From positions 62,001 through 126,000 of the IMG/VR virus record IMGVR_UViG_3300040959_000769: a stretch of DNA of 64,000 bases. The stretch is one strand, 5' to 3'. How positions within the stretch are numbered: position 1 is the stretch's first letter; every line of letters starts with the position of its first letter. Below, in pieces: positions 1-64,000 of this stretch. A program made the position numbers and the translations under genes. This stretch comes from a virus. Below the pieces are notes generated by a model. The model was given only the letters and a program-made list of their open reading frames with translations. It was not told the DNA's origin and ran no database searches.

Positions 1-3000
1 AATGTAGGTCTTGTAAATCTCACCCAATGCAGAGTTCGGGTTGTTTTTACCAGTCAGGTTTTGGAGGACGTCAATCTGTTCCTGAGCGGAAAGATCGTAG
101 AAGTCAACCGGAAGGGAGTCAAGCAAGTCGGTGCCATAGTCAGCGTTTGAGATCTGACCCTGCATTGTCTTGCCCTTGGCTTCTTGCTTTTCTTTCTGCG
201 TGTCATATTTGAAGTCAGGAGCAGAAGCCTTCAAGTGAGAGAGAATGTGGCCAGCCGCGTCACCTGGTGAATCAGGATTTATCGTCTTCGGCTTGTCAGG
301 CGCATCAGTGTTCTCAGAGTCAGCAAGCGACTCTATGGCGCTGATACGAGATACTTTGACCCACTTCTCCAACGCCTTTTTGTGCTTGTGAACAGCGAGA
401 GCATGGTTGAACTCTTCTTCACTTCCGAAATGAGCGTTCAGCGCCTCATAGTTCGGCTCATCAGCAACAGCAACAATTTCAAACGGTGCCGACAAGCCAG
501 CAATTCGTGCTTCTAAGTAATCGTAGTAAGCGTTGACGTCATCTTCCGTCTTGAGGTCGTTGAACTCTGCGTCTGAAATCAGTTTTGATTTAGCGGAGGC
601 AATAGTTGCTTTGGTCGGAGTGAAGTTATCAATCGAGTCCTTGATCGCAGACTCCATGTTGTCAACTTCAGGGAGACCGTCGGTTAGATCATCTGGAAGA
701 TCAGCATCCGGCATCAAATCTGGAGTTGTCAGGCTGTCATCTTCGTTTTTCTTCTTCAACTCAGCGTTAATTGCGTAAGACCGAGTGAGAGCATGTTTAG
801 TTTTCTCAATCTCGGCCATAGCCAGATACTTCAACTCAAGATCGTTAGGGCTTAACTCTCCAGAACCCATCTTTTGCAGGTTCGCCGCATTTATCCCGTC
901 ATACGCCTTGCCGAGCTCGCCTAACTTGTCAAGAATTGCTTTCTCGTCAACAGTTCCATCTTCTTTACCGAACCTCGCAACGATGCTTCCGTCTTTTTCA
1001 CCCGCCGAGTGAGCGTTCGCATCTTTAATCTTTGCATCAACAAATAGTTGGTCAAGTTTCTTCTGATACGCAGAACGATCCGCAAACGTGTCAAAAGGAG
1101 TGGTGTCACCTTCATAGGTGTCAAAGTCTGCACGGAACGGGTTGAACTCTGCGCTGTCGCCGTCATCACTGTCTGACGGGAACAACGTGCCAGCCGCCGA
1201 CTTCTTCTTCAGGGCTTCCACGACCTCAGCCAACTTCTGGACTTCAGCATGCTTAGCGAGAGCCGACTGAATGTCGTCCTCCGTAGCAGTTCCCTCAGAC
1301 ACCTTCACGTGCATCTCAGCCAATCCTGCGTTGACTTCAAATTTCTTTGAACTCAAGTCGTCATCAAGTGCAGCAATGTATGCGTCTGGGTCAGCCTTCA
1401 ATTCGTCAACGTCGTCAACATTTGACAGAAGTTTCTCGTTGTCTAACTCAAAAGAAGCACCTAGTTGAGCAGCCTCTGTGAAATTTTTCTGCTGAGTGAG
1501 TTGAACGTTGGTCTTGTCTGCATCAATCTTGGCTTGCAAAGCAGCCACTTGGGCTTCTTGTGCCTTAACGCTCGCCTCATATACTTCGTTATCTTGATCC
1601 ACCGCTGTCTGGTAGTAGCGAACTTTATTCTCTGCTCGGATCAACTTGATGACATCGTTTTCAGTGACCGTCTCACCATTCGTTATCTTCTTTGACAACT
1701 CCCCACGAAGTTCAGACAAATTCTCCTGTTCAGACTCCAAATTCAAAACGTGCAACTCAGGAGCTTGAGCATTCAGTTTCGCTGCTGCATCAATTTCGTC
1801 ATTGCTCTTATAGAGAATGTCATTTTTATTCTTCTTATCTTCAGGCAAGTTCTCAATAGTTGAACGCAACCCCTGCTTATACGACATGACATACTTGCCA
1901 GGGTTTTCACCAAGGTTCAAAACCTTGTCAGGCTCCACGTCTTTACCTGGCACTGAAAGTTGCTTAGGCGCATCCGGAGGTTTTGGTGCTTCAGGCGCAT
2001 CAGCCTCAGGGACAACAGATTTATCCGGATTGATAGGCGCATCAACATTCGGCGTCTTCGGCTTATCAGCCTTCTTCTTCTTGCCAACCAGCATTTCGCC
2101 AACATTTGCTTGCTGAATAATCGCCTGACGCCGCTTCGGATTCACATAGTTAAAGCGCTCATAGAAATTGACTTCGTCCATTCCATCATCAGGAACCCAC
2201 ATAGCCAAAAAGTTTTTACGCTCAGCACGCAACATGCCAAGCAGCGCCTCGTCAATAGGCTCAGTTTTTGAAACCTTCTCGTAGTGAGCGTCAATGAGAG
2301 CCAACGCTCCCTTAGCGTCAGTGACATCTTCAAACTTGTCGTCACCGACTTGATTTTTCCAGAACGACCAGTTCTTCAACCGTTGCTCGTGGAACGCCTT
2401 ACGGAAATCGGCGTCAGCACCCTTCCGATGGTTTTCCAACATGATTGAGTTCAAAGCATCAGGCAAGAAAGAACCTGTCTTTGACTTCTTCAACTCAAGG
2501 TCAAGATCTTCAACCGGAACAGGTTTCAGTTCCTCAATGATGTCTTTTTCTTCAAGATCAATTGCAGCCTTGACAACCTTCATGTTGTCGTCGAACGACA
2601 GGTCGTTGTCCCATTCAACAAAGCCACCCTCAGGAGTAACAGCAAACATCGCCATCAAGGAGTCGTCGTCATTCAAACGGTCAGCGTCCACGATTCGGAA
2701 CTTGTCGTCATCGCCACGAACCACAACAAGCGACTGGCCAGTCTCCATGGAACGCTCAACGGCTTTAGCCTTAGCGTTGTCGCCGTTCTTGAAGGCACCA
2801 CCGTACTGCTTACCGGCTTTTGCTTTTGAAGGTGCAGCAGGCTTAACCTTCTTAGGCTTATCAGGACTTGGAATATCCTGAGGCATCGGATCGGCGGACT
2901 CAAGTTTCGCTCTCTCAACGAGCAGAGCTGAGCGTTCCTTCTCAATCTCTTTTAGTCGCGCATTCTCTTTCTGGGTGAAAGCGCCTTCCTTAGATTCAAT

Positions 3001-4410
3001 TGACATCCGCTCTTGGCTAAGTTTTTTCAGTTCGTCATTGATCTCAGCGACGCGATCCTTTTTCTTTGGCTTCTGGGCGCGAGGCTTCTTCGCTGGGGTC
3101 TTCTTCGCCGGGGTCTTCTTACCAGAAGGCTTCTTAGCGGGAGTCGGAACTTTCTTCGCAACCTCACGGCGACGACGATCACGACGAGGAGAGATTCCCT
3201 CCAACGGCTCATAGTCGCCGATCAACCGAGAAACGAAACGCTCAATAGCATCTTGAATCCGCTGAATTACCGTTCTCTGATCACCGTCAGACCGACGAGA
3301 CCGTCGCGGACGACCTTCAATTCCTTCAAGTGGTTCGTAGTCGCCAACGAGACGTTGAGCAAGACTTTCAGTCAACTTACGAACCCGAGGAGTCAACTCT
3401 GTCGGCTTAGCCTCAGCGCCACGCTTTTTTCGACCTGAAGGCTTCTTCTTCAAATCATCAGCAACAACTGTCCGCTTTGGCTTAGAAGGAACTAACTTCC
3501 GACGGCGCGCACGAGGCACGTCTGTATCTGGAAGATCCCCATCAACAACACCAGCGCCACGACGACGCTTACGTCTAGGAGTAATACCTTCCAACGGCTG
3601 ATAATCACCAACCAGTGCCTGAGCCAAAGACTCAAGAGAGTCGCTGACACGCTGGATCTTTTTCGCTGCACGCTCACGTCGATCTGCTTGACGCTCAACC
3701 CGAGCCGCTCGACGAACAGCACGACGCTGATCCATCGTTTCGCCAAGATCGTCAAGACGACGACCAGCATTCATGATTGCGCGACCGATACGGCGAGTTA
3801 GACCCCCACCACATCCACGACCAAAACGGTCAGTGATGCGACCGCCGTAAAGTGATCCGTCAGGACAACGCCATCCACCACCTGGACCAATGTTCGGGTC
3901 AAAAACAGCCCGGTTTTTCTTTACCTGAATATTCAGCGTTGAATACTTCTGTTGAGTCTCAGCAAATACTGCTTTGTATTCCATCGCAGCCTTACGGTCA
4001 GCGAGGGAGAACGAACTCAATGGTCGTGAAGCAACACCTTGGTAAGGATGTTTATGCTGGCTCACAGACTTACTGATAAACCTGGCACCCATCGTCTTGT
4101 GACGAGTCCCACGAATAATCATTGCCTCATCATCAGCGTTATCAACAATCTGATCAAACAAGTTACGTGGGAGACGAGACTTGAGAACCTCAAGACGCTT
4201 AGTGTTCAAGTCAAAGGACTCAGACTTTTGCAACGTCACATCAAGTGACTTGGTCATCTGGTCAGACAACATCTTTGAGTGATTTGCCCAACTAGCCCAA
4301 GTTTTAGCGTGTGGCGTAGCGCCGATAGCGGTAGCGCGATCTCCGTCACGGATAATGAAACCGTACAGATCCCCAGTCTCAACATCTTTAACAAAACTGA
4401 TTTGTTTCAT
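1..4410 (-). CDS. large Lys/Ala-rich putative virion protein, C-terminus cut by window edge
   Basis: An open frame runs from ATG at 4410 to the left edge without a stop (about 1470 residues visible). It begins MKQISFVKDVETGDLYGF. A Cys motif, GWRCPDGSLYGGRITD followed by CG, lies at residues 179-201 and matches one in the adjacent upstream gene. Three copies of a 16-residue element ending in L(V/I)GDY(Q/E)PLEGI occur at about 261-276, 349-364 and 391-406, each followed by an Arg-rich stretch. A histone-H1-like KKTPAKKTPAKKP tract follows at about 415-450, then a long charged, largely helical region. The start overlaps the upstream stop as ATGA, so translation is coupled. Position after portal and protease genes suggests a head or internal virion protein, possibly nucleic-acid binding through its basic tracts. 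No enzyme family was recognised. Confidence 0.8.
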   Translation of the reverse strand, partial: MKQISFVKDVETGDLYGFIIRDGDRATAIGATPHAKTWASWANHSKMLSDQMTKSLDVTLQKSESFDLNTKRLEVLKSRLPRNLFDQIVDNADDEAMIIRGTRHKTMGARFISKSVSQHKHPYQGVASRPLSSFSLADRKAAMEYKAVFAETQQKYSTLNIQVKKNRAVFDPNIGPGGGWRCPDGSLYGGRITDRFGRGCGGGLTRRIGRAIMNAGRRLDDLGETMDQRRAVRRAARVERQADRRERAAKKIQRVSDSLESLAQALVGDYQPLEGITPRRKRRRGAGVVDGDLPDTDVPRARRRKLVPSKPKRTVVADDLKKKPSGRKKRGAEAKPTELTPRVRKLTESLAQRLVGDYEPLEGIEGRPRRSRRSDGDQRTVIQRIQDAIERFVSRLIGDYEPLEGISPRRDRRRREVAKKVPTPAKKPSGKKTPAKKTPAKKPRAQKPKKKDRVAEINDELKKLSQERMSIESKEGAFTQKENARLKEIEKERSALLVERAKLESADPMPQDIPSPDKPKKVKPAAPSKAKAGKQYGGAFKNGDNAKAKAVERSMETGQSLVVVRGDDDKFRIVDADRLNDDDSLMAMFAVTPEGGFVEWDNDLSFDDNMKVVKAAIDLEEKDIIEELKPVPVEDLDLELKKSKTGSFLPDALNSIMLENHRKGADADFRKAFHEQRLKNWSFWKNQVGDDKFEDVTDAKGALALIDAHYEKVSKTEPIDEALLGMLRAERKNFLAMWVPDDGMDEVNFYERFNYVNPKRRQAIIQQANVGEMLVGKKKKADKPKTPNVDAPINPDKSVVPEADAPEAPKPPDAPKQLSVPGKDVEPDKVLNLGENPGKYVMSYKQGLRSTIENLPEDKKNKNDILYKSNDEIDAAAKLNAQAPELHVLNLESEQENLSELRGELSKKITNGETVTENDVIKLIRAENKVRYYQTAVDQDNEVYEASVKAQEAQVAALQAKIDADKTNVQLTQQKNFTEAAQLGASFELDNEKLLSNVDDVDELKADPDAYIAALDDDLSSKKFEVNAGLAEMHVKVSEGTATEDDIQSALAKHAEVQKLAEVVEALKKKSAAGTLFPSDSDDGDSAEFNPFRADFDTYEGDTTPFDTFADRSAYQKKLDQLFVDAKIKDANAHSAGEKDGSIVARFGKEDGTVDEKAILDKLGELGKAYDGINAANLQKMGSGELSPNDLELKYLAMAEIEKTKHALTRSYAINAELKKKNEDDSLTTPDLMPDADLPDDLTDGLPEVDNMESAIKDSIDNFTPTKATIASAKSKLISDAEFNDLKTEDDVNAYYDYLEARIAGLSAPFEIVAVADEPNYEALNAHFGSEEEFNHALAVHKHKKALEKWVKVSRISAIESLADSENTDAPDKPKTINPDSPGDAAGHILSHLKASAPDFKYDTQKEKQEAKGKTMQGQISNADYGTDLLDSLPVDFYDLSAQEQIDVLQNLTGKNNPNSALGEIYKTYI

Positions 4411-6461
4411 CACTGAATACCCAAGATCGCTAGCAGTGCTTCACGAGAGTTCTCTAACTTATTCAGACGATCATTGAAAAGAGTTTCAACAATCTCCAAG
4501 TGTTGCTCTTCGCCTTCACTTAGTTTACCGTCAACAGCTAATTTCTCGCGGTACTCCGTCCAATCAAATTCACGTGCTCTATCAATAAGAGCATTGAGAA
4601 CCTGGATCAGAATGTCACGTTGCTGATCTGTCGCCTCAGAGAAATCTTGACCGTAAGAGGTTTTCGTTGACTCAAAGAAAGCCGGGATATCCAAAGATCG
4701 ACGCTCTTCCAACTCTTCAGCACTCAACCCAATCAGGGCAGAAGCAGGACCAATACCTGCAACGAGATCAAACTCATCCTCATTTTCCTCTTGGCGAACG
4801 CCGATGATTGAGGCAGGAGAACGGTCACGGGTGTCGGACAGCCAGTCCGCAATCTGAACGCCAATAATTCGCTCAGGAGGAAGATCACCAGGGCTCAAGT
4901 TTCTGTCAATAAACGTGCCTTCAATCACCCCGTCAGGAGAACGGTAAGCAAATGGCTTGTCGTCACCTTCGCCAGCGAACTTGACTGCTGGAGCCTGCAC
5001 ACCAAGCGACCGCAATACCTCTGATGAGAAGTGTGCGCTCAGATGTTCAAAATCAGTGTTGTTGGTTTTGACAATAATCTTTGCGCCTTCTTCAGGTTCA
5101 AACAAAGTGATGTCTTCACGAAGTTCGCGCTCCTTGTACCGGTCGCTTCTCTTCAATGCTTCAAACACGACAGAAGGATCTAACTGAGACAGAAGACCAC
5201 CGTTATTCAAATGCTCTACAGCGCCTTTAACCGTGGCAATCCGCTCCTCAGTATCCGGAGCAACTGCATCACCATCCGCAGTTGGTACAGCAGCAGTGAC
5301 CTCTCCATCATCATCAACAGCATCTTCAACTCGTTCATCCGGCTGCTCTACAAACGCACCAACAGCCCAACGAGGCATGCCCTTGTTTTTACCTGACGAG
5401 ATAGTTTCATCCCCGTCTTTGACGTCACCGATATCTTGACTGAATTCAAATGACCCGTCAGTTTTCTCAGCAATAAACTTCAGTCGAGCCGTAGGATCTG
5501 TAGAGACATCCTGCTTCTTCGCATCAGCCACGTCCTTACCCAACTGACGACGCTCACCCGTGGACAGATCACGTTTCTTATCCAAACGCAACTGCACCCC
5601 GTTAGGAGTCACGTACACCAGAGATGTGACACCCGTGTTTGACAAGAACTTCAGCTCGTCGCCACCAAGTTGTTCGGCAGAGCGTGCCGACATCACGTAC
5701 GCCGCTTCTTCCATGTTCCTGTTATCAGGAACATCACGCAGTTCCTGAGCAGAAACCACAGGAACCATCAAAAATCCGTCACGACGTACCAACACGCCCG
5801 ATTCGGCATCTTGATTCGCAACAGCATCAACAGCCTGTTTGATACCTTCAGAACGAGCCTTGTTATCCTCGTTCCCAACACGAGGAACATTTGCGGCACG
5901 TTGAACCATCAACTGTGCTGTAGCGTCATCCGCTCCACCTTCAATAACCTCAGCGTCAGTAGACGTAGAGGGAGCACCAGATCCAACGGAACGAGTGCCA
6001 CGGGTACGGTAAATCGCCTGAGCGAGAGTTTCCCGTAATGAAGGAATGTCAAACAACTGCTTACCGCAAGTTGTGAAGTTCTCATCAGTGAAACGTCCAC
6101 CAAACTGGAAACCTTCTGGGCAACGGTAGCCGCGCTCAGGTTTCTGTGGGACAGATCCACGTCCACGACCACCACCAGGGGTCAAAGCTCGAGAAATTCC
6201 AGACCTAATAGGCGAACGAGCAGGACTCACGTTCCCTGGAGCAAGCATTGAGCCAGCGGCTTGAGCAGCCTGCGATGCCCGCCCACCTCCGAGTGCCCCA
6301 ACACGCTTAACGCTTTGGTTGCGGTACAAGCGACCCTTATGCTCAGCCAACACCTTAGAACCGAGCAAAGGGAAATAAAACAACCCCGTTGCTGGCTTCC
6401 GCTCGTCGTCAAGAACGAAATGACGAATGAAAGAAAGCGGGCGAGGCAGACGATCAGCCAT
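4410..6461 (-). CDS. putative virion-associated protein with RCPEG Cys motif
   Basis: 683 residues from ATG at 6461; a GTG six codons upstream is possible but lies deeper in the preceding gene. The N-terminus is basic and Gly/Arg-rich. GYRCPEGFQFGGRFTD followed by TCG appears near residue 130, the same motif as in the downstream gene, and the rest is acidic. The region DIAPIIKV... is not assignable, but the stretch around EGAKIIVKTNNTDF and VIEGTFIDRNLSPGD has alternating strand-like character resembling a small ligase or kinase-like fold; I do not claim one. It overlaps the upstream gene by 8 nt and the downstream one as ATGA. Probably a head-region structural or maturation protein; function unknown. 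Confidence 0.75.
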   Translation of the reverse strand: MADRLPRPLSFIRHFVLDDERKPATGLFYFPLLGSKVLAEHKGRLYRNQSVKRVGALGGGRASQAAQAAGSMLAPGNVSPARSPIRSGISRALTPGGGRGRGSVPQKPERGYRCPEGFQFGGRFTDENFTTCGKQLFDIPSLRETLAQAIYRTRGTRSVGSGAPSTSTDAEVIEGGADDATAQLMVQRAANVPRVGNEDNKARSEGIKQAVDAVANQDAESGVLVRRDGFLMVPVVSAQELRDVPDNRNMEEAAYVMSARSAEQLGGDELKFLSNTGVTSLVYVTPNGVQLRLDKKRDLSTGERRQLGKDVADAKKQDVSTDPTARLKFIAEKTDGSFEFSQDIGDVKDGDETISSGKNKGMPRWAVGAFVEQPDERVEDAVDDDGEVTAAVPTADGDAVAPDTEERIATVKGAVEHLNNGGLLSQLDPSVVFEALKRSDRYKERELREDITLFEPEEGAKIIVKTNNTDFEHLSAHFSSEVLRSLGVQAPAVKFAGEGDDKPFAYRSPDGVIEGTFIDRNLSPGDLPPERIIGVQIADWLSDTRDRSPASIIGVRQEENEDEFDLVAGIGPASALIGLSAEELEERRSLDIPAFFESTKTSYGQDFSEATDQQRDILIQVLNALIDRAREFDWTEYREKLAVDGKLSEGEEQHLEIVETLFNDRLNKLENSREALLAILGIQ

Positions 6462-7065
6462 CGCCGCACCCGCAGCCACAGCCGTCAGAGTCGGCTTTCA
6501 TCCATTCATGCTCTACTTCGTTGCCGTTTTCGTCTTCACCAATATGGATCCAGTTTTTGTCATCTCGCAGATAGTCAACAAAACCTTTCTCCATCTCCAT
6601 GAACTCGCTCAGGACTTTCATGGCGTAGGTGTAGTCACCTTCAGTGACAACATAATTCTCTTGAGGGGTCAACGCCCCTTTTTTGCCCCGACGGAAACGG
6701 CGAGCCAAACGACGCTCCCACTCTTTGTCCGTCCACAAAGAACCACGACGACCCTTGCGAGGCTTGCCTCGACAGTTCTTCATGCCAGGATGATGGCATC
6801 CCTCATTTGGCCACAAGCCAGTTGTTTCGTGGTGGAGCCAAGCGCAGATCCGCTCCAACGGGTACAACTCGGGGTGATTTGCAAGAATTCGGCGACAGCG
6901 ACGGAAACCGCCAGGTTTACGCATAATCGGACGCCAGTAGCGGAGAAGACGCTCCAAGTTTCCACGACGAGGTCCATAGCCACGAAGAATGTCACCAGAG
7001 ATCCGCTCTTGGGGCAGATCTAAAACCGACTGCAACGCCGGAGGGGTAGGAGCTTTTTCTTCCAT
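6454..7065 (-). CDS. basic protein with CGCGCG tail, unknown function
   Basis: 203 residues, ATG at 7065. The middle is strongly basic (runs such as GKPRKGRRGS and RRLARRFRRGKKG) and carries scattered Cys and His (FRRCRR, WLHHE, GCHHPGMKNC) that could bind a metal. The C-terminus is acidic and ends in DSDGCGCGCGDG. Similar Cys-Gly tails occur in the next gene upstream and inside the prohead protease, so this is a recurring element of the head cluster. It sits 8 nt downstream of the preceding gene. A nucleic-acid-binding head protein is plausible but unproven. Confidence 0.75.
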   Translation of the reverse strand: MEEKAPTPPALQSVLDLPQERISGDILRGYGPRRGNLERLLRYWRPIMRKPGGFRRCRRILANHPELYPLERICAWLHHETTGLWPNEGCHHPGMKNCRGKPRKGRRGSLWTDKEWERRLARRFRRGKKGALTPQENYVVTEGDYTYAMKVLSEFMEMEKGFVDYLRDDKNWIHIGEDENGNEVEHEWMKADSDGCGCGCGDG

Positions 7066-7073
7066 CGGTTACC

Positions 7074-7358
7074 TCAACTCTCGCATCCGCAATCGTCATC
7101 GCTCGCAAATTGAGAACGCAAACGTTCGTAAATATCTGCACGAGAAGCGGCAATAGCATTTCTTACCTTGTTAGCCAGTTCACGCTCGGGATCAGCAATG
7201 ACCCTTTTTACGTGAGTGCCGCGAAACTCGTAAGGCGTGTAGACGTACTCTGGCTCCCTATGCCGGTCAAGAAGTGGGTGTGCCTTCGCTGATGCGCTTA
7301 GATCTTTGGCACGACGAATAGCAATATTCACTTTTTGACTAGCAGTAACAGGGTCCAT
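7074..7358 (-). CDS. small head-cluster protein with C-terminal CGC motif
   Basis: 94 residues, ATG at 7358. A helical basic N-terminal half (VNIAIRRAKDLSASAKAHPLL) is followed by a mixed half ending in DDDCGCES, a short version of the Cys-Gly tail in the neighbouring 203-residue protein. It lies 29 nt after the stop of the acidic 539-residue gene and 8 nt before the next gene, in one transcription unit. No family recognised. Start and length are supported by the tight spacing on both sides. Confidence 0.65.
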   Translation of the reverse strand: MDPVTASQKVNIAIRRAKDLSASAKAHPLLDRHREPEYVYTPYEFRGTHVKRVIADPERELANKVRNAIAASRADIYERLRSQFASDDDCGCES

Positions 7359-7387
7359 GTCCCCATACCTCTTTTAAATTGTAGAGG

Positions 7388-9007
7388 TCAGACTTCGCCG
7401 ATTTCGTCCTCAACGGAAAGCATTTCAAACTCCATGATCTTTGCCATGAAGTCGTCTTCTGCGCTCTTCTCGTCGGACTCGGCAGCCTCAGCCTCTTCAG
7501 CGATCTTCTTTGGCACCCAGTTCTCTGGGATGAGGTCAGCAGAGTCAAGATCCATCGCACGCTTGATGATGTGTGCTTTAGCCTTGTCTTTGTCCTTGGC
7601 TCGACCATACGCTTGAATAGCGTTCTTCAAGTCCTCAACGTCCTTGATTGGGAACGAACCGTCTTCCATCGCCATGCCGCTCTCAGCGAGTTTCTCACGC
7701 TCGTCGTCTGAATACATCCGCTTCAGCGCAAGTTCAGCCGCTTCGGCTTCAATATCAACAACTTCAGAGGCGTCGTACTCGTCGTAGCCGAAACGCTCAC
7801 CGCCGAGACCAACGAAAGCGTCGTACGACTTGCCGTTCTCGCCGTCAATCTCAAAGACGTACGAGTCATACCCCTCAAAGAGGTCGGAGTCGGCTTCAAG
7901 AACTTTGCCTTCAATTCCCAGTTCGTCTTTCAGCATCTCCAAAGCAATACGCTCGGCGCTCTTGATATCAACCAAGGCGCTCTCTGCGTCTTCAAGAGAC
8001 TTCTGACCCATGGCGCTCTCAAGATCAGACGTTGTCAGGCGATGGAAGTTAACAACTTCACCAGTCTGACCGTCAGCGAGGATCTCAAATGCTCGCCCGT
8101 CCTTGCCCATCACGTCAACGATGAACAGATCCGCTTCGTCTGCATAGCCAGAAGAAAGAACTTTGCCGCCGAACATGTCAAGAGCGACACCTTCAATATC
8201 AAGGATTCCGGGCATGCCCTCTTCGGGGGCGCAACCGCCAGGGCAGTTGGCGCAGACGTCGTCTTTGGCTGAGTAAACCTTACGTTCCATTTGGCAGAGG
8301 AACACGTCCTCTTCCTCGGCAACGCCAAGTGACTTCATCGCCATGCGACGTGAACGCTTGCCGGGCTTCATCATCCCGTAACCCTTGCCGTCCTCGTCGT
8401 CTTCGTCTTCCATCTCTGCGTCAGGAGCAGCCTCTTCAGCTTCGTCCTCTTCCTCGTCCTCGTCCTCGTCGCCGCGAACAGGAGCGGGCGCACCGAATGC
8501 CTTCTCCTCAACGTCAGCAGCGTCAACGATTTCAATTTCAATGCTGTCAGCGCTTTTCTCCTCGGCATCAGCCTCGGTTGCCTCTTCGGCATCAGCGTCG
8601 TCTTCTTCAGCAGGAGCATCTTCGGATTTTGCTTCGATGATCTCTTCTGCGTCCTTCTCAGAAATCTCTAGCTCGGCGACCTCTGTCGCATCTTCAGCCA
8701 GATCTTGAGAATCGTCTTTAGCCTCAACAGCCATGGCTCCACAAGCGCCACATACTTTGCCGCCCTTGTAACCACACTCTTTGATGTCCATGCCTTTGGC
8801 ACATTTCATAACATCGCCATCTGCACTGATCTTGACGACGGCTTTTTCTTCGGTGCTTTCCATTTCCTCTGTCTCCTTGTACTGCATTGCTCGTGACAAG
8901 CAGCCTTTGGGATTAGAGCACCCAGAACATGGTTCCATTCGTTTCTGACCTGAAACCATGCAAAGGTACTTGTTGGTGATTTTCACTAAAGACTTTTCTC
9001 TGTCCAT
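7388..9007 (-). CDS. acidic Cys-rich head protein with PepSY-like and DUF6582-like segments
   Basis: 539 residues, ATG at 9007. Two Cys clusters occur at about residues 16-37 (CMVSGQKRMEPCSGC) and 69-90 (CAKGMDIKEC...CGACG), then a very acidic low-complexity stretch at about 95-225, then a third Cys cluster (CQMERKVYSAKDDVCANC) near 235-255. The next section resembles PepSY repeats (alternating helix and strand ending in FGYDEYD). The segment starting AMEDGSFPIKDVEDLKNA, near 440-490 and ending in LIPENW, resembles the DUF6582 module found in phage head proteins; this assignment is from memory. The location next to the protease suggests a scaffold-like, decoration or maturation role. The Cys clusters look like zinc sites. 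Confidence 0.7.
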   Translation of the reverse strand: MDREKSLVKITNKYLCMVSGQKRMEPCSGCSNPKGCLSRAMQYKETEEMESTEEKAVVKISADGDVMKCAKGMDIKECGYKGGKVCGACGAMAVEAKDDSQDLAEDATEVAELEISEKDAEEIIEAKSEDAPAEEDDADAEEATEADAEEKSADSIEIEIVDAADVEEKAFGAPAPVRGDEDEDEEEDEAEEAAPDAEMEDEDDEDGKGYGMMKPGKRSRRMAMKSLGVAEEEDVFLCQMERKVYSAKDDVCANCPGGCAPEEGMPGILDIEGVALDMFGGKVLSSGYADEADLFIVDVMGKDGRAFEILADGQTGEVVNFHRLTTSDLESAMGQKSLEDAESALVDIKSAERIALEMLKDELGIEGKVLEADSDLFEGYDSYVFEIDGENGKSYDAFVGLGGERFGYDEYDASEVVDIEAEAAELALKRMYSDDEREKLAESGMAMEDGSFPIKDVEDLKNAIQAYGRAKDKDKAKAHIIKRAMDLDSADLIPENWVPKKIAEEAEAAESDEKSAEDDFMAKIMEFEMLSVEDEIGEV

Positions 9008-9089
9008 GTGTTGCTCATTTAGTTTAGTCTACGCAACCAGTGTTCTGAAGTAACGACTTCATTTCGCTGTGACGTAAAATCCGACTTTA

Positions 9090-9118
9090 CTGATATTCCC
9101 TAAGAACTTGCTTGTCAA
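9090..9118 (-). promoter_or_regulatory. sigma70-like promoter for the acidic head gene
   Basis: On the minus strand a perfect TTGACA (9113-9118) is separated by 17 nt from TATCAG (9090-9095), which matches four of six -10 positions. It overlaps the stop codon of the protease gene and faces the start at 9007, with a leader of about 80 nt. The 107-nt intergenic gap is one of the larger ones in this cluster. Confidence 0.5.
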
Positions 9119-10758
9119 CTATTCTTGGAGATGTACGACTCGGTTGCTGTCTTGAGCGCATTCTTGAAGTTCGCCACGTCACCGTCAATAGATTTGATAG
9201 CGATTCCGTCTTCGTGAACCTCAGTAATTGCCGAGTAATGCTGCAAAACGGGATCAATGTGAGACTTGATTGCAAACAACTTCTCTGCTGGCGCTCGAAG
9301 TTTCATTTCAATCTCTGCACGACCACCAGCGGCGATCACTTCTTGCAACAGATTCATTGCCGTCTGGAGTTTCTCAAGATTGCCCGCGCTGATGACACGT
9401 CCGACCTTTTCCTCCAATTCATCGGACACGTCAGACTTGATGAGGTCAAGCATTTGACGCACACGAGACATGGTGTCTCCTGAGCCACTGCCCCCACATC
9501 CGCAGCCACAATCTTTTTCAGTGGGAGAACTTCCGTAAGTATCAGGAGTTGGGGTTTCGCCCTCTTCTGTCGGGTTCCCGCCTTCGTCGTCGCCGTCTTC
9601 GGCAGTCACATAAATCGTTCGGACAACAACTTTTTCAGGCTCTCCGAACATCCACTCCCCATCAACGTAACGGAATCCGACACGCATTGTCATTGGTTCG
9701 CCATCATGCATGTGATCAAACGTGACTTTCCCGCCACGGATTTCACGAACACGGATGGGGCCACCAAAACGCTTGGCGAGCTCTACTTTCAGCGAGTGAT
9801 ACTCCATCCCGCCATGACCTTTTTCTTCAGCCATCACGGTTTCAAGTTCATCTAGATCGTCAAGAGCATCTTTCTTTTTGCGCTCATCAACTTTCTTCAT
9901 CGCTTCCCGGACTACGTTCTTCATGTAGTCCTCGCCCCTGCCCCCTATCGCTAACCACTTGATCTGAGCGATCACGCCTGGAAGGCGAAAGTCTCCCTCG
10001 TGGCGGGCCACCCACGCCTCGCGCAATTCGAGAGCGTTGATCTGATCTTGAGTCTTTGCGACCCCGCCCTCTTCTGCGATTTTTGTCAGAATCGCATATT
10101 GAGCGTTGCCTTTGATGTTCCCGCCTTTTTTCCAAATCTCTGGGTAGTCCTCTTTGATCCGAGCGGCAAATTCCCTATCAAACATCTTCCATTTGCTTTT
10201 ACCAAACGAAGATACTTCATCGTCAGTTTTATCTGACTTGATAGAAATGGTACCAGTTAGCTGGTTCGCTCCGTGAAGGACTGGGGAAACTTCATAAAGT
10301 TCAACTTCCCGCAACAAATTCGCTTTGCGCTCGTTGTCGTACGTGGCTTCAAGCGTCTTGTAGCCGATTGACCACTCCTGCTCTTCTCCGTAGAAAGACA
10401 CGTTGGTGAAAGCCTCTCGCCCCTTTTCGGACTTGAGGTTGAATTGGACGCGAGCGTAGAGACCGCCAATTCCTGCTTGCTTCATTTTTGATGGCAAACG
10501 CCTGTCGGCTGGTCCAACTTCGTAAATCTCAAGAACTTTCCCAATTGGGTGGTTCCAGTCGTGTCCCCACACCACGCGAGGCTTGCGACGCTTCAAACTT
10601 TCAGTAAAAGCGCCAGGAAGGACAATGTCGCCGACGCTGTCCTTGTTGCCAACTCCGGAAACGAAGCACTCAACGATTCCCTGTGCTTCGTCTACATTGA
10701 TTTGTCCAGAGATCGCCTTGAATTCTGTGGCATGTGCGGATGCATTTGAGATCTGCAT
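9115..10758 (-). CDS. HK97-type prohead protease (S78) with long C-terminal extension
   Basis: 547 residues, ATG at 10758 preceded by AGAGGAG. The N-terminal ~180 residues are a caudoviral prohead serine protease: DSVGDIVLPGAF, then VVWGHDWNHPIGK with the catalytic His, and QEWSIGY with the catalytic Ser, ending in ELYEVSPVLHGAN. In this family the enzyme cleaves scaffold and capsid N-termini during maturation. After about residue 190 comes an extension of ~350 residues with a helical segment, a strand-rich stretch (GGKVTFDHMHDGEPMTMRVG), a linker with DCGCGCGGSGSGD near residue 430 and a helical tail. The extension could be a fused scaffold, as in some phages, but no scaffold homology is visible. 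Confidence 0.9.
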   Translation of the reverse strand: MQISNASAHATEFKAISGQINVDEAQGIVECFVSGVGNKDSVGDIVLPGAFTESLKRRKPRVVWGHDWNHPIGKVLEIYEVGPADRRLPSKMKQAGIGGLYARVQFNLKSEKGREAFTNVSFYGEEQEWSIGYKTLEATYDNERKANLLREVELYEVSPVLHGANQLTGTISIKSDKTDDEVSSFGKSKWKMFDREFAARIKEDYPEIWKKGGNIKGNAQYAILTKIAEEGGVAKTQDQINALELREAWVARHEGDFRLPGVIAQIKWLAIGGRGEDYMKNVVREAMKKVDERKKKDALDDLDELETVMAEEKGHGGMEYHSLKVELAKRFGGPIRVREIRGGKVTFDHMHDGEPMTMRVGFRYVDGEWMFGEPEKVVVRTIYVTAEDGDDEGGNPTEEGETPTPDTYGSSPTEKDCGCGCGGSGSGDTMSRVRQMLDLIKSDVSDELEEKVGRVISAGNLEKLQTAMNLLQEVIAAGGRAEIEMKLRAPAEKLFAIKSHIDPVLQHYSAITEVHEDGIAIKSIDGDVANFKNALKTATESYISKNS

Positions 10759-10787
10759 TTCAACTCCTCTTGTCGTAACGCTCTTAA

Positions 10788-10814
10788 ATAATAGTTCACA
10801 AAGAGCACCAACAA
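10788..10814 (-). promoter_or_regulatory. weak promoter candidate upstream of the protease
   Basis: On the minus strand TTGTTG (10809-10814) and TATTAT (10788-10793) are separated by 15 nt, shorter than the optimum. It lies just upstream of the AGAGGAG ribosome-binding site of the protease. Read-through from the portal gene could make it unnecessary. Confidence 0.25.
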
Positions 10815-10824
10815 GTGGACATAT

Positions 10825-10850
10825 TTTACTGAAAAACTACTTTCAGTAAA
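10825..10850. promoter_or_regulatory. perfect 10-bp hairpin abutting the portal stop codon
   Basis: TTTACTGAAA (10825-10834) and TTTCAGTAAA (10841-10850) are perfect complements around a 6-nt loop, starting at the base next to the portal stop. There is no U-tract on the minus-strand side, so a simple intrinsic terminator is unlikely. An mRNA-processing or 3'-end-protecting hairpin between portal and protease is possible. Confidence 0.5.
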
Positions 10851-13067
10851 TCAGGAGTCAAAATTCAACTTGCAACGGCAGTTGATCGTCAAATGAGGCG
10901 GAGCCAAAGGATCTCCAGGGAAACGAAGAACCGTATCCCCGGCAGCAAACCCATCAGCGATGCCAACGGTCTTGTTATCTAGCAGCGAGTGCGCCTGCCG
11001 AACTCGAGCATCCTTACGGGTCTTCCACGTCTTTGTAGGAGCACCAATCATTCTGCTACCGAAATAAGTACCGGCATTCATAGCCGTCTGAGTCTCATGC
11101 TCCGCAGCAATACGCTTTCTTTTACCAAGCAAGTTGGCGAAGATTGCAGTAATAGCCGCACGCAACAAACTTGACCGATCCTCATCAGAATCAGCGGTCA
11201 AAGCCATCGCCACAATGAGAGCCGCTGCAACCTCTTCACGGGTTGACTCGTTCACCTTCTGGGAGCGAGCGACCTGATTGTCAAGGTATTCCTTAACCTC
11301 ATCAGCATCAGGCGTAGCGTCCATGCCTGACTCCTCAGAGATCAACCCCACAGACTCCTCTAGCACCGCACGGAAAAGCGGCTCAAGATCATCTTTCAAC
11401 TGGCGATCCCAAACATCAAGATCAAAAATCTGATCCACAGTCAAAGACCCATCAGCCATAGCACGACGTGCCTTCACTCCCATGGCTTTCTCAATCACCA
11501 CACGTTGCTGACGCTCAAATAGACGCTCAAACGCCCGATCAATAATGTCCGTCCAACGCTCAGTTGCCTTATCCGACTTTGAATCCCAATCGGAAAGCGC
11601 TTGGGTGTTCATTTTCGTGGCGTACGATCCATGTCCAGAAGCAGAAAGTTGTCCCTCCGGAACGGGCTCAACGGCAGCGACTACGCCCTCTTCGGGTGCG
11701 GCGGGTTGTTGCTCGCCAGGGGCACCAGCAGGAGCGCTCTCCGCTGGAGCACCCTGCTCAGGAGCTGCACCTTCAGGTCCAGCAGGAACAGCGCCACCAG
11801 CAGCAACAGGTTGCTGTTCCTCCACAGCAAAAGGCTTCTCGGTGTTAGCAATCGGAACCAAGTTCGGATTCGACAACAACTGATCGGCAATCTCGGACTC
11901 AACCTTATTGCGACCAGTCTGCTCACGGAACTCGTTGACGCTAATCAGACCTTGCTGGAACTCATCCATCAAATAACGCTGACGTTCCTGCTTGGAGATA
12001 ATCAGGATTGGAACCGTTGACGTATCAAAGTCCAAGTAGTACTGCGGATCAAGCTCATCCAAACCTCGAGCAATTGGCTCTAAGTGGGGAAGCATTGTCT
12101 CCATCCAGAAGACACGCAGTTCTTCAGCGGCATTTGAGAAAGTTCGCCCAGCAGCATTGCCAATCACTGACTCGGGGACACCGAAAGAGGCAAGGATTTC
12201 CTCTTTGGTCAACTGACGCATCTGAGCGTAAGCAGCATCACGAGGGTTGCTTCCGGTATCTACGAAATCAACACCGTCATCGGCAGCAATGACACTAACA
12301 GCGCCTGCTTTGTTTAGATTTCCACGGAAACGACTACGGAGTTCGTCTTTGTCGTCGTCGTCAATCTCTCCTCGAACGACGAGCAATCCACCTGGGCGAC
12401 CATCATTTAGAAGGAAATTGCGGTTGTAGACCCGAGCAAGGTTCTCAATTTCAATTGCAATACCAGCAGACTCCATCGGGGTCATTGACAAGTAAGGATC
12501 CAGAGGGTGGGGGCGTCGCAACCAGATCACGTCTTCTGGCTTCAGCCGAACAGTTTTCCCTTGGGAAAGAGAAACCTCAAAACCTGAAACAAACGTCTTT
12601 GGGTCTGGGATTGGAGCCGTGCTTTGTGGTGGAAGCAGTTGAAGGGCGATGATTCGTCCGTCCCTGCCGCGAACTTTCTCAATGAAAACACCACGGCTCG
12701 ACATCAAAAGTTGGCTGGATAGACGATACCTAAACACAAAAGAGTTTTCCGCAGGGTTGCTCTTTGTATTCAGAATGTCAAGAATGCTGTTGTCCTTGTC
12801 AATAACTTGACCAACAGGACTGTTGTTGTCGCGGAGAATCATCGGGAGGCGCGCTTGGTTGCCCGAAATGGCGTCAATGCAACGGGAAACCCAAACAACA
12901 CGCTGCATTCCTTCTCGGTATGCACGCTCAATATCCCATGAATCACGATATGGCTTACCGGCAACTGCCGTGTTGTAGGCGACTGGAGCCCCCGGACTCA
13001 GGGATGCGGCTTTCATATCAGGAGAACCTGATGCCAAATCCTTGGTCTGTCTAGAATTCCATGCCAT
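10851..13067 (-). CDS. portal protein fused to a MuF-like C-terminal domain
   Basis: 738 residues, ATG at 13067. Residues ~40-420 match the HK97/SPP1-like portal family: VVWVSRCIDAISGNQARLP, a FRYRLSSQLLMSSRGV segment, VIWLRRPHPLDPYLSMTPM, and KEEILASFGVPESVIGNAAGRTFSNA. A Pro/Ala/Glu-rich linker follows (~430-490). The C-terminal ~200 residues end with WKTRKDARVRQAHSLLDNKT and APPHLTINCRCKLNF, the hallmark of phage Mu protein F-like minor head proteins. The portal forms the dodecameric DNA gate; MuF proteins are usually separate and sit inside the head. The fusion places both functions in one chain. Directly downstream is the protease, as in HK97-like head operons. Confidence 0.92.
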   Translation of the reverse strand: MAWNSRQTKDLASGSPDMKAASLSPGAPVAYNTAVAGKPYRDSWDIERAYREGMQRVVWVSRCIDAISGNQARLPMILRDNNSPVGQVIDKDNSILDILNTKSNPAENSFVFRYRLSSQLLMSSRGVFIEKVRGRDGRIIALQLLPPQSTAPIPDPKTFVSGFEVSLSQGKTVRLKPEDVIWLRRPHPLDPYLSMTPMESAGIAIEIENLARVYNRNFLLNDGRPGGLLVVRGEIDDDDKDELRSRFRGNLNKAGAVSVIAADDGVDFVDTGSNPRDAAYAQMRQLTKEEILASFGVPESVIGNAAGRTFSNAAEELRVFWMETMLPHLEPIARGLDELDPQYYLDFDTSTVPILIISKQERQRYLMDEFQQGLISVNEFREQTGRNKVESEIADQLLSNPNLVPIANTEKPFAVEEQQPVAAGGAVPAGPEGAAPEQGAPAESAPAGAPGEQQPAAPEEGVVAAVEPVPEGQLSASGHGSYATKMNTQALSDWDSKSDKATERWTDIIDRAFERLFERQQRVVIEKAMGVKARRAMADGSLTVDQIFDLDVWDRQLKDDLEPLFRAVLEESVGLISEESGMDATPDADEVKEYLDNQVARSQKVNESTREEVAAALIVAMALTADSDEDRSSLLRAAITAIFANLLGKRKRIAAEHETQTAMNAGTYFGSRMIGAPTKTWKTRKDARVRQAHSLLDNKTVGIADGFAAGDTVLRFPGDPLAPPHLTINCRCKLNFDS

Positions 13068-13069
13068 CT

Positions 13070-13249
13070 TTAATCAGACCCCAGTAGGTAGCCGAAAACA
13101 CCACAGGCGACACCTGCGGTTATAAAACCAGCAGCAGGCAACAACAAAGCAGCACCTACCGATGTCAATAGTATAAATGACAGCATCATGATATTGGCGG
13201 TTGCTGCACGTAAATCTCGTGATTTCAGCCAGCTGAACAGTTTCTTCAC
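13070..13249 (-). CDS. 59-aa small membrane protein
   Basis: GTG at 13249 preceded by AGAGGTCAAT; it runs to TAA at 13070-13072, 2 nt before the portal ATG. The product begins MKKLFSWLKSRDLR (basic) and then has a long hydrophobic stretch, about residues 20-55, rich in Leu, Ala, Gly and Ile that could form one or two membrane helices, ending YLLGSD. The positive N-terminus suggests the start stays in the cytoplasm. It is the first gene of the leftward head operon. A holin-like or membrane-remodelling role is possible, but nothing specific is recognised. Confidence 0.6.
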   Translation of the reverse strand: MKKLFSWLKSRDLRAATANIMMLSFILLTSVGAALLLPAAGFITAGVACGVFGYLLGSD

Positions 13250-13250
13250 A

Positions 13251-13277
13251 TTGACCTCTATTCCAACAACCTATACT
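13251..13277 (+). promoter_or_regulatory. promoter candidate for the rightward operon
   Basis: TTGACC (13251-13256) and TATACT (13272-13277) lie 15 nt apart in the strand-switch region, about 30 nt upstream of the terminase start. Both hexamers are close to consensus; the spacer is short. It is the only good candidate to drive the plus-strand cluster. Confidence 0.4.
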
Positions 13278-13306
13278 ACTTCATAGATCAAGTAGTGGAG
13301 CACCGC

Positions 13307-14611
13307 ATGAGTGACTGGAAAAAAGTCTTAGAATACTTAGAACCAAAAATGTCGGAGTTCTGCCCAGAAGACGCCTCTGTCACTCAAAAAGTTTTCCTTC
13401 GAACCTACGCCCTTGAAGCACTTTTCGGCGGAGCCGCAGGTGGTGGCAAGTCATCCGCCCTTCTGATGGCAGCACTTCAGTACGTTGACGTACCCAACTA
13501 CTCTGCGATCCTGTTCAGGCGCACCTACGCCGACCTGGCTCTCCCCGGAGCAATCATGGACCGTTTTGTATCGTGGATGGCCCCCTACTCTGACGTTCGC
13601 TGGAACAGCAACAACTACACCGCTGTTTTCCCATCTGGTGCTCGCATATCTTTTGGATACCTCAACAACAGCCAAGACTACTTGCGCTACAAAGGTGCCG
13701 AGTTCCAATTCATCGGGATGGACGAGGTTACCGAAATCAGAGAGTCCGATTACCGCTACCTATTCTCTCGTCTCCGTCGCCCAGCGTCTGGTCCACTGTC
13801 TCAGGTTCCTCTCCGCATGCGAGCCGCATCAAACCCAGCCCCCAACTGGGTTAGGCAACGATTCATTGTTGAGGGAAGAGAACACGGTCGCATTTTTGTG
13901 CCGTCCAAGTTGACCGACAACCCAGGCATCGACGCCAGTTCATACCGTCAGTCGCTACAAGCACTGGATCCAGTTGAACGCCGCCGTCTTGAAGAAGGTG
14001 ACTGGTGGACAACCAGTCTCGGAAGTCTCTTTGAAAGAGAATCATTCATCATCATTGACCCGCTAGATGTACCTGAAGTCACCAACGCTGCCCGAGTCGT
14101 ACGTTTCTGGGACTTAGCAGCCACGGAGCCATCTCAATCAAACCCTGACCCTGACTGGACAGTCGGAACACTAATGCTTTTTGACCAAGGCGTTGCATAC
14201 ATCTTGGATGTCAAAAAGGCGCGAGTTAACGGTCACCAAGTGGAGCACCTCATCTCTCAAACAGCCTACGAAGACGGACATGCGGTTGCCATCAGGATGG
14301 AGCAAGAGCCAGGTTCATCAGGCAAAGCCCTACTTGATCAATATGCCCGCTACGTACTTCCAGGATACGACTTCGCTGGCATCCGATCAACTGGCGACAA
14401 AGTCACACGCTCTCGCCCATTCGCCGCAGCGGTAGCAAATGGGAACGTCAGAGTTGTACGTGGATCATGGCTAACAGAATGGTTGGACGAGTTTGCGTCA
14501 TTCCCAGAGGCAGCAAACCACGACGACCAAGTTGACTCCGCCGTAGGAGCATTCACACACCTCACCGGACTAGGATTGCCTCAACGGAAAAGAGCCGCTA
14601 TCATCATCTGA
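13307..14611 (+). CDS. terL: terminase large subunit
   Basis: 434 residues from ATG at 13307, chosen over a GTG at 13295 because GTGGAG at 13295-13300 makes a good ribosome-binding site for it. Walker A is GGAAGGGKSS (residues 41-50), Walker B is FQFIGMDE with D139/E140, and the ATPase ends near 220. The C-terminal nuclease half has RFWDLAATE (first acidic residue), a second acidic patch, and NHDDQVDSAVGAF near the end, as in RNase-H-like terminase nucleases. It packages DNA through the portal and cuts concatemers. No small terminase was recognised nearby. The gene is on the opposite strand to its portal partner. Confidence 0.95.
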   Translation: MSDWKKVLEYLEPKMSEFCPEDASVTQKVFLRTYALEALFGGAAGGGKSSALLMAALQYVDVPNYSAILFRRTYADLALPGAIMDRFVSWMAPYSDVRWNSNNYTAVFPSGARISFGYLNNSQDYLRYKGAEFQFIGMDEVTEIRESDYRYLFSRLRRPASGPLSQVPLRMRAASNPAPNWVRQRFIVEGREHGRIFVPSKLTDNPGIDASSYRQSLQALDPVERRRLEEGDWWTTSLGSLFERESFIIIDPLDVPEVTNAARVVRFWDLAATEPSQSNPDPDWTVGTLMLFDQGVAYILDVKKARVNGHQVEHLISQTAYEDGHAVAIRMEQEPGSSGKALLDQYARYVLPGYDFAGIRSTGDKVTRSRPFAAAVANGNVRVVRGSWLTEWLDEFASFPEAANHDDQVDSAVGAFTHLTGLGLPQRKRAAIII

Positions 14612-14643
14612 CATACATGTCCACCAATTATTAAGGTGATGAG

Positions 14644-15147
14644 TTGACTACTGAAAATATCCCTAACTGGCTACAAGAACACAAACGTCACGTGATGGCT
14701 CTCTACGATCACGTCAAGGAAGTGAACTCCGAAGACTTTGACCTTGCACAGATGTGCGAGATCTTGGTGTCGTTGAGCATTGTCCGATCAGACATGGGCA
14801 TCATCTTTGAAGAGATGTCCAAGAAAACTCAAGCAGCGATGGCCGAACAGGAGATCGTTGACCTTGATAACGGCTACACCGTTGAACGGCGATGGTCGAA
14901 GCCGAGAAAAGCATGGCAACATGACGAACTAGCAAACGTCGTAGCGTCACGCATTAGCAGATCCGCCATTGACCTAGACACTGGCGAAGTAACCATGTCA
15001 AACGAAGACATGATGAAAGAGATGCTCAAATATGTTCAACCTTCCTACTGGAGGGTCGGCGCTTTGTCTTCTCTTGGAATCCTTGCAGATGAATACTGTG
15101 AAACCGGCGAGCCGGTAGAGAAAATCAACATCCGTAATAACAAGTAG
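14644..15147 (+). CDS. hypothetical protein upstream of the recombination genes
   Basis: 167 residues with a TTG start at 14644; AAGGTGATGAG upstream fits a ribosome-binding site, and the ATG overlapping it is immediately followed by TGA. The protein is helical and acidic-basic mixed; it contains VRSDMGIIFEEMSKKTQ and GYTVERRWSKPRKAWQHDEL. It precedes the Rad52-like gene by 11 nt, in the same operon. In related phages small proteins in this position often accompany the recombination pair, so a DNA-metabolism role is likely, but no fold is assigned. Confidence 0.7.
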   Translation: MTTENIPNWLQEHKRHVMALYDHVKEVNSEDFDLAQMCEILVSLSIVRSDMGIIFEEMSKKTQAAMAEQEIVDLDNGYTVERRWSKPRKAWQHDELANVVASRISRSAIDLDTGEVTMSNEDMMKEMLKYVQPSYWRVGALSSLGILADEYCETGEPVEKINIRNNK

Positions 15148-15158
15148 AAAGCAAGAAA

Positions 15159-15833
15159 ATGACTGATTCCAGTAAGCATATCTACGAGAAACTGTCTGAA
15201 CCTTTTCCCGAGGAAATGGAAAAGACACTCAGCAAGGGCGGAGCACGCCTCACCTACATTCCTGTATCCGAAGTCATCACACGCTTGAATCGCGTGTTGG
15301 GTGTGGAGAACTGGAACAGCACAATTGTTTCCTGCTACCGCGATCAACTAGATCCCGACTACATCGTCGCCCACGTCCGGGTTGATGCCGTCATCGGTGG
15401 CCGAGTCGTGGAGAAGGACGGCATCGGTGGTCAAAAGATCAAGCGAACCAAAAGCGGTGACATCGTAGATCTCGGCGACGAAATGAAAGGTGCCGTATCT
15501 GATGCTTTGAAGAAAGCAGTTCAACAGTTCGGCGTCGGCTTGTATTTGGCTCGCGACATTGACGCCATTGAGCTTGAGTACGCTCAAGATGAAGCAGAAC
15601 AACAGCCCGCCGTCAACCCCAAGTACGAAGAGTTCCTGAAGTATCGCAACGAGTTTGATGACGACCAGGTCAGTCAGATCCGAGAATTCTGGAACGACTA
15701 CAGCGGGGGCAAGCCTGTACCTAAGGCGCATGAGTTCACCGAAGAGCAACTTGACGCTCTTCTCGTTGAGTGCATCCGCATAGCGTTTGATGCAAAAATC
15801 ATCATTCGAGGTGAGGAAGAGTCAGAGGCGTGA
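15159..15833 (+). CDS. Rad52/Rad22-family single-strand annealing protein
   Basis: 224 residues, ATG at 15159. The N-terminal ~140 residues follow the Rad52 pattern: LSEPFPEEMEKTLSKGGARL, then YIPVSEVITRLNRVLGVENW, then strands carrying VVEKDGIGGQ, and GDEMKGAVSDALKKAVQQFG followed by VGLYLAR. This family anneals complementary single strands during recombination. The C-terminal 80 residues are acidic and variable, possibly for partner binding. The start codon of the next gene, a RecB/AddB-like nuclease, overlaps its stop as GTGA, giving an exonuclease-annealase pair. Confidence 0.9.
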   Translation: MTDSSKHIYEKLSEPFPEEMEKTLSKGGARLTYIPVSEVITRLNRVLGVENWNSTIVSCYRDQLDPDYIVAHVRVDAVIGGRVVEKDGIGGQKIKRTKSGDIVDLGDEMKGAVSDALKKAVQQFGVGLYLARDIDAIELEYAQDEAEQQPAVNPKYEEFLKYRNEFDDDQVSQIREFWNDYSGGKPVPKAHEFTEEQLDALLVECIRIAFDAKIIIRGEEESEA

Positions 15834-16588
15834 CATTCACCCCTCCCCCTCATCTCTCCCCTTCTTCAATAGGTACTTGGAAGCAGTGTCCACTGAAATT
15901 CAAGTATCAAAAGATTGACGGTCTCAGAGAACCTCCGACAGAAGCAACCCTGATGGGAAACTTCGTCCACGAGGTCTTTGAAGAACTGTATGCAACTGAC
16001 CCCGATGACAGGACGCTTGACACAGCGCGCATGCTGTCACGGAAGTTATGGAACGAAAAGTACGAAGAAGAAGTTGCGTTCATCCTCAGTAAGGACAAGC
16101 ACAACACCTTCCGGTGGAATTCTTGGTTTTGCATTGAAAATCTCTGGGGCATTGAAGAACCCACCGAGACGACAGTTGATGAGATCGAACTTGAACTCAA
16201 CGGAAAACTAGGAGGAGTTCAACTTAAAGGTTTCATTGACCGGCTGTGCTTTGACGATGATGGTTCAATCATTATCGGCGACTACAAGACAGGAAAAGTT
16301 CCTGCACCGAAATGGGAAGACGACAAATTCTCACAGTTGTTTATTTATGCTGCGCTTTGCCGTGAGTTAGAAATAGGTGAAGCAAAACGTCTAGACCTTA
16401 TCTATCTGAAAGCACCGAAAGTAATCAGTAGAAAAGTAACAGACGACAAAATTGAAGCAATCACGGCTGATGTCGTGCAAGTAAAGAAAGAAATAGATGA
16501 GTCCTGTAACAACGAACAATTTGAAGCACGAAAAGCGTTCCTATGCAACTGGTGTTACTTCAAGAAGCAGTGCCCTGCGTGGAGGTGA
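15830..16588 (+). CDS. PD-(D/E)XK nuclease with Fe-S cysteines (AddB/Cas4-like)
   Basis: 252 residues with a GTG start overlapping the preceding stop. LSPSSIGTWKQCPLKFKYQ opens the PDDEXK_1-type domain. The catalytic signature is GFIDR (D137) and IIGDYKTGK (D151, K153). Cys20 and the C-terminal triplet Cys239, Cys242 and Cys248 (CNWCYFKKQC) are placed as in AddB, Cas4 and RecB-like nucleases that bind a 4Fe-4S cluster. It is likely the exonuclease that resects ends for the Rad52-like partner encoded just upstream. Confidence 0.9.
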   Translation: MTFTPPPHLSPSSIGTWKQCPLKFKYQKIDGLREPPTEATLMGNFVHEVFEELYATDPDDRTLDTARMLSRKLWNEKYEEEVAFILSKDKHNTFRWNSWFCIENLWGIEEPTETTVDEIELELNGKLGGVQLKGFIDRLCFDDDGSIIIGDYKTGKVPAPKWEDDKFSQLFIYAALCRELEIGEAKRLDLIYLKAPKVISRKVTDDKIEAITADVVQVKKEIDESCNNEQFEARKAFLCNWCYFKKQCPAWR

Positions 16589-16589
16589 A

Positions 16590-17099
16590 ATGAAAACCCT
16601 CACTGACGACGCATTCGCTAAGTTTGTTGCTGAAGAGGTCAAGAACCGAGTAAGCGCAGACGTACGGGAAACTCTTTTCCAGCAGGAAAACTGGGATCGC
16701 TGGGAGCGCGCTCTCATTGCCCTAGTCCAGAACCTTGAGAGTCAACTTGAACGCATTCAGGCGGACATTGACTCGGATACCGAAAGGTACTCAGCGATTG
16801 ACGGCGGCGAAGCTTTGCTTAGCGAAGCGCTTGCGTATTACGAGAAGCAAACAAAGAAGATTGAGCGCTTCAAGTTCCACGTCAACTCGCGCCTAACCCA
16901 AGTCAGCAAAATGATCGTGACAGGCGCACGATTTGAAGATGACATGGCAAAGCAAATCATCATGCTAAAAAATGGCATTAAGCGACACCGAGAAATGCTT
17001 GAAGAGCACGACTTGGAAGACACAGCAATTGACCGGGCTCTCTGGGATCTCCTGGATGGCAAATGGACATTCGACTCAATTAAAGAAAGTGACATCTGA
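16590..17099 (+). CDS. coiled-coil hypothetical protein
   Basis: 169 residues from ATG at 16590, chosen because GGAGGTGA lies 1 nt upstream of the codon-spacing window at 16581-16588 and the preceding gene ends at 16588; a longer in-frame extension would lie inside the nuclease gene. The protein is almost all helix, with heptad-like regions (LESQLERIQADI, EKQTKKIERFKFHV, KNGIKRHREMLEEH). No family recognised. Its operon position suggests a DNA-metabolism accessory role. Confidence 0.75.
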   Translation: MKTLTDDAFAKFVAEEVKNRVSADVRETLFQQENWDRWERALIALVQNLESQLERIQADIDSDTERYSAIDGGEALLSEALAYYEKQTKKIERFKFHVNSRLTQVSKMIVTGARFEDDMAKQIIMLKNGIKRHREMLEEHDLEDTAIDRALWDLLDGKWTFDSIKESDI

Positions 17100-17100
17100 A

Positions 17101-17265
17101 ATGACTGAACCAACTAAGCACAGCCGAACCGGCTACGTACGAGGATGCCGTTGCGAAATCTGCGTTGACGCAAATAACCAGTATCAGAAGGAATACATGC
17201 GTCAGTGGCGTATTCGGAAACGGACACAACGTCGAGCATTAGCCGAGACTCCTGCTACTCAATGA
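17101..17265 (+). CDS. 54-aa GCRC zinc-finger-like protein
   Basis: ATG at 17101, 1 nt after the preceding stop. The motif HSRTGYVRGCRCEICVDANN followed by a basic helix (YMRQWRIRKRTQRR) is a small Cys-Arg-Cys-x2-Cys unit common in actinobacteriophage proteins. The three Cys plus an N-terminal His could bind zinc. A second copy starts the protein encoded at 19850. It probably binds nucleic acid. It overlaps the HNH gene start as ATGA. Confidence 0.7.
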   Translation: MTEPTKHSRTGYVRGCRCEICVDANNQYQKEYMRQWRIRKRTQRRALAETPATQ

Positions 17266-17624
17266 AAAGGCGCAAACCGCTTCAGCAGAAAACTCCCCTG
17301 AAACGGTCTGGCAAACTGAATCAACGCTCCGCAAAAACAAAAAAAGTTTACGAGGAGCGACGACCTCTAGTACAACGACTGTTGCAAGAGCGTCCGGTTT
17401 GTGAAGCGTGCAGAGTTTTCGCTGTCCACGACGGCAAAGTCACGTACGTCTCAAACGCCAGCGTAGACATACACGAAATAGTACGAAGGAGCCAAGGTGG
17501 TTCGATTCTTGAAGAAGACAATCTTATGGCTGTGTGCCGCCCTTGCCATCGGCGTATTGGGGATTATCCTGCGCTGGCTTTCTCGCTAGGTTTAGCGAAA
17601 CGGAGTTGGGAAAATGAGCAGTAA
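17262..17624 (+). CDS. HNH endonuclease
   Basis: 120 residues from ATG at 17262 (overlapping the preceding stop). A basic N-terminus precedes CEAC (47-50), the core DIHEIVRRSQGGS (69-81) and NLMAVCRPCHRRI (87-99), which supplies Cys92, Cys95 and His96. This is a complete beta-beta-alpha-metal HNH with a zinc-stabilising Cys pair. Phage HNH proteins may support packaging or be homing nucleases; the embedded operon position and 11-nt overlap with the RuvC gene favour a phage function. Confidence 0.88.
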   Translation: MKRRKPLQQKTPLKRSGKLNQRSAKTKKVYEERRPLVQRLLQERPVCEACRVFAVHDGKVTYVSNASVDIHEIVRRSQGGSILEEDNLMAVCRPCHRRIGDYPALAFSLGLAKRSWENEQ

Positions 17625-18144
17625 GCCAATTGCTGGTGTTGATCTGTCGTTGACTTCCACGGGTCTGTCCTGCGGAGACGACCGCACAGTAATTAACTCC
17701 AAACTCAAAGAAACGGCAAGATTATTTGAGATACAGTCATATTTCAGAACATGGATAAGCAGCAACGACTTTCCATTTTGTGTGATTGAGGGCTACTCGT
17801 TTGCAAGCAAAAATTCGCAGGCACACAAAATTGGTGAACTGGGCGGAGTTATTCGTTTGCAATTACATATGTTAGGAGTTGGGTATGTCGAAGTACCACC
17901 AACAGTTCGGGCAAAGTTTGCAACAGGGAAAGGTAACGCCAGCAAAAACGAAGTTGTTTCAGCAGTATCGGCAAGAACAGGAATCGTTTGGAGCGGAGCA
18001 GGAGCAGACGACCTTTGCGACGCATTCATCCTTGAGGAGATGGGGCGTACCGTCGTCGGTGATAACCGATACGACTGGCCATCCGAAAACAAGAAAGCCC
18101 TTGACAAAATCAACTGGTCAGAATTGGAGAAATACTATGGCTAG
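17614..18144 (+). CDS. RuvC-like Holliday junction resolvase
   Basis: 176 residues, ATG at 17614. The RNase-H fold is marked by GVDLSLTSTGL with Asp10, VIEGYSF with Glu59, and AGADDLCDAFIL with Asp132/133 and Asp136, the four acidic positions of RuvC. KGNASKNEV is the usual loop before the last helix. In phages such resolvases debranch replication and recombination intermediates before packaging, matching the Rad52/exonuclease pair upstream. Confidence 0.9.
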   Translation: MSSKPIAGVDLSLTSTGLSCGDDRTVINSKLKETARLFEIQSYFRTWISSNDFPFCVIEGYSFASKNSQAHKIGELGGVIRLQLHMLGVGYVEVPPTVRAKFATGKGNASKNEVVSAVSARTGIVWSGAGADDLCDAFILEEMGRTVVGDNRYDWPSENKKALDKINWSELEKYYG

Positions 18145-18475
18145 AAATGCGCCAATTAGTCAAGTGGAGATTGAGCAGGAAATAATCCGGCTCACATCAA
18201 TGCTTGAAGACGAAACGGAAACCTTTGAAGCTCTTGCAGTTGACGCAGCGGAAAAAGAAGCCAATTATAAAAACCTATGGGCAAGAGAGTACCTGTCGGC
18301 TAAAGGTTCAATCAAAGAACGCGAAGCCTGGTCTGACTACAAGTTGGAAGCAGAAATACATCAGCACAAGATCGCAGAAGCCCTAGTGAAGGCTAAACGT
18401 GAACGGCTGTCCTCTTTGCGAACCTCGATTGACGCTTTGCGTACACTGGCAGCAAATGTGAGGGCGCAAACCTGA
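18137..18475 (+). CDS. coiled-coil hypothetical protein
   Basis: 112 residues from ATG at 18137, overlapping the RuvC stop by 8 nt. It is nearly all charged helix (EIIRLTSMLEDETETFEALA, then EHKIAEALVKAKRERLSSL-like heptads). A longer upstream frame would lie inside RuvC and is rejected. No family recognised. Confidence 0.7.
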   Translation: MARNAPISQVEIEQEIIRLTSMLEDETETFEALAVDAAEKEANYKNLWAREYLSAKGSIKEREAWSDYKLEAEIHQHKIAEALVKAKRERLSSLRTSIDALRTLAANVRAQT

Positions 18476-18477
18476 CA

Positions 18478-18564
18478 ATGATTCAGGTCAAAGAAGTTAA
18501 CCTCATCAACCTCAACGCCTACTGGAGCGTCTACCACGCCCGCCCTACTCTTGAAATTGACTGA
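18478..18564 (+). CDS. 28-aa micro-ORF filling the gap before dCMP deaminase
   Basis: ATG at 18478 starts 2 nt after the preceding stop and the frame ends 1 nt before the next ATG. The product starts MIQVKEVNLINLNAYWSVYH and ends RPTLEID. The exact fit in a tightly packed operon suggests a real small gene, but there is no homology evidence and no clear ribosome-binding site. Confidence 0.35.
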   Translation: MIQVKEVNLINLNAYWSVYHARPTLEID

Positions 18565-18565
18565 C

Positions 18566-19066
18566 ATGAACCATGATATTGTCACTGACGTGAACCGTCG
18601 TGAGATCAAATGGCTTCAAGTATTGCCTGAGATTGCGGCGACGTTCTCGACTTGCGCTAAAAGGCAATATGGTGCGGTGATCCTGAACGAAGAAGGCAGG
18701 GTTCTTGGATTCGGTTACAACGGTTCCCCACCCGGAATGAAGCATTGCAATGAAGGGCACTGCCCCCGACTTCATGAACAGTCACCGAATGGAGCGGTCT
18801 ACGACAACTGCATTGCTCAACATGCGGAAGCGAACGCATTACTGTGGAGTGACCCTGCTCAAAGAAAAGACGCGACACTGATCGTGAATGGTCCCCCCTG
18901 TTTCGGATGCGCAAAGCAAATTGCGTCAAGTGGGATAAAAAGGGTGGTCTGCTTTTCGGACGACAGTTATGAGGACTGGTTTACCGTTAGGCAATTTTTA
19001 CTTTCCGCAGGCATAAAAGTAATTGAAGTAAATAAAGAAGTGGTATTGAACAATGGAAAAAATTGA
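18566..19066 (+). CDS. dCMP/cytidine deaminase family protein
   Basis: 166 residues from ATG at 18566. Zinc ligands and the catalytic acid are in CIAQHAEANAL (His86, Glu88) and NGPPCFGCAKQI (Cys112, Cys115). GAVILNEEGRVLGFGYNGSPPG is the nucleotide-binding loop typical of deoxycytidylate deaminases, followed by a Cys/His-rich insertion (HCNEGHCPRLH) seen in dCMP deaminases. It likely converts dCMP to dUMP, feeding dTMP synthesis in infected cells. It overlaps the ParB gene by 14 nt. Confidence 0.9.
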   Translation: MNHDIVTDVNRREIKWLQVLPEIAATFSTCAKRQYGAVILNEEGRVLGFGYNGSPPGMKHCNEGHCPRLHEQSPNGAVYDNCIAQHAEANALLWSDPAQRKDATLIVNGPPCFGCAKQIASSGIKRVVCFSDDSYEDWFTVRQFLLSAGIKVIEVNKEVVLNNGKN

Positions 19067-19847
19067 CAAGTCTCTAAAAAACCTTTTGGTCAACCTTGAT
19101 GACCTGGTTCCACTTGATGGCAATCCACGTAAAGGCAACGTAGACGCCATCATGGCTTCCTACGAACAGTTCGGACAGGTCAAGCCCGTTGTCGTTCGTC
19201 CCAATGACGACTCCACATACACCGTCATTGCTGGAAACCATCAAGTCGAAGCAGCACGACGCTTAGGATGGAGCAAAATCGCAGCAGTACAAATGAAAGT
19301 TGATGAATCAACTGCTGTCGCATTCGCTCTTGCCGACAACCGCACCACAGAGATGGGTCATACGGATCCTGAACTTCTGAACGAACTGTTGAGCGAAGTT
19401 GTTTCTGATTTCTCCGACTTGTGGGACGGTTTGGGTTGGGACGAATTTGAACTAGCGGCTCTTGACGAACAGGCGGCACGTCTGACAGCAATTTCTGAAG
19501 AGGAATCTGGCTACATCGCTCCTGTCATCATTAATCCCGAACTTGAGGAACCAGAACGCGACAAGCAAGCAAACCTCACCCCAACTGTTGACAATAGTTC
19601 TGGGGAGAGTAGACTTGTCCCATCTGGGGAAGTTGACCAGAAAGAAGCAGTAGTAAGCGGCAGCACTGCAATTGGGCAATCAGGCTCAAGCAAAGCAGTC
19701 GTTCAATACACGCTTGTTTTTGATGACCCAGATCAACAAAGAAAATGGTACTCGTTTATTAGATGGCTGAGGATGGATCCAGGTTATGACGGATCCACAA
19801 CGGCTGAAAGGCTCATGAGCTTCATTGATGCTCACTCAAACTTTTAA
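19053..19847 (+). CDS. ParB/Spo0J N-terminal domain protein (1)
   Basis: 264 residues, ATG at 19053. The ParB-N fold is marked by LVPLDGNPRKGN, GQVKPVVVRPNDD and VIAGNHQVEAARRLGW, followed by DNRTTEMGHTDPELL. This is the CTPase/nucleotide-binding fold, not a full partition protein: no typical ParB helix-turn-helix follows. The middle is an acidic linker and the last ~50 residues form another small domain (YTLVFDDPDQQRKWYSFIRW). Together with the PAPS-reductase-like gene and a second ParB protein downstream it resembles IbrB-IbrA type pairs. Confidence 0.85.
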   Translation: MEKIDKSLKNLLVNLDDLVPLDGNPRKGNVDAIMASYEQFGQVKPVVVRPNDDSTYTVIAGNHQVEAARRLGWSKIAAVQMKVDESTAVAFALADNRTTEMGHTDPELLNELLSEVVSDFSDLWDGLGWDEFELAALDEQAARLTAISEEESGYIAPVIINPELEEPERDKQANLTPTVDNSSGESRLVPSGEVDQKEAVVSGSTAIGQSGSSKAVVQYTLVFDDPDQQRKWYSFIRWLRMDPGYDGSTTAERLMSFIDAHSNF

Positions 19848-19849
19848 CT

Positions 19850-20449
19850 ATGGCTAACACAAGACCCAAATCACCACATGGAACTCACAGCAGATACTCA
19901 GGTGGTTGTAGATGCGACGAATGTAGAGAAGGTCACCGGATCTACATTCGTGAACGTAAGCGGAAAATCAGCAGAGCGAAGCAAGGAACCGGACCTCCCG
20001 TAGAACCTCGTTTAATTTCAGCGGAAGGTTCCCGTAGACACATCAACTACCTGAGAGAACATGGAATTGGGTATCGAGCAATTGAACAAAAGATGGGTTT
20101 CTCTCGGGCGAACCTATCGAAGATCGCAAACGGACAACAGAAAAAAGTTCTCCCCAGCACGGAGCAAAAACTTCTAGCGATCACAGCCGACTCGTACTCC
20201 AAGGATCACACTGTTCCTTCTGACTACGCCAAAGAAGTTGCCCAGGAAATATTTGACGCCGGTTACACACTCAGGCAGATAAACGAAATTCTCGGCAACA
20301 AAATGCCACACCAAAAACTGGTAAACGGAAAACGAATCCGCCTCAAGCAAGAACGTAAGATTGAGGCGCTCCACTTCTATTTGCTCCGTAGGCCAATCAA
20401 AGCAGAGAAGCCGAAGGGTTCACGCAGGAAGGGATACTACGCAATATGA
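19850..20449 (+). CDS. GCRC finger plus helix-turn-helix protein
   Basis: 199 residues, ATG at 19850, 2 nt after the ParB stop. SPHGTHSRYSGGCRCDECRE near the N-terminus repeats the motif of the 54-aa protein at 17101. Next comes a likely helix-turn-helix (GYRAIEQKMGFSRANLSKIA, residues ~77-96), then a second helical pair (LRQINEILGNKMPHQKLVNG) and a basic C-terminus. It probably binds DNA; inserted between ParB and the PAPS-reductase gene with ATGA coupling, it may be part of that module or its regulator. Confidence 0.75.
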   Translation: MANTRPKSPHGTHSRYSGGCRCDECREGHRIYIRERKRKISRAKQGTGPPVEPRLISAEGSRRHINYLREHGIGYRAIEQKMGFSRANLSKIANGQQKKVLPSTEQKLLAITADSYSKDHTVPSDYAKEVAQEIFDAGYTLRQINEILGNKMPHQKLVNGKRIRLKQERKIEALHFYLLRRPIKAEKPKGSRRKGYYAI

Positions 20450-21615
20450 CACGCCAACGAATGTTTCTTGACATGACATGTGTTGACGCTGCACGCGAGC
20501 GTATCCGACACGTCTACGACACCTTTGACACAGTATGCGTCCAGTTTTCAGGAGGCAAAGATTCAACTGCCGTCCTGTACCTAGCGAAAGAAATCCACGA
20601 AGAACGAAACCTCGGACCAGTCAAAGTCATCTTCAGAGATGAAGAAATGGTCTCACCCGTGGTGGTTAAATATCTTGAAGAAGTAAGAAATTACGACTGG
20701 GTGGACATGGAGTGGTACTGCTTGCCACAGGGTCAAGAGATCTGGGTTCTAGGTCGAAGAGAGTACTGCTTGCTTTGGTCAGAAAAACGCGCAAAAGAAG
20801 GTCGCCTGTACCGGGAGATGCCGGATTGGGCTATCCGCGCAGAACACTTCGGTCTGGATCCGAGTAAAACCATCACTCAATCAATTGACTACTACACGAT
20901 GCAGGGGAAGAAGGGAAGAACCGCATTCCTCACTGGTGTTCGTGCGAATGAGTCCATGATTAGGTACAGGTCATGTGTTCAGAAACTCCACGAAAACTAC
21001 ATCAACATCCCTTACAGGATGAAAAAATCAATACCGCTTCGGTTCGCCAAAATCATTTATGACTGGACTACAGATGATGTGTTGAAATTCATCAGTGAAG
21101 AACACAATGCTTCCTACTGCGAATACTACGACCTTGCTGCGATCACCAAATCAAATACTCGTGTTGGTATCCCTCTGCATGCAGTAGCAATCCGGCGGAT
21201 AGGCGATGTGGTCGCCACCGAGCCCGAATTCTACGACCGGCTATACGAATGCTTCCCGCAAATTGACACGCAACGTCGCTGGTGGCCAGAGTTTGACATT
21301 GAGAACATGATAAAAACGTATGCAACTCTCGGGTGGGAGGGCGTCAAGTTATGCATTGACGACAACATGCTCACGCCAGGCATCAGGAAACGAGCTTTAG
21401 CGTTTTCTGCCGAATTTAGAAAGAAGCACACAAAGGATCCGTACTCGTATCCGATCTCTTGGCTGATTCGCAACCTGCTTCTCAACGAGTTCAACATCTC
21501 ATCAGTGAGCCCTGTTGGACCAAAAACTCGAGCCCATACCGTACGAATCGCAGAAGAGGAAGCCAACGAACTCGCAGCCTTGGATGCACTTGACTATCAG
21601 GATGACAGCCGATGA
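20446..21615 (+). CDS. PAPS-reductase-like PP-loop protein (IbrA/DndC-like)
   Basis: 389 residues, ATG at 20446 overlapping the preceding stop. The PP-loop is VQFSGGKDSTAVL (SGGKDS at 35-40) and a GVRANES motif follows, as in phosphoadenosine-phosphosulfate reductase and N-type ATP pyrophosphatase families. At 389 residues it is longer than classical CysH and closer to IbrA- or DndC-like proteins. The family activates a substrate by adenylation or transfers sulfur. The next gene, a second ParB-fold protein, starts in its stop codon. Role here unknown; nucleotide or DNA modification, or regulation, are the options. Confidence 0.85.
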   Translation: MTRQRMFLDMTCVDAARERIRHVYDTFDTVCVQFSGGKDSTAVLYLAKEIHEERNLGPVKVIFRDEEMVSPVVVKYLEEVRNYDWVDMEWYCLPQGQEIWVLGRREYCLLWSEKRAKEGRLYREMPDWAIRAEHFGLDPSKTITQSIDYYTMQGKKGRTAFLTGVRANESMIRYRSCVQKLHENYINIPYRMKKSIPLRFAKIIYDWTTDDVLKFISEEHNASYCEYYDLAAITKSNTRVGIPLHAVAIRRIGDVVATEPEFYDRLYECFPQIDTQRRWWPEFDIENMIKTYATLGWEGVKLCIDDNMLTPGIRKRALAFSAEFRKKHTKDPYSYPISWLIRNLLLNEFNISSVSPVGPKTRAHTVRIAEEEANELAALDALDYQDDSR

Positions 21616-22169
21616 ATATGTTAGAAATTCAATGGGTTAACGGACAAGACCTTAACGCCGCAGAGTGGCGAGCAAACTACGTTTTGCAACCAGATCTTCG
21701 CGTGCTCTACCAAAGCATGAAAGATTACGGCTGGATCCAACCAATCATTGTCCAAAAGAAAACCAACGTGATCATTGACGGTCACTACAGGTGGGAAATT
21801 GCTGGCTCCCTGAAACCGTTTGAAAAGAAATACAAGTCCCTTGTACCCGTGGTCTACGAAGACTGTAGTGACACAGAGGCAATGATGATGCACCTGCGAC
21901 TCAACAGGGGTCGGGGGTCTGTTGCAGGCAAACAGATGGCACGAATCATCAGAAAAGTAAAAATGTCACGCAAGTACGATGAAAAAGATTTCAAGCGTTT
22001 ACTTGCAATGCACTATGACGAAATTGACATTATGGTTGATGGAACCCTTCTGAAGAGTAGGAATATCGCTGATCACAAGTATTCAAACGCTTGGATACCA
22101 GTTGAAGCGCCCGCAGATGCAACCGAAACGGCATCAATTATTGAACGCCCACCAAATGCGGATAGATGA
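21612..22169 (+). CDS. ParB/Spo0J-like protein (2), IbrB-like
   Basis: 185 residues, ATG at 21612 inside the upstream stop. PDLRVLYQSMKDYGWIQPII and VIIDGHYRWEIAGSL give the ParB-N signature, and MMMHLRLNRGRGSVAGKQMA resembles the box after it. It is compact, as in IbrB. The strict coupling to the PP-loop gene says the two proteins act together. C-terminal ~40 residues look disordered. Confidence 0.82.
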   Translation: MNMLEIQWVNGQDLNAAEWRANYVLQPDLRVLYQSMKDYGWIQPIIVQKKTNVIIDGHYRWEIAGSLKPFEKKYKSLVPVVYEDCSDTEAMMMHLRLNRGRGSVAGKQMARIIRKVKMSRKYDEKDFKRLLAMHYDEIDIMVDGTLLKSRNIADHKYSNAWIPVEAPADATETASIIERPPNADR

Positions 22170-22184
22170 TAAAATTTAGAAGTT

Positions 22185-22373
22185 ATGCCAACTCCATCCT
22201 TTTTACCTGACGAAGAAGTAAGCCCAGGAGATCGACGTCGTCGTCCTTCTTGGTGGCGTCGTGCCCTTGCAGCACTTCTGCGTTCACTTGGCAGAACAAG
22301 TCGCCCAGGTCAGTTCCGAGATCTCGCCCCCCGCAGATTCGGCGGTGCAGGTCGCGGTGGCGACGAAATCTGA
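22185..22373 (+). CDS. 62-aa basic Arg/Gly-rich protein
   Basis: ATG at 22185, 15 nt after the ParB-like gene. It begins MPTPSFLPDEEVSPGDRRRR and has WWRRALAALLRSLGR, a possible amphipathic helix, then a Gly/Arg-rich end. GC is higher than in the neighbours. A longer antisense frame (minus strand, 22183-22461) also exists; this plus-strand frame is preferred because it fits the operon spacing. Uncertain. Confidence 0.45.
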   Translation: MPTPSFLPDEEVSPGDRRRRPSWWRRALAALLRSLGRTSRPGQFRDLAPRRFGGAGRGGDEI

Positions 22374-22414
22374 TGCTAAGGTGATTTGATACTCGCACCT
22401 GAAAGCATTGGTTA

Positions 22415-23482
22415 ATGAAAATTGGGATTGCATCCAACGACTGGTCGCGAACAGTCTTCAATCAGTACGGAAACGTTCCAGGCGGAGCTAACTACATCCG
22501 CCTACAGCAATGGCAACGCCACTCTGAACACAAGTATGTCTCTGGACTTTTAGCAACTCACCCGAACAAAGGTTTCGGAATTGTTGACCATCGAGGAACT
22601 CAGCACTACGACATTGATGTAGTGATCATGCAGCGAATCATGCATCGTCAATTGACAGAAGATCTAATGAGCCCCAAAAACAGAAATAAATTAGTTATCA
22701 ATGATTTAGATGACTGGTACTGGGGTTTGCATCGCGACAATCTTGCTTATCAAAGACTGCAAGAAAATGCTGACAGCGACGAAACACTTGACTACTACAA
22801 AAGCAATATAAAACTCTCAGATGTAGTGGTTGTCTCAACACCTTTCCTGTTTTCAAAGATGGCACACGAATTCAGTATTGGATCAGACAAAGTCCACATG
22901 ATTGAAAACAGAGTTGATACCGACAAGTACAAGAGAAAACCAATTTCATCAAAGAAGCCAATCCTTGGATGGGTCGGGTCAACGCTACACCGTTCCATGG
23001 ATCTGGAGATATTGCAGGATTCACTATCCGACGGGGAATACCGCATGCACCACACCGGCTACGCTGGTGGACCAACAATGGCAAGCAAAATAGGCATTGA
23101 TCCAGGAAGAGTCACAACATCACCGATGTTCGATCCGTATCAGTATGGTCAGAAAGCCTTCACATCCTTTGATGTCGGGCTTGCACCTCTTAACGATGTT
23201 CCGTTCAATCACGCCAAGTCATGGATCAAAGCGATCGAATATGCCGCCGCAGGAATCCCATTCGTATGTTCGGACATCAGCGAATACCGGCGTCTGCAAA
23301 CCACATACGGAATAGGTCGTCTAGCTTCAACATCAGACGAGTGGAAACAACACCTCGCGGAACTAAAGAACCACTCAGTCAGGAAAGAAGAATCAGAAAA
23401 GGTCTACAAAACGGTACGTGAGCATCTTGACGTTCGTGAAATGGCCAAAGATTGGGATGCTTTAATTAGCAACTACACGTAG
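22415..23482 (+). CDS. GT4-like glycosyltransferase
   Basis: 355 residues, ATG at 22415. Two Rossmann-like halves are visible: an N-terminal half with DVVIMQRIMHRQLTEDL and INDLDDWYWGLH, and a C-terminal half starting PILGWVGSTLHRSMDLEIL and carrying DVGLAPLNDVPFNHAKSWIK and AIEYAAAGIPFVCSD, the donor-binding region of GT-B group-1 transferases (GT4-like). It would transfer a sugar from a nucleotide sugar. It borders the oxygenase island and ends 1 nt from the convergent PhyH gene, so it may take part in decorating virion or host molecules. Confidence 0.82.
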   Translation: MKIGIASNDWSRTVFNQYGNVPGGANYIRLQQWQRHSEHKYVSGLLATHPNKGFGIVDHRGTQHYDIDVVIMQRIMHRQLTEDLMSPKNRNKLVINDLDDWYWGLHRDNLAYQRLQENADSDETLDYYKSNIKLSDVVVVSTPFLFSKMAHEFSIGSDKVHMIENRVDTDKYKRKPISSKKPILGWVGSTLHRSMDLEILQDSLSDGEYRMHHTGYAGGPTMASKIGIDPGRVTTSPMFDPYQYGQKAFTSFDVGLAPLNDVPFNHAKSWIKAIEYAAAGIPFVCSDISEYRRLQTTYGIGRLASTSDEWKQHLAELKNHSVRKEESEKVYKTVREHLDVREMAKDWDALISNYT

Positions 23483-23483
23483 G

Positions 23484-24236
23484 TCACAAGAAATACAAAG
23501 CCCCCGACCCGCCGTGGCGAGCATATCTATCCTTCATCGTTTCACTCTCCATCTCTGACTTCCTCACCTCGTAAGGAGGTAAAGGTCCGCGATGAAATTC
23601 GTGAGAATAAGTCCCACAGTAATGACCGATCAAAGTTGGCCGATGTGGGTTTGATCTAACTCGAGATCCACGGTGGTAGGTCTGGGAGTGCCAACCTACG
23701 ACATCACCCTTGCTGCCTTCAAAACGATAAATCTTTGGCTTCTTCTCCGCAATTTCAACCAAGATTCTTTGATTGACAATCTCGTCCTCAGCGTCTTTGT
23801 GATTTTCTCCGTCAAAAGAAATATGTTCCCACTTGTGAGAACCAACGATCAACTCAAAAGGTCCAGACTGGTCGTCAAGTTCACCCAAAGCGACAATCAC
23901 GCCAACATAAGTTGAGTTGGCATGAGGATCAGGCAGCAAAGCGTCCTTGTGCCAGCCGCACTGGGTGGATCTCTGCATGGTCATTTCTACGTGCAGAGCT
24001 GCCGCCATCTCAATTTCTTCAAAGGCACTTTCAATGGCTTGATGGCAAAGCACGTCAAGAATTTCCGGGTGCTCCAAGTATTTCGTGCTACGTCCCCATC
24101 CGTCAAGAGATTCACCATGGTTATGTTGGTACATCTCCAAATATGAATCAATAACCTCCCCAGGGATAGCGCTTTGCAACACAAAAAATCCGTCTTGCTC
24201 GTACTGCTCCGCAACGCTTCTTTTGTCGTTCATCAT
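23484..24236 (-). CDS. PhyH-family 2OG/Fe(II) dioxygenase (1)
   Basis: 250 residues, ATG at 24236 or 24233; both fit, since the upstream stop lies within ATGATG. It has the phytanoyl-CoA-dioxygenase pattern: EQDGFFVLQSAIP at the start, GWHKDALL with His96 and Asp98, then SGPFELIVGSHKWEH, and TYHRGSRVRSNPHRPTLIGH with distal His188 and Arg199 for 2-oxoglutarate. The metal triad and co-substrate residue are all present, so it should be active. The substrate is not predictable. Last gene of a four-gene leftward operon. Confidence 0.88.
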   Translation of the reverse strand: MMNDKRSVAEQYEQDGFFVLQSAIPGEVIDSYLEMYQHNHGESLDGWGRSTKYLEHPEILDVLCHQAIESAFEEIEMAAALHVEMTMQRSTQCGWHKDALLPDPHANSTYVGVIVALGELDDQSGPFELIVGSHKWEHISFDGENHKDAEDEIVNQRILVEIAEKKPKIYRFEGSKGDVVGWHSQTYHRGSRVRSNPHRPTLIGHYCGTYSHEFHRGPLPPYEVRKSEMESETMKDRYARHGGSGALYFL

Positions 24237-25018
24237 TCTCCCGAGTTATGCATGTTGGCTCGATACCAGCCGGAACCGTGCCACCGCATATCTGGATCGC
24301 GTTCCATTGATTCGACTACTTCACTAAGTTGTGGTCGTTCTGTTGACTCTGACCAAGTCCAATGATTGGAAAAATGCCCAATCAATGCTGGTCTCGGAAT
24401 GTTCCTACGTGGCGGAGAACCGCGATGAATTACCCTGCTGTTCCAGAACAGTGCATCGCCCTTCTTCGGCATGAAAGTTGTGACCTCATGTTCGTTATTA
24501 TCCATCGCCATTTGACACATGTGGAGCATCCCCAAGCGATTGTCTTTGCCGAACGATATGTCAAGATCCCAGCGATGAGAACCCTTCAGGTATTGGAATG
24601 GACCTGAACCCTCATCAATGTCAGCCAAAGCGATCCACACTCCAAGATATTGATCTGCACCGTTGGGATTGTCGTTGAGTTCATCAACGTGCCATCCGGT
24701 GTTTGACGATCTCCAGTAGGTCAGATCGGAGTGCAAGGCAAGGCACATGTCAAGTTTTGTGAAGGTGTCCGAAATTGACTGATGAAGAAGCAGATCTCGA
24801 ATCTCCGGATACTCCAAGTACATCTGGTCAATGCCGGTGAAGCGCTGATGGTTATCGTCAAAGGTGAAGGTTTTGTGCCAAAAGTTGTTGACGTAGTCAT
24901 CAATGACCGCATGCGGCACCAAACCAGGGCATTCAACTACCCCGTTTTTTTGAAATGTTTGGAGAAGTGTTTCAGTTTTGCCTGTCAAGGTGGACGATTG
25001 CGACAATTTTTTCTCCAT
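24233..25018 (-). CDS. PhyH-family 2OG/Fe(II) dioxygenase (2)
   Basis: 261 residues from ATG at 25018; an upstream ATG at 25054 is possible but overlaps the preceding gene further (47 nt overlap already). Motifs: TGWHVDELND with His110 and Asp112, SGPFQYLKGSHRWD, and VIHRGSPPRRNIPRPALIGH with His198 and Arg209. Similarity to the neighbouring PhyH gene in layout suggests an old duplication. Predicted active; substrate unknown. Confidence 0.85.
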   Translation of the reverse strand: MEKKLSQSSTLTGKTETLLQTFQKNGVVECPGLVPHAVIDDYVNNFWHKTFTFDDNHQRFTGIDQMYLEYPEIRDLLLHQSISDTFTKLDMCLALHSDLTYWRSSNTGWHVDELNDNPNGADQYLGVWIALADIDEGSGPFQYLKGSHRWDLDISFGKDNRLGMLHMCQMAMDNNEHEVTTFMPKKGDALFWNSRVIHRGSPPRRNIPRPALIGHFSNHWTWSESTERPQLSEVVESMERDPDMRWHGSGWYRANMHNSGE

Positions 25019-26537
25019 CGGTGCATGCGAGAGATTCGTACACGAGACTACCATCAATCAACATTGCATCCCCAGAGCAGGGCTTATCTAAAATTGTTGT
25101 GCCTTCTTTTTCGCGTATCACAATGTTTCCATTTTTGTAATCGTCGTTCAAGAAGAAAATCAGTGTCGTCGTTCCCGCCATCTCAACGTTATATGTTTCA
25201 CCTTCTGGCGCACCAGCACCAGATCCTTCAACGAACTTCATGTGCGACAAGGAATTACCCAGGTCGTAAGCAAGATGCCTACATCCAAAGAATTCATCTG
25301 CATGTTTGATTACTTGAGCTATTGAATCGCCGATGTTTTCATACAAAACATTTGAGTAATGCGCTTCGTTTACGAGGTGTAGATGTGTTGACTCGGGAGG
25401 TGAGTCCGGACGCAGATTTTGCCATTCTGCTGATTTTAGGTTTGGGTAAATCTCTGAAGAGTCAAAGCATTCCTCAATGATGAGTACGCCTTCAACTTCA
25501 GGTGTCTTTAAACGCATTGTTTTGTCTTTCTTCACAAGAGATGAATCAACAAGTCGTCTTTCCATCGGATCCGCCTGTGTGCCAACAGCGAAACACCAGT
25601 TTCCACGGAAGCGTCGTTGCCCCTCCTGCATTCCACCCCTGACTCCGTGAGCCATTCGGAACAGGTCAGGCAACGCAAAATCACCTTCATCCCATTTATG
25701 CCACATCTGGATGTCGTTGTTGTAAGTAATTTCTTCAGTGATCTTCACCATCAGGCGATCGAAAAATTCAATTTCTTCTTTTGTGGGTTGCCTGCCGTCA
25801 AAGAGAACTAGATGATCTTGGATGCCCCAAGGCGCACTACATGGGCAAACGCGCAGCGTGTCTCTGCCTGATGCGGGGTGAGGGTCTACGGCTTGCCTGG
25901 AGTAAGAATTGATGTAAGAGTCGCCATCAATCATGGTGACTTTGTCGCGTTTTGCCTGCACAAAAAGATCTGCCATGGACAGGTTTTCGTCATAGGGGGC
26001 TTCATAAATTGCCTCTATGAATTTTCGACTCAGTTTGTAGGGGTCGCCTTGTTGCCAGTTGGGAACGTGAATGATCCTGGACTTTTTTAGGAATTCTTTT
26101 TCCGGCTCAGCAAGATCGTCGTACATCTTGCACATATCAACGAGCCCGGTTTTCCCGAATTCGCTACTGCACGCAAAAAGCTCCATGTTCCACCCGGCGG
26201 CATACTGTGGCCACCGCATAGCAACGCCTTCTACATGCCATTGGATTAGATCTTTTTCAGGTGAGTTGACGCCATCCTCTTCGTCCTGCCTGATCGCCTT
26301 ATCGTGATCCTGCATGTATGGCCAACTAAGAGTGTCTTCGCGAGGTCCGTTGTCATCAGTTGCGAAAGCAGTGAAGTTCAACTCGGGGCCAAGCGCTCTA
26401 AAGATTTTCACTACTTCAGCGTCAGAGAAGTACGCTTTTTTGAAAACGATCATTCCATGCTGCTTGTAAGCAGCGGCGTACAAAGATGGGTTTTCAACTA
26501 CTTGCTCAACTGTGTGTTGATCAAATTCAACAATCAT
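24972..26537 (-). CDS. TauD-like dioxygenase fused to a degenerate P4H-like domain
   Basis: 521 residues, ATG at 26537. Residues ~20-315 follow TauD/TfdA: HGMIVFKKAYFSDAEV, IQWHVEGV with His101 and Glu103 as the HxE pair, EGDFALPDLFRMAHGVRGG with distal His297, and arginines at 309/311. Residues ~345-520 resemble the prolyl-4-hydroxylase fold: TTTLIFFLNDDYKNGNIVIR, then a CSGDAMLIDGSLVYESLACT segment. There the HxD pair is not seen and the distal His is replaced by Tyr-Glu, so the second domain is probably catalytically dead. A substrate-binding role is the likeliest. It is coupled to the gene upstream (26534). Confidence 0.82.
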   Translation of the reverse strand: MIVEFDQHTVEQVVENPSLYAAAYKQHGMIVFKKAYFSDAEVVKIFRALGPELNFTAFATDDNGPREDTLSWPYMQDHDKAIRQDEEDGVNSPEKDLIQWHVEGVAMRWPQYAAGWNMELFACSSEFGKTGLVDMCKMYDDLAEPEKEFLKKSRIIHVPNWQQGDPYKLSRKFIEAIYEAPYDENLSMADLFVQAKRDKVTMIDGDSYINSYSRQAVDPHPASGRDTLRVCPCSAPWGIQDHLVLFDGRQPTKEEIEFFDRLMVKITEEITYNNDIQMWHKWDEGDFALPDLFRMAHGVRGGMQEGQRRFRGNWCFAVGTQADPMERRLVDSSLVKKDKTMRLKTPEVEGVLIIEECFDSSEIYPNLKSAEWQNLRPDSPPESTHLHLVNEAHYSNVLYENIGDSIAQVIKHADEFFGCRHLAYDLGNSLSHMKFVEGSGAGAPEGETYNVEMAGTTTLIFFLNDDYKNGNIVIREKEGTTILDKPCSGDAMLIDGSLVYESLACTDGEKIVAIVHLDRQN

Positions 26538-27202
26538 TTTTCGTCGTCGTATTCCTCAGCCAAGAAGTACTCAATCGCTGCTCGAATACGTTTCAACCCT
26601 TCTTTTGGACCGTATTCGTCGTAGCCGGTCTCAAAGTTTGCTGGCAGCAGGCACCCGTTAGTGAATCGTGCTCGCCGCTTGCCGTCACGGGAAACAATAA
26701 ACTTCTCAAAGTTGCCCAAAATCAACGAACCTGGATCAATACCAAGCCTCTTATAGATGGGGTGTGGCTCAAATGAGCGGTCGTCGTCTTCTCGGCTGTA
26801 ACGAGATTTAACCAACTCGGTGAACGGTAGACGGACTCGGTAGTTGTAAAAGGCGTAGTTGTAAGCCTCTTCAGCCGTGCTCGTCGAGTTGTTTGCAAAG
26901 TCGCCATACGCGAACTCGCAATAGTCGTTAGTTGGCACGCAAACAATTTGAAAACCCTGATCTTCATAGTCGTATTGCAGAACCTGAAGCATCGGATACT
27001 GCATTGAGTTTCCGCACTCTCCTGTCACGTTGACAATCATGGTGACGTTACCGCGTTGATTAGTGATCAGATCGCCTTCTTCGCTGTCAAAAGGCAAAAG
27101 CGGAATGTCGTAAACGCTTTCCCCGTCAGCAGTTGGGCCAAGATCATGTTCGGAGACGAGTAGATCCATCATTTCTTGTGAAATTGACTCAATTTTCGCC
27201 AT
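26534..27202 (-). CDS. glutathione-peroxidase/thioredoxin-fold protein
   Basis: 222 residues from ATG at 27202 (a TTG 15 codons upstream is less likely). TMIVNVTGECGNSMQYPMLQ corresponds to the peroxidatic-Cys loop of glutathione peroxidases with Cys63, and LGNFEKFIVSRDGKRRARF to the WNFEKFLV-type motif (Asn164 kept, Trp replaced by Gly). The usual Gln is replaced (PTNDY). It may be a peroxide or thiol reductase, or a redox partner protecting the Fe(II) enzymes encoded after it. First gene of the leftward oxygenase operon; overlaps the next by 4 nt. Confidence 0.72.
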   Translation of the reverse strand: MAKIESISQEMMDLLVSEHDLGPTADGESVYDIPLLPFDSEEGDLITNQRGNVTMIVNVTGECGNSMQYPMLQVLQYDYEDQGFQIVCVPTNDYCEFAYGDFANNSTSTAEEAYNYAFYNYRVRLPFTELVKSRYSREDDDRSFEPHPIYKRLGIDPGSLILGNFEKFIVSRDGKRRARFTNGCLLPANFETGYDEYGPKEGLKRIRAAIEYFLAEEYDDEK

Positions 27203-27254
27203 GCAGGGATAATACCATTCCCTTGCTCCTCGGCGATAAAACCCCAAAATATGC

Positions 27255-27293
27255 TACAATCGGTGTTGCACCAGTGTTCTGTAGGAGACGAAG
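27255..27293 (+). promoter_or_regulatory. extended -10 promoter and strong RBS for the small-ORF cluster
   Basis: In the 91-nt divergent gap, ATGCTACAAT gives an extended -10 (TGC then TACAAT at 27255-27260) with no good -35. TAGGAGACGAAG precedes the ATG at 27294. The minus-strand GPx-like gene starts on the other side, so the gap probably holds two divergent promoters. Confidence 0.45.
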
Positions 27294-27545
27294 ATGGTAG
27301 CTCTCAACAATATCAACAATGACCAAAAACTCTATCATTTGAATCTTATCAAAGAGTCTGCTGAAGAGTTGATTATCGTTGCAGCGCTTCACGCTGGAGT
27401 AAACCCAGAAACCATTGACACTGGCACGCACCCACTGCCCGACAGTTTTGACACAGAGGCAGAAGACTTCAACCAACTGGACGTCAACCTGGCGGAACGG
27501 GTCAAGCAGTACAACGATCTCGTCACGCGAATCAACTCACTCTGA
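27294..27545 (+). CDS. small acidic protein, tandem family member A
   Basis: 83 residues, ATG at 27294 with a strong GGAG. Core ESAEELIIVAALHAGVNPET matches the next two genes in pattern: two to three acidic residues, a hydrophobic helix, then (V/I)(N/D)P plus Glu or Val and Thr/Ser. Function unknown. First of a plus-strand run between two oxygenase operons. Confidence 0.7.
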   Translation: MVALNNINNDQKLYHLNLIKESAEELIIVAALHAGVNPETIDTGTHPLPDSFDTEAEDFNQLDVNLAERVKQYNDLVTRINSL

Positions 27546-27552
27546 GGTCAAA

Positions 27553-27765
27553 ATGATTTTCTCAATCTCCAACGAAAAGAAAAGAAGCGCCGCACTCAAT
27601 GGTGTTGCCGCATGCGAAGAAGACGTATTCATGGCTTGCATGTCACTCAACATCGATCCAGTATCAGTTGCTGACGACTATTCCAGCGATGACCCCTCCT
27701 ACGAAGTATTGTCAGATGCAATGCAAAAACTCCGAGACGCAAAGGCGTACTTGGCAGCACTCTGA
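27553..27765 (+). CDS. small acidic protein, tandem family member B
   Basis: 70 residues from ATG at 27553 (GAGGTCAAA upstream); a longer frame would run into the previous gene. Core ACEEDVFMACMSLNIDPVSV parallels members A and C. C-terminal helix LSDAMQKLRDAKAYLAAL. Function unknown; probably a paralogue produced by tandem duplication. Confidence 0.65.
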   Translation: MIFSISNEKKRSAALNGVAACEEDVFMACMSLNIDPVSVADDYSSDDPSYEVLSDAMQKLRDAKAYLAAL

Positions 27766-27780
27766 CGCTAGGAGCACAAA

Positions 27781-27993
27781 ATGGCATTGTCAGCAGCTCA
27801 AATCGCTCAAGCGAGAAGCGAAGCCCAAGACTTCTTGGAGTACTCAATCTTCGTGCTTTGCACGTTTCTGGAAGTTGACCCAGAAACAGCAACGTCCGCA
27901 ATGGAAATCCCCGTTTCCGAAGCAGATCTAAACTATTACAACTACGTCTCGCTGAAGCGACAATTGTCGGCATTTGAGGCTCTAACGGCATGA
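27781..27993 (+). CDS. small acidic protein, tandem family member C
   Basis: 70 residues, ATG at 27781 with TAGGAGCACAAA in front. Core DFLEYSIFVLCTFLEVDPET has the same acidic-hydrophobic-DPE layout as A and B, followed by a SEADLNYYNYVSLKRQLSAF helix. Overlaps the next start as ATGA. Confidence 0.68.
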   Translation: MALSAAQIAQARSEAQDFLEYSIFVLCTFLEVDPETATSAMEIPVSEADLNYYNYVSLKRQLSAFEALTA

Positions 27994-28220
27994 AGTTTTC
28001 GTCACCTCACCTTCGAGCCGTTCTGGATGGGGATGATCGACATCCAAGCGAAATCGCTACATCAACTGGACGCTTCGTGCCTGAGGAAGAAACACCCGAA
28101 TCGGAAAGCGTCAACAACAACATGGGAGCCGCAATCACCTTCAACCCTTCCGTTGGAGCGCTTGAACTTGCCGAAGAAGGTGCAGTCATCATCTGCGAAA
28201 AAGTTAGAAAAGACACCTAA
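27990..28220 (+). CDS. small acidic hypothetical protein
   Basis: 76 residues, ATG at 27990 inside the stop of member C. Low complexity Glu/Ser/Asn region in the middle (EEETPESESVNNN), then GAVIICEKVRK. Not a member of the A-C family. Its stop overlaps the next ATG (TAATG), so it is translated in the same unit. Confidence 0.6.
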   Translation: MKFSSPHLRAVLDGDDRHPSEIATSTGRFVPEEETPESESVNNNMGAAITFNPSVGALELAEEGAVIICEKVRKDT

Positions 28221-28555
28221 TGGCCATCAGGACCTCAACTCCAACATCAGGCAAGGTTTATAGCCCTCAGGCGGAACTTGACTGGACAAGCACACACTTG
28301 CTGTCATGCTTCTACATCTTGGGTCTCACAGAAGATGATATGGATACATACACCATTGACGACCTGGTTGATCGTTGCACTTGGATGTTTGAGCCACACA
28401 CCCTTGAGGCTTACCTGACTGTCTTAGGTAAAGAAAGATCATACGACCCCGGATTTTCTTTCGGCAGAAAACAGCGCAGTTGGATGGTTCTCCTAGTCAG
28501 AAGGTTCTGGCGTCGTCGCCATATTTCGCAGTACGAGGTGAACAGCGGTGTCTAG
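28220..28555 (+). CDS. hypothetical protein, possibly divergent member of the A-C family
   Basis: 111 residues, ATG at 28220. DWTSTHLLSCFYILGLTEDD is laid out like the acidic helix of A-C but lacks the Asn/Asp-Pro. C-terminal half is basic (RRFWRRRHISQYEV). Overlaps the next gene (GTG at 28548) by 8 nt. Function unknown. Confidence 0.6.
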   Translation: MAIRTSTPTSGKVYSPQAELDWTSTHLLSCFYILGLTEDDMDTYTIDDLVDRCTWMFEPHTLEAYLTVLGKERSYDPGFSFGRKQRSWMVLLVRRFWRRRHISQYEVNSGV

Positions 28556-29321
28556 CAGCATTTTCCATAAAGGCGTCGTTGCTCGAAGCCTTTCCACTAA
28601 CCAAACTGGAACCACTTGGGAAGACGAGTTGAGCGTTGTGCGCGACTACTCCCGCCTCGCCGATGCGGCAATTACTGCCGCCAACGCTGACATGCGACAA
28701 GCTGCCGTTGGTCGAGACTGGTACTTCTGGAAATATTCCACGTGGCTAGGTGAACAAGACAACACATGGCTTGAATACGCTTGGCGCAACTACGTAGCAG
28801 TTAAATCTCTATATGGCGTTCTGAAGCCAAGAGACTTGGAAACAACTGAGAAAATTCTCATCTCTGGATCTTTCCCCATCCAGATGCACACGGCACACAT
28901 GCAGGCAGGGACAAAAGATTATTACTGGTTGAACTCACTTGAAACCAGAATCATGGAAGACACGCTGAACGAGAACGGAACCATCCCCAATCAACCAGAG
29001 TGCTCCTACAAAATCATTGACTTTGAAGACTTTGAGCAAGGCACAGTAACGGAATTTTTTGATTCAGCCCGCCTGCACACCCATGACTTCCTGACCCCGA
29101 ACCTAAATCTGGTTGACAACATGCTTGACTCAATCAGGGTAGGCGGAATCATGATGATTTACGATCTTGCTGAATTCGGCGCTTTGTACGAAGACGGCAT
29201 GCGCGCCCACGAAGAGCGAATGCACCGGATCAACCGCCGTATTGCCCAACGTGAAGACTACGAGGTGTATCACTTGGCACACGACGAGATCGGTACAGTT
29301 CTTGCCTACCGCATCGGCTAA
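28548..29321 (+). CDS. hypothetical protein, possible degenerate methyltransferase fold
   Basis: 257 residues with GTG at 28548. The C-terminal third (FFDSARLHTHDFLTPNL, then NMLDSIRVGGIMMIYDLAEF and a final strand VYHLAHDEIGTVLAYRIG) is arranged like the last strands of class I methyltransferases; the glycine-rich SAM loop is not evident. It stands next to a P4H-like gene on the same strand. I give the fold only as a possibility. Confidence 0.6.
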   Translation: MSSSIFHKGVVARSLSTNQTGTTWEDELSVVRDYSRLADAAITAANADMRQAAVGRDWYFWKYSTWLGEQDNTWLEYAWRNYVAVKSLYGVLKPRDLETTEKILISGSFPIQMHTAHMQAGTKDYYWLNSLETRIMEDTLNENGTIPNQPECSYKIIDFEDFEQGTVTEFFDSARLHTHDFLTPNLNLVDNMLDSIRVGGIMMIYDLAEFGALYEDGMRAHEERMHRINRRIAQREDYEVYHLAHDEIGTVLAYRIG

Positions 29322-29330
29322 TATAAATAC

Positions 29331-30329
29331 ATGCCCGCAAGATTCGGACCTCCAACTCGAGACAAGTACGCCTATTACAGTCTTGACGAAAACGACTGCA
29401 AAACTGTCAACGAGATTGAGTACACAAATTACAAAGGTGGAGTAATCCACTTCCACAACGTTTTCAACGTTGACCGAGACGTAATTTTGCCATACATTGA
29501 CGAAATGGCATACGTGCCATCATGTGGTCTTGAAATCATCAAAGACGACGAAGGCAACATGCTCCACGGCGAAACTTTTGACGGCAAAATCGTGGACATG
29601 AAAGATCTACTCGCACTACCAATGCGGGTCGGCGGTATGGGGATGCCTGAACCAGTCAACCCAAGCACGCCACACGACGTCAGAAACTTTTTTGAGGGTG
29701 TTGAGGAAAGTTTGTATCACTGCCTAATCAGGTACTGTGATATTTACCCACTTATCGTCAACTCAATTTGGTGGCGAATGAGAGGACACTGTCTCAAGTA
29801 CATGCCAGGAGCGAATCTGGGTCTCCACAACGACAACGACACCAACACCTTCACCATTGATGGGCAGAGGTACTACAGCGAACGAGAGATCGCTATGTAC
29901 CAAGTCGTGAACGGTCTGGCTTATTTCAACGATGACTATGAAGGTGGAGAAATGCACTTCCCCTACTTAGACATCACGGTAAAACCAAAAACCGGAGACA
30001 TCATTCTTTTCCCTGCCAACTATGTTGGAACTCATGGAGTGGCGCAAGTTGGAGAAGGAGCACCTCGATACACCTACCTGACGCAGTTCGGTCATGGCGG
30101 AGAGCACAAATACGAAGTACTGGAGCCTCAGGAAAGCGACATGTGGCTAGCTCCGGTGTATGTGCCTTACCTGTACCAAGATCACGTCAAGTTCTCCCAT
30201 TCGGGCTACTCGCACCTGGACACGTCAAAAGACTCAGCGTTAGGTTTCCACGCCTCAACTATTGAGACGCAGCAACGCTCAAAAGAGGGCGCTCCAGTCG
30301 GAACTAAGATTCCGTACGAAGAGGAGTGA
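29331..30329 (+). CDS. P4H-like 2OG/Fe(II) oxygenase
   Basis: 332 residues, ATG at 29331, 9 nt after the previous stop. Catalytic core: YMPGANLGLHNDND (His166, Asp168), GLAYFNDDYEGGEMHFPYLD, KTGDIILFPANYVGTHGV (His235), and PRYTYLTQFGHGG (Arg246). The order and spacing match prolyl-4-hydroxylase-type double-stranded beta-helix enzymes. The N-terminal 140 residues are a helical lead with VIHFHNVFNVDRDV, shared in style with other members of the island. The only island oxygenase on the plus strand; its 3' end overlaps the convergent P4H-like gene by 26 nt. Confidence 0.87.
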   Translation: MPARFGPPTRDKYAYYSLDENDCKTVNEIEYTNYKGGVIHFHNVFNVDRDVILPYIDEMAYVPSCGLEIIKDDEGNMLHGETFDGKIVDMKDLLALPMRVGGMGMPEPVNPSTPHDVRNFFEGVEESLYHCLIRYCDIYPLIVNSIWWRMRGHCLKYMPGANLGLHNDNDTNTFTIDGQRYYSEREIAMYQVVNGLAYFNDDYEGGEMHFPYLDITVKPKTGDIILFPANYVGTHGVAQVGEGAPRYTYLTQFGHGGEHKYEVLEPQESDMWLAPVYVPYLYQDHVKFSHSGYSHLDTSKDSALGFHASTIETQQRSKEGAPVGTKIPYEEE

Positions 30330-30975
30330 AAGGAATAGTTCCTATCAGAGTTCCATGACCAAAGAACTCCAGATAGGAAATACGTTCCCCTGACGTTACT
30401 GGCACAACTTCGTGAGTGCCTAAGAAACCGGCAGGATAAACAAATGCTGTTCCCGCTTCGGGGGCGAAATGCTTGTCGATGTATTTGAATCCAAGATCGC
30501 CACCGACGCAATCATCTTTCAGAATCAGAGATCCGGTCAGGACGCTGTAGATCGCTTTTTCGCTTTCCGAACCAGCACCAACTAAGTTGTCGTTGTGATA
30601 TCCCATGTATCCACCCGGTTTGTAGGTAGCGACATGAGGCACGGCTCTCCACCAAATGTTTTCTTTTGCGTCAGGGAAGAAATTGAAATATTTGGTGACA
30701 CATTCACCCATTGATTTTTCAAGAAGTTCTGCAAACTTCAGATCGTCGTCAGTGGTGTTCACTTTAAGTTGCAGAAGACGACCTGGGGAAGCATTGACCT
30801 GCTCCTCTGTGAAGATGTAGCCACCCCTATTCATGTACGTGCCATCATCCTGCAAGGTGTAGTCGCTTGGTTCTTGTTCGCGACGGCGTTCAAGCCATCC
30901 TTCAAAAAACGAAGCATCAATGTCTAGGACATTTCGATACTCAACGATCCCAAAGCCGTGATGGATTGCTTCCAT
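30304..30975 (-). CDS. P4H-like 2OG/Fe(II) oxygenase
   Basis: 223 residues, ATG at 30975, overlapping the upstream stop as TAATG. Motifs: YKPGGYMGYHNDN with His127 and Asp129, LTGSLILKDDCVGGDLGF, EAGTAFVYPAGFLGTHEV with His188, and GERISYLEF with Arg198. The WWR preceding the core (NIWWRAVPHVATY) is also present in two other island members. Predicted active. Last gene of the seven-gene leftward operon from 35963. Confidence 0.87.
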   Translation of the reverse strand: MEAIHHGFGIVEYRNVLDIDASFFEGWLERRREQEPSDYTLQDDGTYMNRGGYIFTEEQVNASPGRLLQLKVNTTDDDLKFAELLEKSMGECVTKYFNFFPDAKENIWWRAVPHVATYKPGGYMGYHNDNLVGAGSESEKAIYSVLTGSLILKDDCVGGDLGFKYIDKHFAPEAGTAFVYPAGFLGTHEVVPVTSGERISYLEFFGHGTLIGTIPFTPLRTES

Positions 30976-31556
30976 TACTTCTCGTCAGGGAATTCGGTTC
31001 CACGCTCGCGGTCATTGCGGAGACGCTTCACCTCTTTGGCTGAGGTTTCATGAACCTCGGGTGTCCAGTACCCGTCAGTGAAAAGATCAGCAACCTCCTG
31101 AGCCCTATCTCCTGACAGGTACAGGGTGTGCTCATTTGTGTAGCCTTCACGACCGGGATATGGCCATCCATAAAGTCCGGCTTCAACATAATCAATGCCT
31201 GCTCCGGTGATGATGGATGCAATTTCCTGTTCGGACTCTTCGCCCCAGAGACCGTTGGCGTCAACGTAAAGTCCGTTGTAGCCACGAGATGCAACATAGT
31301 TCGCAATCTCAAGTGGAGCGCCACCAAAAGCAATGCAGAAAATGATGTCGCATTTTGCGAGCATCGCATCAAGGGTCACGAGATCAGTGAGATCAAACTC
31401 TGCTGCACGTTCGTGTGTTGCCTCAGAGCGATCAGCCGATGCCCAGACAACCCTGTGCCCGCTCTTACACAAAGCATAGGCAAGGGTGCCGCCCATCTTT
31501 CCTGGGTGGGCAATTCCAATTGTTTTATCCGACTGGGGGGAGTATTGAGTATCCAT
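30975..31556 (-). CDS. truncated NAD(P)-binding dehydrogenase-like protein
   Basis: 193 residues from ATG at 31556 (a longer frame enters the upstream gene). KTIGIAHPGKMGGTLAYALC is the Rossmann loop of 6-phosphogluconate/3-hydroxyisobutyrate-dehydrogenase relatives; YNGLYVDANGLWGEES and GIDYVEAGLYGWPYP match later strands of the NAD domain. The C-terminal all-helical domain that completes the active site in this family (another ~100 residues) is missing. It may be an NAD(P)-binding partner or a minimal reductase. Embedded between oxygenases with overlaps on both sides. Confidence 0.75.
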   Translation of the reverse strand: MDTQYSPQSDKTIGIAHPGKMGGTLAYALCKSGHRVVWASADRSEATHERAAEFDLTDLVTLDAMLAKCDIIFCIAFGGAPLEIANYVASRGYNGLYVDANGLWGEESEQEIASIITGAGIDYVEAGLYGWPYPGREGYTNEHTLYLSGDRAQEVADLFTDGYWTPEVHETSAKEVKRLRNDRERGTEFPDEK

Positions 31557-32349
31557 CTTCCATGTACACATTCGTTGAGATTCGGGCAAGGGTAGGGTGT
31601 TCTTGTGGGTCAACCACATTTTCGCAAACATCAGGGTTTGGCGTACCTTGACAATACCACCCCAAGTAAGAGTAGCGCCACCCGCCAGTCACGGGCTGCA
31701 CTTCATGCGCTGCAACATAATTAGACGGGAAGAAAAGCATGTCGCCTTTCTTTATGTCTTCGTGTTTGATATCTAGGTATTCGAAGTTATGAGCACCACC
31801 AGTGAAGTTCGTTCCGTCAAGCTCATCCTCCGACTTGACGTTGTCGTTCAGGTAAGCCACAACCGAAACGCTGTTGCGAGTGGCCAACTGATCACGAGGA
31901 TGAGGCTTGCCGTACTCGTAGTCAGTACTCACATCTGCGTGCATTCCTAAAAACCCGCCAACCGGATAAGCAACAATGTGGCTTTTGATCTTCCACCAAA
32001 TGCACTTACCGGCAATTGGGAACATTTCTAGATACGAGAGAAGACACGCATCTCGGCGCTCCTCAATGTAGTCAAGGACATCAATTACTTCAGAGCGGCT
32101 GTCCTGATGAACGAAACTCCCACGCCACGGCATCTCATCCAACGAATCTTTCTTAAAGAAATATCCGCTCCGATTGATGTAGCCGTCCTCACCAGTAATC
32201 GGGTCAACACCTGGCGTGTACATGGTCTCGCGCTCTGCCTGCAAAACGTCCTTGCAGTATTCACGCATCCAATCCCAGTCAAGGTTGAACACGTTCTCAA
32301 AGAGGACGACACCACCACCGAGGTGTGTACCAACAGGATTATCGCTCAT
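31525..32349 (-). CDS. P4H-like 2OG/Fe(II) oxygenase
   Basis: 274 residues from ATG at 32349; GGGGGA lies 8 nt upstream, and another ATG at 32355 is possible. Motifs: AYPVGGFLGMHADVS with His137 and Asp139, VVAYLNDN, KGDMLFFPSNYVAAHEV with His215, and GWRYSYLGW with Arg225. IWWKIKSHIVAY precedes the core as in its neighbours, so these P4H-like genes are probably paralogues. Predicted active; substrate unknown. Confidence 0.86.
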   Translation of the reverse strand: MSDNPVGTHLGGGVVLFENVFNLDWDWMREYCKDVLQAERETMYTPGVDPITGEDGYINRSGYFFKKDSLDEMPWRGSFVHQDSRSEVIDVLDYIEERRDACLLSYLEMFPIAGKCIWWKIKSHIVAYPVGGFLGMHADVSTDYEYGKPHPRDQLATRNSVSVVAYLNDNVKSEDELDGTNFTGGAHNFEYLDIKHEDIKKGDMLFFPSNYVAAHEVQPVTGGWRYSYLGWYCQGTPNPDVCENVVDPQEHPTLARISTNVYMEDGYSILPPVG

Positions 32350-33907
32350 ATTCATGTTCCCCCAGTTCAAGCATGTATCCAACATAGTCGTGGATGCGCT
32401 CAATGATCCGCTTCCGGTCATCGTTATCTCGAAGATGATTGAAACAACCGTAGATGGTGTCAATAGCAAACTGAACCAAGAAATCCTCGGGAGGATCGTG
32501 ACCCCTGAAGCCTTCGTATGTCATGAAAGACAAATTATGGAAGTCCCATGGGCGAAACTGCAAAGGCTGGTGTGGGAACCAATCGGGATAATGCCATGCA
32601 TGTCCGGCGTGCCGCATGTCTGGATGCCAACGCAGATACGCACGAACCTTCTCAATGACTGTCAACGTGTCGTCGTCATTTGGTGCTTGCTTCATGAAGT
32701 CTTGATGCGGAGGGAACCCGCCATGCATGTCCCCGTTGCGAGAAAACAGGAACGACTGACCCTCAAGATCAAACCCTTCCATGTGGGCTTTGCTGTAACG
32801 CATCAAGTTAGCGAAAATTCGATCCTCCGGATCCATCTTCACTGGGTAGACATGGAAGTCCTCGCCAAACGGTTCATTGTCAAAAAACTCTTTCAACTTG
32901 ACGCCACGCTCAGGAATGTTCCCATCCTTGGTGAAGATGAAAAGCGTTACCTTCTGAAATAGACACTCAAGTCCCTCAAGGGCATAGATTCCCTTTGTGA
33001 AGACAAGAGGAATGTGGTCAGGGTTCGGACCTTTTGACTTGTCCTTATCAACGCCAGGGTATGACTGTACGTCACCAAAGTTCTCGTTACCATCAACCTT
33101 GTACTCGGGATCGTAGAAAGGCTTCTCCTTCCCTACCTCTACCCGCTGGAAGACCCTATCCTCTCGCTCCCAGCCATTGTAAAAACCGTGCATTACGGCA
33201 CGATTGTCCCAGATGACTACGTCGCCTTCTTGCCACGTCCACTTGTAACGATTAGCTTCTGTTCGGCAATACTCCTCAACCCAGTCGTAGAGTTCTTCAA
33301 ACCATGGGGTGCTCCCCCCGTCAAGTTGGGTGCCTGGTCCGGTCCAGTAAAGAAGAGTTTCTCCAGTATCCGGATGTGTTCGCAAGGCGGGATGGCTGAC
33401 AACGTCACGTCCTGCGGCTCCAGTCTCCGCCACGAAACGAGCCGTCGGCAGGTGTTCCTTAATGTGCTCAGGACACTCTTCGTACAGATTTACAAGACTC
33501 ACCCAGAATGTGTGACCGAAATCTTTATCAACACGGTAGGTCGTCATATGGATGGAAGTAACCGCAGGAGGAGCTTCCAAGAACGGGTTATCTACATGCC
33601 AGTTCTCTTTCAGAAACTGTTCAGGATCCGTTTTATCTTCAACATTCTTGACCGTTGGGTGATTTACGCCCGCAAGAAGACCACCGTTGAAATCTTCATC
33701 AACTTCGCCTGTGTAGATAGCGTTGACCAGTTTCATGTGCTCCTGGTCGGTTGGGTTCATGCCGATGAAACCAACCATCTTGTTCTTGTTGAAAATCAAC
33801 TTGAAATACTCTGGGTCATCAAGAACTTGCCGGGCAGTGATGCCTCTCATCTTGAAACCGAGGTTGCCTAGTTTCAGTCCTAAGGCGATTCCGCCAAAAC
33901 CTTTCAT
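32339..33907 (-). CDS. TauD/TfdA-like dioxygenase with novel C-terminal half
   Basis: 522 residues, ATG at 33907 within the upstream stop (ATGA). The TauD domain spans ~20-260: LKENWHVDNPF with His104 and Asp106, THPDTGETLLYW, WQEGDVVIWDNRAVMHGF with His240, and arginines 251/255 in REDRVFQR. This is a complete active site. Residues ~265-522 are not assignable: a strand-rich piece (VTLFIFTKDGNIPERGVK) and a His/Trp-rich piece (DMRHAGHAWHYPDWFPHQPL) then a helical end. The fusion is unusual in TauD enzymes. Confidence 0.86.
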   Translation of the reverse strand: MKGFGGIALGLKLGNLGFKMRGITARQVLDDPEYFKLIFNKNKMVGFIGMNPTDQEHMKLVNAIYTGEVDEDFNGGLLAGVNHPTVKNVEDKTDPEQFLKENWHVDNPFLEAPPAVTSIHMTTYRVDKDFGHTFWVSLVNLYEECPEHIKEHLPTARFVAETGAAGRDVVSHPALRTHPDTGETLLYWTGPGTQLDGGSTPWFEELYDWVEEYCRTEANRYKWTWQEGDVVIWDNRAVMHGFYNGWEREDRVFQRVEVGKEKPFYDPEYKVDGNENFGDVQSYPGVDKDKSKGPNPDHIPLVFTKGIYALEGLECLFQKVTLFIFTKDGNIPERGVKLKEFFDNEPFGEDFHVYPVKMDPEDRIFANLMRYSKAHMEGFDLEGQSFLFSRNGDMHGGFPPHQDFMKQAPNDDDTLTVIEKVRAYLRWHPDMRHAGHAWHYPDWFPHQPLQFRPWDFHNLSFMTYEGFRGHDPPEDFLVQFAIDTIYGCFNHLRDNDDRKRIIERIHDYVGYMLELGEHEYER

Positions 33908-34626
33908 GAAGGCTCCTTCAGTTGTGGGTGACCCTCAAATGCGGGGCCAATACGATTACCGTTTTCGTCTAGCCCAGTTCGGATGCCACCCATCCAAGTC
34001 CAAGGCTGTTCTTGCAACTTCTTCATCTTTGCATCACCGTACGACTGTCGAGCAGCAGACAAATCTGGCTTGTCCCAGTAGTTCTCAACTGTGAACTCAA
34101 CGCTTGGCATCAGAGAGTTGTCGTAAAACTGGAAAAACATAAAAGGTGAACCAGCAGGAAAAATAACTGGCTGACCAATTTTTGTGATCTTCCAGTTCAT
34201 GTTGAACTCGTCTGGCCACCAGTCAGATGGAATGTGCGCCGTTAAAGGAACAGCCCCATCAACAAAATAGTTAGGTGACCCGCTTATCCACGTGGACACT
34301 CCTGGAGGCGTTGAGAACGTCCACCCAACAGTGAACGACATAATCCCAACAATGCTGGGCATAACAATGTCACGTTCGTAAGTCTGACCATTTGTCTCAA
34401 ACGTCATCTTCTCGCCGGACAGGACACGAGGAACAGTCAGCCCCCCGTCCCATTGAATAACAACATCTTGTTGGAGAAGAACCTCCCAACCGTTGACGTT
34501 TGCTTCAGTCAGGGGAAGACACTTGTATGCATGCTTCTTGTAGGTGTCATCCATCCAGTCGCGTCGAACTGACGCTTGCTTTATCTCAGGTGGATTTTGA
34601 TGTGTTCTAGTGAGAGTTACATCCAT
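33904..34626 (-). CDS. probable DUF6065-family protein
   Basis: 240 residues from ATG at 34626, chosen because it overlaps the upstream stop as ATGA (a GTG lies one codon earlier). KCLPLTEANVNGWEVLLQQD followed by strand-rich IQWDGGLTVPR and later FPAGSPFMFFQFYDNSL resembles the DUF6065 pattern (recalled, not searched). No oxygenase triad is present. Its location inside the oxygenase operon links it to the same pathway. Function of the family is not known to me. Confidence 0.65.
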   Translation of the reverse strand: MDVTLTRTHQNPPEIKQASVRRDWMDDTYKKHAYKCLPLTEANVNGWEVLLQQDVVIQWDGGLTVPRVLSGEKMTFETNGQTYERDIVMPSIVGIMSFTVGWTFSTPPGVSTWISGSPNYFVDGAVPLTAHIPSDWWPDEFNMNWKITKIGQPVIFPAGSPFMFFQFYDNSLMPSVEFTVENYWDKPDLSAARQSYGDAKMKKLQEQPWTWMGGIRTGLDENGNRIGPAFEGHPQLKEPS

Positions 34627-35327
34627 CACTGAATAGCCATCGTCTGACCGCTGGCAACAGGAATTCCCATTGTCGTATCTTGCTGCGCCGAGTACCCACC
34701 TCCGCCGTGGCTCTGGTGGTTACGGTCGTTGTAGTCATACATGGTGACGGCAGAATACTTGATTCCACTCTTTACAGGCTGAGAAGCATGAGCGTAAATG
34801 AAATCACTTGGATGGACAATGACATCACCTGCTTCGGGGACAAACTGAAGGTTTTTGTACGGCATGATGTACTCGCCGCCTTCGTAGTCGTCATTCAAAT
34901 ACCCAATAGCAGACACGGCGCAAGAATAAGAAAACCCAGAGTCAGGATGAACTGAGAAATGCTGCCCCTCGCCATAGCGAACGAAGTTGGTGGCTTCTTC
35001 ATAGTCAAGTTGCAAGTTGTACATTGACGAGTAGTGCTGCACGCACTGGCGTACACCAGAAATAACTTCCTCGTACACCCGTCCAAGATCTGCGAACTCT
35101 TCAGGAACAGGGATGTCTGCTTGACGCAACTTGAAGTCAACGCAATCTCTGTAATCCTTCATCACCTCGTAGTCTCCAACTGTCGCCTGCTTCCATGAGA
35201 AGTATTCGTGGGTGCTCTCAGCGAGACCGGTTTCAAGTCGAGCGATGAAGTTTGAGTCAGGTGCCCAAACGTCTTTGTACAGCATGATGCCGTCGGTCGG
35301 GTTGCCCAAGTATCCGCCAATTCTCAT
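34626..35327 (-). CDS. P4H-like 2OG/Fe(II) oxygenase
   Basis: 233 residues, ATG at 35327. RYGEGQHFSVHPDSG gives His127 and Asp129, IGYLNDDYEGGEYIMPYKNL and EAGDVIVHPSDFIYAHASQP give the sheets and His180, and Lys190 (SGIKYSAVTMYDY) takes the place usually held by Arg. A Lys is used by true prolyl hydroxylases for 2-oxoglutarate, so activity is plausible. 3 nt separate it from the upstream gene. Confidence 0.86.
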   Translation of the reverse strand: MRIGGYLGNPTDGIMLYKDVWAPDSNFIARLETGLAESTHEYFSWKQATVGDYEVMKDYRDCVDFKLRQADIPVPEEFADLGRVYEEVISGVRQCVQHYSSMYNLQLDYEEATNFVRYGEGQHFSVHPDSGFSYSCAVSAIGYLNDDYEGGEYIMPYKNLQFVPEAGDVIVHPSDFIYAHASQPVKSGIKYSAVTMYDYNDRNHQSHGGGGYSAQQDTTMGIPVASGQTMAIQ

Positions 35328-35330
35328 TAT

Positions 35331-35963
35331 TTACCTCAGTTCAGTGATTGTGTAGAAAGAAGGGGTAGTCCATCTTTCTCCACGGGTAATTTGTTTTACA
35401 CCATGAAGATAGTGGACATCACCTGGATGTGCTACCGCTAAGCCTGGTTTTATCGGAATTTCAATATCGAACTCAGGGTAATAAAACTCGCCACCATCAA
35501 AATCTTCGTTCCAGTAAATGATTGAGTTCAGGTCATACAGAGGGAAAGGATTTGGCTTTCCGTCATTCAACTGTTTATCCGCGTGTGGTTGCTGCTCATT
35601 GCCTGGAAGCCATCTGATAAGTACTGGCGGGCGCTTGTATAGAGCAACGTTGAATTTGTCCTCCAACACTTTTTGCATCTTGTCAATATATTTATCAATC
35701 AGATTAAATATATCTGGGGAGATGCGTTTGAGGATTTCGCCACTACACATTCGATCCCACCAATAGGAGGCGTCGTAAATACACGTGCCATCTTCATCAA
35801 ATTCGTCACCCATAGGATTTTCCCACTCTTCAATAGTCGGGAAAAACTTTTGCAGGGTTTTCAGATCATCTAGATCTACGAAGTTTTCAATGACTGTGAT
35901 GTTCTCTGCTGTTGTTCCGAAGTGACCTGGTTCAACTAGCGATTTTTCTTCAACTTGTTCCAT
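35331..35963 (-). CDS. P4H-like 2OG/Fe(II) oxygenase, first gene of the leftward island operon
   Basis: 210 residues, ATG at 35963. Motifs: RWLPGNEQQPHADKQ with His127 and Asp129, IIYWNEDFDGGEFYYPEF, GLAVAHPGDVHYLHGVKQI with His187, and GERWTTPSFYTI with Arg197. It lies 84 nt downstream of the XFPP-repeat gene on the same strand, separated by a perfect 12-bp hairpin. Of all island oxygenases it is the closest to a candidate proline-rich substrate. Predicted active. Confidence 0.87.
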   Translation of the reverse strand: MEQVEEKSLVEPGHFGTTAENITVIENFVDLDDLKTLQKFFPTIEEWENPMGDEFDEDGTCIYDASYWWDRMCSGEILKRISPDIFNLIDKYIDKMQKVLEDKFNVALYKRPPVLIRWLPGNEQQPHADKQLNDGKPNPFPLYDLNSIIYWNEDFDGGEFYYPEFDIEIPIKPGLAVAHPGDVHYLHGVKQITRGERWTTPSFYTITELR

Positions 35964-35985
35964 CAGGTAAGCGAACTTACCATAA

Positions 35986-36030
35986 ACATAGATCCCTCGT
36001 CCACCACGTTGGCAGTCAAGGGATCTATGT
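35986..36030. terminator. perfect 12-bp inverted repeat between XFPP gene and oxygenase operon
   Basis: ACATAGATCCCT (35986-35997) and AGGGATCTATGT (36019-36030) are exact complements around a 21-nt loop. On the minus strand only a short TTT follows the right arm, so termination may be partial, letting some transcription from the fibre genes continue into the oxygenase operon. Confidence 0.5.
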
Positions 36031-36047
36031 CACTCCTCTTGTTTTTC

Positions 36048-36635
36048 CTACTTAAAGCTCGGCGGGAAGAAAGGCGGGAAGTGTGGTGGGAAGTGAGGCG
36101 GGAACCACGGTGGGAAGTGTGGTGGGAAGAACGGTGGGAAATGTGGTGGGAAGTGTGGAGGGAAGAACGGCGGGAAATGTGGCGGGAAGTGAGGTGGGAA
36201 GTGTGGAGGGAAGTGAGGTGGGAAAAACGGTGGGAAGTGCGGAGGGAAGTGAGGAGGGAAAAATGGTGGAAAATGCGGAGGGAAATGGGGAGGGAAAAAC
36301 GGCGGGAAGTGGGGTGGAAAGTGCGGAGGGAAGAATGGCGGAAAGTGTGGCGGAAAGTGAGGCGGGAAAAACGGTCCGATTGCGCGAACAGAAATAGTTG
36401 TTCCCAAAGGAATTTCAGTGAAAGTGGTTGTGAGGTTGTATTCCTGACCGTCAACAATGATGTCATGCGCTTTACCGACATCACCTAAAACACTCGTGTT
36501 TAGCGTATCGACAGCTTCAGAAACGGCGGAAAACCCGAGATTCTGCAACGACACCACGAAATTGCCAGCGTCTGTGAGATCGGTATACGTGAACGTACCT
36601 AAAGGTAGTCCGCTTCCGCCTTTGTTACCTGCCAT
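36048..36635 (-). CDS. XFPP-repeat protein, probable virion component
   Basis: 195 residues, ATG at 36635, 6 nt after the giant fibre gene. Residues 1-88 are an ordinary folded-looking domain (TFTYTDLTDAGNFVVSLQNL, later EYNLTTTFTEIPLGTTISV). Residues 89-192 are 26 uninterrupted XFPP tetrapeptides: 17 HFPP, 8 FFPP and one WFPP, mostly in an FFPP-HFPP-HFPP triad, and the end is SFK. No Cys, no charged residue except the final Lys occurs in the repeat. The repeat should form a polyproline-like, aromatic and metal-binding (His) surface. 52 prolines in Pro-Pro pairs would stall ribosomes without EF-P. It is an obvious candidate substrate of the P4H-like enzymes downstream. Confidence 0.85.
   Translation of the reverse strand: MAGNKGGSGLPLGTFTYTDLTDAGNFVVSLQNLGFSAVSEAVDTLNTSVLGDVGKAHDIIVDGQEYNLTTTFTEIPLGTTISVRAIGPFFPPHFPPHFPPFFPPHFPPHFPPFFPPHFPPHFPPFFPPHFPPHFPPFFPPHFPPHFPPHFPPHFPPFFPPHFPPHFPPFFPPHFPPWFPPHFPPHFPPFFPPSFK
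36057..36370 (-). repeat. 12-bp tandem repeat tract encoding XFPP
   Basis: About 310 nt of imperfect tandem repeats with 12-nt periodicity (plus strand GGNGGGAARTGN-like, minus strand TTYCCNCCNCAY-like). Synonymous third-position differences are frequent between units, so the peptide is conserved more than the DNA, which points to selection for the protein repeat rather than recent slippage. Confidence 0.8.
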
Positions 36636-36641
36636 CAGTCA

Positions 36642-39600
36642 TCACGCCTTTGCATCACCAGTTACGAGCCATGTGTCAGTGCCTCGCTTATGCAACGTTA
36701 TCATAGACCATTGTTCGCGGGTTTTAAGACCAACCGCAGCGTTAATTGTTACCCCTGAGAGTGCGTTAACTGTTGCGGTGCCTGTGCCTGTCTGCACAAT
36801 ATTGATAACTGTTCCGATAGGGAATGCGACACTGGCGTTTGTTGGAACATTAATGGTTCCCGTCGATGAAAATTCCAAGGTGTGACCTTCGTGGGCGGCA
36901 TTTAGAGTCATGTTTGAACTGTAAGTGTCATAATCGTGGAGAACACTTGTACCAGCAGGCAATGTAACCGTGCCGGTAAATGTCGGCGAAGCCAACGGAG
37001 CTTTCAACGCCAACGAGTTCGTGACCGTCGTCGAGAAGTTAGCGTCATCACCCAGAGCCGCAGCCAACTCATTCAACGTATCCAAAGTTGCCGGAGCAGA
37101 ATCAACCAAAGCGGACAATTCCTGCTGAACAAACGCAGTCGTCGCCAACTGTGTGGTGTTCGTTGTTGTAGCCGCCGTAGGTGCGGTAGGTGTGCCAGTC
37201 AAAGCAGGGCTAGCCAACGGGTCATAGTTAACCCAGTTCGCTCCGTCATACCTGATTGCTTCACCGCTGGAAAGAGAAGTAAATGAAACGTCGCCAATAT
37301 CTTCAAGAGCGGAAATAATCGGAACGTTCGCGTTCACCCAGTTAGTTCCGTTGTACTTCAAGAACTCGCCATCAGCCTCAGATGTCAGCGTTACATTGGT
37401 GATGTTTGCCAGAGTGTGCGCCGTGTTGACGTAGTTCGTTCCGTTGTAGAGAAGAATGTCGCCGGACGTTTCACTTGATGTTGAAACACCACCAGAGTTC
37501 TGGATTGTAAGCGGATAGGGAACCCAATTAGTTCCATCAAAGTAGGCAACGTCACCCTCTGAAGGAGCGAGAGTTGTCATATCAACATCGCTCAATCCAC
37601 CAATACTGTGATTAGACACGTCCGAAACCGTGCCTGTCACATCACCGGTTACATCACCGGTCACATTGCCAGTCAAAGATGCCGTGATGGTTCCCGCAGA
37701 GAAGTTGCCCGTTCCATCACGAGCAACAATCGTCCCTGCGGTATTCAGGTTCGTGGCATTAGAAGTGACCGTGACCGCAGCGCCCTCACCTGTTCCAACG
37801 ACAGTCAGACCAGTTCCAGAAACACCGACAGATGCGACATAGTCGCCCGTGGTATGCGTTCCCAGATCAACACTGTCGTTAGCCATTGCCGTCGTCAGAG
37901 TGATGTTCCCGGAACCATCAAACGAAACACCAGCAGCAGTCACATCGCCACTCAAAGCGATGGTGCGGGCATTTTGCAGAGTCGTAGCCGTTGTTGCATT
38001 TCCTGACAAAGCAGCAGTGACCGTCACGAACGTTGGTGAATCCGTCGTGGCAAGACCCTGAATAAGATCAGAGGTTTCAACGCTGGTGACACGACCGTAC
38101 GAATCAGTCGTAACACTTGACACGAATGTTGAGGTAGCGGAACCGGATGTGGAACCAACTGAAACAGTAGCCAAGTCAATATCGTCGGCATTGACGACAA
38201 TTCGAGAAACATCGGCTGTTCCAACATTCAGTGTGTTGCCTGTCTGGGCAAGACCCGTACCGGCAGTGAATGCTTGGGTTCCAGTGAACTGGGTGAACGA
38301 AAGTGCATCCGACCCAATTGAATGCGGCGACGATGTTGACGTAACAACGAAGCCCTGTCGGACATTCGTGCTACCGGCAAGAACGAAAACGGCTTCACCA
38401 GGGTTAACGTCGGCGTCGCTACCGTCAAAATCATCTGCCCTTGTAAGAATCCAGTACGCAGTGCCTGATGCCCCTTGATTCGTTACGACATAGATGCCGT
38501 TATGAGAACTTGTTGCTTGATCTTTAACAAGAACACGGTCCCCAGTGTTTGCGTTAGCTCCGTCAATGACCAGACGGACCTGGCTTGTTGCGGTAAGCGT
38601 CGCCCCCACACCACTTGATCCGTTGTCGTAAGATGGCGTGTCGGGAAGGGTTGTTGCAGTAGCCAAACGAACCGCTTCATGCCAGTCAATGCCAGCAGCA
38701 ATGTTGTCCACGTAAGATTTAGTTACCGCATGACCTGCTTGAGTTGGTGCCGTGCCAAGGCTGACCGTGTTGAACGTAACGTCATCTGACGTTCCCACCG
38801 CCTGACCAATAGCAACGGATGGGGTATTGCCTTCGCCAGTTCCGCCAGTAACTGTGACACCTGTACCCCCAGAAACACTGACGGTGTAATTACCTGTCGT
38901 GTCGGTTCCAAGAGCCACACTGTCGGCTTGAACTGTTGCGCTGATGTTGATATCGCCAGTTCCGTCAAATGAGGCAGAACCAGCAACGTCGCCAGAAATC
39001 TGAATGGTGCGAGCAGTCGCAAGAGCAGTAGCGGTGTCAGCGTTCCCAGTGACATTGCCGGTTAGGTTTCCTGTGACGTTACCGGTAAGAGCAGCCGTGA
39101 CGGTGTTGAAAGTGACGTCATCTGTGGTGCCAACAGCCTGCCCGATTGCGATAGTGGCAGTTTGACCTTCTCCCGTAGGATTGGTGATTGTTACACCGGT
39201 GCTTTCAGCCAACTCGGCAACATAGTTACCTGTCGTGTCAGTTCCAAGTGCGACCGAATCTGCTTGGATAGTCGTTGAAATTGAGACATCACCAGAACCG
39301 TTGAAACTGACAGAACCAGCCACGTCGCCAGTAAGCGAAATTGTCCGAGGAGTCTGCAATGTTGAAGCAGTAGTAGCATTACCACTTAAAGCTCCGTAGA
39401 AGGTGCTTGCTTGAACATCTGCTAATTCAAACGATGCGTCGCTAGTGTTAACGTTCCCTGAGAGTTCTGGGTCGTAAGCATTGAAGAACTTCCATCGAGC
39501 GTCATCGGTGTCGCGGAAAAGACCAGTGTGGTTGTAGCCGCTGTCGTTGTAGTTGCCAGCGAAACCAATATCAACGTTTACCGGTGAAGCGGTACCCGAC

Positions 39601-42600
39601 CATGTGTCCCCACTTGTGTGACCAGTCGCGGCAATAAATGTGATTGAAATGCCGTTATCAAGCGTTACACCGTCAGTGTCAATATCAACGCCAGTGGCTT
39701 CTGTTGTTGAGAAGTTGTCCTTTGACCATTCAAAGGTGTCCACCCCGCCGGTTCCAGCACCAACCCCGTCAATCCTGACGTAATAGGTTGTGCTACCAGT
39801 TCCAGAGTAGTGACCGGTCAACGTTCCGTCATTAAGACCCGTACCCGAGAATGACGTTGTGGCGATGGTGTCGCCGCCATTCAGATAGATCCACGAGTCA
39901 TCAACACTCAGGTTGTTGACAGAAACTTCTGACTGTGTTCCAAGGATTGTCAGGTTGCCAGCAACAGTAAGATCTCCGCTGATACGCGCATCGTTACGAA
40001 CACGAATATCATCAAATACCTCTGAAACAACTTTGACCCGGAAACAACCTGGATCCTGAGCGAGAAGCACCTCAGCAATCCCAATTGCATAGTTCGGGTA
40101 GGTCGGAACAGCCGTGGTTAAAGCACCTGGTGTTGTTGCTGATAGGTGAAGCCTGTCCCCGACGGAGAAACCGCTGAGGTCAACACCGAGCAAAACACCA
40201 GATTCAATAATGAATCCGTAAGCGCCATCAGCGATAGTGCTTTTGGCGACACCACCAACGTTGACTTTATCTCCATCGCTAGCATCAGCCAGAGCGATGG
40301 TTGGGATAGCCGCCGTTTCACCAGTGAAATAGACAGCCGAACCTGCCGGAATACTTACACCTGAATCGTTATGAACGTACAACGCCTGCTCTTGACCGAG
40401 AGCAATATCAACACCAGTCGTGCTCGTAAATGCACGTAGCGCTTTGTTAGCCGAGTCGTACCAGATTCGACCTTCTTCATATGTTGGCGTTGAATCAGGA
40501 GTGTAGGTTGAAGCCGCAACGTCGTAATACGACGCATAAACCCGAACGGCTTCAATATCGTTCGGCGTGTCGTTTGCGCGTCCTGCACCGAGGATAAGAA
40601 TTTCGCCAGTAGATGCATCCTTACGGATGACTCGACCGATGGCTTGAACTTTTGACCCGATAGCCGTCGGACGGGTACGTGTCAGTCCGCCACCTTCATC
40701 AACATACAGAACATCGTTGACGTCGTACGACGACGTATTCATGTGTTTGATAACGCCGAGGATGACGGCGTGACCTTCTGCGTTTGCTGTCAGTTCAGCG
40801 GTCGTGATTCCCAGTGCGGGCATTGTTGAAGATGTTGCCGCATCCGAAGGCGACACTTCTGTTTTGCCACTCGCACCAACCGAACCTGTCGCATAAACAG
40901 GCGTACCTTTAGCAATGGTGGAACCCGATGTGTTCTTAACATGAACATATACAGGTCCAGCAAGTTCACCGTGAATATGGCCAGCGTCAAGAAGACCGTT
41001 TACCGTCACATCTTCAAAAGTTACGCTTGCCGTACTGTCAAGAGTGATGGTTGGAGTTGCGCCTTCTCCAGAGTTATTGGTGAGCGTGACCCCGTTGCCT
41101 GCAACCAGGTTCTGAACATAGTCGCCGGTCGTATCAGTACCAAGAGTGACAGAATCAGGCTGAATTGTCGCCGCAATATTTATATTTGCTGTGCCATCAA
41201 ATGATGCAGAACCAACCACATCACCAGAAACTTGGATCGTTCGAGCCGTTTCCAACGCTGTTGCCGTATCAGCATTACCAACCAAATCGCCTGTAACAGT
41301 GTTGAAAGTTACGTCATCAGTTGTTCCAACCGACTGGCCGATTTCAATAGTGGGAGTTGCTTTTTCTCCTGAATTATTGCTGAGCGTGATACCAGTGCCA
41401 GCAACGAGATTCTGCACAAACGACCCAACAGTGTGATCACCAAGAGTGATCGCAGCATTGATCCACTCCGCTCCGTTGTAGCGAAGAAAGTCGTTAGATG
41501 CTGGAGTTGCGACCGTGGTATCTGTCAGACCAGCGACAGTTGGTGCAATGTTGCGCCACTCTCCCGCCGTTGAATCCCACGCAATAATGTCATCGTTAGA
41601 AACAGAAACAATGTTTACGCCAGGAATGTCATCAATTTCTGTCGGCAGCGGGTAGTACGTGACCCCGTCGTTGGTGAACTCCCAAACATCTTGCGTTTCA
41701 TCCCAACGAACAGAAACGTTGTTAGAGGTTCCACGTGTGACCTCAATGCCAGCATTCAGCGATGGGGCGCCAGTAACACCGCTGTTAAGGTTGATGATGT
41801 TGTCTTCAACGTACAGGTTTGCGGTGTTCAGAGTTGTTGTTGTTCCGTTGACCGTGAGGTTACCGCCGACAGTTAGATCAGCAGTTGTCGCAACAGAGTT
41901 GAAAGTCACGTTTGACGTTGTTGAAACGTCTTGACCAATAGCGATAGAAGGCGTGTTTCCTTCTCCGGAACCACCAGTAACAGTTACACCTGTTCCGCCG
42001 CTAACACCTTCGGTGTAATCCCCAGTTGTGTCCGTCCCAAGAGCAACACTGTCAGGTTGCACCGTGGTCGTGATCGTGACATCGGCAGATCCATCAAAAG
42101 AAACCGAACCAGCAACGTCTCCGTCAACAGTGAAAACTCGAGGTGTCTGCAAGGCGGAAGCCGTTCCAGCGTTGCCAGACACATCACCCGTAACATTGCC
42201 TGTCAGAGAAGCAGTGACAGAATTGAAAGTGACATCATCGCCAGTCCCAACCGACTGACCAATAGCAATCGTCGGGGTTGAACCCTCACCAGAATTGTCT
42301 GCCAGGTTTACACCGGTACCAGCAACCAAATTCTGGACATAGTCACCAGTTGTGTCAGCACCCAAAGCCACCGAGTCAGGCTGAACTGTCGCCGCGATAT
42401 TGACATCCGTGGACCCGTCAAAACTTACAGATCCCGCCACATCTCCAGAGAGTTGAATGATTCGAGCGGTTTCAAGGATGCTTGCCGAATCAGCATTACC
42501 GACAATGTCTGCCGTCACAGTGTTGAACGTGACATCTGACGTGGTTTCAACTTCCTGACCGATTGAAACTGACGCTGCTGCGCCTTCACCGGTTCCACCC

Positions 42601-42926
42601 AAAATGGTGACTCCGGTACCTGCGGTAACGCTCTCAACGTAGTCACCAACCGAGTCGGTGCCAAGATTTACAGCGTCATTGATCCACGCAACACCATTCC
42701 AACGCAAGAAATCGCCATCAGCAGCAGATGTGATGGTTACATCAGAAATTTCGTCAAGTGTTGCCGTTGTGTAGTAATAGTCAAGCGAAGTCCATGCAGT
42801 AAGACCATCACCAAGTTTGAGTTTCCCAGTGTCCGTCTCGTACCCAAGTTCGCCTTGAGCAAGAGTTGGATCTTCACTTGTCCAATTCGCCGCTGTATCT
42901 CGGCGTAGCTGAATTCTTGTTGCCAT
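36642..42926 (-). CDS. giant repetitive tail fibre (2094 aa)
   Basis: ATG at 42926 overlapping the upstream stop as TAATG. The N-terminal IQLRRDTAANWTSEDPTLAQ followed by GELGYETDTGKLKLGDGLTA resembles the fibre N-terminal module of Mtd-like proteins. Then about six copies of a ~85-residue unit with (E/Q)(T/N)(A/P)R.(I/F)..(S/T)GDV.GS.SF(D/N)G, DSV.LG(A/T)(D)TTG(D/N)Y and GTGV lie between residues ~100 and ~1750. A middle section (VHVKNTSGSTIAKGTPVYAT and on) is different. The C-terminus has an ASPALTGTPTAPTAATTTNT module and a shufflon-like end. Beta-solenoid receptor-binding fibre. Confidence 0.88.
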   Translation of the reverse strand: MATRIQLRRDTAANWTSEDPTLAQGELGYETDTGKLKLGDGLTAWTSLDYYYTTATLDEISDVTITSAADGDFLRWNGVAWINDAVNLGTDSVGDYVESVTAGTGVTILGGTGEGAAASVSIGQEVETTSDVTFNTVTADIVGNADSASILETARIIQLSGDVAGSVSFDGSTDVNIAATVQPDSVALGADTTGDYVQNLVAGTGVNLADNSGEGSTPTIAIGQSVGTGDDVTFNSVTASLTGNVTGDVSGNAGTASALQTPRVFTVDGDVAGSVSFDGSADVTITTTVQPDSVALGTDTTGDYTEGVSGGTGVTVTGGSGEGNTPSIAIGQDVSTTSNVTFNSVATTADLTVGGNLTVNGTTTTLNTANLYVEDNIINLNSGVTGAPSLNAGIEVTRGTSNNVSVRWDETQDVWEFTNDGVTYYPLPTEIDDIPGVNIVSVSNDDIIAWDSTAGEWRNIAPTVAGLTDTTVATPASNDFLRYNGAEWINAAITLGDHTVGSFVQNLVAGTGITLSNNSGEKATPTIEIGQSVGTTDDVTFNTVTGDLVGNADTATALETARTIQVSGDVVGSASFDGTANINIAATIQPDSVTLGTDTTGDYVQNLVAGNGVTLTNNSGEGATPTITLDSTASVTFEDVTVNGLLDAGHIHGELAGPVYVHVKNTSGSTIAKGTPVYATGSVGASGKTEVSPSDAATSSTMPALGITTAELTANAEGHAVILGVIKHMNTSSYDVNDVLYVDEGGGLTRTRPTAIGSKVQAIGRVIRKDASTGEILILGAGRANDTPNDIEAVRVYASYYDVAASTYTPDSTPTYEEGRIWYDSANKALRAFTSTTGVDIALGQEQALYVHNDSGVSIPAGSAVYFTGETAAIPTIALADASDGDKVNVGGVAKSTIADGAYGFIIESGVLLGVDLSGFSVGDRLHLSATTPGALTTAVPTYPNYAIGIAEVLLAQDPGCFRVKVVSEVFDDIRVRNDARISGDLTVAGNLTILGTQSEVSVNNLSVDDSWIYLNGGDTIATTSFSGTGLNDGTLTGHYSGTGSTTYYVRIDGVGAGTGGVDTFEWSKDNFSTTEATGVDIDTDGVTLDNGISITFIAATGHTSGDTWSGTASPVNVDIGFAGNYNDSGYNHTGLFRDTDDARWKFFNAYDPELSGNVNTSDASFELADVQASTFYGALSGNATTASTLQTPRTISLTGDVAGSVSFNGSGDVSISTTIQADSVALGTDTTGNYVAELAESTGVTITNPTGEGQTATIAIGQAVGTTDDVTFNTVTAALTGNVTGNLTGNVTGNADTATALATARTIQISGDVAGSASFDGTGDINISATVQADSVALGTDTTGNYTVSVSGGTGVTVTGGTGEGNTPSVAIGQAVGTSDDVTFNTVSLGTAPTQAGHAVTKSYVDNIAAGIDWHEAVRLATATTLPDTPSYDNGSSGVGATLTATSQVRLVIDGANANTGDRVLVKDQATSSHNGIYVVTNQGASGTAYWILTRADDFDGSDADVNPGEAVFVLAGSTNVRQGFVVTSTSSPHSIGSDALSFTQFTGTQAFTAGTGLAQTGNTLNVGTADVSRIVVNADDIDLATVSVGSTSGSATSTFVSSVTTDSYGRVTSVETSDLIQGLATTDSPTFVTVTAALSGNATTATTLQNARTIALSGDVTAAGVSFDGSGNITLTTAMANDSVDLGTHTTGDYVASVGVSGTGLTVVGTGEGAAVTVTSNATNLNTAGTIVARDGTGNFSAGTITASLTGNVTGDVTGDVTGTVSDVSNHSIGGLSDVDMTTLAPSEGDVAYFDGTNWVPYPLTIQNSGGVSTSSETSGDILLYNGTNYVNTAHTLANITNVTLTSEADGEFLKYNGTNWVNANVPIISALEDIGDVSFTSLSSGEAIRYDGANWVNYDPLASPALTGTPTAPTAATTTNTTQLATTAFVQQELSALVDSAPATLDTLNELAAALGDDANFSTTVTNSLALKAPLASPTFTGTVTLPAGTSVLHDYDTYSSNMTLNAAHEGHTLEFSSTGTINVPTNASVAFPIGTVINIVQTGTGTATVNALSGVTINAAVGLKTREQWSMITLHKRGTDTWLVTGDAKA

Positions 42927-43453
42927 TAGCCTGCTGCTCCTCCACCGCTAATGGCTACAATTCCTCCATACACGGAGTCTGCCAAGCCACCATCAATGTT
43001 ATGTGGAATTTCGTACTCGTTGTACCATTCACTGGCACTTGAGTCATATTTTAGTATTTGACCGTCCTGTAAAGATGTAAGGTTCACATCTTCCAAACCT
43101 GACAAAACTGCTGTCAGTGTGCGCCAAGTGCTTCCCGATCTGAAGTAAAACGAATCATTAGTTGTGTCAACAGCCAAAGCGCCGTCTGCCAGCACATCGG
43201 TCGGAATACCATTAGTGGTAAGAGTTACAAGACCGGAAGCAGCCTCAAAAATGTCATCGGTCTTCAGAGAGTCAGAACCAGAACGGTAAAGATTTGTATC
43301 AGTTGAAGTTGATCCAGAACCCCAAGAGATTCGACCGCCTGCTTCAACCTTGATACGAACGTCAGAATCACCATCAACGGCTACGCTGATGCCATCAGAA
43401 CCGGCAGATGATAACTGCCGTACTGAAATTGGTACGGTGAATTTCTGAGCCAC
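42926..43453 (-). CDS. tail-fibre-like protein
   Basis: 175 residues with a GTG start at 43453 (AAGGAACGAGTC upstream). Strand-rich, with ISWGSGSTSTDTNLYRSGSD and GLEDVNLTSLQDGQILKYD, the latter also found in the giant fibre (EDIGDVSFTSLSSGEAIRYD). Probably a small fibre or fibre attachment protein, translated together with the giant fibre. Confidence 0.72.
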   Translation of the reverse strand: MAQKFTVPISVRQLSSAGSDGISVAVDGDSDVRIKVEAGGRISWGSGSTSTDTNLYRSGSDSLKTDDIFEAASGLVTLTTNGIPTDVLADGALAVDTTNDSFYFRSGSTWRTLTAVLSGLEDVNLTSLQDGQILKYDSSASEWYNEYEIPHNIDGGLADSVYGGIVAISGGGAAG

Positions 43454-43493
43454 GACTCGTTCCTTGTTGTTACCCCTCGGGGTTTTTGTTTAC

Positions 43494-44687
43494 CTAGCCA
43501 GTAACTACGATTCTGTAGTCCCCGGATGAAATACTGGCACCGTTTATCGTGACGGTGACAACGTCAATTGAGGTGCGAACCACATCCGCCACAACGGTTG
43601 CGTTTGTTGCTGCCTCAAAAACTTGCACGATCACATCAGAGCTACCCATATTGTGAGTGACCGTTGTCGTGCTGGTGCTACCCGCAGATGCCGCGCAGTC
43701 CTGCGCAGCGACACGGGCAAGAGTTGGCGTGCTGGTCGTTAGACCACTTGAACTTGTTTCAGCCAGATTGTCACGAGCATTTGCCGCTGTGCTGGCTCCA
43801 GTACCGCCGTAAGCAACGGGAAGGTCAACGGTGTCACTAAGGACTTCAGTTCCGTTGACGTAGTAGGCGCTGAAATCAACGTCGCCCAGCGTCCCCGAGA
43901 AAACTTCGGATGTGTTCGTGGAATCCGGAATAAACGTGAAACGTCCGGTTGAGTCGTCGTACCCGAAGAAACCGACTTTCGCGCTGGCTCCGTCATGCCA
44001 CTTGAACTCAATACCGCGATCTTTGTCGTCATCAGACGACGGAGTTGAGTCGCCGCCCAGCGTGAAGATCGGGTCATCAATCGTGACGGTAGTCGAGTTG
44101 ACGGTCGTTGTCGTCCCATTGACCGTAAGATCGCCACCGATAGTGACATTTCCAGTTGTTTCAACTTCTGCAAACGTGACACTCGCGGAAGTTCCAACGT
44201 CTTGCCCGATATAGATCTCAATGTCATTATCGGAAGCAACAGTCGTTACCCCTACGCCACCAGTAAAGTTCAGTGTGTCGCTAAGGAGGCTGACGCCATC
44301 TGTTCCCGTGTCAGCAGAGATGTTGAGGATCGTGGCAACGCTTACTTCGCTTGCCGCTGTCAGGCGACCCTGCTGATCAACAGTGAAACTTGGGATCGCA
44401 GTAGCGGAACCGTATGAGCCAGGTGTTACCGAAGTATCAGCAAGATCAATAGTGACGTCGCCATCATTACCGCCACCGTCTAAACCTGTTCCAGCAATGA
44501 TTGACTGAATGTCACCACTTAAATCTGTCCACGAAGTTCCGTTGTACAGGAAAAGCGTGTCATTTGAAGTGTTGTAATAGATTTGACCCGTTGTTGGGCT
44601 GACAGGGGCAGAAGCCAGGTTCTGGATAGCAGCATTTTGGAGTTCATTCTGATTGAGATCCAAATTTGTCACAAATTTAGTTGCCAT
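43494..44687 (-). CDS. tail fibre protein
   Basis: 397 residues, ATG at 44687. The N-terminal NLDLNQNELQNAAIQNLASA then TGQIYYNTSNDTLFLYNGTS is a common tail-fibre attachment module; middle beta-repeats (VETTGNVTIGGDLTVNGTTT) match the giant fibre; the C-terminal ~80 residues have an immunoglobulin-like look (TVTHNMGSSDVIVQVF), as in other fibre tips. Part of the fibre cluster. Confidence 0.8.
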   Translation of the reverse strand: MATKFVTNLDLNQNELQNAAIQNLASAPVSPTTGQIYYNTSNDTLFLYNGTSWTDLSGDIQSIIAGTGLDGGGNDGDVTIDLADTSVTPGSYGSATAIPSFTVDQQGRLTAASEVSVATILNISADTGTDGVSLLSDTLNFTGGVGVTTVASDNDIEIYIGQDVGTSASVTFAEVETTGNVTIGGDLTVNGTTTTVNSTTVTIDDPIFTLGGDSTPSSDDDKDRGIEFKWHDGASAKVGFFGYDDSTGRFTFIPDSTNTSEVFSGTLGDVDFSAYYVNGTEVLSDTVDLPVAYGGTGASTAANARDNLAETSSSGLTTSTPTLARVAAQDCAASAGSTSTTTVTHNMGSSDVIVQVFEAATNATVVADVVRTSIDVVTVTINGASISSGDYRIVVTG

Positions 44688-44700
44688 TTAGATCCCTCGA

Positions 44701-45183
44701 TCAGGTAAGATACGCTTTCCCGGAAAAAGCCCCAGAAAACTCGACTACTACGTTTTCGTCGTCAATATATGTTACATCACCAATAACCACAGAGTTCGCA
44801 CTATCCACAATGGTTACAGAGGGAAAACCGCCTAATGGATGGGTAATTTCCCAGGACGCGCTAGGCGAAACTTGATTAAACACGTAACGTCTACTGGTCG
44901 TGAGCGTGAAGAACGGGCTTTCTGGCCAATCAGCGTCACCTTTAGGTCCCCAGAAACGTGCTGGAGCCTCGGTATCAATGTAAATATCGCCAGCGTTACC
45001 TAGCAACGAAGTGGGATCTCCAGTGCCGGAAATAATTGTTCCACCGGCAGAACCCTGAGCACCCAGTAGAGAAACGACAACACTAAGTTGATCTTCTGAG
45101 ATACTTACTTTGTTTCGAAGTTCATCTACCTCAAGAGTTACTTTGTCTGGTTCAGTTACCTTGACGTAAACCTCATCGCTCAC
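44701..45183 (-). CDS. tail-fibre-associated protein
   Basis: 160 residues, GTG at 45183 overlapping the upstream stop (GTGA). A short collagen-like LLGAQGSAGGT segment and GNAGDIYIDTEAPARFWGP (a typical fibre module) precede a C-terminal domain (SWEITHPLGGFPSVTIVDSA) also common in fibres. Probably structural. Confidence 0.72.
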   Translation of the reverse strand: MSDEVYVKVTEPDKVTLEVDELRNKVSISEDQLSVVVSLLGAQGSAGGTIISGTGDPTSLLGNAGDIYIDTEAPARFWGPKGDADWPESPFFTLTTSRRYVFNQVSPSASWEITHPLGGFPSVTIVDSANSVVIGDVTYIDDENVVVEFSGAFSGKAYLT

Positions 45184-45527
45184 CGGGTCACCTCAAGATC
45201 TAATGTCACCGCACCCTTCAAGAGCCGATCTACACGCCCCCCGTTGTTGATGATTTCCAAGTCATAGACACCATCAGTTGACATTGATGCGGTATCGGCG
45301 GATGAAATAGTCAGAGTGACAGTCCCATCAGTTCCACCCAGCTCAATCATTCCGTTTTCGGTTGTTAATTCAACCATTGTTTCAGTGCTGTCAATTTCGG
45401 CTCGAATGTGCATTCTTGCCGTGTAATTAGTGAAATCAAAAAGATCGTTATCTGAATCCCGGACAGTGATTTCCCTACTGAACGTAGCGCCCTGATAAAT
45501 TGTGAAGTTATAGACGCCTGCGATCAC
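45180..45527 (-). CDS. baseplate or fibre adaptor protein
   Basis: 115 residues from a GTG at 45527, preferred over the upstream TTG at 45548 because GGAGG sits 7 nt before it. VYNFTIYQGATFSREITVRD with D/N-rich loops and LTISSADTASMSTDGVYDLE is the Ig-like, BppU-style N-terminal domain pattern seen in baseplate upper proteins. Precedes the fibre genes. Confidence 0.72.
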   Translation of the reverse strand: MIAGVYNFTIYQGATFSREITVRDSDNDLFDFTNYTARMHIRAEIDSTETMVELTTENGMIELGGTDGTVTLTISSADTASMSTDGVYDLEIINNGGRVDRLLKGAVTLDLEVTR

Positions 45528-45600
45528 GATTCCGCCTCCGAACAACAAGAACTACCACGATTTTAGCGCATATCTTGCCGCTGTCGGGGTCTGGAATGCA

Positions 45601-45629
45601 AAGTGGGGCGGCTCAACACCGCCCCACTT
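45601..45629 (-). terminator. strong hairpin terminator candidate
   Basis: AAGTGGGGCGG (45601-45611) and CCGCCCCACTT (45619-45629) form a perfect 11-bp GC-rich stem with a 7-nt loop, in the 130-nt gap after the holin-like gene. Minus-strand RNA continues UUUGC, a short U-tract, so it may act as an intrinsic or partial terminator. Confidence 0.6.
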
Positions 45630-45656
45630 CACTCCTTGTCGGGAGGAACTAAAGAA

Positions 45657-45866
45657 TCAGTCCTCGCTATCGGTGTCGAAGAAAGAGGCAATCGTCGGAT
45701 CGCCAATCTTCTGTGAAGCAACGGCTAGAACAGCACCGATCATCGGCAGCAGGATTGCCACCAAGCCCGGATCCATGTTCCACTTGTTTGCTGCGTAGAC
45801 GAAAAGACCCATGATGCCGCCTTTGGCAACTTGATCACTCGTCTGCTTCTTGTTGACCTTCTTCAT
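45657..45866 (-). CDS. small membrane protein, holin candidate
   Basis: 69 residues from ATG at 45866 with GGGAGAAACAG upstream; a longer frame enters the preceding gene. It starts MKKVNKKQTSDQVAKGGIMG, then PGLVAILLPMIGAVLAVASQ, a clear membrane helix, and an acidic tail DTDSED. Basic N-terminus, one or two helices and charged tail fit a holin, but no endolysin is adjacent, so this remains a candidate. Confidence 0.6.
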   Translation of the reverse strand: MKKVNKKQTSDQVAKGGIMGLFVYAANKWNMDPGLVAILLPMIGAVLAVASQKIGDPTIASFFDTDSED

Positions 45867-46092
45867 CTGTTTCTCCCTGATAGGTCGAATAACTGTTAGT
45901 GAGAATAATATCTCCTGCACAGTTTATCATTCCTTGAGCCAGCCACGAGCTCATACCCGGACTCGACACCACATGCAGGTCCTGGCCAGACGAATCAGCA
46001 GACTCAGCAACAATGATCCAATTGGTGATTAGACGCTGCGGAAGAGCCTCTTCCACCATCTTCGCGAAGTCAAACTCGTCGTCTTTATCCAC
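45835..46092 (-). CDS. small acidic hypothetical protein
   Basis: 85 residues from a GTG at 46092, 2 nt after the stop of the upstream fibre gene; the listed longer frame would start at TTG inside that gene. LITNWIIVAESADSSGQDLH then VVSSPGMSSWLAQGMINCAG recalls small phage proteins of unknown role that sit near lysis genes. Overlaps the holin-like start by 32 nt. Confidence 0.65.
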   Translation of the reverse strand: MDKDDEFDFAKMVEEALPQRLITNWIIVAESADSSGQDLHVVSSPGMSSWLAQGMINCAGDIILTNSYSTYQGETDEEGQQEADE

Positions 46093-46094
46093 GT

Positions 46095-47108
46095 CTATAC
46101 CGTGTAGTGAATATAAATACGCCAAGGGTCAGTATCATAGGTGGTATCCCCCGGAGGAGCCGTCTGCCGATATGTAGAACCACCCGCACAAGAAGTAGAT
46201 TGCAGGCTGCTGTTCGGGTAAATAAGCAACCCAAAACCAGAATTAGTTCCCACAGCAGAACGCGCCCCAGAACTGAAAGCAACAGTTTCGTGACCGCCAA
46301 AATTGATAATTCCGCTAGAAAAACCATTAGGAGTAGCAAGATCAGGTGTCGTTGGTCGAGTGCCATAGTTATGGGTGGCAAAAGTAAGGACACCACCACA
46401 ACCACTTGAAGACGACTTACTGACACTCACAGTCGCAGAATCCGGCGCATACCCGCGAGAAGACCCAGACGCACCCCCAATAGTGTTGTTGCCATAAAAC
46501 ACGTACCCGTACTGGTAGCTAGAAGAACTGCCAATCCACCCCGAGATAACATCTGAAATGCCTGTACGCCAAGGGGTGTTAAATCCTGTAGCCCACGTAC
46601 CCCAACCGACGTTCAAAGAAGTGCTGATCGGATCAGCGGAAAAAGATCCCCAAGGTTTCGTCGTATACGCCTGAGGCGTCGTGTAACTCGGGTTACCTAA
46701 ACTGTCAATGTACATAGTTCGATACCAAGCAGTGCTGTAATTCTGTCTATCGCTCGTGCTTACGGTGTGAGGGGCGGTTCCTCCAGAAATTGAGATATCT
46801 GCAACGTCTGTAAAAGCCCAAGGATAATAAGGTGAGTACTGTAGTTTTGCGACCGCAATTCCGCTCGGGTCAGACGCAGCATTGTAAGAAACGTTGAACC
46901 CTCGAACAGAGTCACTCCAAGTGGCAGCGTAAACTGATCCACCTGTCGGACCGCTAACATCGTTCACCCAAGCGGTCTGCCAGCCACCTGAATAATATTT
47001 CACTCGTTGAGGCACAACCCAACTAGAACCGTTGTAGTACTTGATTTTCTGTTGACCATCAAGAATGGTCACCCAGCCAGAACCATTATGGTACTTAATA
47101 GCAGCCAT
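46095..47108 (-). CDS. tail fibre or adhesin-like protein
   Basis: 337 residues, ATG at 47108. Three short YYNGSSWV-like repeats (IKYHNGSGWVTILDG, IKYYNGSSWVVPQ, VKYYSGGWQTAWV) at the N-terminus, then a domain with Ser/Gly/Tyr-rich strands and CGG pairs. Looks like a virion surface or host-binding protein. The downstream small gene starts 2 nt after it. Confidence 0.72.
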   Translation of the reverse strand: MAAIKYHNGSGWVTILDGQQKIKYYNGSSWVVPQRVKYYSGGWQTAWVNDVSGPTGGSVYAATWSDSVRGFNVSYNAASDPSGIAVAKLQYSPYYPWAFTDVADISISGGTAPHTVSTSDRQNYSTAWYRTMYIDSLGNPSYTTPQAYTTKPWGSFSADPISTSLNVGWGTWATGFNTPWRTGISDVISGWIGSSSSYQYGYVFYGNNTIGGASGSSRGYAPDSATVSVSKSSSSGCGGVLTFATHNYGTRPTTPDLATPNGFSSGIINFGGHETVAFSSGARSAVGTNSGFGLLIYPNSSLQSTSCAGGSTYRQTAPPGDTTYDTDPWRIYIHYTV

Positions 47109-47110
47109 GA

Positions 47111-48232
47111 TCAGCCGTCCGTATCAATCCAAAGAGCGTTCGTATCGCTGGGAGCGCTCGTTGAAATATGGATACGCCTCAACCCCAGATCGTTAATTTC
47201 GGTCTCTGTATAGTATCTGCCGTCATGAGTGTGACTATCGTCTTTCACGGTCAGGGTGACGGTTTTGTTGGCACTACCATCAAAAGTGAAACTCCCACTA
47301 ACATCACCCGAGGTCGGGAACGTGATCGTTCTGGCAGTTTCCAACTTGGTTGCCGTAGACGCATTGCCAGTCACAGCACCAGTCAAAGGGCCAGCAAACG
47401 CTGTAGCGGTGACCGTTCCAGAAACATCCAATGCCGTTGACGGATTGCTTTTATTGATGCCCACGCGATCCGCAGAAACATCAACAAACAACGTGTCAGA
47501 ATCAACAGCCAAATCACCAGCAACAGACATCGTGCCACTAGCCGTAACATTCCCAGTAAGAGTGGAAGGGCCAGCAATCGTAAGTGAACCAGTACCAGTC
47601 GTGGACAAGTTTCCGGCAACAGACAACTGGGTCAAACTCAACTTGTCGTACGTGATTGTACTAGATGCAATGTTTGCACCCTTGACCTGATCCCACTTCA
47701 AACCCGTAGAAGTTGAACTGTCAGCGACCAACACATAGTTGTTTGAGCCAACAGACAAGTTCCCTGGCGTGGAAGCTCCAGTAGCAGCATAAATTGAACC
47801 CTTCCCAGTGAGCGTGCTCTTAGCGGCAACGCCACTCAAGTCAGGTGCGGGAAGTTCATGCTGGTGGTCAATGCGAGCAAACTCGTCACGGGTACCAGCA
47901 GAATTAGTTTGACGCAAAGTTCCAGACAGATATCCAACAATGGAACCCGAAGTCGTAGACATTTGGGCGGCGGTGCCGTAAAGGTTTAAGGGTTTCCAAG
48001 AACCGTTCTCATCTTCGGCGGTATAAAAATAAACAACATTGGTTGTTTGATCTAGCCAAAAAGATCGAGCCCATTCGTTAGCAACAGCGACCGGCTGACT
48101 ATCCGAACGCACATACCGAGCAACACGATCCTCAAGGTTCTCGTGAGACTCGTCCATCTGGAGACGAGTAAACGCATCGGTGTCCTGAGTCCACCGATAA
48201 ATTTGTAAGCGTTCTGTTTGAGATACCGTCAT
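47111..48232 (-). CDS. tail fibre protein
   Basis: 373 residues, ATG at 48232. N-terminal ~90 residues with WTQDTDAFTRLQMDESHENLE and YFYTAEDENGSWKPL, a beta-repeat (VAGNLSTTGTGSLTIAGPST and on) and a C-terminal LETARTITFPTSGDVSGSF, one unit of the giant-fibre repeat, then HTHDGRYYTETEIN, a fibre-tip motif. It is likely the baseplate-proximal fibre. Confidence 0.82.
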   Translation of the reverse strand: MTVSQTERLQIYRWTQDTDAFTRLQMDESHENLEDRVARYVRSDSQPVAVANEWARSFWLDQTTNVVYFYTAEDENGSWKPLNLYGTAAQMSTTSGSIVGYLSGTLRQTNSAGTRDEFARIDHQHELPAPDLSGVAAKSTLTGKGSIYAATGASTPGNLSVGSNNYVLVADSSTSTGLKWDQVKGANIASSTITYDKLSLTQLSVAGNLSTTGTGSLTIAGPSTLTGNVTASGTMSVAGDLAVDSDTLFVDVSADRVGINKSNPSTALDVSGTVTATAFAGPLTGAVTGNASTATKLETARTITFPTSGDVSGSFTFDGSANKTVTLTVKDDSHTHDGRYYTETEINDLGLRRIHISTSAPSDTNALWIDTDG

Positions 48233-48276
48233 GACAACTCCAAAGTCAGGTCAACACTAATTGTACTACGTCACCA

Positions 48277-49998
48277 TCACAGCGATGCTCTACAAAAATG
48301 TGTAACAACATAGCCAGCAGGTTTACTAAGGTCAATCAAATCTGTCACAACTTCAGCAGCGGTATCGTCCAAACCATTAGGTGTTTCCGCAGTCAAAGTC
48401 TCAACAAGTATCGCCCACTCGTCGCCACCATAATGCTGAGTGATCTCAACAGTCTTCGTGTCACGCAAAAACTGCTTCACCGCCTGCGTCAAAGAATCTA
48501 AAGACCCGCCCTTAAAACCACCATATGCATACTTGATTTGATCTCTATGGAACTCCACCAACGACGAAGTAGCCAAGTCATACAACTCAAGATCAAGCCA
48601 AGATGAATCAACCTGAGTGATCGAACCAGTCGCCGCTTCAGAAACCACGTATGAGCCATACCCAGTTGAATCACTAGCAGCAGACGTCTGCCCGTCATTC
48701 CACTCAATCGTGTTAGCAGAATCGTTCACAGCGGTAATAGTGAACGTTCCATTGAATGATGTATCCGCGACGCCAGAAATCGTGATTAACGTTCCCACCT
48801 GAGCCCAATTCGGAGGATACCCAAGATACTTAGTCGCCCCATCAGACTTTATGTAGCCGACAACGTCACCTGAAGCATCTCGTGTCAAGGATCCCCACTC
48901 AACACCATCGTTAAACACAACCTCGTAGGTGCCAGCAGAAACAGAATTTATTTCATACTGGCCATCAAAACTTGTCGTGCCAGCAATAATCACCGTGTCA
49001 CCAACTTCAGGAGCAGGACTTGGCCAATCACCAGATGCAACGGTCGCCGTAACATCACCACCAGCAACACGATCAATATCAGTCAGATCAATTGAATCAA
49101 AACCATCAGTATCTGCTTCCGCCATCAAATCAGCCCAAGTGGTCAACGCCGTATCACTTGTACCAACCAAGTTGTCCCATGGCGTAGTACCAGACTTTGC
49201 GCCAGTCAAATTCACTCCAACAAACTGAGACAACCAAGGCAAATAATCACCATCAGAAACATCAACATCAACGAGACCACTCAACGTCTCCTGATCATTC
49301 ACATTCTTCCCAGAAGCCAAATCACGATAGCGAAAATGTAAAAACTGCTCAAAAGCTAATCCTGAATACGTTGCACCTACATCAGCAAGTCGTGACATTG
49401 GAAAAGAAGGGAACGTCTGTTCGGAATCCTTTACAACCAGAACTTCAGGCAACAACGGAATGGACTCCCGAACAAACAAATTGTCCATAAACGCAAAATC
49501 AGGCATAACGGTCGGATATGCCAAATAGATAGGAGTGGAAGAAGAATGATCCGAAAAAGTCAAACTGAATGACAAATCAAAGTTCTGACCTTCAGTATCA
49601 GGAATGTCAATACCTAAACTTCGGACAGTAACCCAACGACCCGCAGGGACGCTTACTGTCCGAGAAACATCAGTCAAACCAGAACTAGAAATATCTATTT
49701 GCACCCGAAACGGAGAATTTGATTTAAACAAAGCGTGAAACATGATGTCATCACGCCTATCGTCCAAATCAGTTGTCACATCGTCAAAGACAACGGTGAA
49801 ATCTGAAGTATTTGCTGGAACGATACGTAAAGAGTTCTGACCACCAGAATACGGAATCTCCTCGGCATCAACAGAAATCGTTGCGCTACCAGCAGACACA
49901 GCCCAAGACCCAGGCGAAGACGCAAACATGTAGTCCGCATCCGGCAACTTGTTTACAGCAAAGTAAGCAAGATTCCTGAGTTCTTCACCATGAGCCAT
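48277..49998 (-). CDS. gpI-like baseplate protein with inserted beta-domains
   Basis: 573 residues, ATG at 49998. The last ~90 residues (KGGSLDSLTQAVKQFLRDTK, HYGGDEWAILVETL, KPAGYVVTHFC) match the C-terminal end of P2 gpI-type tail proteins; the front (LAYFAVNKLPDADYMFA) is an inserted jelly-roll-like domain, and the middle has bacterial Ig-like repeats (VGDTVIIAGTTSFDGQYEI, VGTLITISGVADTSFNGTF). At 573 residues it is much longer than P2 gpI (~180), so extra surface domains have been inserted. Located right after gpJ. Confidence 0.78.
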   Translation of the reverse strand: MAHGEELRNLAYFAVNKLPDADYMFASSPGSWAVSAGSATISVDAEEIPYSGGQNSLRIVPANTSDFTVVFDDVTTDLDDRRDDIMFHALFKSNSPFRVQIDISSSGLTDVSRTVSVPAGRWVTVRSLGIDIPDTEGQNFDLSFSLTFSDHSSSTPIYLAYPTVMPDFAFMDNLFVRESIPLLPEVLVVKDSEQTFPSFPMSRLADVGATYSGLAFEQFLHFRYRDLASGKNVNDQETLSGLVDVDVSDGDYLPWLSQFVGVNLTGAKSGTTPWDNLVGTSDTALTTWADLMAEADTDGFDSIDLTDIDRVAGGDVTATVASGDWPSPAPEVGDTVIIAGTTSFDGQYEINSVSAGTYEVVFNDGVEWGSLTRDASGDVVGYIKSDGATKYLGYPPNWAQVGTLITISGVADTSFNGTFTITAVNDSANTIEWNDGQTSAASDSTGYGSYVVSEAATGSITQVDSSWLDLELYDLATSSLVEFHRDQIKYAYGGFKGGSLDSLTQAVKQFLRDTKTVEITQHYGGDEWAILVETLTAETPNGLDDTAAEVVTDLIDLSKPAGYVVTHFCRASL

Positions 49999-51428
49999 CA
50001 GATGGCTCCTACCGTCACAGTTGCCTCAGGCAGAATCCCCCGATAGTTGAAAACAATGTCACCAGTTCCGCCGTCCACCACAGCAAGAAGTTCACCACTC
50101 TCAAGAGCCAACGTAACGCTGTCAACATATTCAACGCCAGCAACCTGTGATGCCCGGCTCAAAACAGAGTTTGCTCGAATTCTGCTACCCCAATCCCAAA
50201 CATCTGGACTCAGCATGCTCGTCACCGCAGTATCAACAGCGGCTCGGACACTAACTTCTTCAAAATCTGCAAGAACGGAAATATCAATCGTTGCCTCAAC
50301 AGGAACAATCAAAGCATCCGTGGTGTCAAAAATTAGACCCGCAACAACTTTCCCGCTGACGTCCAACTCAATTGCAACACGGTCAGTGCCATCAACAGCC
50401 GCCCCTTCTTCGCCAGCCACAACACAAGTGACATAACCACCGGTCGCAGAAGCAGACGTAGCCAAACTGTCCAAAAATTCAACAGTGAAAGAGTCCCCAG
50501 TCACGCTAGCTCCACCGGTGACACTTGTAGGAGTGCCTACAACCACCGTGGATGACGTAGTAGACGTCACGTTGTAGTTCGTGTTGAATTGTGTTTCCGA
50601 ACAACCATACACACGGATGATGTCACCAGACTGTGGTGCAGGGACGAGTGCAGTTGGGTCAAAATCAAGATCAAACGTTATAGACCCGCTGCTTTCCGTT
50701 GCAGCGTTCGCCAAACCAGACAACAAGAACGTGGTATCTAGCGTTTTCGCTCTGAACACATCCGGATAATTCACCAAAACGTAGTTAGTGATCTGAGAAG
50801 CCGTAGCAAGCGACGAGTTGAGAGTTGCCAAATATGCTCGACCACGGGTGAAATAGTCGGCATCAGACTCGCTTGCTCCACCTTGGGTGAGCGTGCCGCT
50901 GAACTGGGCTGACAGCAAACGGTTGCTGGCGGTGGCAATCAGTAGCGTGTCACCATTAGATATGGTCGGTTTCTGGCCTGACAACGCTGCCGTCATTGCT
51001 ACAGCCGCTGACTGCGTGTTGCCAGAAGTGATAGTTATCGCAGTGTCGGTTGAAAACACGTGGTTAATCGTTCCAGTGTCAACAACCTCGCGGTACACGA
51101 CCTGTGTTCCGGCAGGAATAGTGACACCAGCATCGTCAATGGCTGTGAAAATTACTGCACCAGTAGCAAAAGTGGCTTCTGTTCGTTCAAATTCAAGTAG
51201 ACGGAGGATACCCTCCATCAGACCGTCGGGCAAACGGTTAATAGCACCACTCATCACCCCGCCGACATATGAAAACGCCTGCAACAGAGCATCTTCAACC
51301 GTTCCGGTTCGAGGAGAAAACTCAGGCAACGCCGTACGGGCATATGTCACCGCTCCCTGATAAATATCGTCAGGTTGAACGTCATTAATCGTCAAATCAA
51401 CGAAGTCGCTGAAATCTGGAGATGCCAT
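49998..51428 (-). CDS. gpJ-like baseplate wedge protein
   Basis: 476 residues, ATG at 51428. LPEFSPRTGTVEDALLQAFS, RLLEFERTEATFATGAVIFT, GVTIPAGTQVVYREV, ESDADYFTRGRAYLATL and the ending VVDGGTGDIVFNYRGILPEA are characteristic of baseplate_J (P2 gpJ / T4 gp6-like). It builds the baseplate ring that triggers sheath contraction. Neighbours gp25-like and gpI-like confirm. Confidence 0.92.
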   Translation of the reverse strand: MASPDFSDFVDLTINDVQPDDIYQGAVTYARTALPEFSPRTGTVEDALLQAFSYVGGVMSGAINRLPDGLMEGILRLLEFERTEATFATGAVIFTAIDDAGVTIPAGTQVVYREVVDTGTINHVFSTDTAITITSGNTQSAAVAMTAALSGQKPTISNGDTLLIATASNRLLSAQFSGTLTQGGASESDADYFTRGRAYLATLNSSLATASQITNYVLVNYPDVFRAKTLDTTFLLSGLANAATESSGSITFDLDFDPTALVPAPQSGDIIRVYGCSETQFNTNYNVTSTTSSTVVVGTPTSVTGGASVTGDSFTVEFLDSLATSASATGGYVTCVVAGEEGAAVDGTDRVAIELDVSGKVVAGLIFDTTDALIVPVEATIDISVLADFEEVSVRAAVDTAVTSMLSPDVWDWGSRIRANSVLSRASQVAGVEYVDSVTLALESGELLAVVDGGTGDIVFNYRGILPEATVTVGAI

Positions 51429-51429
51429 C

Positions 51430-51729
51430 TTAGTTCCTCACTCCGAATTGGATGTCAACTTGGGTTTCCCCGTTTTCAGACACCCTAACTTCAGACGTTC
51501 TGATAAAGATCTCTGGGATCTGAGTCGCGGCGTTCAAAGCCAGTTGTCGAGTCAAACTTTCCGAAAATGTTGCGTCAGTCACCCCATAAGTTGGCGTCAG
51601 CGGCAACTCACCAGGCTGAATCTGTGCTGTCAACGCCAAAATTTGGGCATAGTACTCATCACTACCGTCAACAAGCTTGCTGATTTCACCGTTTTTCTCA
51701 AACCGGATAGGGAAACGCAATGAGTCCAT
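51430..51729 (-). CDS. gp25/gpW-like baseplate wedge protein
   Basis: 99 residues, ATG at 51729. IRFEKNGEISKLVDGSDEYY, then LTAQIQPGELPLTPTYGVTD and a final DIQFGVRN strand give the GPW/gp25 family, the most conserved baseplate protein of contractile tails. 1 nt upstream of gpJ. Confidence 0.9.
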   Translation of the reverse strand: MDSLRFPIRFEKNGEISKLVDGSDEYYAQILALTAQIQPGELPLTPTYGVTDATFSESLTRQLALNAATQIPEIFIRTSEVRVSENGETQVDIQFGVRN

Positions 51730-51758
51730 TGTTATATTTTGCCACGCTTACAGGCGCA

Positions 51759-52076
51759 TCAGAGGATGGCACCAAGAACAACAACCTCATCTAAAGAATT
51801 GTTAATAAAGGCGCATAGGACATTTCTTCCTACTGCTGGAACCTGATCAATGTCAGTCACTACGGGAGAAGAATCTCCAGTTAGGGCGGTCGTTGAACTG
51901 TAGGAAGCAACCCCGGCGAGAACCGATGAAGGTCCGAAAGCGAAACCTGGAGAAACCGCAGGGATCTCCACCCAAACCTGCTTGCCATCAACTTTTCGGA
52001 CAATGCCCACATAAAAGCCGTTTGTCGTAAGAGACGTTGACGCAGTCCTATTTCTGGAGGTGTAAGAATTAGCCAT
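51759..52076 (-). CDS. baseplate spike-like protein (gpV/gp5 OB-fold)
   Basis: 105 residues, ATG at 52076. FYVGIVRKVDGKQVWVEIPA, and VPAVGRNVLCAFINNSLDEV, then VVLGAIL, form the OB-fold pattern of tail spike-base proteins (IV and gpV families). Very short, lacking the long beta-helix needle, so the tip may be separate. Located between hub and gp25-like gene as expected. Confidence 0.8.
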   Translation of the reverse strand: MANSYTSRNRTASTSLTTNGFYVGIVRKVDGKQVWVEIPAVSPGFAFGPSSVLAGVASYSSTTALTGDSSPVVTDIDQVPAVGRNVLCAFINNSLDEVVVLGAIL

Positions 52077-52082
52077 AGTTTA

Positions 52083-53636
52083 TCAAATCGGGGTAGAAGG
52101 AAAATACTGACCGTCGAACACGGCGAGTGATGACGGAATGATACGCGACCTGAAATAGGTGAGAACCCGGTACTCAATGCTGCTTGAACCATAATCAGCA
52201 AGAGCCTTATCCATCGCCTTATTTTTGGCTGACGTATTGTTCAGATTGTAAACCGCTAAAGCAGTCTCATAAATCTTATTCAAACTGCTGTCAACGCCAA
52301 CAATGCTAACTCCAAGTAATTGAATGTAATAATTCCGCATGTCGGTCTTGAGTTTTGACGGCAACGACAAACCTCTAATCAACCCCTGCTTTGCTTTCAA
52401 ATCAGCCCTCACGTGACCTAACGCCCTGCCAGGAATGTACTTGTACCCCTTGTTGGTCGAATTGCTAACTACAGCAGCGATCATTTCGTCAACCTGCTGC
52501 TCAGTTGTTGCTGTCTGCCAAATACTGTCCGCCTGACGCAGGGTGTAATCAATAACGTTCTTTGTCTCTTTCATCTGATACTCGGCTCGCGAAACGTTGG
52601 CAGCAGAAGGCGGAGGGGCAGACGGAGAGTAATATTTCTTGACGTAGTCAGAAATCTTGTTCTTGATTGAATCAGGCAAACCAAGATTGTTGTTGTAATC
52701 GGAAGGACTACTATTGCCACCAACCCCAGAACCAGACTGAGGAGGATCAGGATCATCAGGGCTTCTAAATTGAACCCGTACAGGATCAGGTACACCCTCA
52801 TCAAACTCAACAGCAGTGATCAAATACAAAGCTTCAAAATCAGGTATACCCAGCAAAGAAATAGTCATACCTGGTCGCAACTTCACACCGTTGACACGCT
52901 CAATTTCAAAAGAGCCCTCTCCAAGTTTCCAATCATCATCAGACTTGGACACCGAAGGCATACCAATCAACCGGTAACGAGAAGATGCACCAGGAAATTT
53001 TGATTCTGGAGGTGATGGCCACTGAATCGGTATGAACTGGTTATCACCATAAACGTACGACGGATCACCCCACTTGCCAAGCAAATGTTCCTGCGACGTG
53101 AAAAATAAAATGTTTTGTGTCTCAAAGACGGTGAACTGGTTTTCTCCAGCGACACGGTTCAACACGTCCCAAACCGACTCGTCAACCCTGCTACTTGAGC
53201 CTTTAACAATGTTTTTCGCCTCGTTCGTTTCCTGACCAAAAAATTCCATGTTGAAACGAGCAGCAATCGTGCTTGCAAACTCGGTAGGTGACAATCCAGA
53301 AAAAGCCTCCGGATCTTTGTCACGCTTCATCAACTGGATATTCTTAGAACGAGCAGCAATCGTGTAAACCGGATACGAGCTCTGATCTTGAGAAACCTCA
53401 ACTCGAGAAATCTCAAACATGAGATCGCGGTAGTAAACGTTCCTACGCAACTGGAAATAGTTGTTAGCACCAAAACCGAAATCTTTGTCAATGACAGTGA
53501 ACTGAATTTCACTTGACGCATCCATCGTCAAAGAAACAGACATCTGAGTAATGAACGGCGAGATGTCACCAGCGTTCTGCGTGGAGGTCTCACCAATTGA
53601 AATGATGTCGGAATCAATAAGGTCAAACGTCGCCAT
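52083..53636 (-). CDS. baseplate hub protein (gpD/gp27-like)
   Basis: 517 residues, ATG at 53636 overlapping the upstream stop (TAATG). ISPFITQMSVSLTMDASSEI then FTVIDKDFGFGANNYFQLRR is the hub entry strand set of late-control D proteins; SPTEFASTIAARFNMEFFGQ followed by ESVWDVLNRVAGENQFTVFE is the LysM-adjacent domain; NGVKLRPGMTISLLGIPDFE is a second hub domain. The last 170 residues after a Pro/Ser linker are helical and may be an extra domain. Confidence 0.85.
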   Translation of the reverse strand: MATFDLIDSDIISIGETSTQNAGDISPFITQMSVSLTMDASSEIQFTVIDKDFGFGANNYFQLRRNVYYRDLMFEISRVEVSQDQSSYPVYTIAARSKNIQLMKRDKDPEAFSGLSPTEFASTIAARFNMEFFGQETNEAKNIVKGSSSRVDESVWDVLNRVAGENQFTVFETQNILFFTSQEHLLGKWGDPSYVYGDNQFIPIQWPSPPESKFPGASSRYRLIGMPSVSKSDDDWKLGEGSFEIERVNGVKLRPGMTISLLGIPDFEALYLITAVEFDEGVPDPVRVQFRSPDDPDPPQSGSGVGGNSSPSDYNNNLGLPDSIKNKISDYVKKYYSPSAPPPSAANVSRAEYQMKETKNVIDYTLRQADSIWQTATTEQQVDEMIAAVVSNSTNKGYKYIPGRALGHVRADLKAKQGLIRGLSLPSKLKTDMRNYYIQLLGVSIVGVDSSLNKIYETALAVYNLNNTSAKNKAMDKALADYGSSSIEYRVLTYFRSRIIPSSLAVFDGQYFPSTPI

Positions 53637-54352
53637 TACTGATCACCGATCAAAGGACCACCCTGTTCCGCCCACGCATCAGTCCACTTAATGAAATCTT
53701 CTTCCTTGCTACCGCCACTGCCGTCAGGATTCTGAGGCTTAGGATCATCCGTGTATTCAATCGGAGGGAGTTCAACAATTGAAATGTCAGGGTTGATGTT
53801 CTCAACCAAACTCATACTTACCTGAGCAGAAACAATCTTTCCAGCAGCATTGCGGCGCATAGATTCAAACGATAGATCAGTGATTGACCAGAACGGCGCA
53901 GACTCAGAAACAGTCTCAGCGAACTCGCTACCCAAAAACTGATCGGCGTACACAAACGTTACAGGTCGCCCACTCTGAGAAATACGACGCACCAAATCCA
54001 AATCGCCTTCAACATCCAAAAACATTCCATCAAACGGAACAGCAATCAAAAACTCAATAGACACCTGACGAGAACGGTACGCAGAGAAAGCAACCAAAGG
54101 CTTCCTGCCAGGACGACGAATCTGAGTGATCTCCGGAGACATCTCCGAATACGAAATCTGTTGAGGCGGAAACGCAAACTTGAACTCAAGCGGCTGATCA
54201 GTCAACGAACCAAACGCCGCAATCATCTCCAAATATCGAACATCATCACTACGAGTAACTGTTGAGCCACTAGGAGTAATAGCCGCACCAGCCGCAGACG
54301 AATTACGCGCAGCAGGAGTCAAACGTAACGAACGAGTATCAGACCTAGCCAT
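53636..54352 (-). CDS. LysM-type baseplate/tail-tube joining protein
   Basis: 238 residues, ATG at 54352 overlapping the tape-measure... upstream gene's stop (ATGA). LEFKFAFPPQQISYSEMSPE then RRPGRKPLVAFSAYRSRQVS and EFLIAVPFDGMF is the pattern of the gp53- or gpX-like protein between tape measure and hub in contractile tails (fold-level inference). N-terminal 30 and C-terminal 40 residues are disordered. Confidence 0.72.
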   Translation of the reverse strand: MARSDTRSLRLTPAARNSSAAGAAITPSGSTVTRSDDVRYLEMIAAFGSLTDQPLEFKFAFPPQQISYSEMSPEITQIRRPGRKPLVAFSAYRSRQVSIEFLIAVPFDGMFLDVEGDLDLVRRISQSGRPVTFVYADQFLGSEFAETVSESAPFWSITDLSFESMRRNAAGKIVSAQVSMSLVENINPDISIVELPPIEYTDDPKPQNPDGSGGSKEEDFIKWTDAWAEQGGPLIGDQ

Positions 54353-57300
54353 CAGGAACGCTCCCTCATCATCTGCGCCTGACGCTCAATCCGTCGAGCA
54401 ACAGCCATCGCAACCGCTTCCTCATTCATGCCCGGTGCAGCATTCACAGTCACGTTGATAGTTGACGCACCACCACCCATGCCGGAAGAAACATTTGCAG
54501 GTGAATACGTATCGCCGTGAGGTGGCACGACGTGAAGATGACGGTTAGTTGTTCCACCGTGGAACTCTGCGTATCCGCCAGCGTTCTTCATCGCCTGCTG
54601 ATACAAACCAAGGTTATTACCCACCATGTCAATGGCATTACCTGTTGCATGATCGGATGACATGGAGCCAAGGTTGAATGAACGCAAACCAGAAGTGATC
54701 GTTCTCTTGCCTGCAATCCCACCGGAGAGACGATTGTGAGTGCTTAGTGTTTGATCGTAACGCGATGTAGCGGTGTCACCCCAGTTGAATGGGTTTGCCC
54801 AGCCAAGCCAGTTGCCGTCGTCAAACCACGTATCGCCATCAAATGGGTTCAGGAAACTACCGATTTTCCCTAGACCATTACCGAAAGATGACCAGAAACC
54901 GCCGTTACTTCCAAACTCCTGCTGGATAGTGGTGCGGAACTCGTTGATTGAATCGTTGAAGTTCTGAACTGCTTGATCAAACGGTTCAATCATGTCCTTG
55001 CCGAGCAGTTCAGCCATGTTGTCCAGAAATATTTGTTCCTGCTCTTTTTGGGTTTCAAGCAACTCCAGATTGTCTACGTTCAATCCAGCACTTTCAAGCA
55101 CATTGCTAACTGCGAATTGTGGACTAGCGACACCCAAAGCCCTCTCCGTCGCAAAATTCTCCTGAATTTGTTGTTCCCTGAGGATATTCCCGGCTTGAAC
55201 CAACTCACTTACACTCATGGCTTCCAACTGGGATCGAATAGACCCGGCATCAACAGCAACACCGATAGCCGTAGCTTCGGTAATAACATTTGCCAGCAAC
55301 TGATCAATAACAGCGCCGGACGTTCCACCGATCACATCTTGGATTGCTTGACCACCTACACCAGCGAGCAAATCTCCTTGCATTCCGGCAAGAGCGCCAC
55401 CTTGTCCAAACTGGACACCACCTTCACCGATGTTGGCAGCAAAGTACTGGAGTGCCCGCAACGGATCACCTTCACCGACCAAAGAAGCCTGCACACCAGC
55501 AGCCTCAATAACAGCCAGGCGATCTGCGTCAGTAACAGCACCAGCAGCAACCTTTTCAGCAAATGTGCGAGTTACCTCATCAATTGCCGCTTCGCTCTCA
55601 ATGAGCGCGCTACGTTGACGCACACTTGATAAAGAACTTGCGAAAGCGTTTGAAATTGAAGCATTAAACTCGTCACCCCACTTGCCAACAACCAAGCCGG
55701 TTTCAATCATGATTTCTTGCAACGAAATGAACTTGTCACTCAGATCAACGTCGGCTGCTCGAGCAACTGCCTGTATCTCGCCTTCTGTCATGCCGAGCAT
55801 TTTTGCGAGATCTCTTGATCGGCGACGACCCAAATCAATTGACTCATTCAACTTGCCGCTCTCTTCAAGCCACGCCCTGGCACCCTCCTGAGTAAACAAC
55901 TCACTTTCAGAAAGCCCATTAGCAACTTCATAAGCGATCTGACTGAACTCGCCCATCCGATCTTCGGCGGCATCAAAATAGTTACGAGAAACAAAAACAT
56001 CCTGAACTTGTTCCCCATACCCCTTAGCAAAATTAGACGCAGCGTCCTTAATATCATTCTTGAAACTTTGACCGCCAAAATATCCAGCGATTCCACCAAC
56101 TATCGCACCACCAATAGCACCAACAGCAGTACCCAAACCAGGGATAACCGAACCAAGAGCAGCACCAGTCAAAGCACCGCCACCTGCGCCACCCAAAACT
56201 GCGCCAGTTGTTCCGCCACCAGATCGCATAAAGAAATTACCGATAGCCGAACCAGCCATATACGAACCGGCACCAACAGCCAAAGCACCAGTGGCTCTTC
56301 CCGCTGCGCCAGTCCTCATCGCCTGACCCAGACGTCCACTACCAGAAGCCGCTCTACCTACAAACGGAAGAGCAAAACCAGCGGCAGCACCAGCCGGACC
56401 AAGAGCACCTAAAGTGCCAATTAAGTTAGACAAACCGGCAACAAGCGAAGAGATGACATCAACAATCTGAGTGAGAATAGGAAGAACTTTGAAGAACGCT
56501 TCACGAATAGCACGGAATAACTCAAAGATGTTGTCAATAAGGCCACCTAGAGCAGAACCGAACTCCAGCAACTGCTCTTTATTGTCCACCACCAGATCAG
56601 CGAAGTTTTCAAAGCCTTGAGACAACCCGCCACCAATAGCGCGAAGGATCTCGCCGAAGAATTCATTGATGACACTTGACGCTTCACTGAACTCGTTCAA
56701 AAACTTGCTGAAACGCTCAGATGTGTCAGAGAAAAAACCAGTGAATCTGCGCCAGCCGTTAACGAAGTTAGTCATAACTTCTTCAGTTTTAGGTAGATAC
56801 TCGTTGAACAACTTGGCGGTGAACAAACCAAGTTTGTCAATCGCTCCCACAAGTGTCTCAACAAACGGACCAGACGCAAACGCCTGCAAATTGCCAGTGA
56901 TTGAAACAACTGTCCGGAAAATTATCCGGCGAATATCCTCAAACGCCTCCTGCACCTGAGGCAAAAAGTTATTACCAATGTCACCAAACAGCACTTGTAT
57001 CTCAGTGCCGAAAGACTTCAACTGTCCAATCAGCGTGCCTGAAACAGTGCCCGCAGCACCCTCAATACCAGCCTGACGAGCCAACTCGCCAGAAGAAATA
57101 GCAGCAATGATTTCCTCGTTGGACTTCTTGCCGCCCTCAATCATCGCCTTATAAGACTTTTCAAACTCTGGCCCCAACTCTCGAGCAGCAGTCAACATCT
57201 GCTCGCCACCAGAAGCCTTACCAGCCTGCAACAAAGAAATAACCTGAGCAGCCGCTTGCAAACCCTTCTCCATGTCACCTGACGTAGCAGCAAAGTCAGC

Positions 57301-58026
57301 CAAACCACGCAAACCAGTAACCGTCTGACCCGTAACTCGAGCATTCTTGGAAGCAGCAGCAAAAGCACCTGTCAAAGCCTGGACACCAAAAACAGCCAAC
57401 TGAGCGTCACCCTGCATCGCCCGCAAACCACGGCTAGCAGACGCAAACTGACCGCCATACGAACCGACACTCTGAGCGGCAGCGAACTGACGCATAGCCG
57501 CAGCAAACGTTGCAGCCAAAGCAGCAACCCCAGCGGCAGCGTTAGCAGCAGCAACACCGACACCACGAACAGACGCCTGATAGCCCCTTGACAAGAGCTG
57601 ACCTGTCTTCAACAGCAAGTTCACCGAAGACAAAGCCGCAGCATAAGCAAGAGTTTCAATACCAGCAGCCTTGAACGCGAACGTCAACAACTTCATCATG
57701 CCTTGTAAGCCCTTGGCTCCCTTTTTACCGGCACCAAAAGTTCGGTTCAGGCGATTGTGAGAACGGTTATACCTATCCGTGTCGCGCTCGGCATCTTTAG
57801 TTGTCTTATTGTATTTACGTAACTCTTTGTCGTTATCGCTAATGGATTTATTCAGACTTCGCTGACGCTTCTCCATAGCGTCAAACCGGTCATTCAAATC
57901 GCTAAACGTTTTCTCACACGCCTCAGCCTGAGCGCACATCGCAGCAAGTTTGCGTTGAACCCGATCAATAGCAGAAGTATCAGCCCTGACATTGATCTTA
58001 ATTGTTACACGTTCTTGGTCCGCCAT
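54352..58026 (-). CDS. tape measure protein with C-terminal M15-like peptidase
   Basis: 1224 residues, ATG at 58026. Starts with a coiled-coil (DRVQRKLAAMCAQAEACEKT), then Gly/Ala-rich hydrophobic segments (ALGSVIPGLGTAVGAIGGAI, GGIAGYFGG) typical of tape measures, and long helices. Residues ~1110-1180 hold a Zn-peptidase pattern: GLRSFNLGSMSSDHATGNAID (His1126/Asp1133 positions) and TTNRHLHVVPPHG (HLH near 1163-1165), as in VanY/M15 enzymes. It sets tail length and probably cuts peptidoglycan during DNA delivery. The next genes upstream are the tail chaperones. Confidence 0.9.
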   Translation of the reverse strand: MADQERVTIKINVRADTSAIDRVQRKLAAMCAQAEACEKTFSDLNDRFDAMEKRQRSLNKSISDNDKELRKYNKTTKDAERDTDRYNRSHNRLNRTFGAGKKGAKGLQGMMKLLTFAFKAAGIETLAYAAALSSVNLLLKTGQLLSRGYQASVRGVGVAAANAAAGVAALAATFAAAMRQFAAAQSVGSYGGQFASASRGLRAMQGDAQLAVFGVQALTGAFAAASKNARVTGQTVTGLRGLADFAATSGDMEKGLQAAAQVISLLQAGKASGGEQMLTAARELGPEFEKSYKAMIEGGKKSNEEIIAAISSGELARQAGIEGAAGTVSGTLIGQLKSFGTEIQVLFGDIGNNFLPQVQEAFEDIRRIIFRTVVSITGNLQAFASGPFVETLVGAIDKLGLFTAKLFNEYLPKTEEVMTNFVNGWRRFTGFFSDTSERFSKFLNEFSEASSVINEFFGEILRAIGGGLSQGFENFADLVVDNKEQLLEFGSALGGLIDNIFELFRAIREAFFKVLPILTQIVDVISSLVAGLSNLIGTLGALGPAGAAAGFALPFVGRAASGSGRLGQAMRTGAAGRATGALAVGAGSYMAGSAIGNFFMRSGGGTTGAVLGGAGGGALTGAALGSVIPGLGTAVGAIGGAIVGGIAGYFGGQSFKNDIKDAASNFAKGYGEQVQDVFVSRNYFDAAEDRMGEFSQIAYEVANGLSESELFTQEGARAWLEESGKLNESIDLGRRRSRDLAKMLGMTEGEIQAVARAADVDLSDKFISLQEIMIETGLVVGKWGDEFNASISNAFASSLSSVRQRSALIESEAAIDEVTRTFAEKVAAGAVTDADRLAVIEAAGVQASLVGEGDPLRALQYFAANIGEGGVQFGQGGALAGMQGDLLAGVGGQAIQDVIGGTSGAVIDQLLANVITEATAIGVAVDAGSIRSQLEAMSVSELVQAGNILREQQIQENFATERALGVASPQFAVSNVLESAGLNVDNLELLETQKEQEQIFLDNMAELLGKDMIEPFDQAVQNFNDSINEFRTTIQQEFGSNGGFWSSFGNGLGKIGSFLNPFDGDTWFDDGNWLGWANPFNWGDTATSRYDQTLSTHNRLSGGIAGKRTITSGLRSFNLGSMSSDHATGNAIDMVGNNLGLYQQAMKNAGGYAEFHGGTTNRHLHVVPPHGDTYSPANVSSGMGGGASTINVTVNAAPGMNEEAVAMAVARRIERQAQMMRERS

Positions 58027-58060
58027 GAACGGGCTCCATCAGGGCTACAGGTGTCGATTA

Positions 58061-58758
58061 CTAAGACCGATTTTGAGCACGTTTGCGCTCAATTTCCTCA
58101 CGATCTTCCTGTATAACTTTAGCACACGCATACCTGAGCAACCATTCCTCATCGCTACTATCTAAAATGCGAATTGGGTCTGTGCCAAACAACTCCCCTA
58201 AACGTGCCGCGCTTTTAATGCGCGGATCATCGACCAGTTCGTCTAGGAGATCTTCGTAGGGTCCACAGTCTCAACTGTGTCCCCAAACCCTGCTGCATCA
58301 AGGATCGCCAAAGCAGCAGACTCAACATGAGGTTCAATACCGAAAAACGCCAACACGCCATCCGGAATCGGTCGAGAAGCACCCACCATTTCCAAAATCG
58401 CAGATGAACCAAACGTGTAAGGACGTCCCTGCTCATCCTCTGCAATCTCGTTATTGAAAGCAATACCGGTGCAAGTGTGCCCAACAACGCAAGCAGCGAA
58501 CTTCGTCGCATCCATGCCGTTCTTAGTGTCCTCACCAGACTGCTTACGCCATGCACGCATCTGCCCCTGAGTCACATTCGGAGAAACCCGAACAGTCACA
58601 CCAGGACGCTCCGGAACCTCAATGAAAACCTCAGGGCGCTCAATCTTCTTGCTCAGTGTTTCTTTCAACTGATCAAGAACCGAAGCAGAACCAGACGTTG
58701 CCGCACTTGACGACGAATCCGAAGAACCGCTGTTCATTTCGTAAAGTTCATCACTCAT
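58061..58758 (-). CDS. tail assembly chaperone, frameshifted long form (G-T type)
   Basis: The frame -1 to the short chaperone is open from 58270 to a TAG at 58061-58063 and adds ~65 residues: PYEDLLDELVDDPRIKSAAR, then LGELFGTDPIRILDSSDEEW and LLRYACAKVIQEDREEIERK. This is the usual T-type extension and has no start of its own. The slip must occur between 58246 and 58270, where CCT (in GTG GAC CCT ACG) can slip back to CCC. A classical X XXY YYZ site is not present. It is the standard pattern of a programmed -1 shift between tube and tape-measure genes. Confidence 0.72.
58243..58758 (-). CDS. tail assembly chaperone, short form (G type)
   Basis: 171 residues from ATG at 58758 (a GTG six codons upstream is less likely). 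It starts MSDELYEMNSGSSDSSSSAA, then QLKETLSKKIERPEVFIEVP, a basic/helical core FAACVVGHTCTGIAFNNEIA and ends PTKIS. By position and size it is the chaperone that coats the tape measure before tube polymerisation. Lies 90 nt downstream of the tube gene and its terminator. Confidence 0.8.
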   Translation of the reverse strand: MSDELYEMNSGSSDSSSSAATSGSASVLDQLKETLSKKIERPEVFIEVPERPGVTVRVSPNVTQGQMRAWRKQSGEDTKNGMDATKFAACVVGHTCTGIAFNNEIAEDEQGRPYTFGSSAILEMVGASRPIPDGVLAFFGIEPHVESAALAILDAAGFGDTVETVDPTKIS

Positions 58759-58778
58759 AAGAAAGCACGCTAGCACAG

Positions 58779-58811
58779 CAAAAGAGACGCCAGTGGAACA
58801 CCGACGCCTCT
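58779..58811 (-). terminator. intrinsic terminator after the tail tube gene
   Basis: On the minus strand GAGGCGTC (58803-58810) pairs with GGCGTCTC (58784-58791), two G-U pairs included, around an 11-nt loop, followed by TTTT. It would lower chaperone and tape-measure transcripts relative to the abundant tube and sheath. Confidence 0.55.
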
Positions 58812-58848
58812 TTCACCAACTGTGGGTTGTCTGATTTAAAAAGAACTA

Positions 58849-59316
58849 TCAGGCAGGGCTGACAGTGGAAACGCTGAAAGTCAGCGAATAGGTGGCGGGA
58901 GCCCCTGAAGCAGCGTCACCCTCAGGCTCGGTCAAACCAACGAGCAGACACTGAGCGTAACCACGGTGCGACTGAGGGTCGCGAACTTCGCAGTTCAACT
59001 CGTAAATGTCCACGTCGTAGTACGCACGACCAACCATCTGACGAAGATTGTTCAGGAACGGCTTGTCCTGAGCATCGTCATAATGGCGAGTCAACGTAAT
59101 GTCACCGATCTCCGAAGGAGCGCAAAGAATCTCAGGGAACAATTTTCCACCGATATAGATTTTCTCAACGCTTGCCGTGATCTCACCACCGCTCACCTGA
59201 GCAAAGTAAGCGAAACCAGAACCCGCATCCGCCGTAACGGTAGGAGGGGTTTCAATGTTGCCGTCCGCTGACGGTGTGATCTCAGCGACAATCTGCCTCT
59301 GTGCAACTTTTGCCAT
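58849..59316 (-). CDS. tail tube protein
   Basis: 155 residues, ATG at 59316. The order of strands (GFAYFAQVSGGEITASVEKI, GGKLFPEILCAPSEIGDITL, LTRHYDDAQDKPFLNNLRQM, VDIYELNCEVRDPQSHRG, then TYSLTFSVSTVSPA) fits the contractile tail tube fold (gp19-like). The gene lies between sheath and chaperone as usual, with its own terminator. Confidence 0.85.
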   Translation of the reverse strand: MAKVAQRQIVAEITPSADGNIETPPTVTADAGSGFAYFAQVSGGEITASVEKIYIGGKLFPEILCAPSEIGDITLTRHYDDAQDKPFLNNLRQMVGRAYYDVDIYELNCEVRDPQSHRGYAQCLLVGLTEPEGDAASGAPATYSLTFSVSTVSPA

Positions 59317-59333
59317 GGTTACTTACTCCTGAA

Positions 59334-60860
59334 TCAGACAACTGATGCTGTTAGGTTGGACTTGGTGACATCGACCTCAATCTGGTCGGCAACGCTAGAC
59401 ACCCGGATGCCAACCTTGGCCTTGACGAGACCACCAGCCAGCTGAGACAGCGGGTTGATTGCCTCATCGACCTGGACTGAATATCCGTAGTCAATGCGCT
59501 TTCCAGTGTTGTCGAACGACTCGAACAGACCGCCAGCAGTGCGGATCGGCTCAAGAATTGCGACGAGGCGAGCCTGAACCTTTGAGAACAGGCTGTTGCG
59601 ACCGTCAATCGGTGAGAACACAAGATCCTCAAGAGCGGTCTCTGCACGGTCAACCACGTAGTTCAGCATCTCCCGAGCGGTGATGAAACGGTAGTTGTCC
59701 TCGTCGGTAGAGAGTGAACGAGCGCCATAGATGCGGGCTGCACCGTTAATGATGCGGATGCCGTTCACGCGGTGCTCATCAAGCGAATCGCTCTGCGACT
59801 TGCTGATTGCCTGCTGAACACCACTCACGAAGTTTGCGGTGGTGTCCGAACCGGCGTATGCACGCCACGGACCAGTGCCATTGTGCGCAACCGCACGCTT
59901 AGCGGCAACAAAACCCTCAGGGGAGATGGCTTCCACAGCGCCAGTGTCATTGGTGATTTTCACCCACGGGTAGTACAGTGCGCCGTACTCGGAGTGGGTA
60001 TAGGCAGAGGCGTCGTCGCCATCTTCTTCAGCGCCAGCCAAGCTAATTCCATCATCAATTGACAGCAGAGCGACACGCTGGTTGTTGTACGAATGGTTCA
60101 ACAGATCCTTCTGAATGGTTGAAGCCGAAGAATCGGAAGGATCAGTGGTTGAAGCGTTGCCTTGACCAGGGATCGCCACCGCGCCCGGACCAAGTTCAGC
60201 ACCAAACGCCGTCAAACCCTTCGTAATCGCATAGGTTGATGAAACGTCTGTCTCGTCCGTACCAAAAGAGTACGATGAAGCGTTAATCGACGCTGAGTTC
60301 TCGTCACCGCCAGCGAAAGAGGTTGCAGCAACTACAATCAAAGCAGTGATGCCGCTGTCATAGCTCGACGTAACGTACTTGGCAGCAACAGCAGAGTTAT
60401 TGATCTTGTTGTTCATCGTCGCAACGTCAGCACACTCACCGGTTGAATAAACCAGAACGTCAGAGAGATAAACCTTCAATGCGTGACCGCTTCCCAGCGA
60501 AACAATTTCGGCTTCCAAGTTGTCATCAGCCCAATCGCCAGCACCGACCGCCGTCAACGTGATGTCTCCACCCGTGACCGACAGGGTCGCCTCAGCCGTG
60601 GTTGCGCTTGCCCCCACAACACGCGACACGTAAACCTGCGCTCCGCCCTCTTCAAAGAACGTTTGAACCTGCTGATGCGTGTAAGCACCAGAAACGAATC
60701 CGCCGTACCGTGACTCGTAGTCAGCAAGACTGGTCACCAACTTCGCCGCGTCCGAAGGGCCACGCTCGGTGCGACCCACGATAAAGAACGTGGCGGTAGG
60801 TGAGATATTCGTGGTGGATGGTCCCGTGCGAACCGATGTGTTTACGACAATGCCTGGCAT
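59334..60860 (-). CDS. tail sheath protein
   Basis: 508 residues, ATG at 60860 with GGAGGAAGACAA upstream. PSTTNISPTATFFIVGRTER, SLADYESRYGGFVSGAYTHQ, TFFEEGGAQVYVSRVVGASA open the family; a C-terminal sheath domain is visible with INGIRIING-type HRVNGIRIINGAARIYGAR and YRFITAREMLNYVVDRAETA, VFSPIDGRNSLFSKVQARLV. Confirms a contractile tail. Confidence 0.95.
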   Translation of the reverse strand: MPGIVVNTSVRTGPSTTNISPTATFFIVGRTERGPSDAAKLVTSLADYESRYGGFVSGAYTHQQVQTFFEEGGAQVYVSRVVGASATTAEATLSVTGGDITLTAVGAGDWADDNLEAEIVSLGSGHALKVYLSDVLVYSTGECADVATMNNKINNSAVAAKYVTSSYDSGITALIVVAATSFAGGDENSASINASSYSFGTDETDVSSTYAITKGLTAFGAELGPGAVAIPGQGNASTTDPSDSSASTIQKDLLNHSYNNQRVALLSIDDGISLAGAEEDGDDASAYTHSEYGALYYPWVKITNDTGAVEAISPEGFVAAKRAVAHNGTGPWRAYAGSDTTANFVSGVQQAISKSQSDSLDEHRVNGIRIINGAARIYGARSLSTDEDNYRFITAREMLNYVVDRAETALEDLVFSPIDGRNSLFSKVQARLVAILEPIRTAGGLFESFDNTGKRIDYGYSVQVDEAINPLSQLAGGLVKAKVGIRVSSVADQIEVDVTKSNLTASVV

Positions 60861-60890
60861 TTGTCTTCCTCCGCTGTGACGCTTTTGTCC

Positions 60891-60944
60891 CTAGTGGCTT
60901 ATGAAATTATACCGAACGACTTTCGTACCTCTAGGAACTTTCAT
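60891..60944 (-). CDS. 17-aa leader-like micro-ORF
   Basis: ATG at 60944 has AAAGGAG 6 nt upstream; the peptide is MKVPRGTKVVRYNFISH, ending 31 nt before the sheath start. The strong ribosome-binding site before such a short frame suggests a leader peptide or a translation-coupling element. A TATAAT-like -10 (60906-60911, minus strand) overlaps it. Confidence 0.4.
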   Translation of the reverse strand: MKVPRGTKVVRYNFISH

Positions 60945-60998
60945 CGTCCGCTCCTTTATTGTCTCTTATTTTTGCTCTCCGTAGGGGAAGTACGGTGA

Positions 60999-61595
60999 TT
61001 ATAAGTCTTTCAGTAAGGGGAGCAGAGGATTCACTGTTGTACGGATCTCATCTGCCGAATCGGCAATATTCGCAACAGTGATCTGCTCGTTGATCTGGAG
61101 AGTGTAAGAAATATACGCTCCTGCCATGACTCGCTCGCCCTTGAGGAACGTCAGTTCTGAATACTCTTCACGAATTGAAGCCTCATCGATCATGACAAAC
61201 AAGTTGTTATCGCCAGATTTTTTATCCAGACATGGAGAATCCAGCAAAGCCGCACGAACGACAGTGCTCAACCTGTCACGTTTCGCAGTGCATTGATCCG
61301 AGTCATCATCCTTGACCCAAACATATGTACGCATCGTGTAATTAACCTGATACTGCGGGTCAAAAATGGCGCTGTAATTTTCCCGTTCCAACCCATTCAT
61401 TGAAATGGCAACCGTGATCAGAGTTGGCCACGAATCAATCGCAACCGGTTCGTACACCAAATACTTCACGGGATCAGGAAGATTTTCATCATCCAAATTC
61501 CACTCGTTACGGTACGTTCGCAGGCGAGAAGGCAAATCATTCTTCAAATACTCATTGACAAACGACTTAGCGTTGTAAGCACCCTGCATAGTCAT
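60999..61595 (-). CDS. tail terminator or neck protein
   Basis: 198 residues, ATG at 61595 within the upstream stop (ATGA). Two-layer alpha/beta pattern with DSWPTLITVAISMNGLEREN and QYQVNYTMRTYVWVKDDDSD (strands) and a long CTAKRDRLSTVVRAALLDS helix, found in head-tail joining and tail-completion proteins. Ordering (connector, gpG-like, this, sheath) matches the tail terminator slot. Confidence 0.7.
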   Translation of the reverse strand: MTMQGAYNAKSFVNEYLKNDLPSRLRTYRNEWNLDDENLPDPVKYLVYEPVAIDSWPTLITVAISMNGLERENYSAIFDPQYQVNYTMRTYVWVKDDDSDQCTAKRDRLSTVVRAALLDSPCLDKKSGDNNLFVMIDEASIREEYSELTFLKGERVMAGAYISYTLQINEQITVANIADSADEIRTTVNPLLPLLKDL

Positions 61596-62023
61596 CAGGT
61601 ATCACCCCGAGAAACATACCGAGCCGACATTTCAGCCAGATCCCTAGAAAAACCTGGCGGATCATAAACAACCCTACGCGCAGGCATAAACCGCGTCCCA
61701 TACTGATGGAACTTTGCGTACTCAACATCTGTTCCGAACTCAGCCGACAACGGGGTAATCGTGTTGGGAGCGCCACGCATGTTCGTCAAACTTGAGAACA
61801 ACTTCCCTGTCCGACGCATAATTGGCCACGCATAGTCGCGCTTACGTGGATCCCAGCCGCCAGAAGGTAAACCGTTGGCCGTGAAGTTCTCAGCGTTTGC
61901 CTTTTCAAGCATCCCTCGAGCTTCACGAAACACAGGAGTGAAGTTCTTAGATCTGCGTGACATAGCACCCAGCCGAGCCATCACCTTCTTGGCATCACAA
62001 CTGATGTCTAACTCAACGGACAT
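61595..62023 (-). CDS. virion morphogenesis protein (HK97 gp10/Mu gpG-like)
   Basis: 142 residues, ATG at 62023 overlapping the upstream stop (TAATG). PIMRRTGKLFSSLTNMRG and AEFGTDVEYAKFHQYGTRFM then PARRVVYDPP are hallmarks of the phage virion morphogenesis family that joins head to tail. Starts with an alpha-helix (DAKKVMARLGAMSRRSKNFT). Confidence 0.88.
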   Translation of the reverse strand: MSVELDISCDAKKVMARLGAMSRRSKNFTPVFREARGMLEKANAENFTANGLPSGGWDPRKRDYAWPIMRRTGKLFSSLTNMRGAPNTITPLSAEFGTDVEYAKFHQYGTRFMPARRVVYDPPGFSRDLAEMSARYVSRGDT

Positions 62024-62661
62024 TATGAAACCCGAACCCTCCGATGACGGCGAATTGATTGGATTTCTTCAGGAGTGAAACCTGTCGTCAGAGGAGCAAC
62101 GTTCCTTGTCTCCAAATCCTTCAAGCCAACAACATCGTCATGCATGTTTTGCATCTCCCGAGCAGCGGCTCGCAGAATAAGCAACTTGAAGTGCTTCACA
62201 TTCGGTCCGTCAAGACCAGCCGTGTAAGTGATGTCAATCCGGTCATTGGCAAACGTCCGGTAAATATCAATCCCGTAACGCTGAACAATGAAATCTCGCC
62301 CCTCGGTCAAAGTCTCGCTAGCAGACCCCGGAGTTGGGGCGGTGACCGTCAACGACGTAACAGACACAATAGGGGAATTGCGAACATACAACGTGTATGG
62401 CGGTTGCAGGAACGACATGACTTCGCCAGCCATTGTCTTGTCCATTGAGTAGTCGTAGAAAAACGAAGAGTTCGGGATTCCCAAGTTTGAAGGGGCAACC
62501 GTGTATTCCTCGGTGAACGACGTCTGTTCAATCGGTCGCCGAAGAATCGACTCCATTTCGCTTTGCAGACCATCCAGCACAAACTCGCAGGCATGCGACT
62601 GCCTGTTTGAAAACTTGATATCCATGTACCGCTCTACGTCGGTCTGCGTTACTAAAGCCAT
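62023..62661 (-). CDS. head-tail connector (adaptor) protein
   Basis: 212 residues from ATG at 62661, chosen because GAGGTGGCAAA precedes it (a GTG at 62697 is upstream). It begins MALVTQTDVERYMDI, an N-terminal helix, then strand-rich VRNSPIVSVTSLTVTAPTPG and RFTGLDGPN-like DRIDITYTAGLDGPNVKHFK, then a helix LLILRAAAREMQNMHDDVVG. Typical of gp6/gp15-like connectors. Ends TPEEIQSIRRHRRVRVS. Confidence 0.78.
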   Translation of the reverse strand: MALVTQTDVERYMDIKFSNRQSHACEFVLDGLQSEMESILRRPIEQTSFTEEYTVAPSNLGIPNSSFFYDYSMDKTMAGEVMSFLQPPYTLYVRNSPIVSVTSLTVTAPTPGSASETLTEGRDFIVQRYGIDIYRTFANDRIDITYTAGLDGPNVKHFKLLILRAAAREMQNMHDDVVGLKDLETRNVAPLTTGFTPEEIQSIRRHRRVRVS

Positions 62662-62720
62662 TTTGCCACCTCGGTAGGGCGCGACGATTACCCACACCGA
62701 TTTTACATGGTGGAATGGTT

Positions 62721-64000
62721 TTAGACAGGCAAAGACGTAAAGTCGTCAAGGAATTTAGTGAAGTCAGTATTTCCAAACTGATCGTAAAGCTTCCAACGAT
62801 CAGCCAACCAAATATGCGCCTCAGCGTGCGATACACCGTAACGACGCATATACCACGCTTTCAAGATGAACCCAGTTCGGCTACGTCCAGCATGACAATG
62901 CACAACAACTTTTTTACCTGAATCAAGCCAAGCGTCAATCGTGTCTACCGCATCCTTGACCGTGGTCTCTAGATGAGGGTTCGCCCCAACTGTGTCAATA
63001 ATAAAATAGTTGCGCCGATTCTTGAACCTCTTCGTCAAAGAGCCCGTACGGCATAGGGAGATGAGATGGAAAGAATCATCATCGCACGACGCCACACCGG
63101 GAAGATTCGCAGCATACAACTCAAAGTTTTCGTCAAGCAGTTGAGGACCAGCAGCGGGTTCAAATCGAGTCAACTCATCAGGATTGGTGAACAAAACCCA
63201 ATCATGAATAACGGAGTTGAGTTCGTCGTACCCCATGTGACCGAATTCTGTTCCAGGAATAACCCCGTTGACATTCGTGATCCACCTGGAAGGGATGGAA
63301 TCAACCCCGTACAACGCGCCAGCGATAGCACCAGCAACAGCAGCGACAGTGTCTGTGTCTCCACCAATGTTGATGGTCTTGACGATTGCATCCTCAAACG
63401 ATGACGTTGAACAAACAGCCCAAACCGCTTGAGCCAAACATGTGATGGCTTTCCCGTTCGTAGGTCCGTTCAACACAACTCCAGAGTCACGGAATCCAAA
63501 AACCATCCCAAGAGCCTCGTTGTGAAACTCACCAGAAAGATCATCAACAATACTGGCTAACAGTTCAGCCTCCGTTCCAACAGGAAAACTGTCGTTCTGC
63601 ACCGAATCGTAAATCTTGTACATGATTGACGCCATCAGTAAAGATGCATCAACCGCATCGTCGTCCCAGTGAGTAAGTCGTGTCTGGGACTCCGAAAACC
63701 TCAAAACATCTTCAAGATTGAGTTCATCAAAATTACCTACAAAAGAAGCAATCATTGGACCAAGCCGCATAATGCAACCATTGCTTGCGCTGAAACCAGT
63801 TCTCTCGTGCTGAGCCTTGGCACCCAATCGGTAGTCGTGGTGAGACAGCGAGCCCCTCGTGGTGCTACCAACATCGGCTGCGGTCTTAGCCCAAGTTCTG
63901 TACATGTCGTAGAGGTGCGACAAGAAGTGATCGTAAGCATCGTCAATCTTGTTCTTAGTGCCAATGGCAAACGCTTCCGAAAACCTGTCATAGTTTTCGA
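62721..64000 (-). CDS. ADP-ribosylglycohydrolase-dual-specificity phosphatase fusion, N-terminus cut
   Basis: The frame is open to the right edge (about 425 residues visible), so the true start and the first DraG metal motif are outside. ASNGCIMRLGPMIASFVGNF, RLTHWDDDAVDASLLMAS, DSGVVLNGPTNGKAITCLA and TINIGGDTDTVAAVAGAIAG are the DraG core; the latter holds the second Asp pair for the binuclear metal. The last ~130 residues add a phosphatase: VVVHCHAGRSRTGFILKAWY is the CX5R loop, followed by GVSHAEAHIWLADRW. DraG enzymes remove ADP-ribose from protein or nucleic acid; the phosphatase could act on a phosphorylated ADP-ribose. A counter-defence role is plausible. Confidence 0.88.
   Translation of the reverse strand, partial: ENYDRFSEAFAIGTKNKIDDAYDHFLSHLYDMYRTWAKTAADVGSTTRGSLSHHDYRLGAKAQHERTGFSASNGCIMRLGPMIASFVGNFDELNLEDVLRFSESQTRLTHWDDDAVDASLLMASIMYKIYDSVQNDSFPVGTEAELLASIVDDLSGEFHNEALGMVFGFRDSGVVLNGPTNGKAITCLAQAVWAVCSTSSFEDAIVKTINIGGDTDTVAAVAGAIAGALYGVDSIPSRWITNVNGVIPGTEFGHMGYDELNSVIHDWVLFTNPDELTRFEPAAGPQLLDENFELYAANLPGVASCDDDSFHLISLCRTGSLTKRFKNRRNYFIIDTVGANPHLETTVKDAVDTIDAWLDSGKKVVVHCHAGRSRTGFILKAWYMRRYGVSHAEAHIWLADRWKLYDQFGNTDFTKFLDDFTSLPV

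Follow-up and report, generated by a model that had tools for sequence, protein, structure and literature searches.

The 2OG/Fe(II) oxygenase genes described here form a real cassette that is co-inherited with an aromatic-Phe-Pro-Pro repeat tract encoded beside it. The carriers are uncultivated tailed phages, and our analysis suggests that they chemically tailor one of their own proteins, probably a tail protein, with a dedicated multi-enzyme assembly line. We put at roughly 60 % the probability that the enzymes hydroxylate and tailor prolines and aromatic residues of the neighbouring repeat protein, their presumed substrate. The cassette lies within the window, i.e. the whole 64,000-nucleotide stretch of DNA analysed, which belongs to a virus record with a full length of 137,166 bp; feature coordinates refer to the window.

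Pfam and PHROG searches recovered all nine 2OG/Fe(II) genes of three superfamilies that the original prediction had placed between positions 23484 and 35963, namely five P4H-like (F, G, I, L and M), two TauD (C and J) and two PhyH (A and B) genes. The ligand set HxD/E...H...R/K, also predicted for each, is intact in all nine and its triads are conserved across relatives. P4H-like membership was defined by the PF13640 profile (double-stranded beta-helix) together with HxD...H...R/K, and F, G, I and L score above the profile cut-off. Gene F (29331..30329, + strand; PF13640 1.8e-7) is convergent with the main operon and has ligands H166/D168/H235/R246, conserved in 45–46 of 46 relatives. The remaining P4H-like genes are encoded on the − strand: G (30304..30975; PF13640 1.1e-6; H127/D129/H188/R198, conserved 22/22 and 21/21), I (31525..32469; PF13640 2e-11; H177/D179/H255/R265, conserved in 64–66 of 66) and the core genes L (34626..35327; PF13640 3.9e-9; H127/D129/H180/K190, conserved 55/55) and M (35331..35963). 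The listed start of I overlaps J, and its real start is probably internal. M returned a PF13640 score of 20.6 bits, below cut-off, and was retained as P4H-like because it matches PHROG 61 (6.3e-12) and conserves its triad (H127/D129/H187/R197, in 53–54 of 54 relatives).

The TauD-type genes C and J both match PF02668 above cut-off and carry HxD/E...H...R. In J (32339..33907, − strand), the match (4.9e-30) covers residues 29–242 and the ligands H104/D106/H240/R251 are conserved in 23/23 relatives; the C-terminal half beyond the match is also conserved. C (24972..26537, − strand; PF02668 5.7e-16; H101/E103/H297/R308, conserved 12/12) has an extra C-terminal domain; its counterparts in relatives are 316–336 aa long, and frequently a separate P4H-like ORF comes next; the search with C as query returned its own sequence as the sole match. 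The PhyH-type genes A (23484..24236, − strand; PF05721 9.7e-13; H96/D98/H188/R199, conserved 4/4) and B (24233..25057, − strand; PF05721 3.8e-13; H123/D125/H211/R222, conserved 2/2) match their profile above cut-off and carry HxD...H...R. A and B, together with the C-terminal extension of C, make up a variable edge outside the conserved core.

The extent originally proposed, 23484–35963, does contain the nine oxygenases; it stops one gene short of the repeat protein gene N (36048..36635), which belongs to the cassette, and at least five further P4H-like genes lie elsewhere, one near 48.7 kb and four at ~130.1–135.6 kb of the record, giving at least 14 2OG/Fe(II) genes in the whole record. This clustering exceeds chance: among 34 random viral contigs with a length of 20 kb or more, only 2 reach five or more PF13640 matches, and there they are spread over 160–176 kb. 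A megablast search of the island region against phages returned no match.

The other island genes encode DUF6065, glutathione-peroxidase-fold, Rossmann and O-methyltransferase-fold proteins, in agreement with the accessory functions anticipated earlier (GPx-like, DUF6065-like and Rossmann-like). K (33904..34629, − strand), a core gene, is a clear DUF6065 member (PF19541, 2e-43, 149 bits against a cut-off of 26.6) with a predicted beta-rich fold (AF2 pLDDT 91). Its structural matches are only distant and beta-clip/dUTPase-like (5–8 Å rmsd), and we drew no function from them. None of 50,697 phage records matched DUF6065 by tblastn with either of two divergent queries, nor did the genome contigs searched contain a relative, and no cultured host can therefore be named; our literature search found no paper on this family. 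H (30975..31631, − strand) is an NAD(P)-binding Rossmann protein by a weak match (2-Hacid_dh_C, 25.0 bits against a cut-off of 25.1), and is fused to G at 10 loci in relatives (7 distinct sequences). E (28548..29321, + strand) has a SAM O-methyltransferase-like fold (AF2 pLDDT 84; best Foldseek E value 6.4e-8), with (O-)methyltransferase annotations on almost all of the 50 Foldseek matches listed, and in this sense it is Rossmann-like; it has no Pfam match and few invariant residues. D (26534..27247, − strand) is a glutathione-peroxidase-fold protein (PF00255, 1e-9) whose Cys (NVTGEC) is, in our alignment, conserved in the clade of the window and lost in a paralogous clade. A nearby glycosyltransferase was considered as a cassette member and found to be unsupported; no glycosyltransferase, ParB or PAPS gene was detected at the loci of relatives.

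The first gene of the cassette, N (− strand), encodes a 195-aa protein composed of an N-terminal domain and a C-terminal tract of 26 tandem [F/H/W]-F-P-P units (36060..36371, − strand). The repeat pattern gave 20 hits, against 0 in shuffled sequences. At the DNA level, 23 of the 26 units are distinct; positions 1 and 2 of the F-P-P codons are invariant in 26/26 units and the third positions vary, so that, as read from the codons, selection on the tract is shown to act on the peptide and not on the DNA. Orthologues of N carry a PASTA domain above cut-off, and the copy in the window has no Pfam match. N lies upstream of the enzymes on the same strand, directly after a gene for a tail-fibre-like structural protein of 2094 aa (36642..42926, − strand; Mtd_N 7.8e-17; PHROG tail/structural families). 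N is probably a tail component of the phage and may reside in the virion. The original prediction had left the substrate as peptide, sugar, lipid or base and had missed this repeat protein; because N adjoins the enzymes, a peptide is favoured.

Two features elsewhere in the genome, a C5 DNA methyltransferase (1.6e-65) and a carbamoyltransferase accompanied by 2OG genes, would fit hypermodification of DNA bases. We regard this as very improbable: over 60 kb separate the methyltransferase gene from the cassette, no such linkage is seen in random phages and the cassette follows a peptide repeat. The genome also gave no Tet_JBP match, in a search whose control was likewise silent, and F matched Tet_JBP weakly (0.16).

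Evidence for a functional unit comes from the linkage between tract and enzymes. Relatives in which J is 38–71 % and K 53–90 % identical keep the order N-M-L-K-J-I-H-G-F'-E'. We then used an enzyme-blind scan in which IMG/VR was searched for the tract alone, comparing 44 tract-bearing records of at least 20 kb with 34 random controls. DUF6065 was present in 35/44 tract records vs 0/34 controls (Fisher p 4e-14), and at least five PF13640 matches in 35/44 vs 2/34 (Fisher p 2e-11); 9/44 tract records lack DUF6065 and 3/44 lack PF13640, some of these being fragments. Polarity is fixed as well. Downstream of 43 tract loci with at least 5 kb available, DUF6065 occurs in 33 and two or more P4H-like genes in 35, as against only 1/23 upstream, and DUF6065 shares the strand of the tract in 50/50 cases. 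In the converse test, starting from DUF6065, 27 distinct loci had sufficient sequence upstream, and 25 of them have the tract there; of the remaining two, one sits on a tract-bearing contig. The contigs share ancestry, and these counts are thus non-independent, the 43 loci with both tract and DUF6065 collapsing to 14 clusters at 60 % identity. None of the 130 random loci, which cover 1.14 Mb, has a tract. In 84,980 prokaryote species genomes, genuine [FHY]FPP ORFs were confined to three contigs from two MAGs; all encode PASTA-tract proteins, and cassette genes are present on two of the three contigs.

This neighbourhood survey therefore upholds the proposal of one joint modification: the genes keep their order in dozens of divergent contigs, rather than being scattered individually, and H and G are fused in relatives. 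Plain accumulation of accessory genes fits only the edge genes A, B and C, which differ between relatives. A role as auxiliary metabolic genes (small-molecule, lipid or 2-oxoglutarate metabolism) is how cyanophage 2OG genes have been interpreted (PMC9602691). The conserved order, the H-G fusion and the fixed-polarity linkage to the tract make either explanation improbable.

The domains joined to the tract in relatives are unrelated (PASTA, FN3 and long tail-like proteins), yet the enzymes persist throughout. This bears on whether the enzymes modify another target, such as the tail fibre or a host-surface molecule, in which case the FPP tract would serve only as a linked component of the tail, a scaffold or a partner for binding. 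Polyproline tracts often act as binding modules, and the product of the tail-fibre gene, which lies directly upstream of N in the clade of the window, is an alternative substrate; however, the enzymes follow the tract while its attached domains change, and proline hydroxylases are a natural match for a proline repeat, which leaves another target unlikely, though the foremost of the alternatives. The layout of N, with a precursor-like leader domain, a repeated core and clustered tailoring enzymes, is also that of repeat-containing RiPP precursors, in which case the repeats, once oxidised, would be excised to yield small modified peptides with a signalling or toxic role. We find this improbable, as the repeats are contiguous without cleavage-site spacers, the tracts occur on long tail-like proteins as well as on FN3 and PASTA proteins and neither a protease nor a transporter was identified among the annotated cassette genes.

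Under the preferred reading, tailoring of N itself, N would be made together with the late tail genes, and its [aromatic]-Phe-Pro-Pro repeats would form a rigid terminal rod of the polyproline type, on which the products of the co-oriented genes M, L, K, J, I, H and G and the convergent F and E would act. The P4H-like enzymes would hydroxylate prolines, at differing ring positions or register sites, and hydroxylation elsewhere, aromatic residues included, may fall to the TauD and further P4H-like enzymes. G and H could introduce a hydroxyl that is subsequently oxidised or reduced, E may methylate a hydroxyl, and D might act on thiols or remove the peroxide that uncoupled turnover produces, with DUF6065 (K) as a constant partner. 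Counting against this reading, the cassette enzymes outnumber the needs of simple proline hydroxylation, the tail fibre could be the other partner of the linkage, and the tract has no Gly and none of the X-Pro-Gly repeats of a collagen-type substrate. The variable repeat residue (H/Y/F) does not strictly follow the enzyme repertoire; a correspondence between the His content of the repeat and the TauD enzymes was rejected as not strict.

More tentatively, and at somewhat under even odds, this may be a widespread, previously undescribed phage system in which a modular aromatic-FPP repeat, carried by various tail proteins, is turned by 2OG oxygenases, DUF6065 and helpers into a rod for host attachment that is heavily hydroxylated and also oxidised further or methylated. 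With the likely substrate encoded beside the enzymes, a single operon in E. coli and mass spectrometry would be enough to address the question. If true, it would give DUF6065 its first functional context and show that prokaryotic viruses perform multi-enzyme protein tailoring. Taken as a whole, the original interpretation is partly supported.

The original suggestion that so many 2OG genes in a phage would be new is weakened by the literature, in which many 2OG genes in one phage are already published: cyanophage S-SCSM1 has 24 2OG-Fe(II) genes (PMC9602691). Cyanophage repertoires of this kind resemble the present one in having many PF13640/PF05721-type genes in one phage. The six 2OG-rich cyanophages that we searched have 2–11 PF13640 matches each; there, however, the matches are mostly scattered and no FPP tract was found, whereas order and polarity are conserved here. 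We found no report of the cassette with its repeat protein in the literature searched for hydroxyproline in phages and hydroxylation of virions. A viral prolyl 4-hydroxylase is described for PBCV-1 (Eriksson et al. 1999, as cited in PMC9301287), with evidence, according to the account in PMC9301287, for 4-hydroxyproline in PBCV-1 viral proteins. PBCV-1 likewise encodes a P4H-type enzyme, but a single one in an algal virus, as opposed to several 2OG enzymes of three families plus DUF6065 beside an aromatic-FPP repeat in phages. Collagen and extensin prolyl hydroxylation in animals and plants similarly involves P4H-fold enzymes acting on proline-repeat rods, whereas the present tract lacks Gly and Ser-Pro, has the unit [F/H/Y/W]FPP and belongs to a prokaryotic virus. 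Finally, collagen-like tail proteins of phages also bear repeat rods that contain proline and are stated to be without prolyl hydroxylation (PMC3368898); here, in contrast, hydroxylase-type genes adjoin the repeat gene.

All nine 2OG/Fe(II) oxygenase genes predicted between positions 23484 and 35963 were confirmed: PhyH-type A and B, TauD-type C and J, and P4H-like (PF13640) F, G, I, L and M. Genes for portal, terminase, tape measure and sheath mark the 137,166-bp source record, of which the window spans 62001–126000, as that of a tailed, contractile phage; it carries at least five further P4H-like genes outside the island. As predicted, the iron ligands (HxD/E and distal His) and the 2OG-binding Arg/Lys are present in each of the nine, and they are kept across relatives (e.g. 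L, 55/55; J, 23/23; four sequences only for A and two only for B). C (24972–26537) resembles a TauD enzyme joined to a P4H-like domain whose ligands have been lost; the two parts are separate ORFs in relatives. The C-terminal half of J (residues about 280–522; window 32339–33907) is conserved, with many invariant His/Arg residues and no family match, and is possibly a second catalytic domain.

If the island were an accumulation of accessory genes, these should be scattered in relatives, in no conserved order. Among related IMG/VR contigs, found by J (38–71 % identity) or DUF6065 (27–90 % across the set), the window's clade instead shares the order M-L-K-J-I-H-G, then convergent F and E, and contigs farther removed retain M, L and K along with several P4H-like genes, M being inverted in some of them. 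In ten loci, representing seven distinct sequences, H and G are fused into a single ORF, in each case with the Rossmann part ahead of the oxygenase, which ties their steps together. Given the retained order and this fusion, the island is a cassette rather than an accumulation. Its C, B, A edge varies among relatives. PAPS-reductase-like, ParB-like and glycosyltransferase genes adjoin the island (20446–23482, +); none was detected in the relatives' loci.

The original prediction was also correct for the accessory genes K (DUF6065, 2e-43), D (GPx fold, 1e-9) and H (Rossmann, just under the cut-off). For E, described as Rossmann-like, the predicted fold is SAM O-methyltransferase-like, but its sequence gave no family match. 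The predicted structure of K is beta-rich (high confidence), with only distant, dUTPase-like fold matches. Between D and E, four small ORFs of 70–116 aa (27294–28555, +) appear by eye to be diverged duplicates of a single small helical protein.

Directly upstream of the cassette enzymes, just beyond the predicted island, gene N (36048–36635, −) encodes 195 aa, the last 55 % or so being 26 tandem [F/H/W]-F-P-P units. These are encoded by 23 different DNA sequences, and positions 1 and 2 of the F, P and P codons are invariant while position 3 varies, indicating that selection acts on the tract peptide. N had no Pfam match; in its orthologues, a PASTA domain precedes the tract (above the Pfam cut-off in 2/3 tested). 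In five loci (L203, L205, L225, L226 and L200), the region C-terminal to the tract resembles Hint/intein-type domains by eye, with none reported by Pfam for L205, and could point to autoprocessing of the repeat protein.

An enzyme-blind scan of IMG/VR for DNA coding four [aromatic]FPP-type units returned 44 records of ≥20 kb, with DUF6065 in 35, PF13640 in 41 and at least five PF13640 matches in 35; the corresponding counts for 34 control contigs of that size, selected by random 14-mer, were 0, 3 and 2. The enzyme genes are downstream of the tract: DUF6065 lies there in 33/43 cases and upstream in 1/23, on the same strand in 50/50. Conversely, the tract lies upstream in 25 of the 27 distinct DUF6065 loci whose upstream sequence is long enough (the contig of one exception, L093, does have a tract, L126) and in 0/130 random loci. 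Because the records share ancestry, p-values overstate their independence; the 43 loci with both features still fall into 14 clusters when DUF6065 is grouped at 60 % identity. In distant contigs, the tract follows fibronectin-III repeats, PASTA or neither, sometimes inside long tail-like proteins, and M-, L- and K-type genes persist regardless, which fits substrate–enzyme pairing rather than simple synteny within one phage lineage. Among 84,980 prokaryote species genomes, 17 stretches matched the tract pattern, of which only L364, L369 and L373 (two MAGs) are genuine [FHY]FPP ORFs, all PASTA-tract proteins. Cassette genes adjoin the first two, and L373 ends shortly after the tract; all three may be viral contigs that were co-binned with the MAGs.

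We therefore consider it probable (roughly 60 %) that the tract of N is the substrate of the cassette enzymes. N would be produced together with the tail genes and carried in virions, its tract prolines hydroxylated by the P4H-like enzymes and further positions by the other 2OG enzymes. G and H would oxidise or reduce a hydroxyl, possible roles for E and D are methylation and protection from peroxide, and K is a constant partner. What the data show directly is the genes, their conserved residues and order, the fusion and the association with the tract; the substrate, the chemistry and a place for N in virions are inferred.

A second island of this genome (L017, record 124001–137166; locus coordinates 724–11641) combines a carbamoyltransferase (PF02543/PF16861) and a fused ADP-ribosylglycohydrolase/dual-specificity phosphatase with four P4H-like genes, one of which falls slightly short of the Pfam cut-off. 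Since hydroxyls are frequent targets of carbamoyltransferases, these genes may carry out a modification of their own. A C5 DNA methyltransferase (PF00145, 1.6e-65; record 16553–17749, L378) may modify bases or help to evade defence.

That a single phage can carry many 2OG genes is already known from cyanophage S-SCSM1, with 24 (PMC9602691). Six cyanophages searched here have 2–11 PF13640 matches each, mostly dispersed, and lack the tract; DUF6065 had no tblastn match among 50,697 phage records. PBCV-1 has a viral prolyl hydroxylase, and hydroxyproline is known from its proteins (Eriksson 1999, as cited in PMC9301287); this is the same kind of chemistry as that proposed for the cassette. The new part is thus the gene arrangement, the proposed chemistry being of a known kind.

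Follow-up and report, generated by a model that had tools for sequence, protein, structure and literature searches.

Analysis of a 64,000-nucleotide stretch of viral DNA (the window; bases 62001-126000 of a 137,166-base IMG/VR virus record) revealed a set of genes that probably forms a phage protein-modification cassette. Two oxygenases, OG_A and OG_B, would hydroxylate the XFPP tail of a neighbouring protein, most likely at its paired prolines, with a DUF6065 protein as conserved partner. The cassette shows a recurrent gene architecture, a tail conserved at the coding level, intact 2OG catalytic residues, two-way co-occurrence of tail and enzymes and a fixed gene order. From these features we infer enzymatic action on the tail, proline as the target, virion display and a purpose for it.

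The XFPP protein would be a small fibre-associated protein in which a long, extended aromatic-Phe-Pro-Pro tail follows a domain head, PASTA-like in the window. OG_A and OG_B would be two P4H-like 2OG-Fe(II) oxygenases dedicated to that tail, the DUF6065 protein might act as scaffold, binder or further modifier, and the modified tail may be presented at the tail fibre or close to it. Stiff chains of the polyproline-II type are favoured by hydroxyproline, so the purpose could plausibly, if speculatively, be a filament that is rigid or adhesive; display might provide a stiffer tail, adhesion or surface shielding. For the bolder proposal that a portable XFPP tail, hyper-hydroxylated by OG_A and OG_B and joined by a partner of predicted dUTPase fold, gives phage tails a new kind of modified filament for adhesion or shielding, we consider the chances to be even.

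The XFPP gene and its surroundings

The record belongs to a tailed phage, as it contains terminase and portal genes. The minus strand carries, in order, a tail-fibre gene, the XFPP gene, OG_A, OG_B, the DUF6065 gene, a TauD enzyme, OG_C, a Rossmann protein and OG_D, and OG_E is convergent to this cluster (Table 1). The fibre protein matches the tail-fibre / minor tail families PHROG 356, 7389 and 23820, with E-values as low as 1e-52, and its gene lies 6 nt from the XFPP gene. A preliminary description of this DNA had reported a 195-residue protein ending in 26 XFPP units and, 84 nt downstream on the same strand, the first oxygenase gene; both were confirmed. The Rossmann protein also gave a weak prephenate dehydrogenase-like match. 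Across the whole record PF13640 had nine matches, seven of them above cut-off. Weak homologues of the glutathione-peroxidase-like protein occur directly 3' of XFPP in L017-L019 and L021-L023.

Table 1. Features of the window discussed in the text, with positions and strands.
Feature	Position (strand)	Length	Remarks
Tail-fibre / minor tail protein	36642..42926 (-)	2094 aa	Directly upstream of XFPP gene
XFPP gene	36048-36635 (-)	195 aa	
XFPP protein head, N-terminal	36373..36635 (-)	about 88 aa	Possibly PASTA-like
XFPP tail	36048..36372 (-)	26 units	X = H, F, W; end SFK
XFPP/OG_A spacer	35964..36047 (-)	84 nt	Hairpin with 15-bp stem
OG_A (core)	35331..35963 (-)	210 aa	P4H-like 2OG-Fe(II) oxygenase
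OG_B (core)	34626..35327 (-)	233 aa	P4H-like 2OG-Fe(II) oxygenase
DUF6065 protein (core)	33904..34629 (-)	241 aa	Predicted dUTPase-like fold
TauD-family oxygenase (accessory)	32339..33907 (-)	522 aa	PF02668 E = 5e-30; retained in near relatives
OG_C, 2OG oxygenase (accessory)	31525..32469 (-)		PF13640 E = 2e-11
Rossmann / NAD-binding protein (accessory)	30975..31631 (-)		Weak PF02826 and related matches
OG_D, 2OG oxygenase (accessory)	30304..30975 (-)		PF13640 E = 1e-6
OG_E, 2OG oxygenase (accessory)	29331..30329 (+)		PF13640 E = 2e-7; convergent
Glutathione-peroxidase-like / thioredoxin-fold protein	26534-27247 (-)		
Further 2OG-type genes	23484-26537		Two PhyH, one TauD
ADP-ribosylglycohydrolase domain and dual-specificity phosphatase domain in one protein	62721-63923 (-)		

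The 26 units stand uninterrupted at the C-terminal end and hold 53 of the 55 prolines of the protein. Codon analysis revealed 23 different 12-mers among the 26 units; at the third codon position both proline codons are near-saturated (mean pairwise differences of 0.69 and 0.73), and the F, P and P codons show zero amino-acid changes across the 26 units. Ten relatives have the same codon pattern. As the unit DNAs are this distinct, the silent sites near-saturated and F, P and P fixed, the array is not due to chance, and codon analysis ruled out a simple DNA repeat or out-of-frame artefact. Near relatives keep a tail of 12 to 34 units and all else drifts. The ending FPP-x-FK is common to many XFPP proteins, and one contig has two separate XFPP genes (L092 and L137).

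Across 200 distinct arrays (2369 units), X was phenylalanine in 1437 units, tyrosine in 510, histidine in 380 and tryptophan in 36, that is, one of these four in 2363 of 2369 units. Leucine, which the search pattern permitted at X, is absent from all 200 distinct arrays. This near-constant choice of an aromatic X among F, Y, H and W would suit a variant of the main reading in which the tail is modified on its aromatics (beta-hydroxy-His/Phe/Tyr or ring hydroxylation) and not on proline, and 2OG enzymes hydroxylating His or Asn beta-carbons exist. We regard this variant as rather unlikely, as F, P and P are invariant whereas X varies, and the profile neighbours of the enzymes are prolyl hydroxylases.

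The window tail has no lysine or arginine ahead of its final residue and would therefore escape ordinary trypsin-based proteomics; this blind spot may be a reason why the XFPP tail has gone unseen. Dozens of PP motifs would make translation dependent on the host EF-P.

Heads, spacer and reading frames

The window head had no Pfam match, PF03793 included. Its AF2 model (pLDDT about 70-88) had PknB PASTA as top Foldseek match at E = 1.5, and hhalign of heads only, window against PASTA-type heads, aligned them end to end at E = 0.0024, with five shuffled controls at E 0.07-0.7. These predictions are at most suggestive of a PASTA-like head. In L017-L023 another head, of PASTA type, stands on the same XFPP tail. 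Among the 120 XFPP loci listed, heads are PASTA-like, Fn3 or other and often fused to larger proteins, with matches to PF03793 (PASTA) and PF00041 (Fn3) in several loci. The occurrence of one tail on such different heads suggests that tail and enzymes travel together.

Near-identical repeated cores, a possible leader in the form of the head and several oxygenases within a single operon are also what a multi-core RiPP-like precursor would present; the oxygenases would then tailor the excised repeats to yield small products. Such a precursor is highly improbable here, since no protease or cyclase gene is found among the core genes, the XFPP gene comes after tail-fibre or virion genes, and the Fn3 and PASTA domains used as heads have structural or adhesive roles.

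The preliminary description had also mentioned a hairpin that part of the transcription may read through. The hairpin between the XFPP and OG_A genes is strong (-36.9 kcal/mol, z = -6.9); it is followed by UUUAUGG, without a U-run, and is not an intrinsic terminator of the standard type. It was not seen as such in relatives with a longer gap. In six near relatives this gap is about 300 nt and contains an ORF of roughly 93 codons, absent in the window, which looks like a small membrane protein and in 6/6 immediately follows the XFPP stop codon in the same frame (L004:1245-1575, L005:8541-8857, L007:1885-2181, L008:8481-8784, L011:544-840, L014:4350-4659).

In one clade of PASTA-type XFPP genes (30 distinct loci, including L032, L072, L080, L090, L092, L097, L103, L112, L113, L116, L122, L150 and L151), the frame that holds the start (M..RKAPKPTVAAR) is not the one that encodes the PASTA/XFPP part; the two differ by +1. 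The offset is centred on a conserved GCN-CGG-A site, with CGG conserved at about 97% per base, and a stop codon ends the first frame 3-24 codons further on (3-9 in most). To judge from the sequences, this looks like a conserved programmed +1 frameshift. The window XFPP gene needs no frameshift.

Core proteins and their co-occurrence with the XFPP tail

Both core enzymes carry the HxD...H facial triad and distal Arg/Lys of the 2OG-Fe(II) superfamily: H127xD129, H187 and R197 of OG_A are invariant in 18 homologues, and H127xD129, H180 and K190 of OG_B in 21 homologues. OG_B is above the PF13640 cut-off and OG_A below it. The top PDB profile matches of OG_A were prolyl 3-hydroxylase 1 and bacterial P4H; OG_B matched bacterial P4H and lysyl hydroxylase LH3. 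By sequence both are closest to known prolyl hydroxylases; these matches are weak and partial in coverage, and PKHD enzymes follow closely. The likeness to P4H is at profile level (E about 1e-6 to 1e-8) and fixes neither substrate nor residue. One contig of 154 kb (L145, G047) has sixteen OG_A-profile matches, a large 2OG enzyme expansion.

The window DUF6065 protein matches PF19541 at E = 2e-43. Its AF2 model (pLDDT 92) matched dUTPases in Foldseek (E about 1e-4, prob 1.00), and a dUTPase-like fold is predicted. DUF6065 was above cut-off in 23 of 399 Pseudomonadota genomes, and the short flanks of ten such loci contained no OG_A or OG_B match, which suggests that DUF6065 is older or wider than the XFPP system. 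Both DUF6065 (at least nearly 600 confirmed stretches in IMG/VR) and OG_A (at least 600 stretches in the collection search) are large families.

An enzyme-blind DNA pattern of four XFPP units, scanned over 2.9 million viral contigs, gave at least 120 loci; scans of collections keep the best matches only, and IMG/VR contigs are mostly fragments. Among the 120 matches listed, OG_A or OG_B homologues were inside the locus in 88, and a search of the whole records of the remaining 32 contigs found OG_A-profile matches in 21, bringing XFPP and oxygenases together on 109 of 120. The 11 contigs with no match to the OG_A profile were all below 40 kb. When two or more of OG_A, OG_B and DUF6065 were required, in loci with at least 5 kb downstream, 42 of 54 loci among those listed qualified; L040 and L067, outside this strict rule, have the core elsewhere on the contig. 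XFPP also occurs without the core: about ten of the 120 listed contigs, mostly fragments, have generic 2OG enzymes only, or none; examples with generic 2OG genes only are the contigs of L042, L048, L049, L053 and L063, of 25-88 kb. The arrays of core-less contigs, XFPP or FFPP, are often inside larger proteins. Wherever the contig extends far enough, the closest relatives of the window XFPP protein all lie between a fibre gene and the oxygenase cluster. These locus counts are not independent, because the loci share ancestry, the OG_A sequences forming two large clusters at 60% linkage.

As background, 80 random viral loci contained 0/80 core genes, 0/80 XFPP and one weak 2OG match (1/80), and none of 24 whole random viral records had an OG_A-profile match; the same profile does find matches in the whole records of XFPP contigs. 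Searches in the reverse direction, among best matches, found XFPP in 23/23 loci of at least 16 kb and 37/42 of at least 12 kb when starting from DUF6065, and in 23/23 and 38/39, respectively, when starting from OG_A, the two sets overlapping in contigs and being related by descent. The core triad was present in all of these loci. Tail and core thus co-occur in both directions beyond background.

A search starting from a deeply diverged DUF6065 clade, whose OG_A is about 40% identical, found OG_A in 44 and OG_B in 45 of 45 long loci (at least 12 kb). Three XFPP units were present in 22 of these 45 loci and two units in 29; nearly all other loci inspected have variant tails such as FFAPP, FFGPP and FFPFFPP. 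In L443, L446, L447, L454, L456, L466, L467 and L482, FF-(A/G/S)-PP stands in place of XFPP and the OG_A, OG_B and DUF6065 core is kept.

Comparison of phages with a related fibre C-terminus (loci of at least 15 kb) served as matched control and revealed tail and core in 24, tail only in 0, core only in 1 and neither in 10 (Fisher p = 6e-8, a value that overstates independence, the 33 fibre termini falling into 25 clusters at 90%). The lone core-only locus, L510, has a short F/P tail. Several of the phages with neither keep weakly matching generic 2OG genes, which ties the tail to this particular core rather than to 2OG enzymes as a whole. Gene order is fixed as well: OG_B is on the XFPP strand in 234/234 and DUF6065 in 220/220, both are downstream of XFPP in 98% (median 1.4 and 2.3 kb), and OG_A is at most 5 kb from XFPP in 95%, on the same strand in 137 and the opposite strand in 103. 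All ten further loci tested have a tail-fibre or virion gene directly upstream of XFPP.

Two other readings bear on this linkage. The core oxygenases might act elsewhere, on fibre glycans, a small molecule or a host component, and adjoin XFPP through block exchange of host-recognition modules. We consider this unlikely: the window cluster is rich in accessory oxygenases (two PhyH, two TauD and PF13640 types) and tail-less related phages retain generic 2OG genes, as it would have them, but it is the tail, and not the head domain, that constantly accompanies the core, tail and core are lost together among related-fibre phages, the nearest solved relatives are protein prolyl or lysyl hydroxylases, and no GT4 gene was found (PF00534, whole record). 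Alternatively, the tail would be a rigid structural spacer with no need of modification, linked to the core by ancestral hitch-hiking. All loci could indeed stem from few founding cassettes, given the two large clusters; this reading is nevertheless very unlikely in view of co-retention at about 40% identity between enzyme clades, the head swaps and the co-loss in matched phages.

Hydroxylation of the XFPP tail by OG_A and OG_B remains the preferred reading. The genome context in both directions, together with the matched control, strongly supports the pairing of XFPP protein and oxygenases as substrate and enzymes put forward in the preliminary description, and the survey of other phages that it had called for found them together. 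Regular occurrence of XFPP without such oxygenases, which would have spoken against that pairing, was not observed, despite the exceptions. Its further suggestion of glycosylation by a GT4-like enzyme is unsupported, PF00534 having no match in the whole 137-kb record, and its overall interpretation is partly supported.

Distribution and comparison with known systems

Among 50,697 phage records there was no XFPP relative and no DUF6065, and OG_A matches were weak. A scan of 11.3 million cellular genome contigs gave 17 pattern matches, of which only three, L305, L310 and L314, represent true XFPP genes, each on a phage-like contig in a MAG; L305 has the core genes beside XFPP, and L310 has OG_A and OG_B. 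The other cellular matches are LFPP, HFPP and FFPP runs in chance or antisense frames and give no case for a cellular origin. A literature search, with subscription papers mostly outside its scope, found no paper that names DUF6065, describes aromatic-Phe-Pro-Pro repeats or links a phage prolyl hydroxylase with tail fibres. These results point to a system that is widespread in uncultured phages, not known from cultured ones and so far undescribed.

In several loci the XFPP heads resemble phage-tail PASTA and Fn3 proteins in their Pfam matches; unlike those, they bear an XFPP tail and a linked oxygenase core. With trimeric dUTPases the DUF6065 protein shares its predicted fold, at about 10% identity. 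If the proposal is true, this study would give DUF6065 a function and would define a compact enzyme-substrate system testable in E. coli.

The 2OG-Fe(II) oxygenases of cyanophages and other marine phages belong to the same superfamily and match the core enzymes weakly (about 30% identity over part of the protein). Roles in 2OG/nitrogen metabolism or DNA repair have been proposed for them (PMC3037559). They differ from the present system in that neither an XFPP gene nor the DUF6065 core accompanies them in the phage records searched. The present reading, if true, would offer a purpose for a class of phage oxygenases to which metabolic or repair roles have been ascribed until now.

Another close parallel is the hydroxylation of collagen and extensin (C-P4H, P3H1, plant P4H), where 2OG-Fe(II) prolyl hydroxylase-like enzymes likewise meet a long proline-rich repeat. 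If the reading is true, the hydroxylation of collagen by animals and of extensin by plants would have a phage counterpart, in which dedicated enzymes act on the phage's own virion proteins. The phage repeat is aromatic-F-P-P, whereas those of collagen and extensin are Gly-X-Y or Ser-Pro4, and it is a phage that encodes the XFPP enzymes, which come with a DUF6065 protein as partner and in linkage with a tail fibre.
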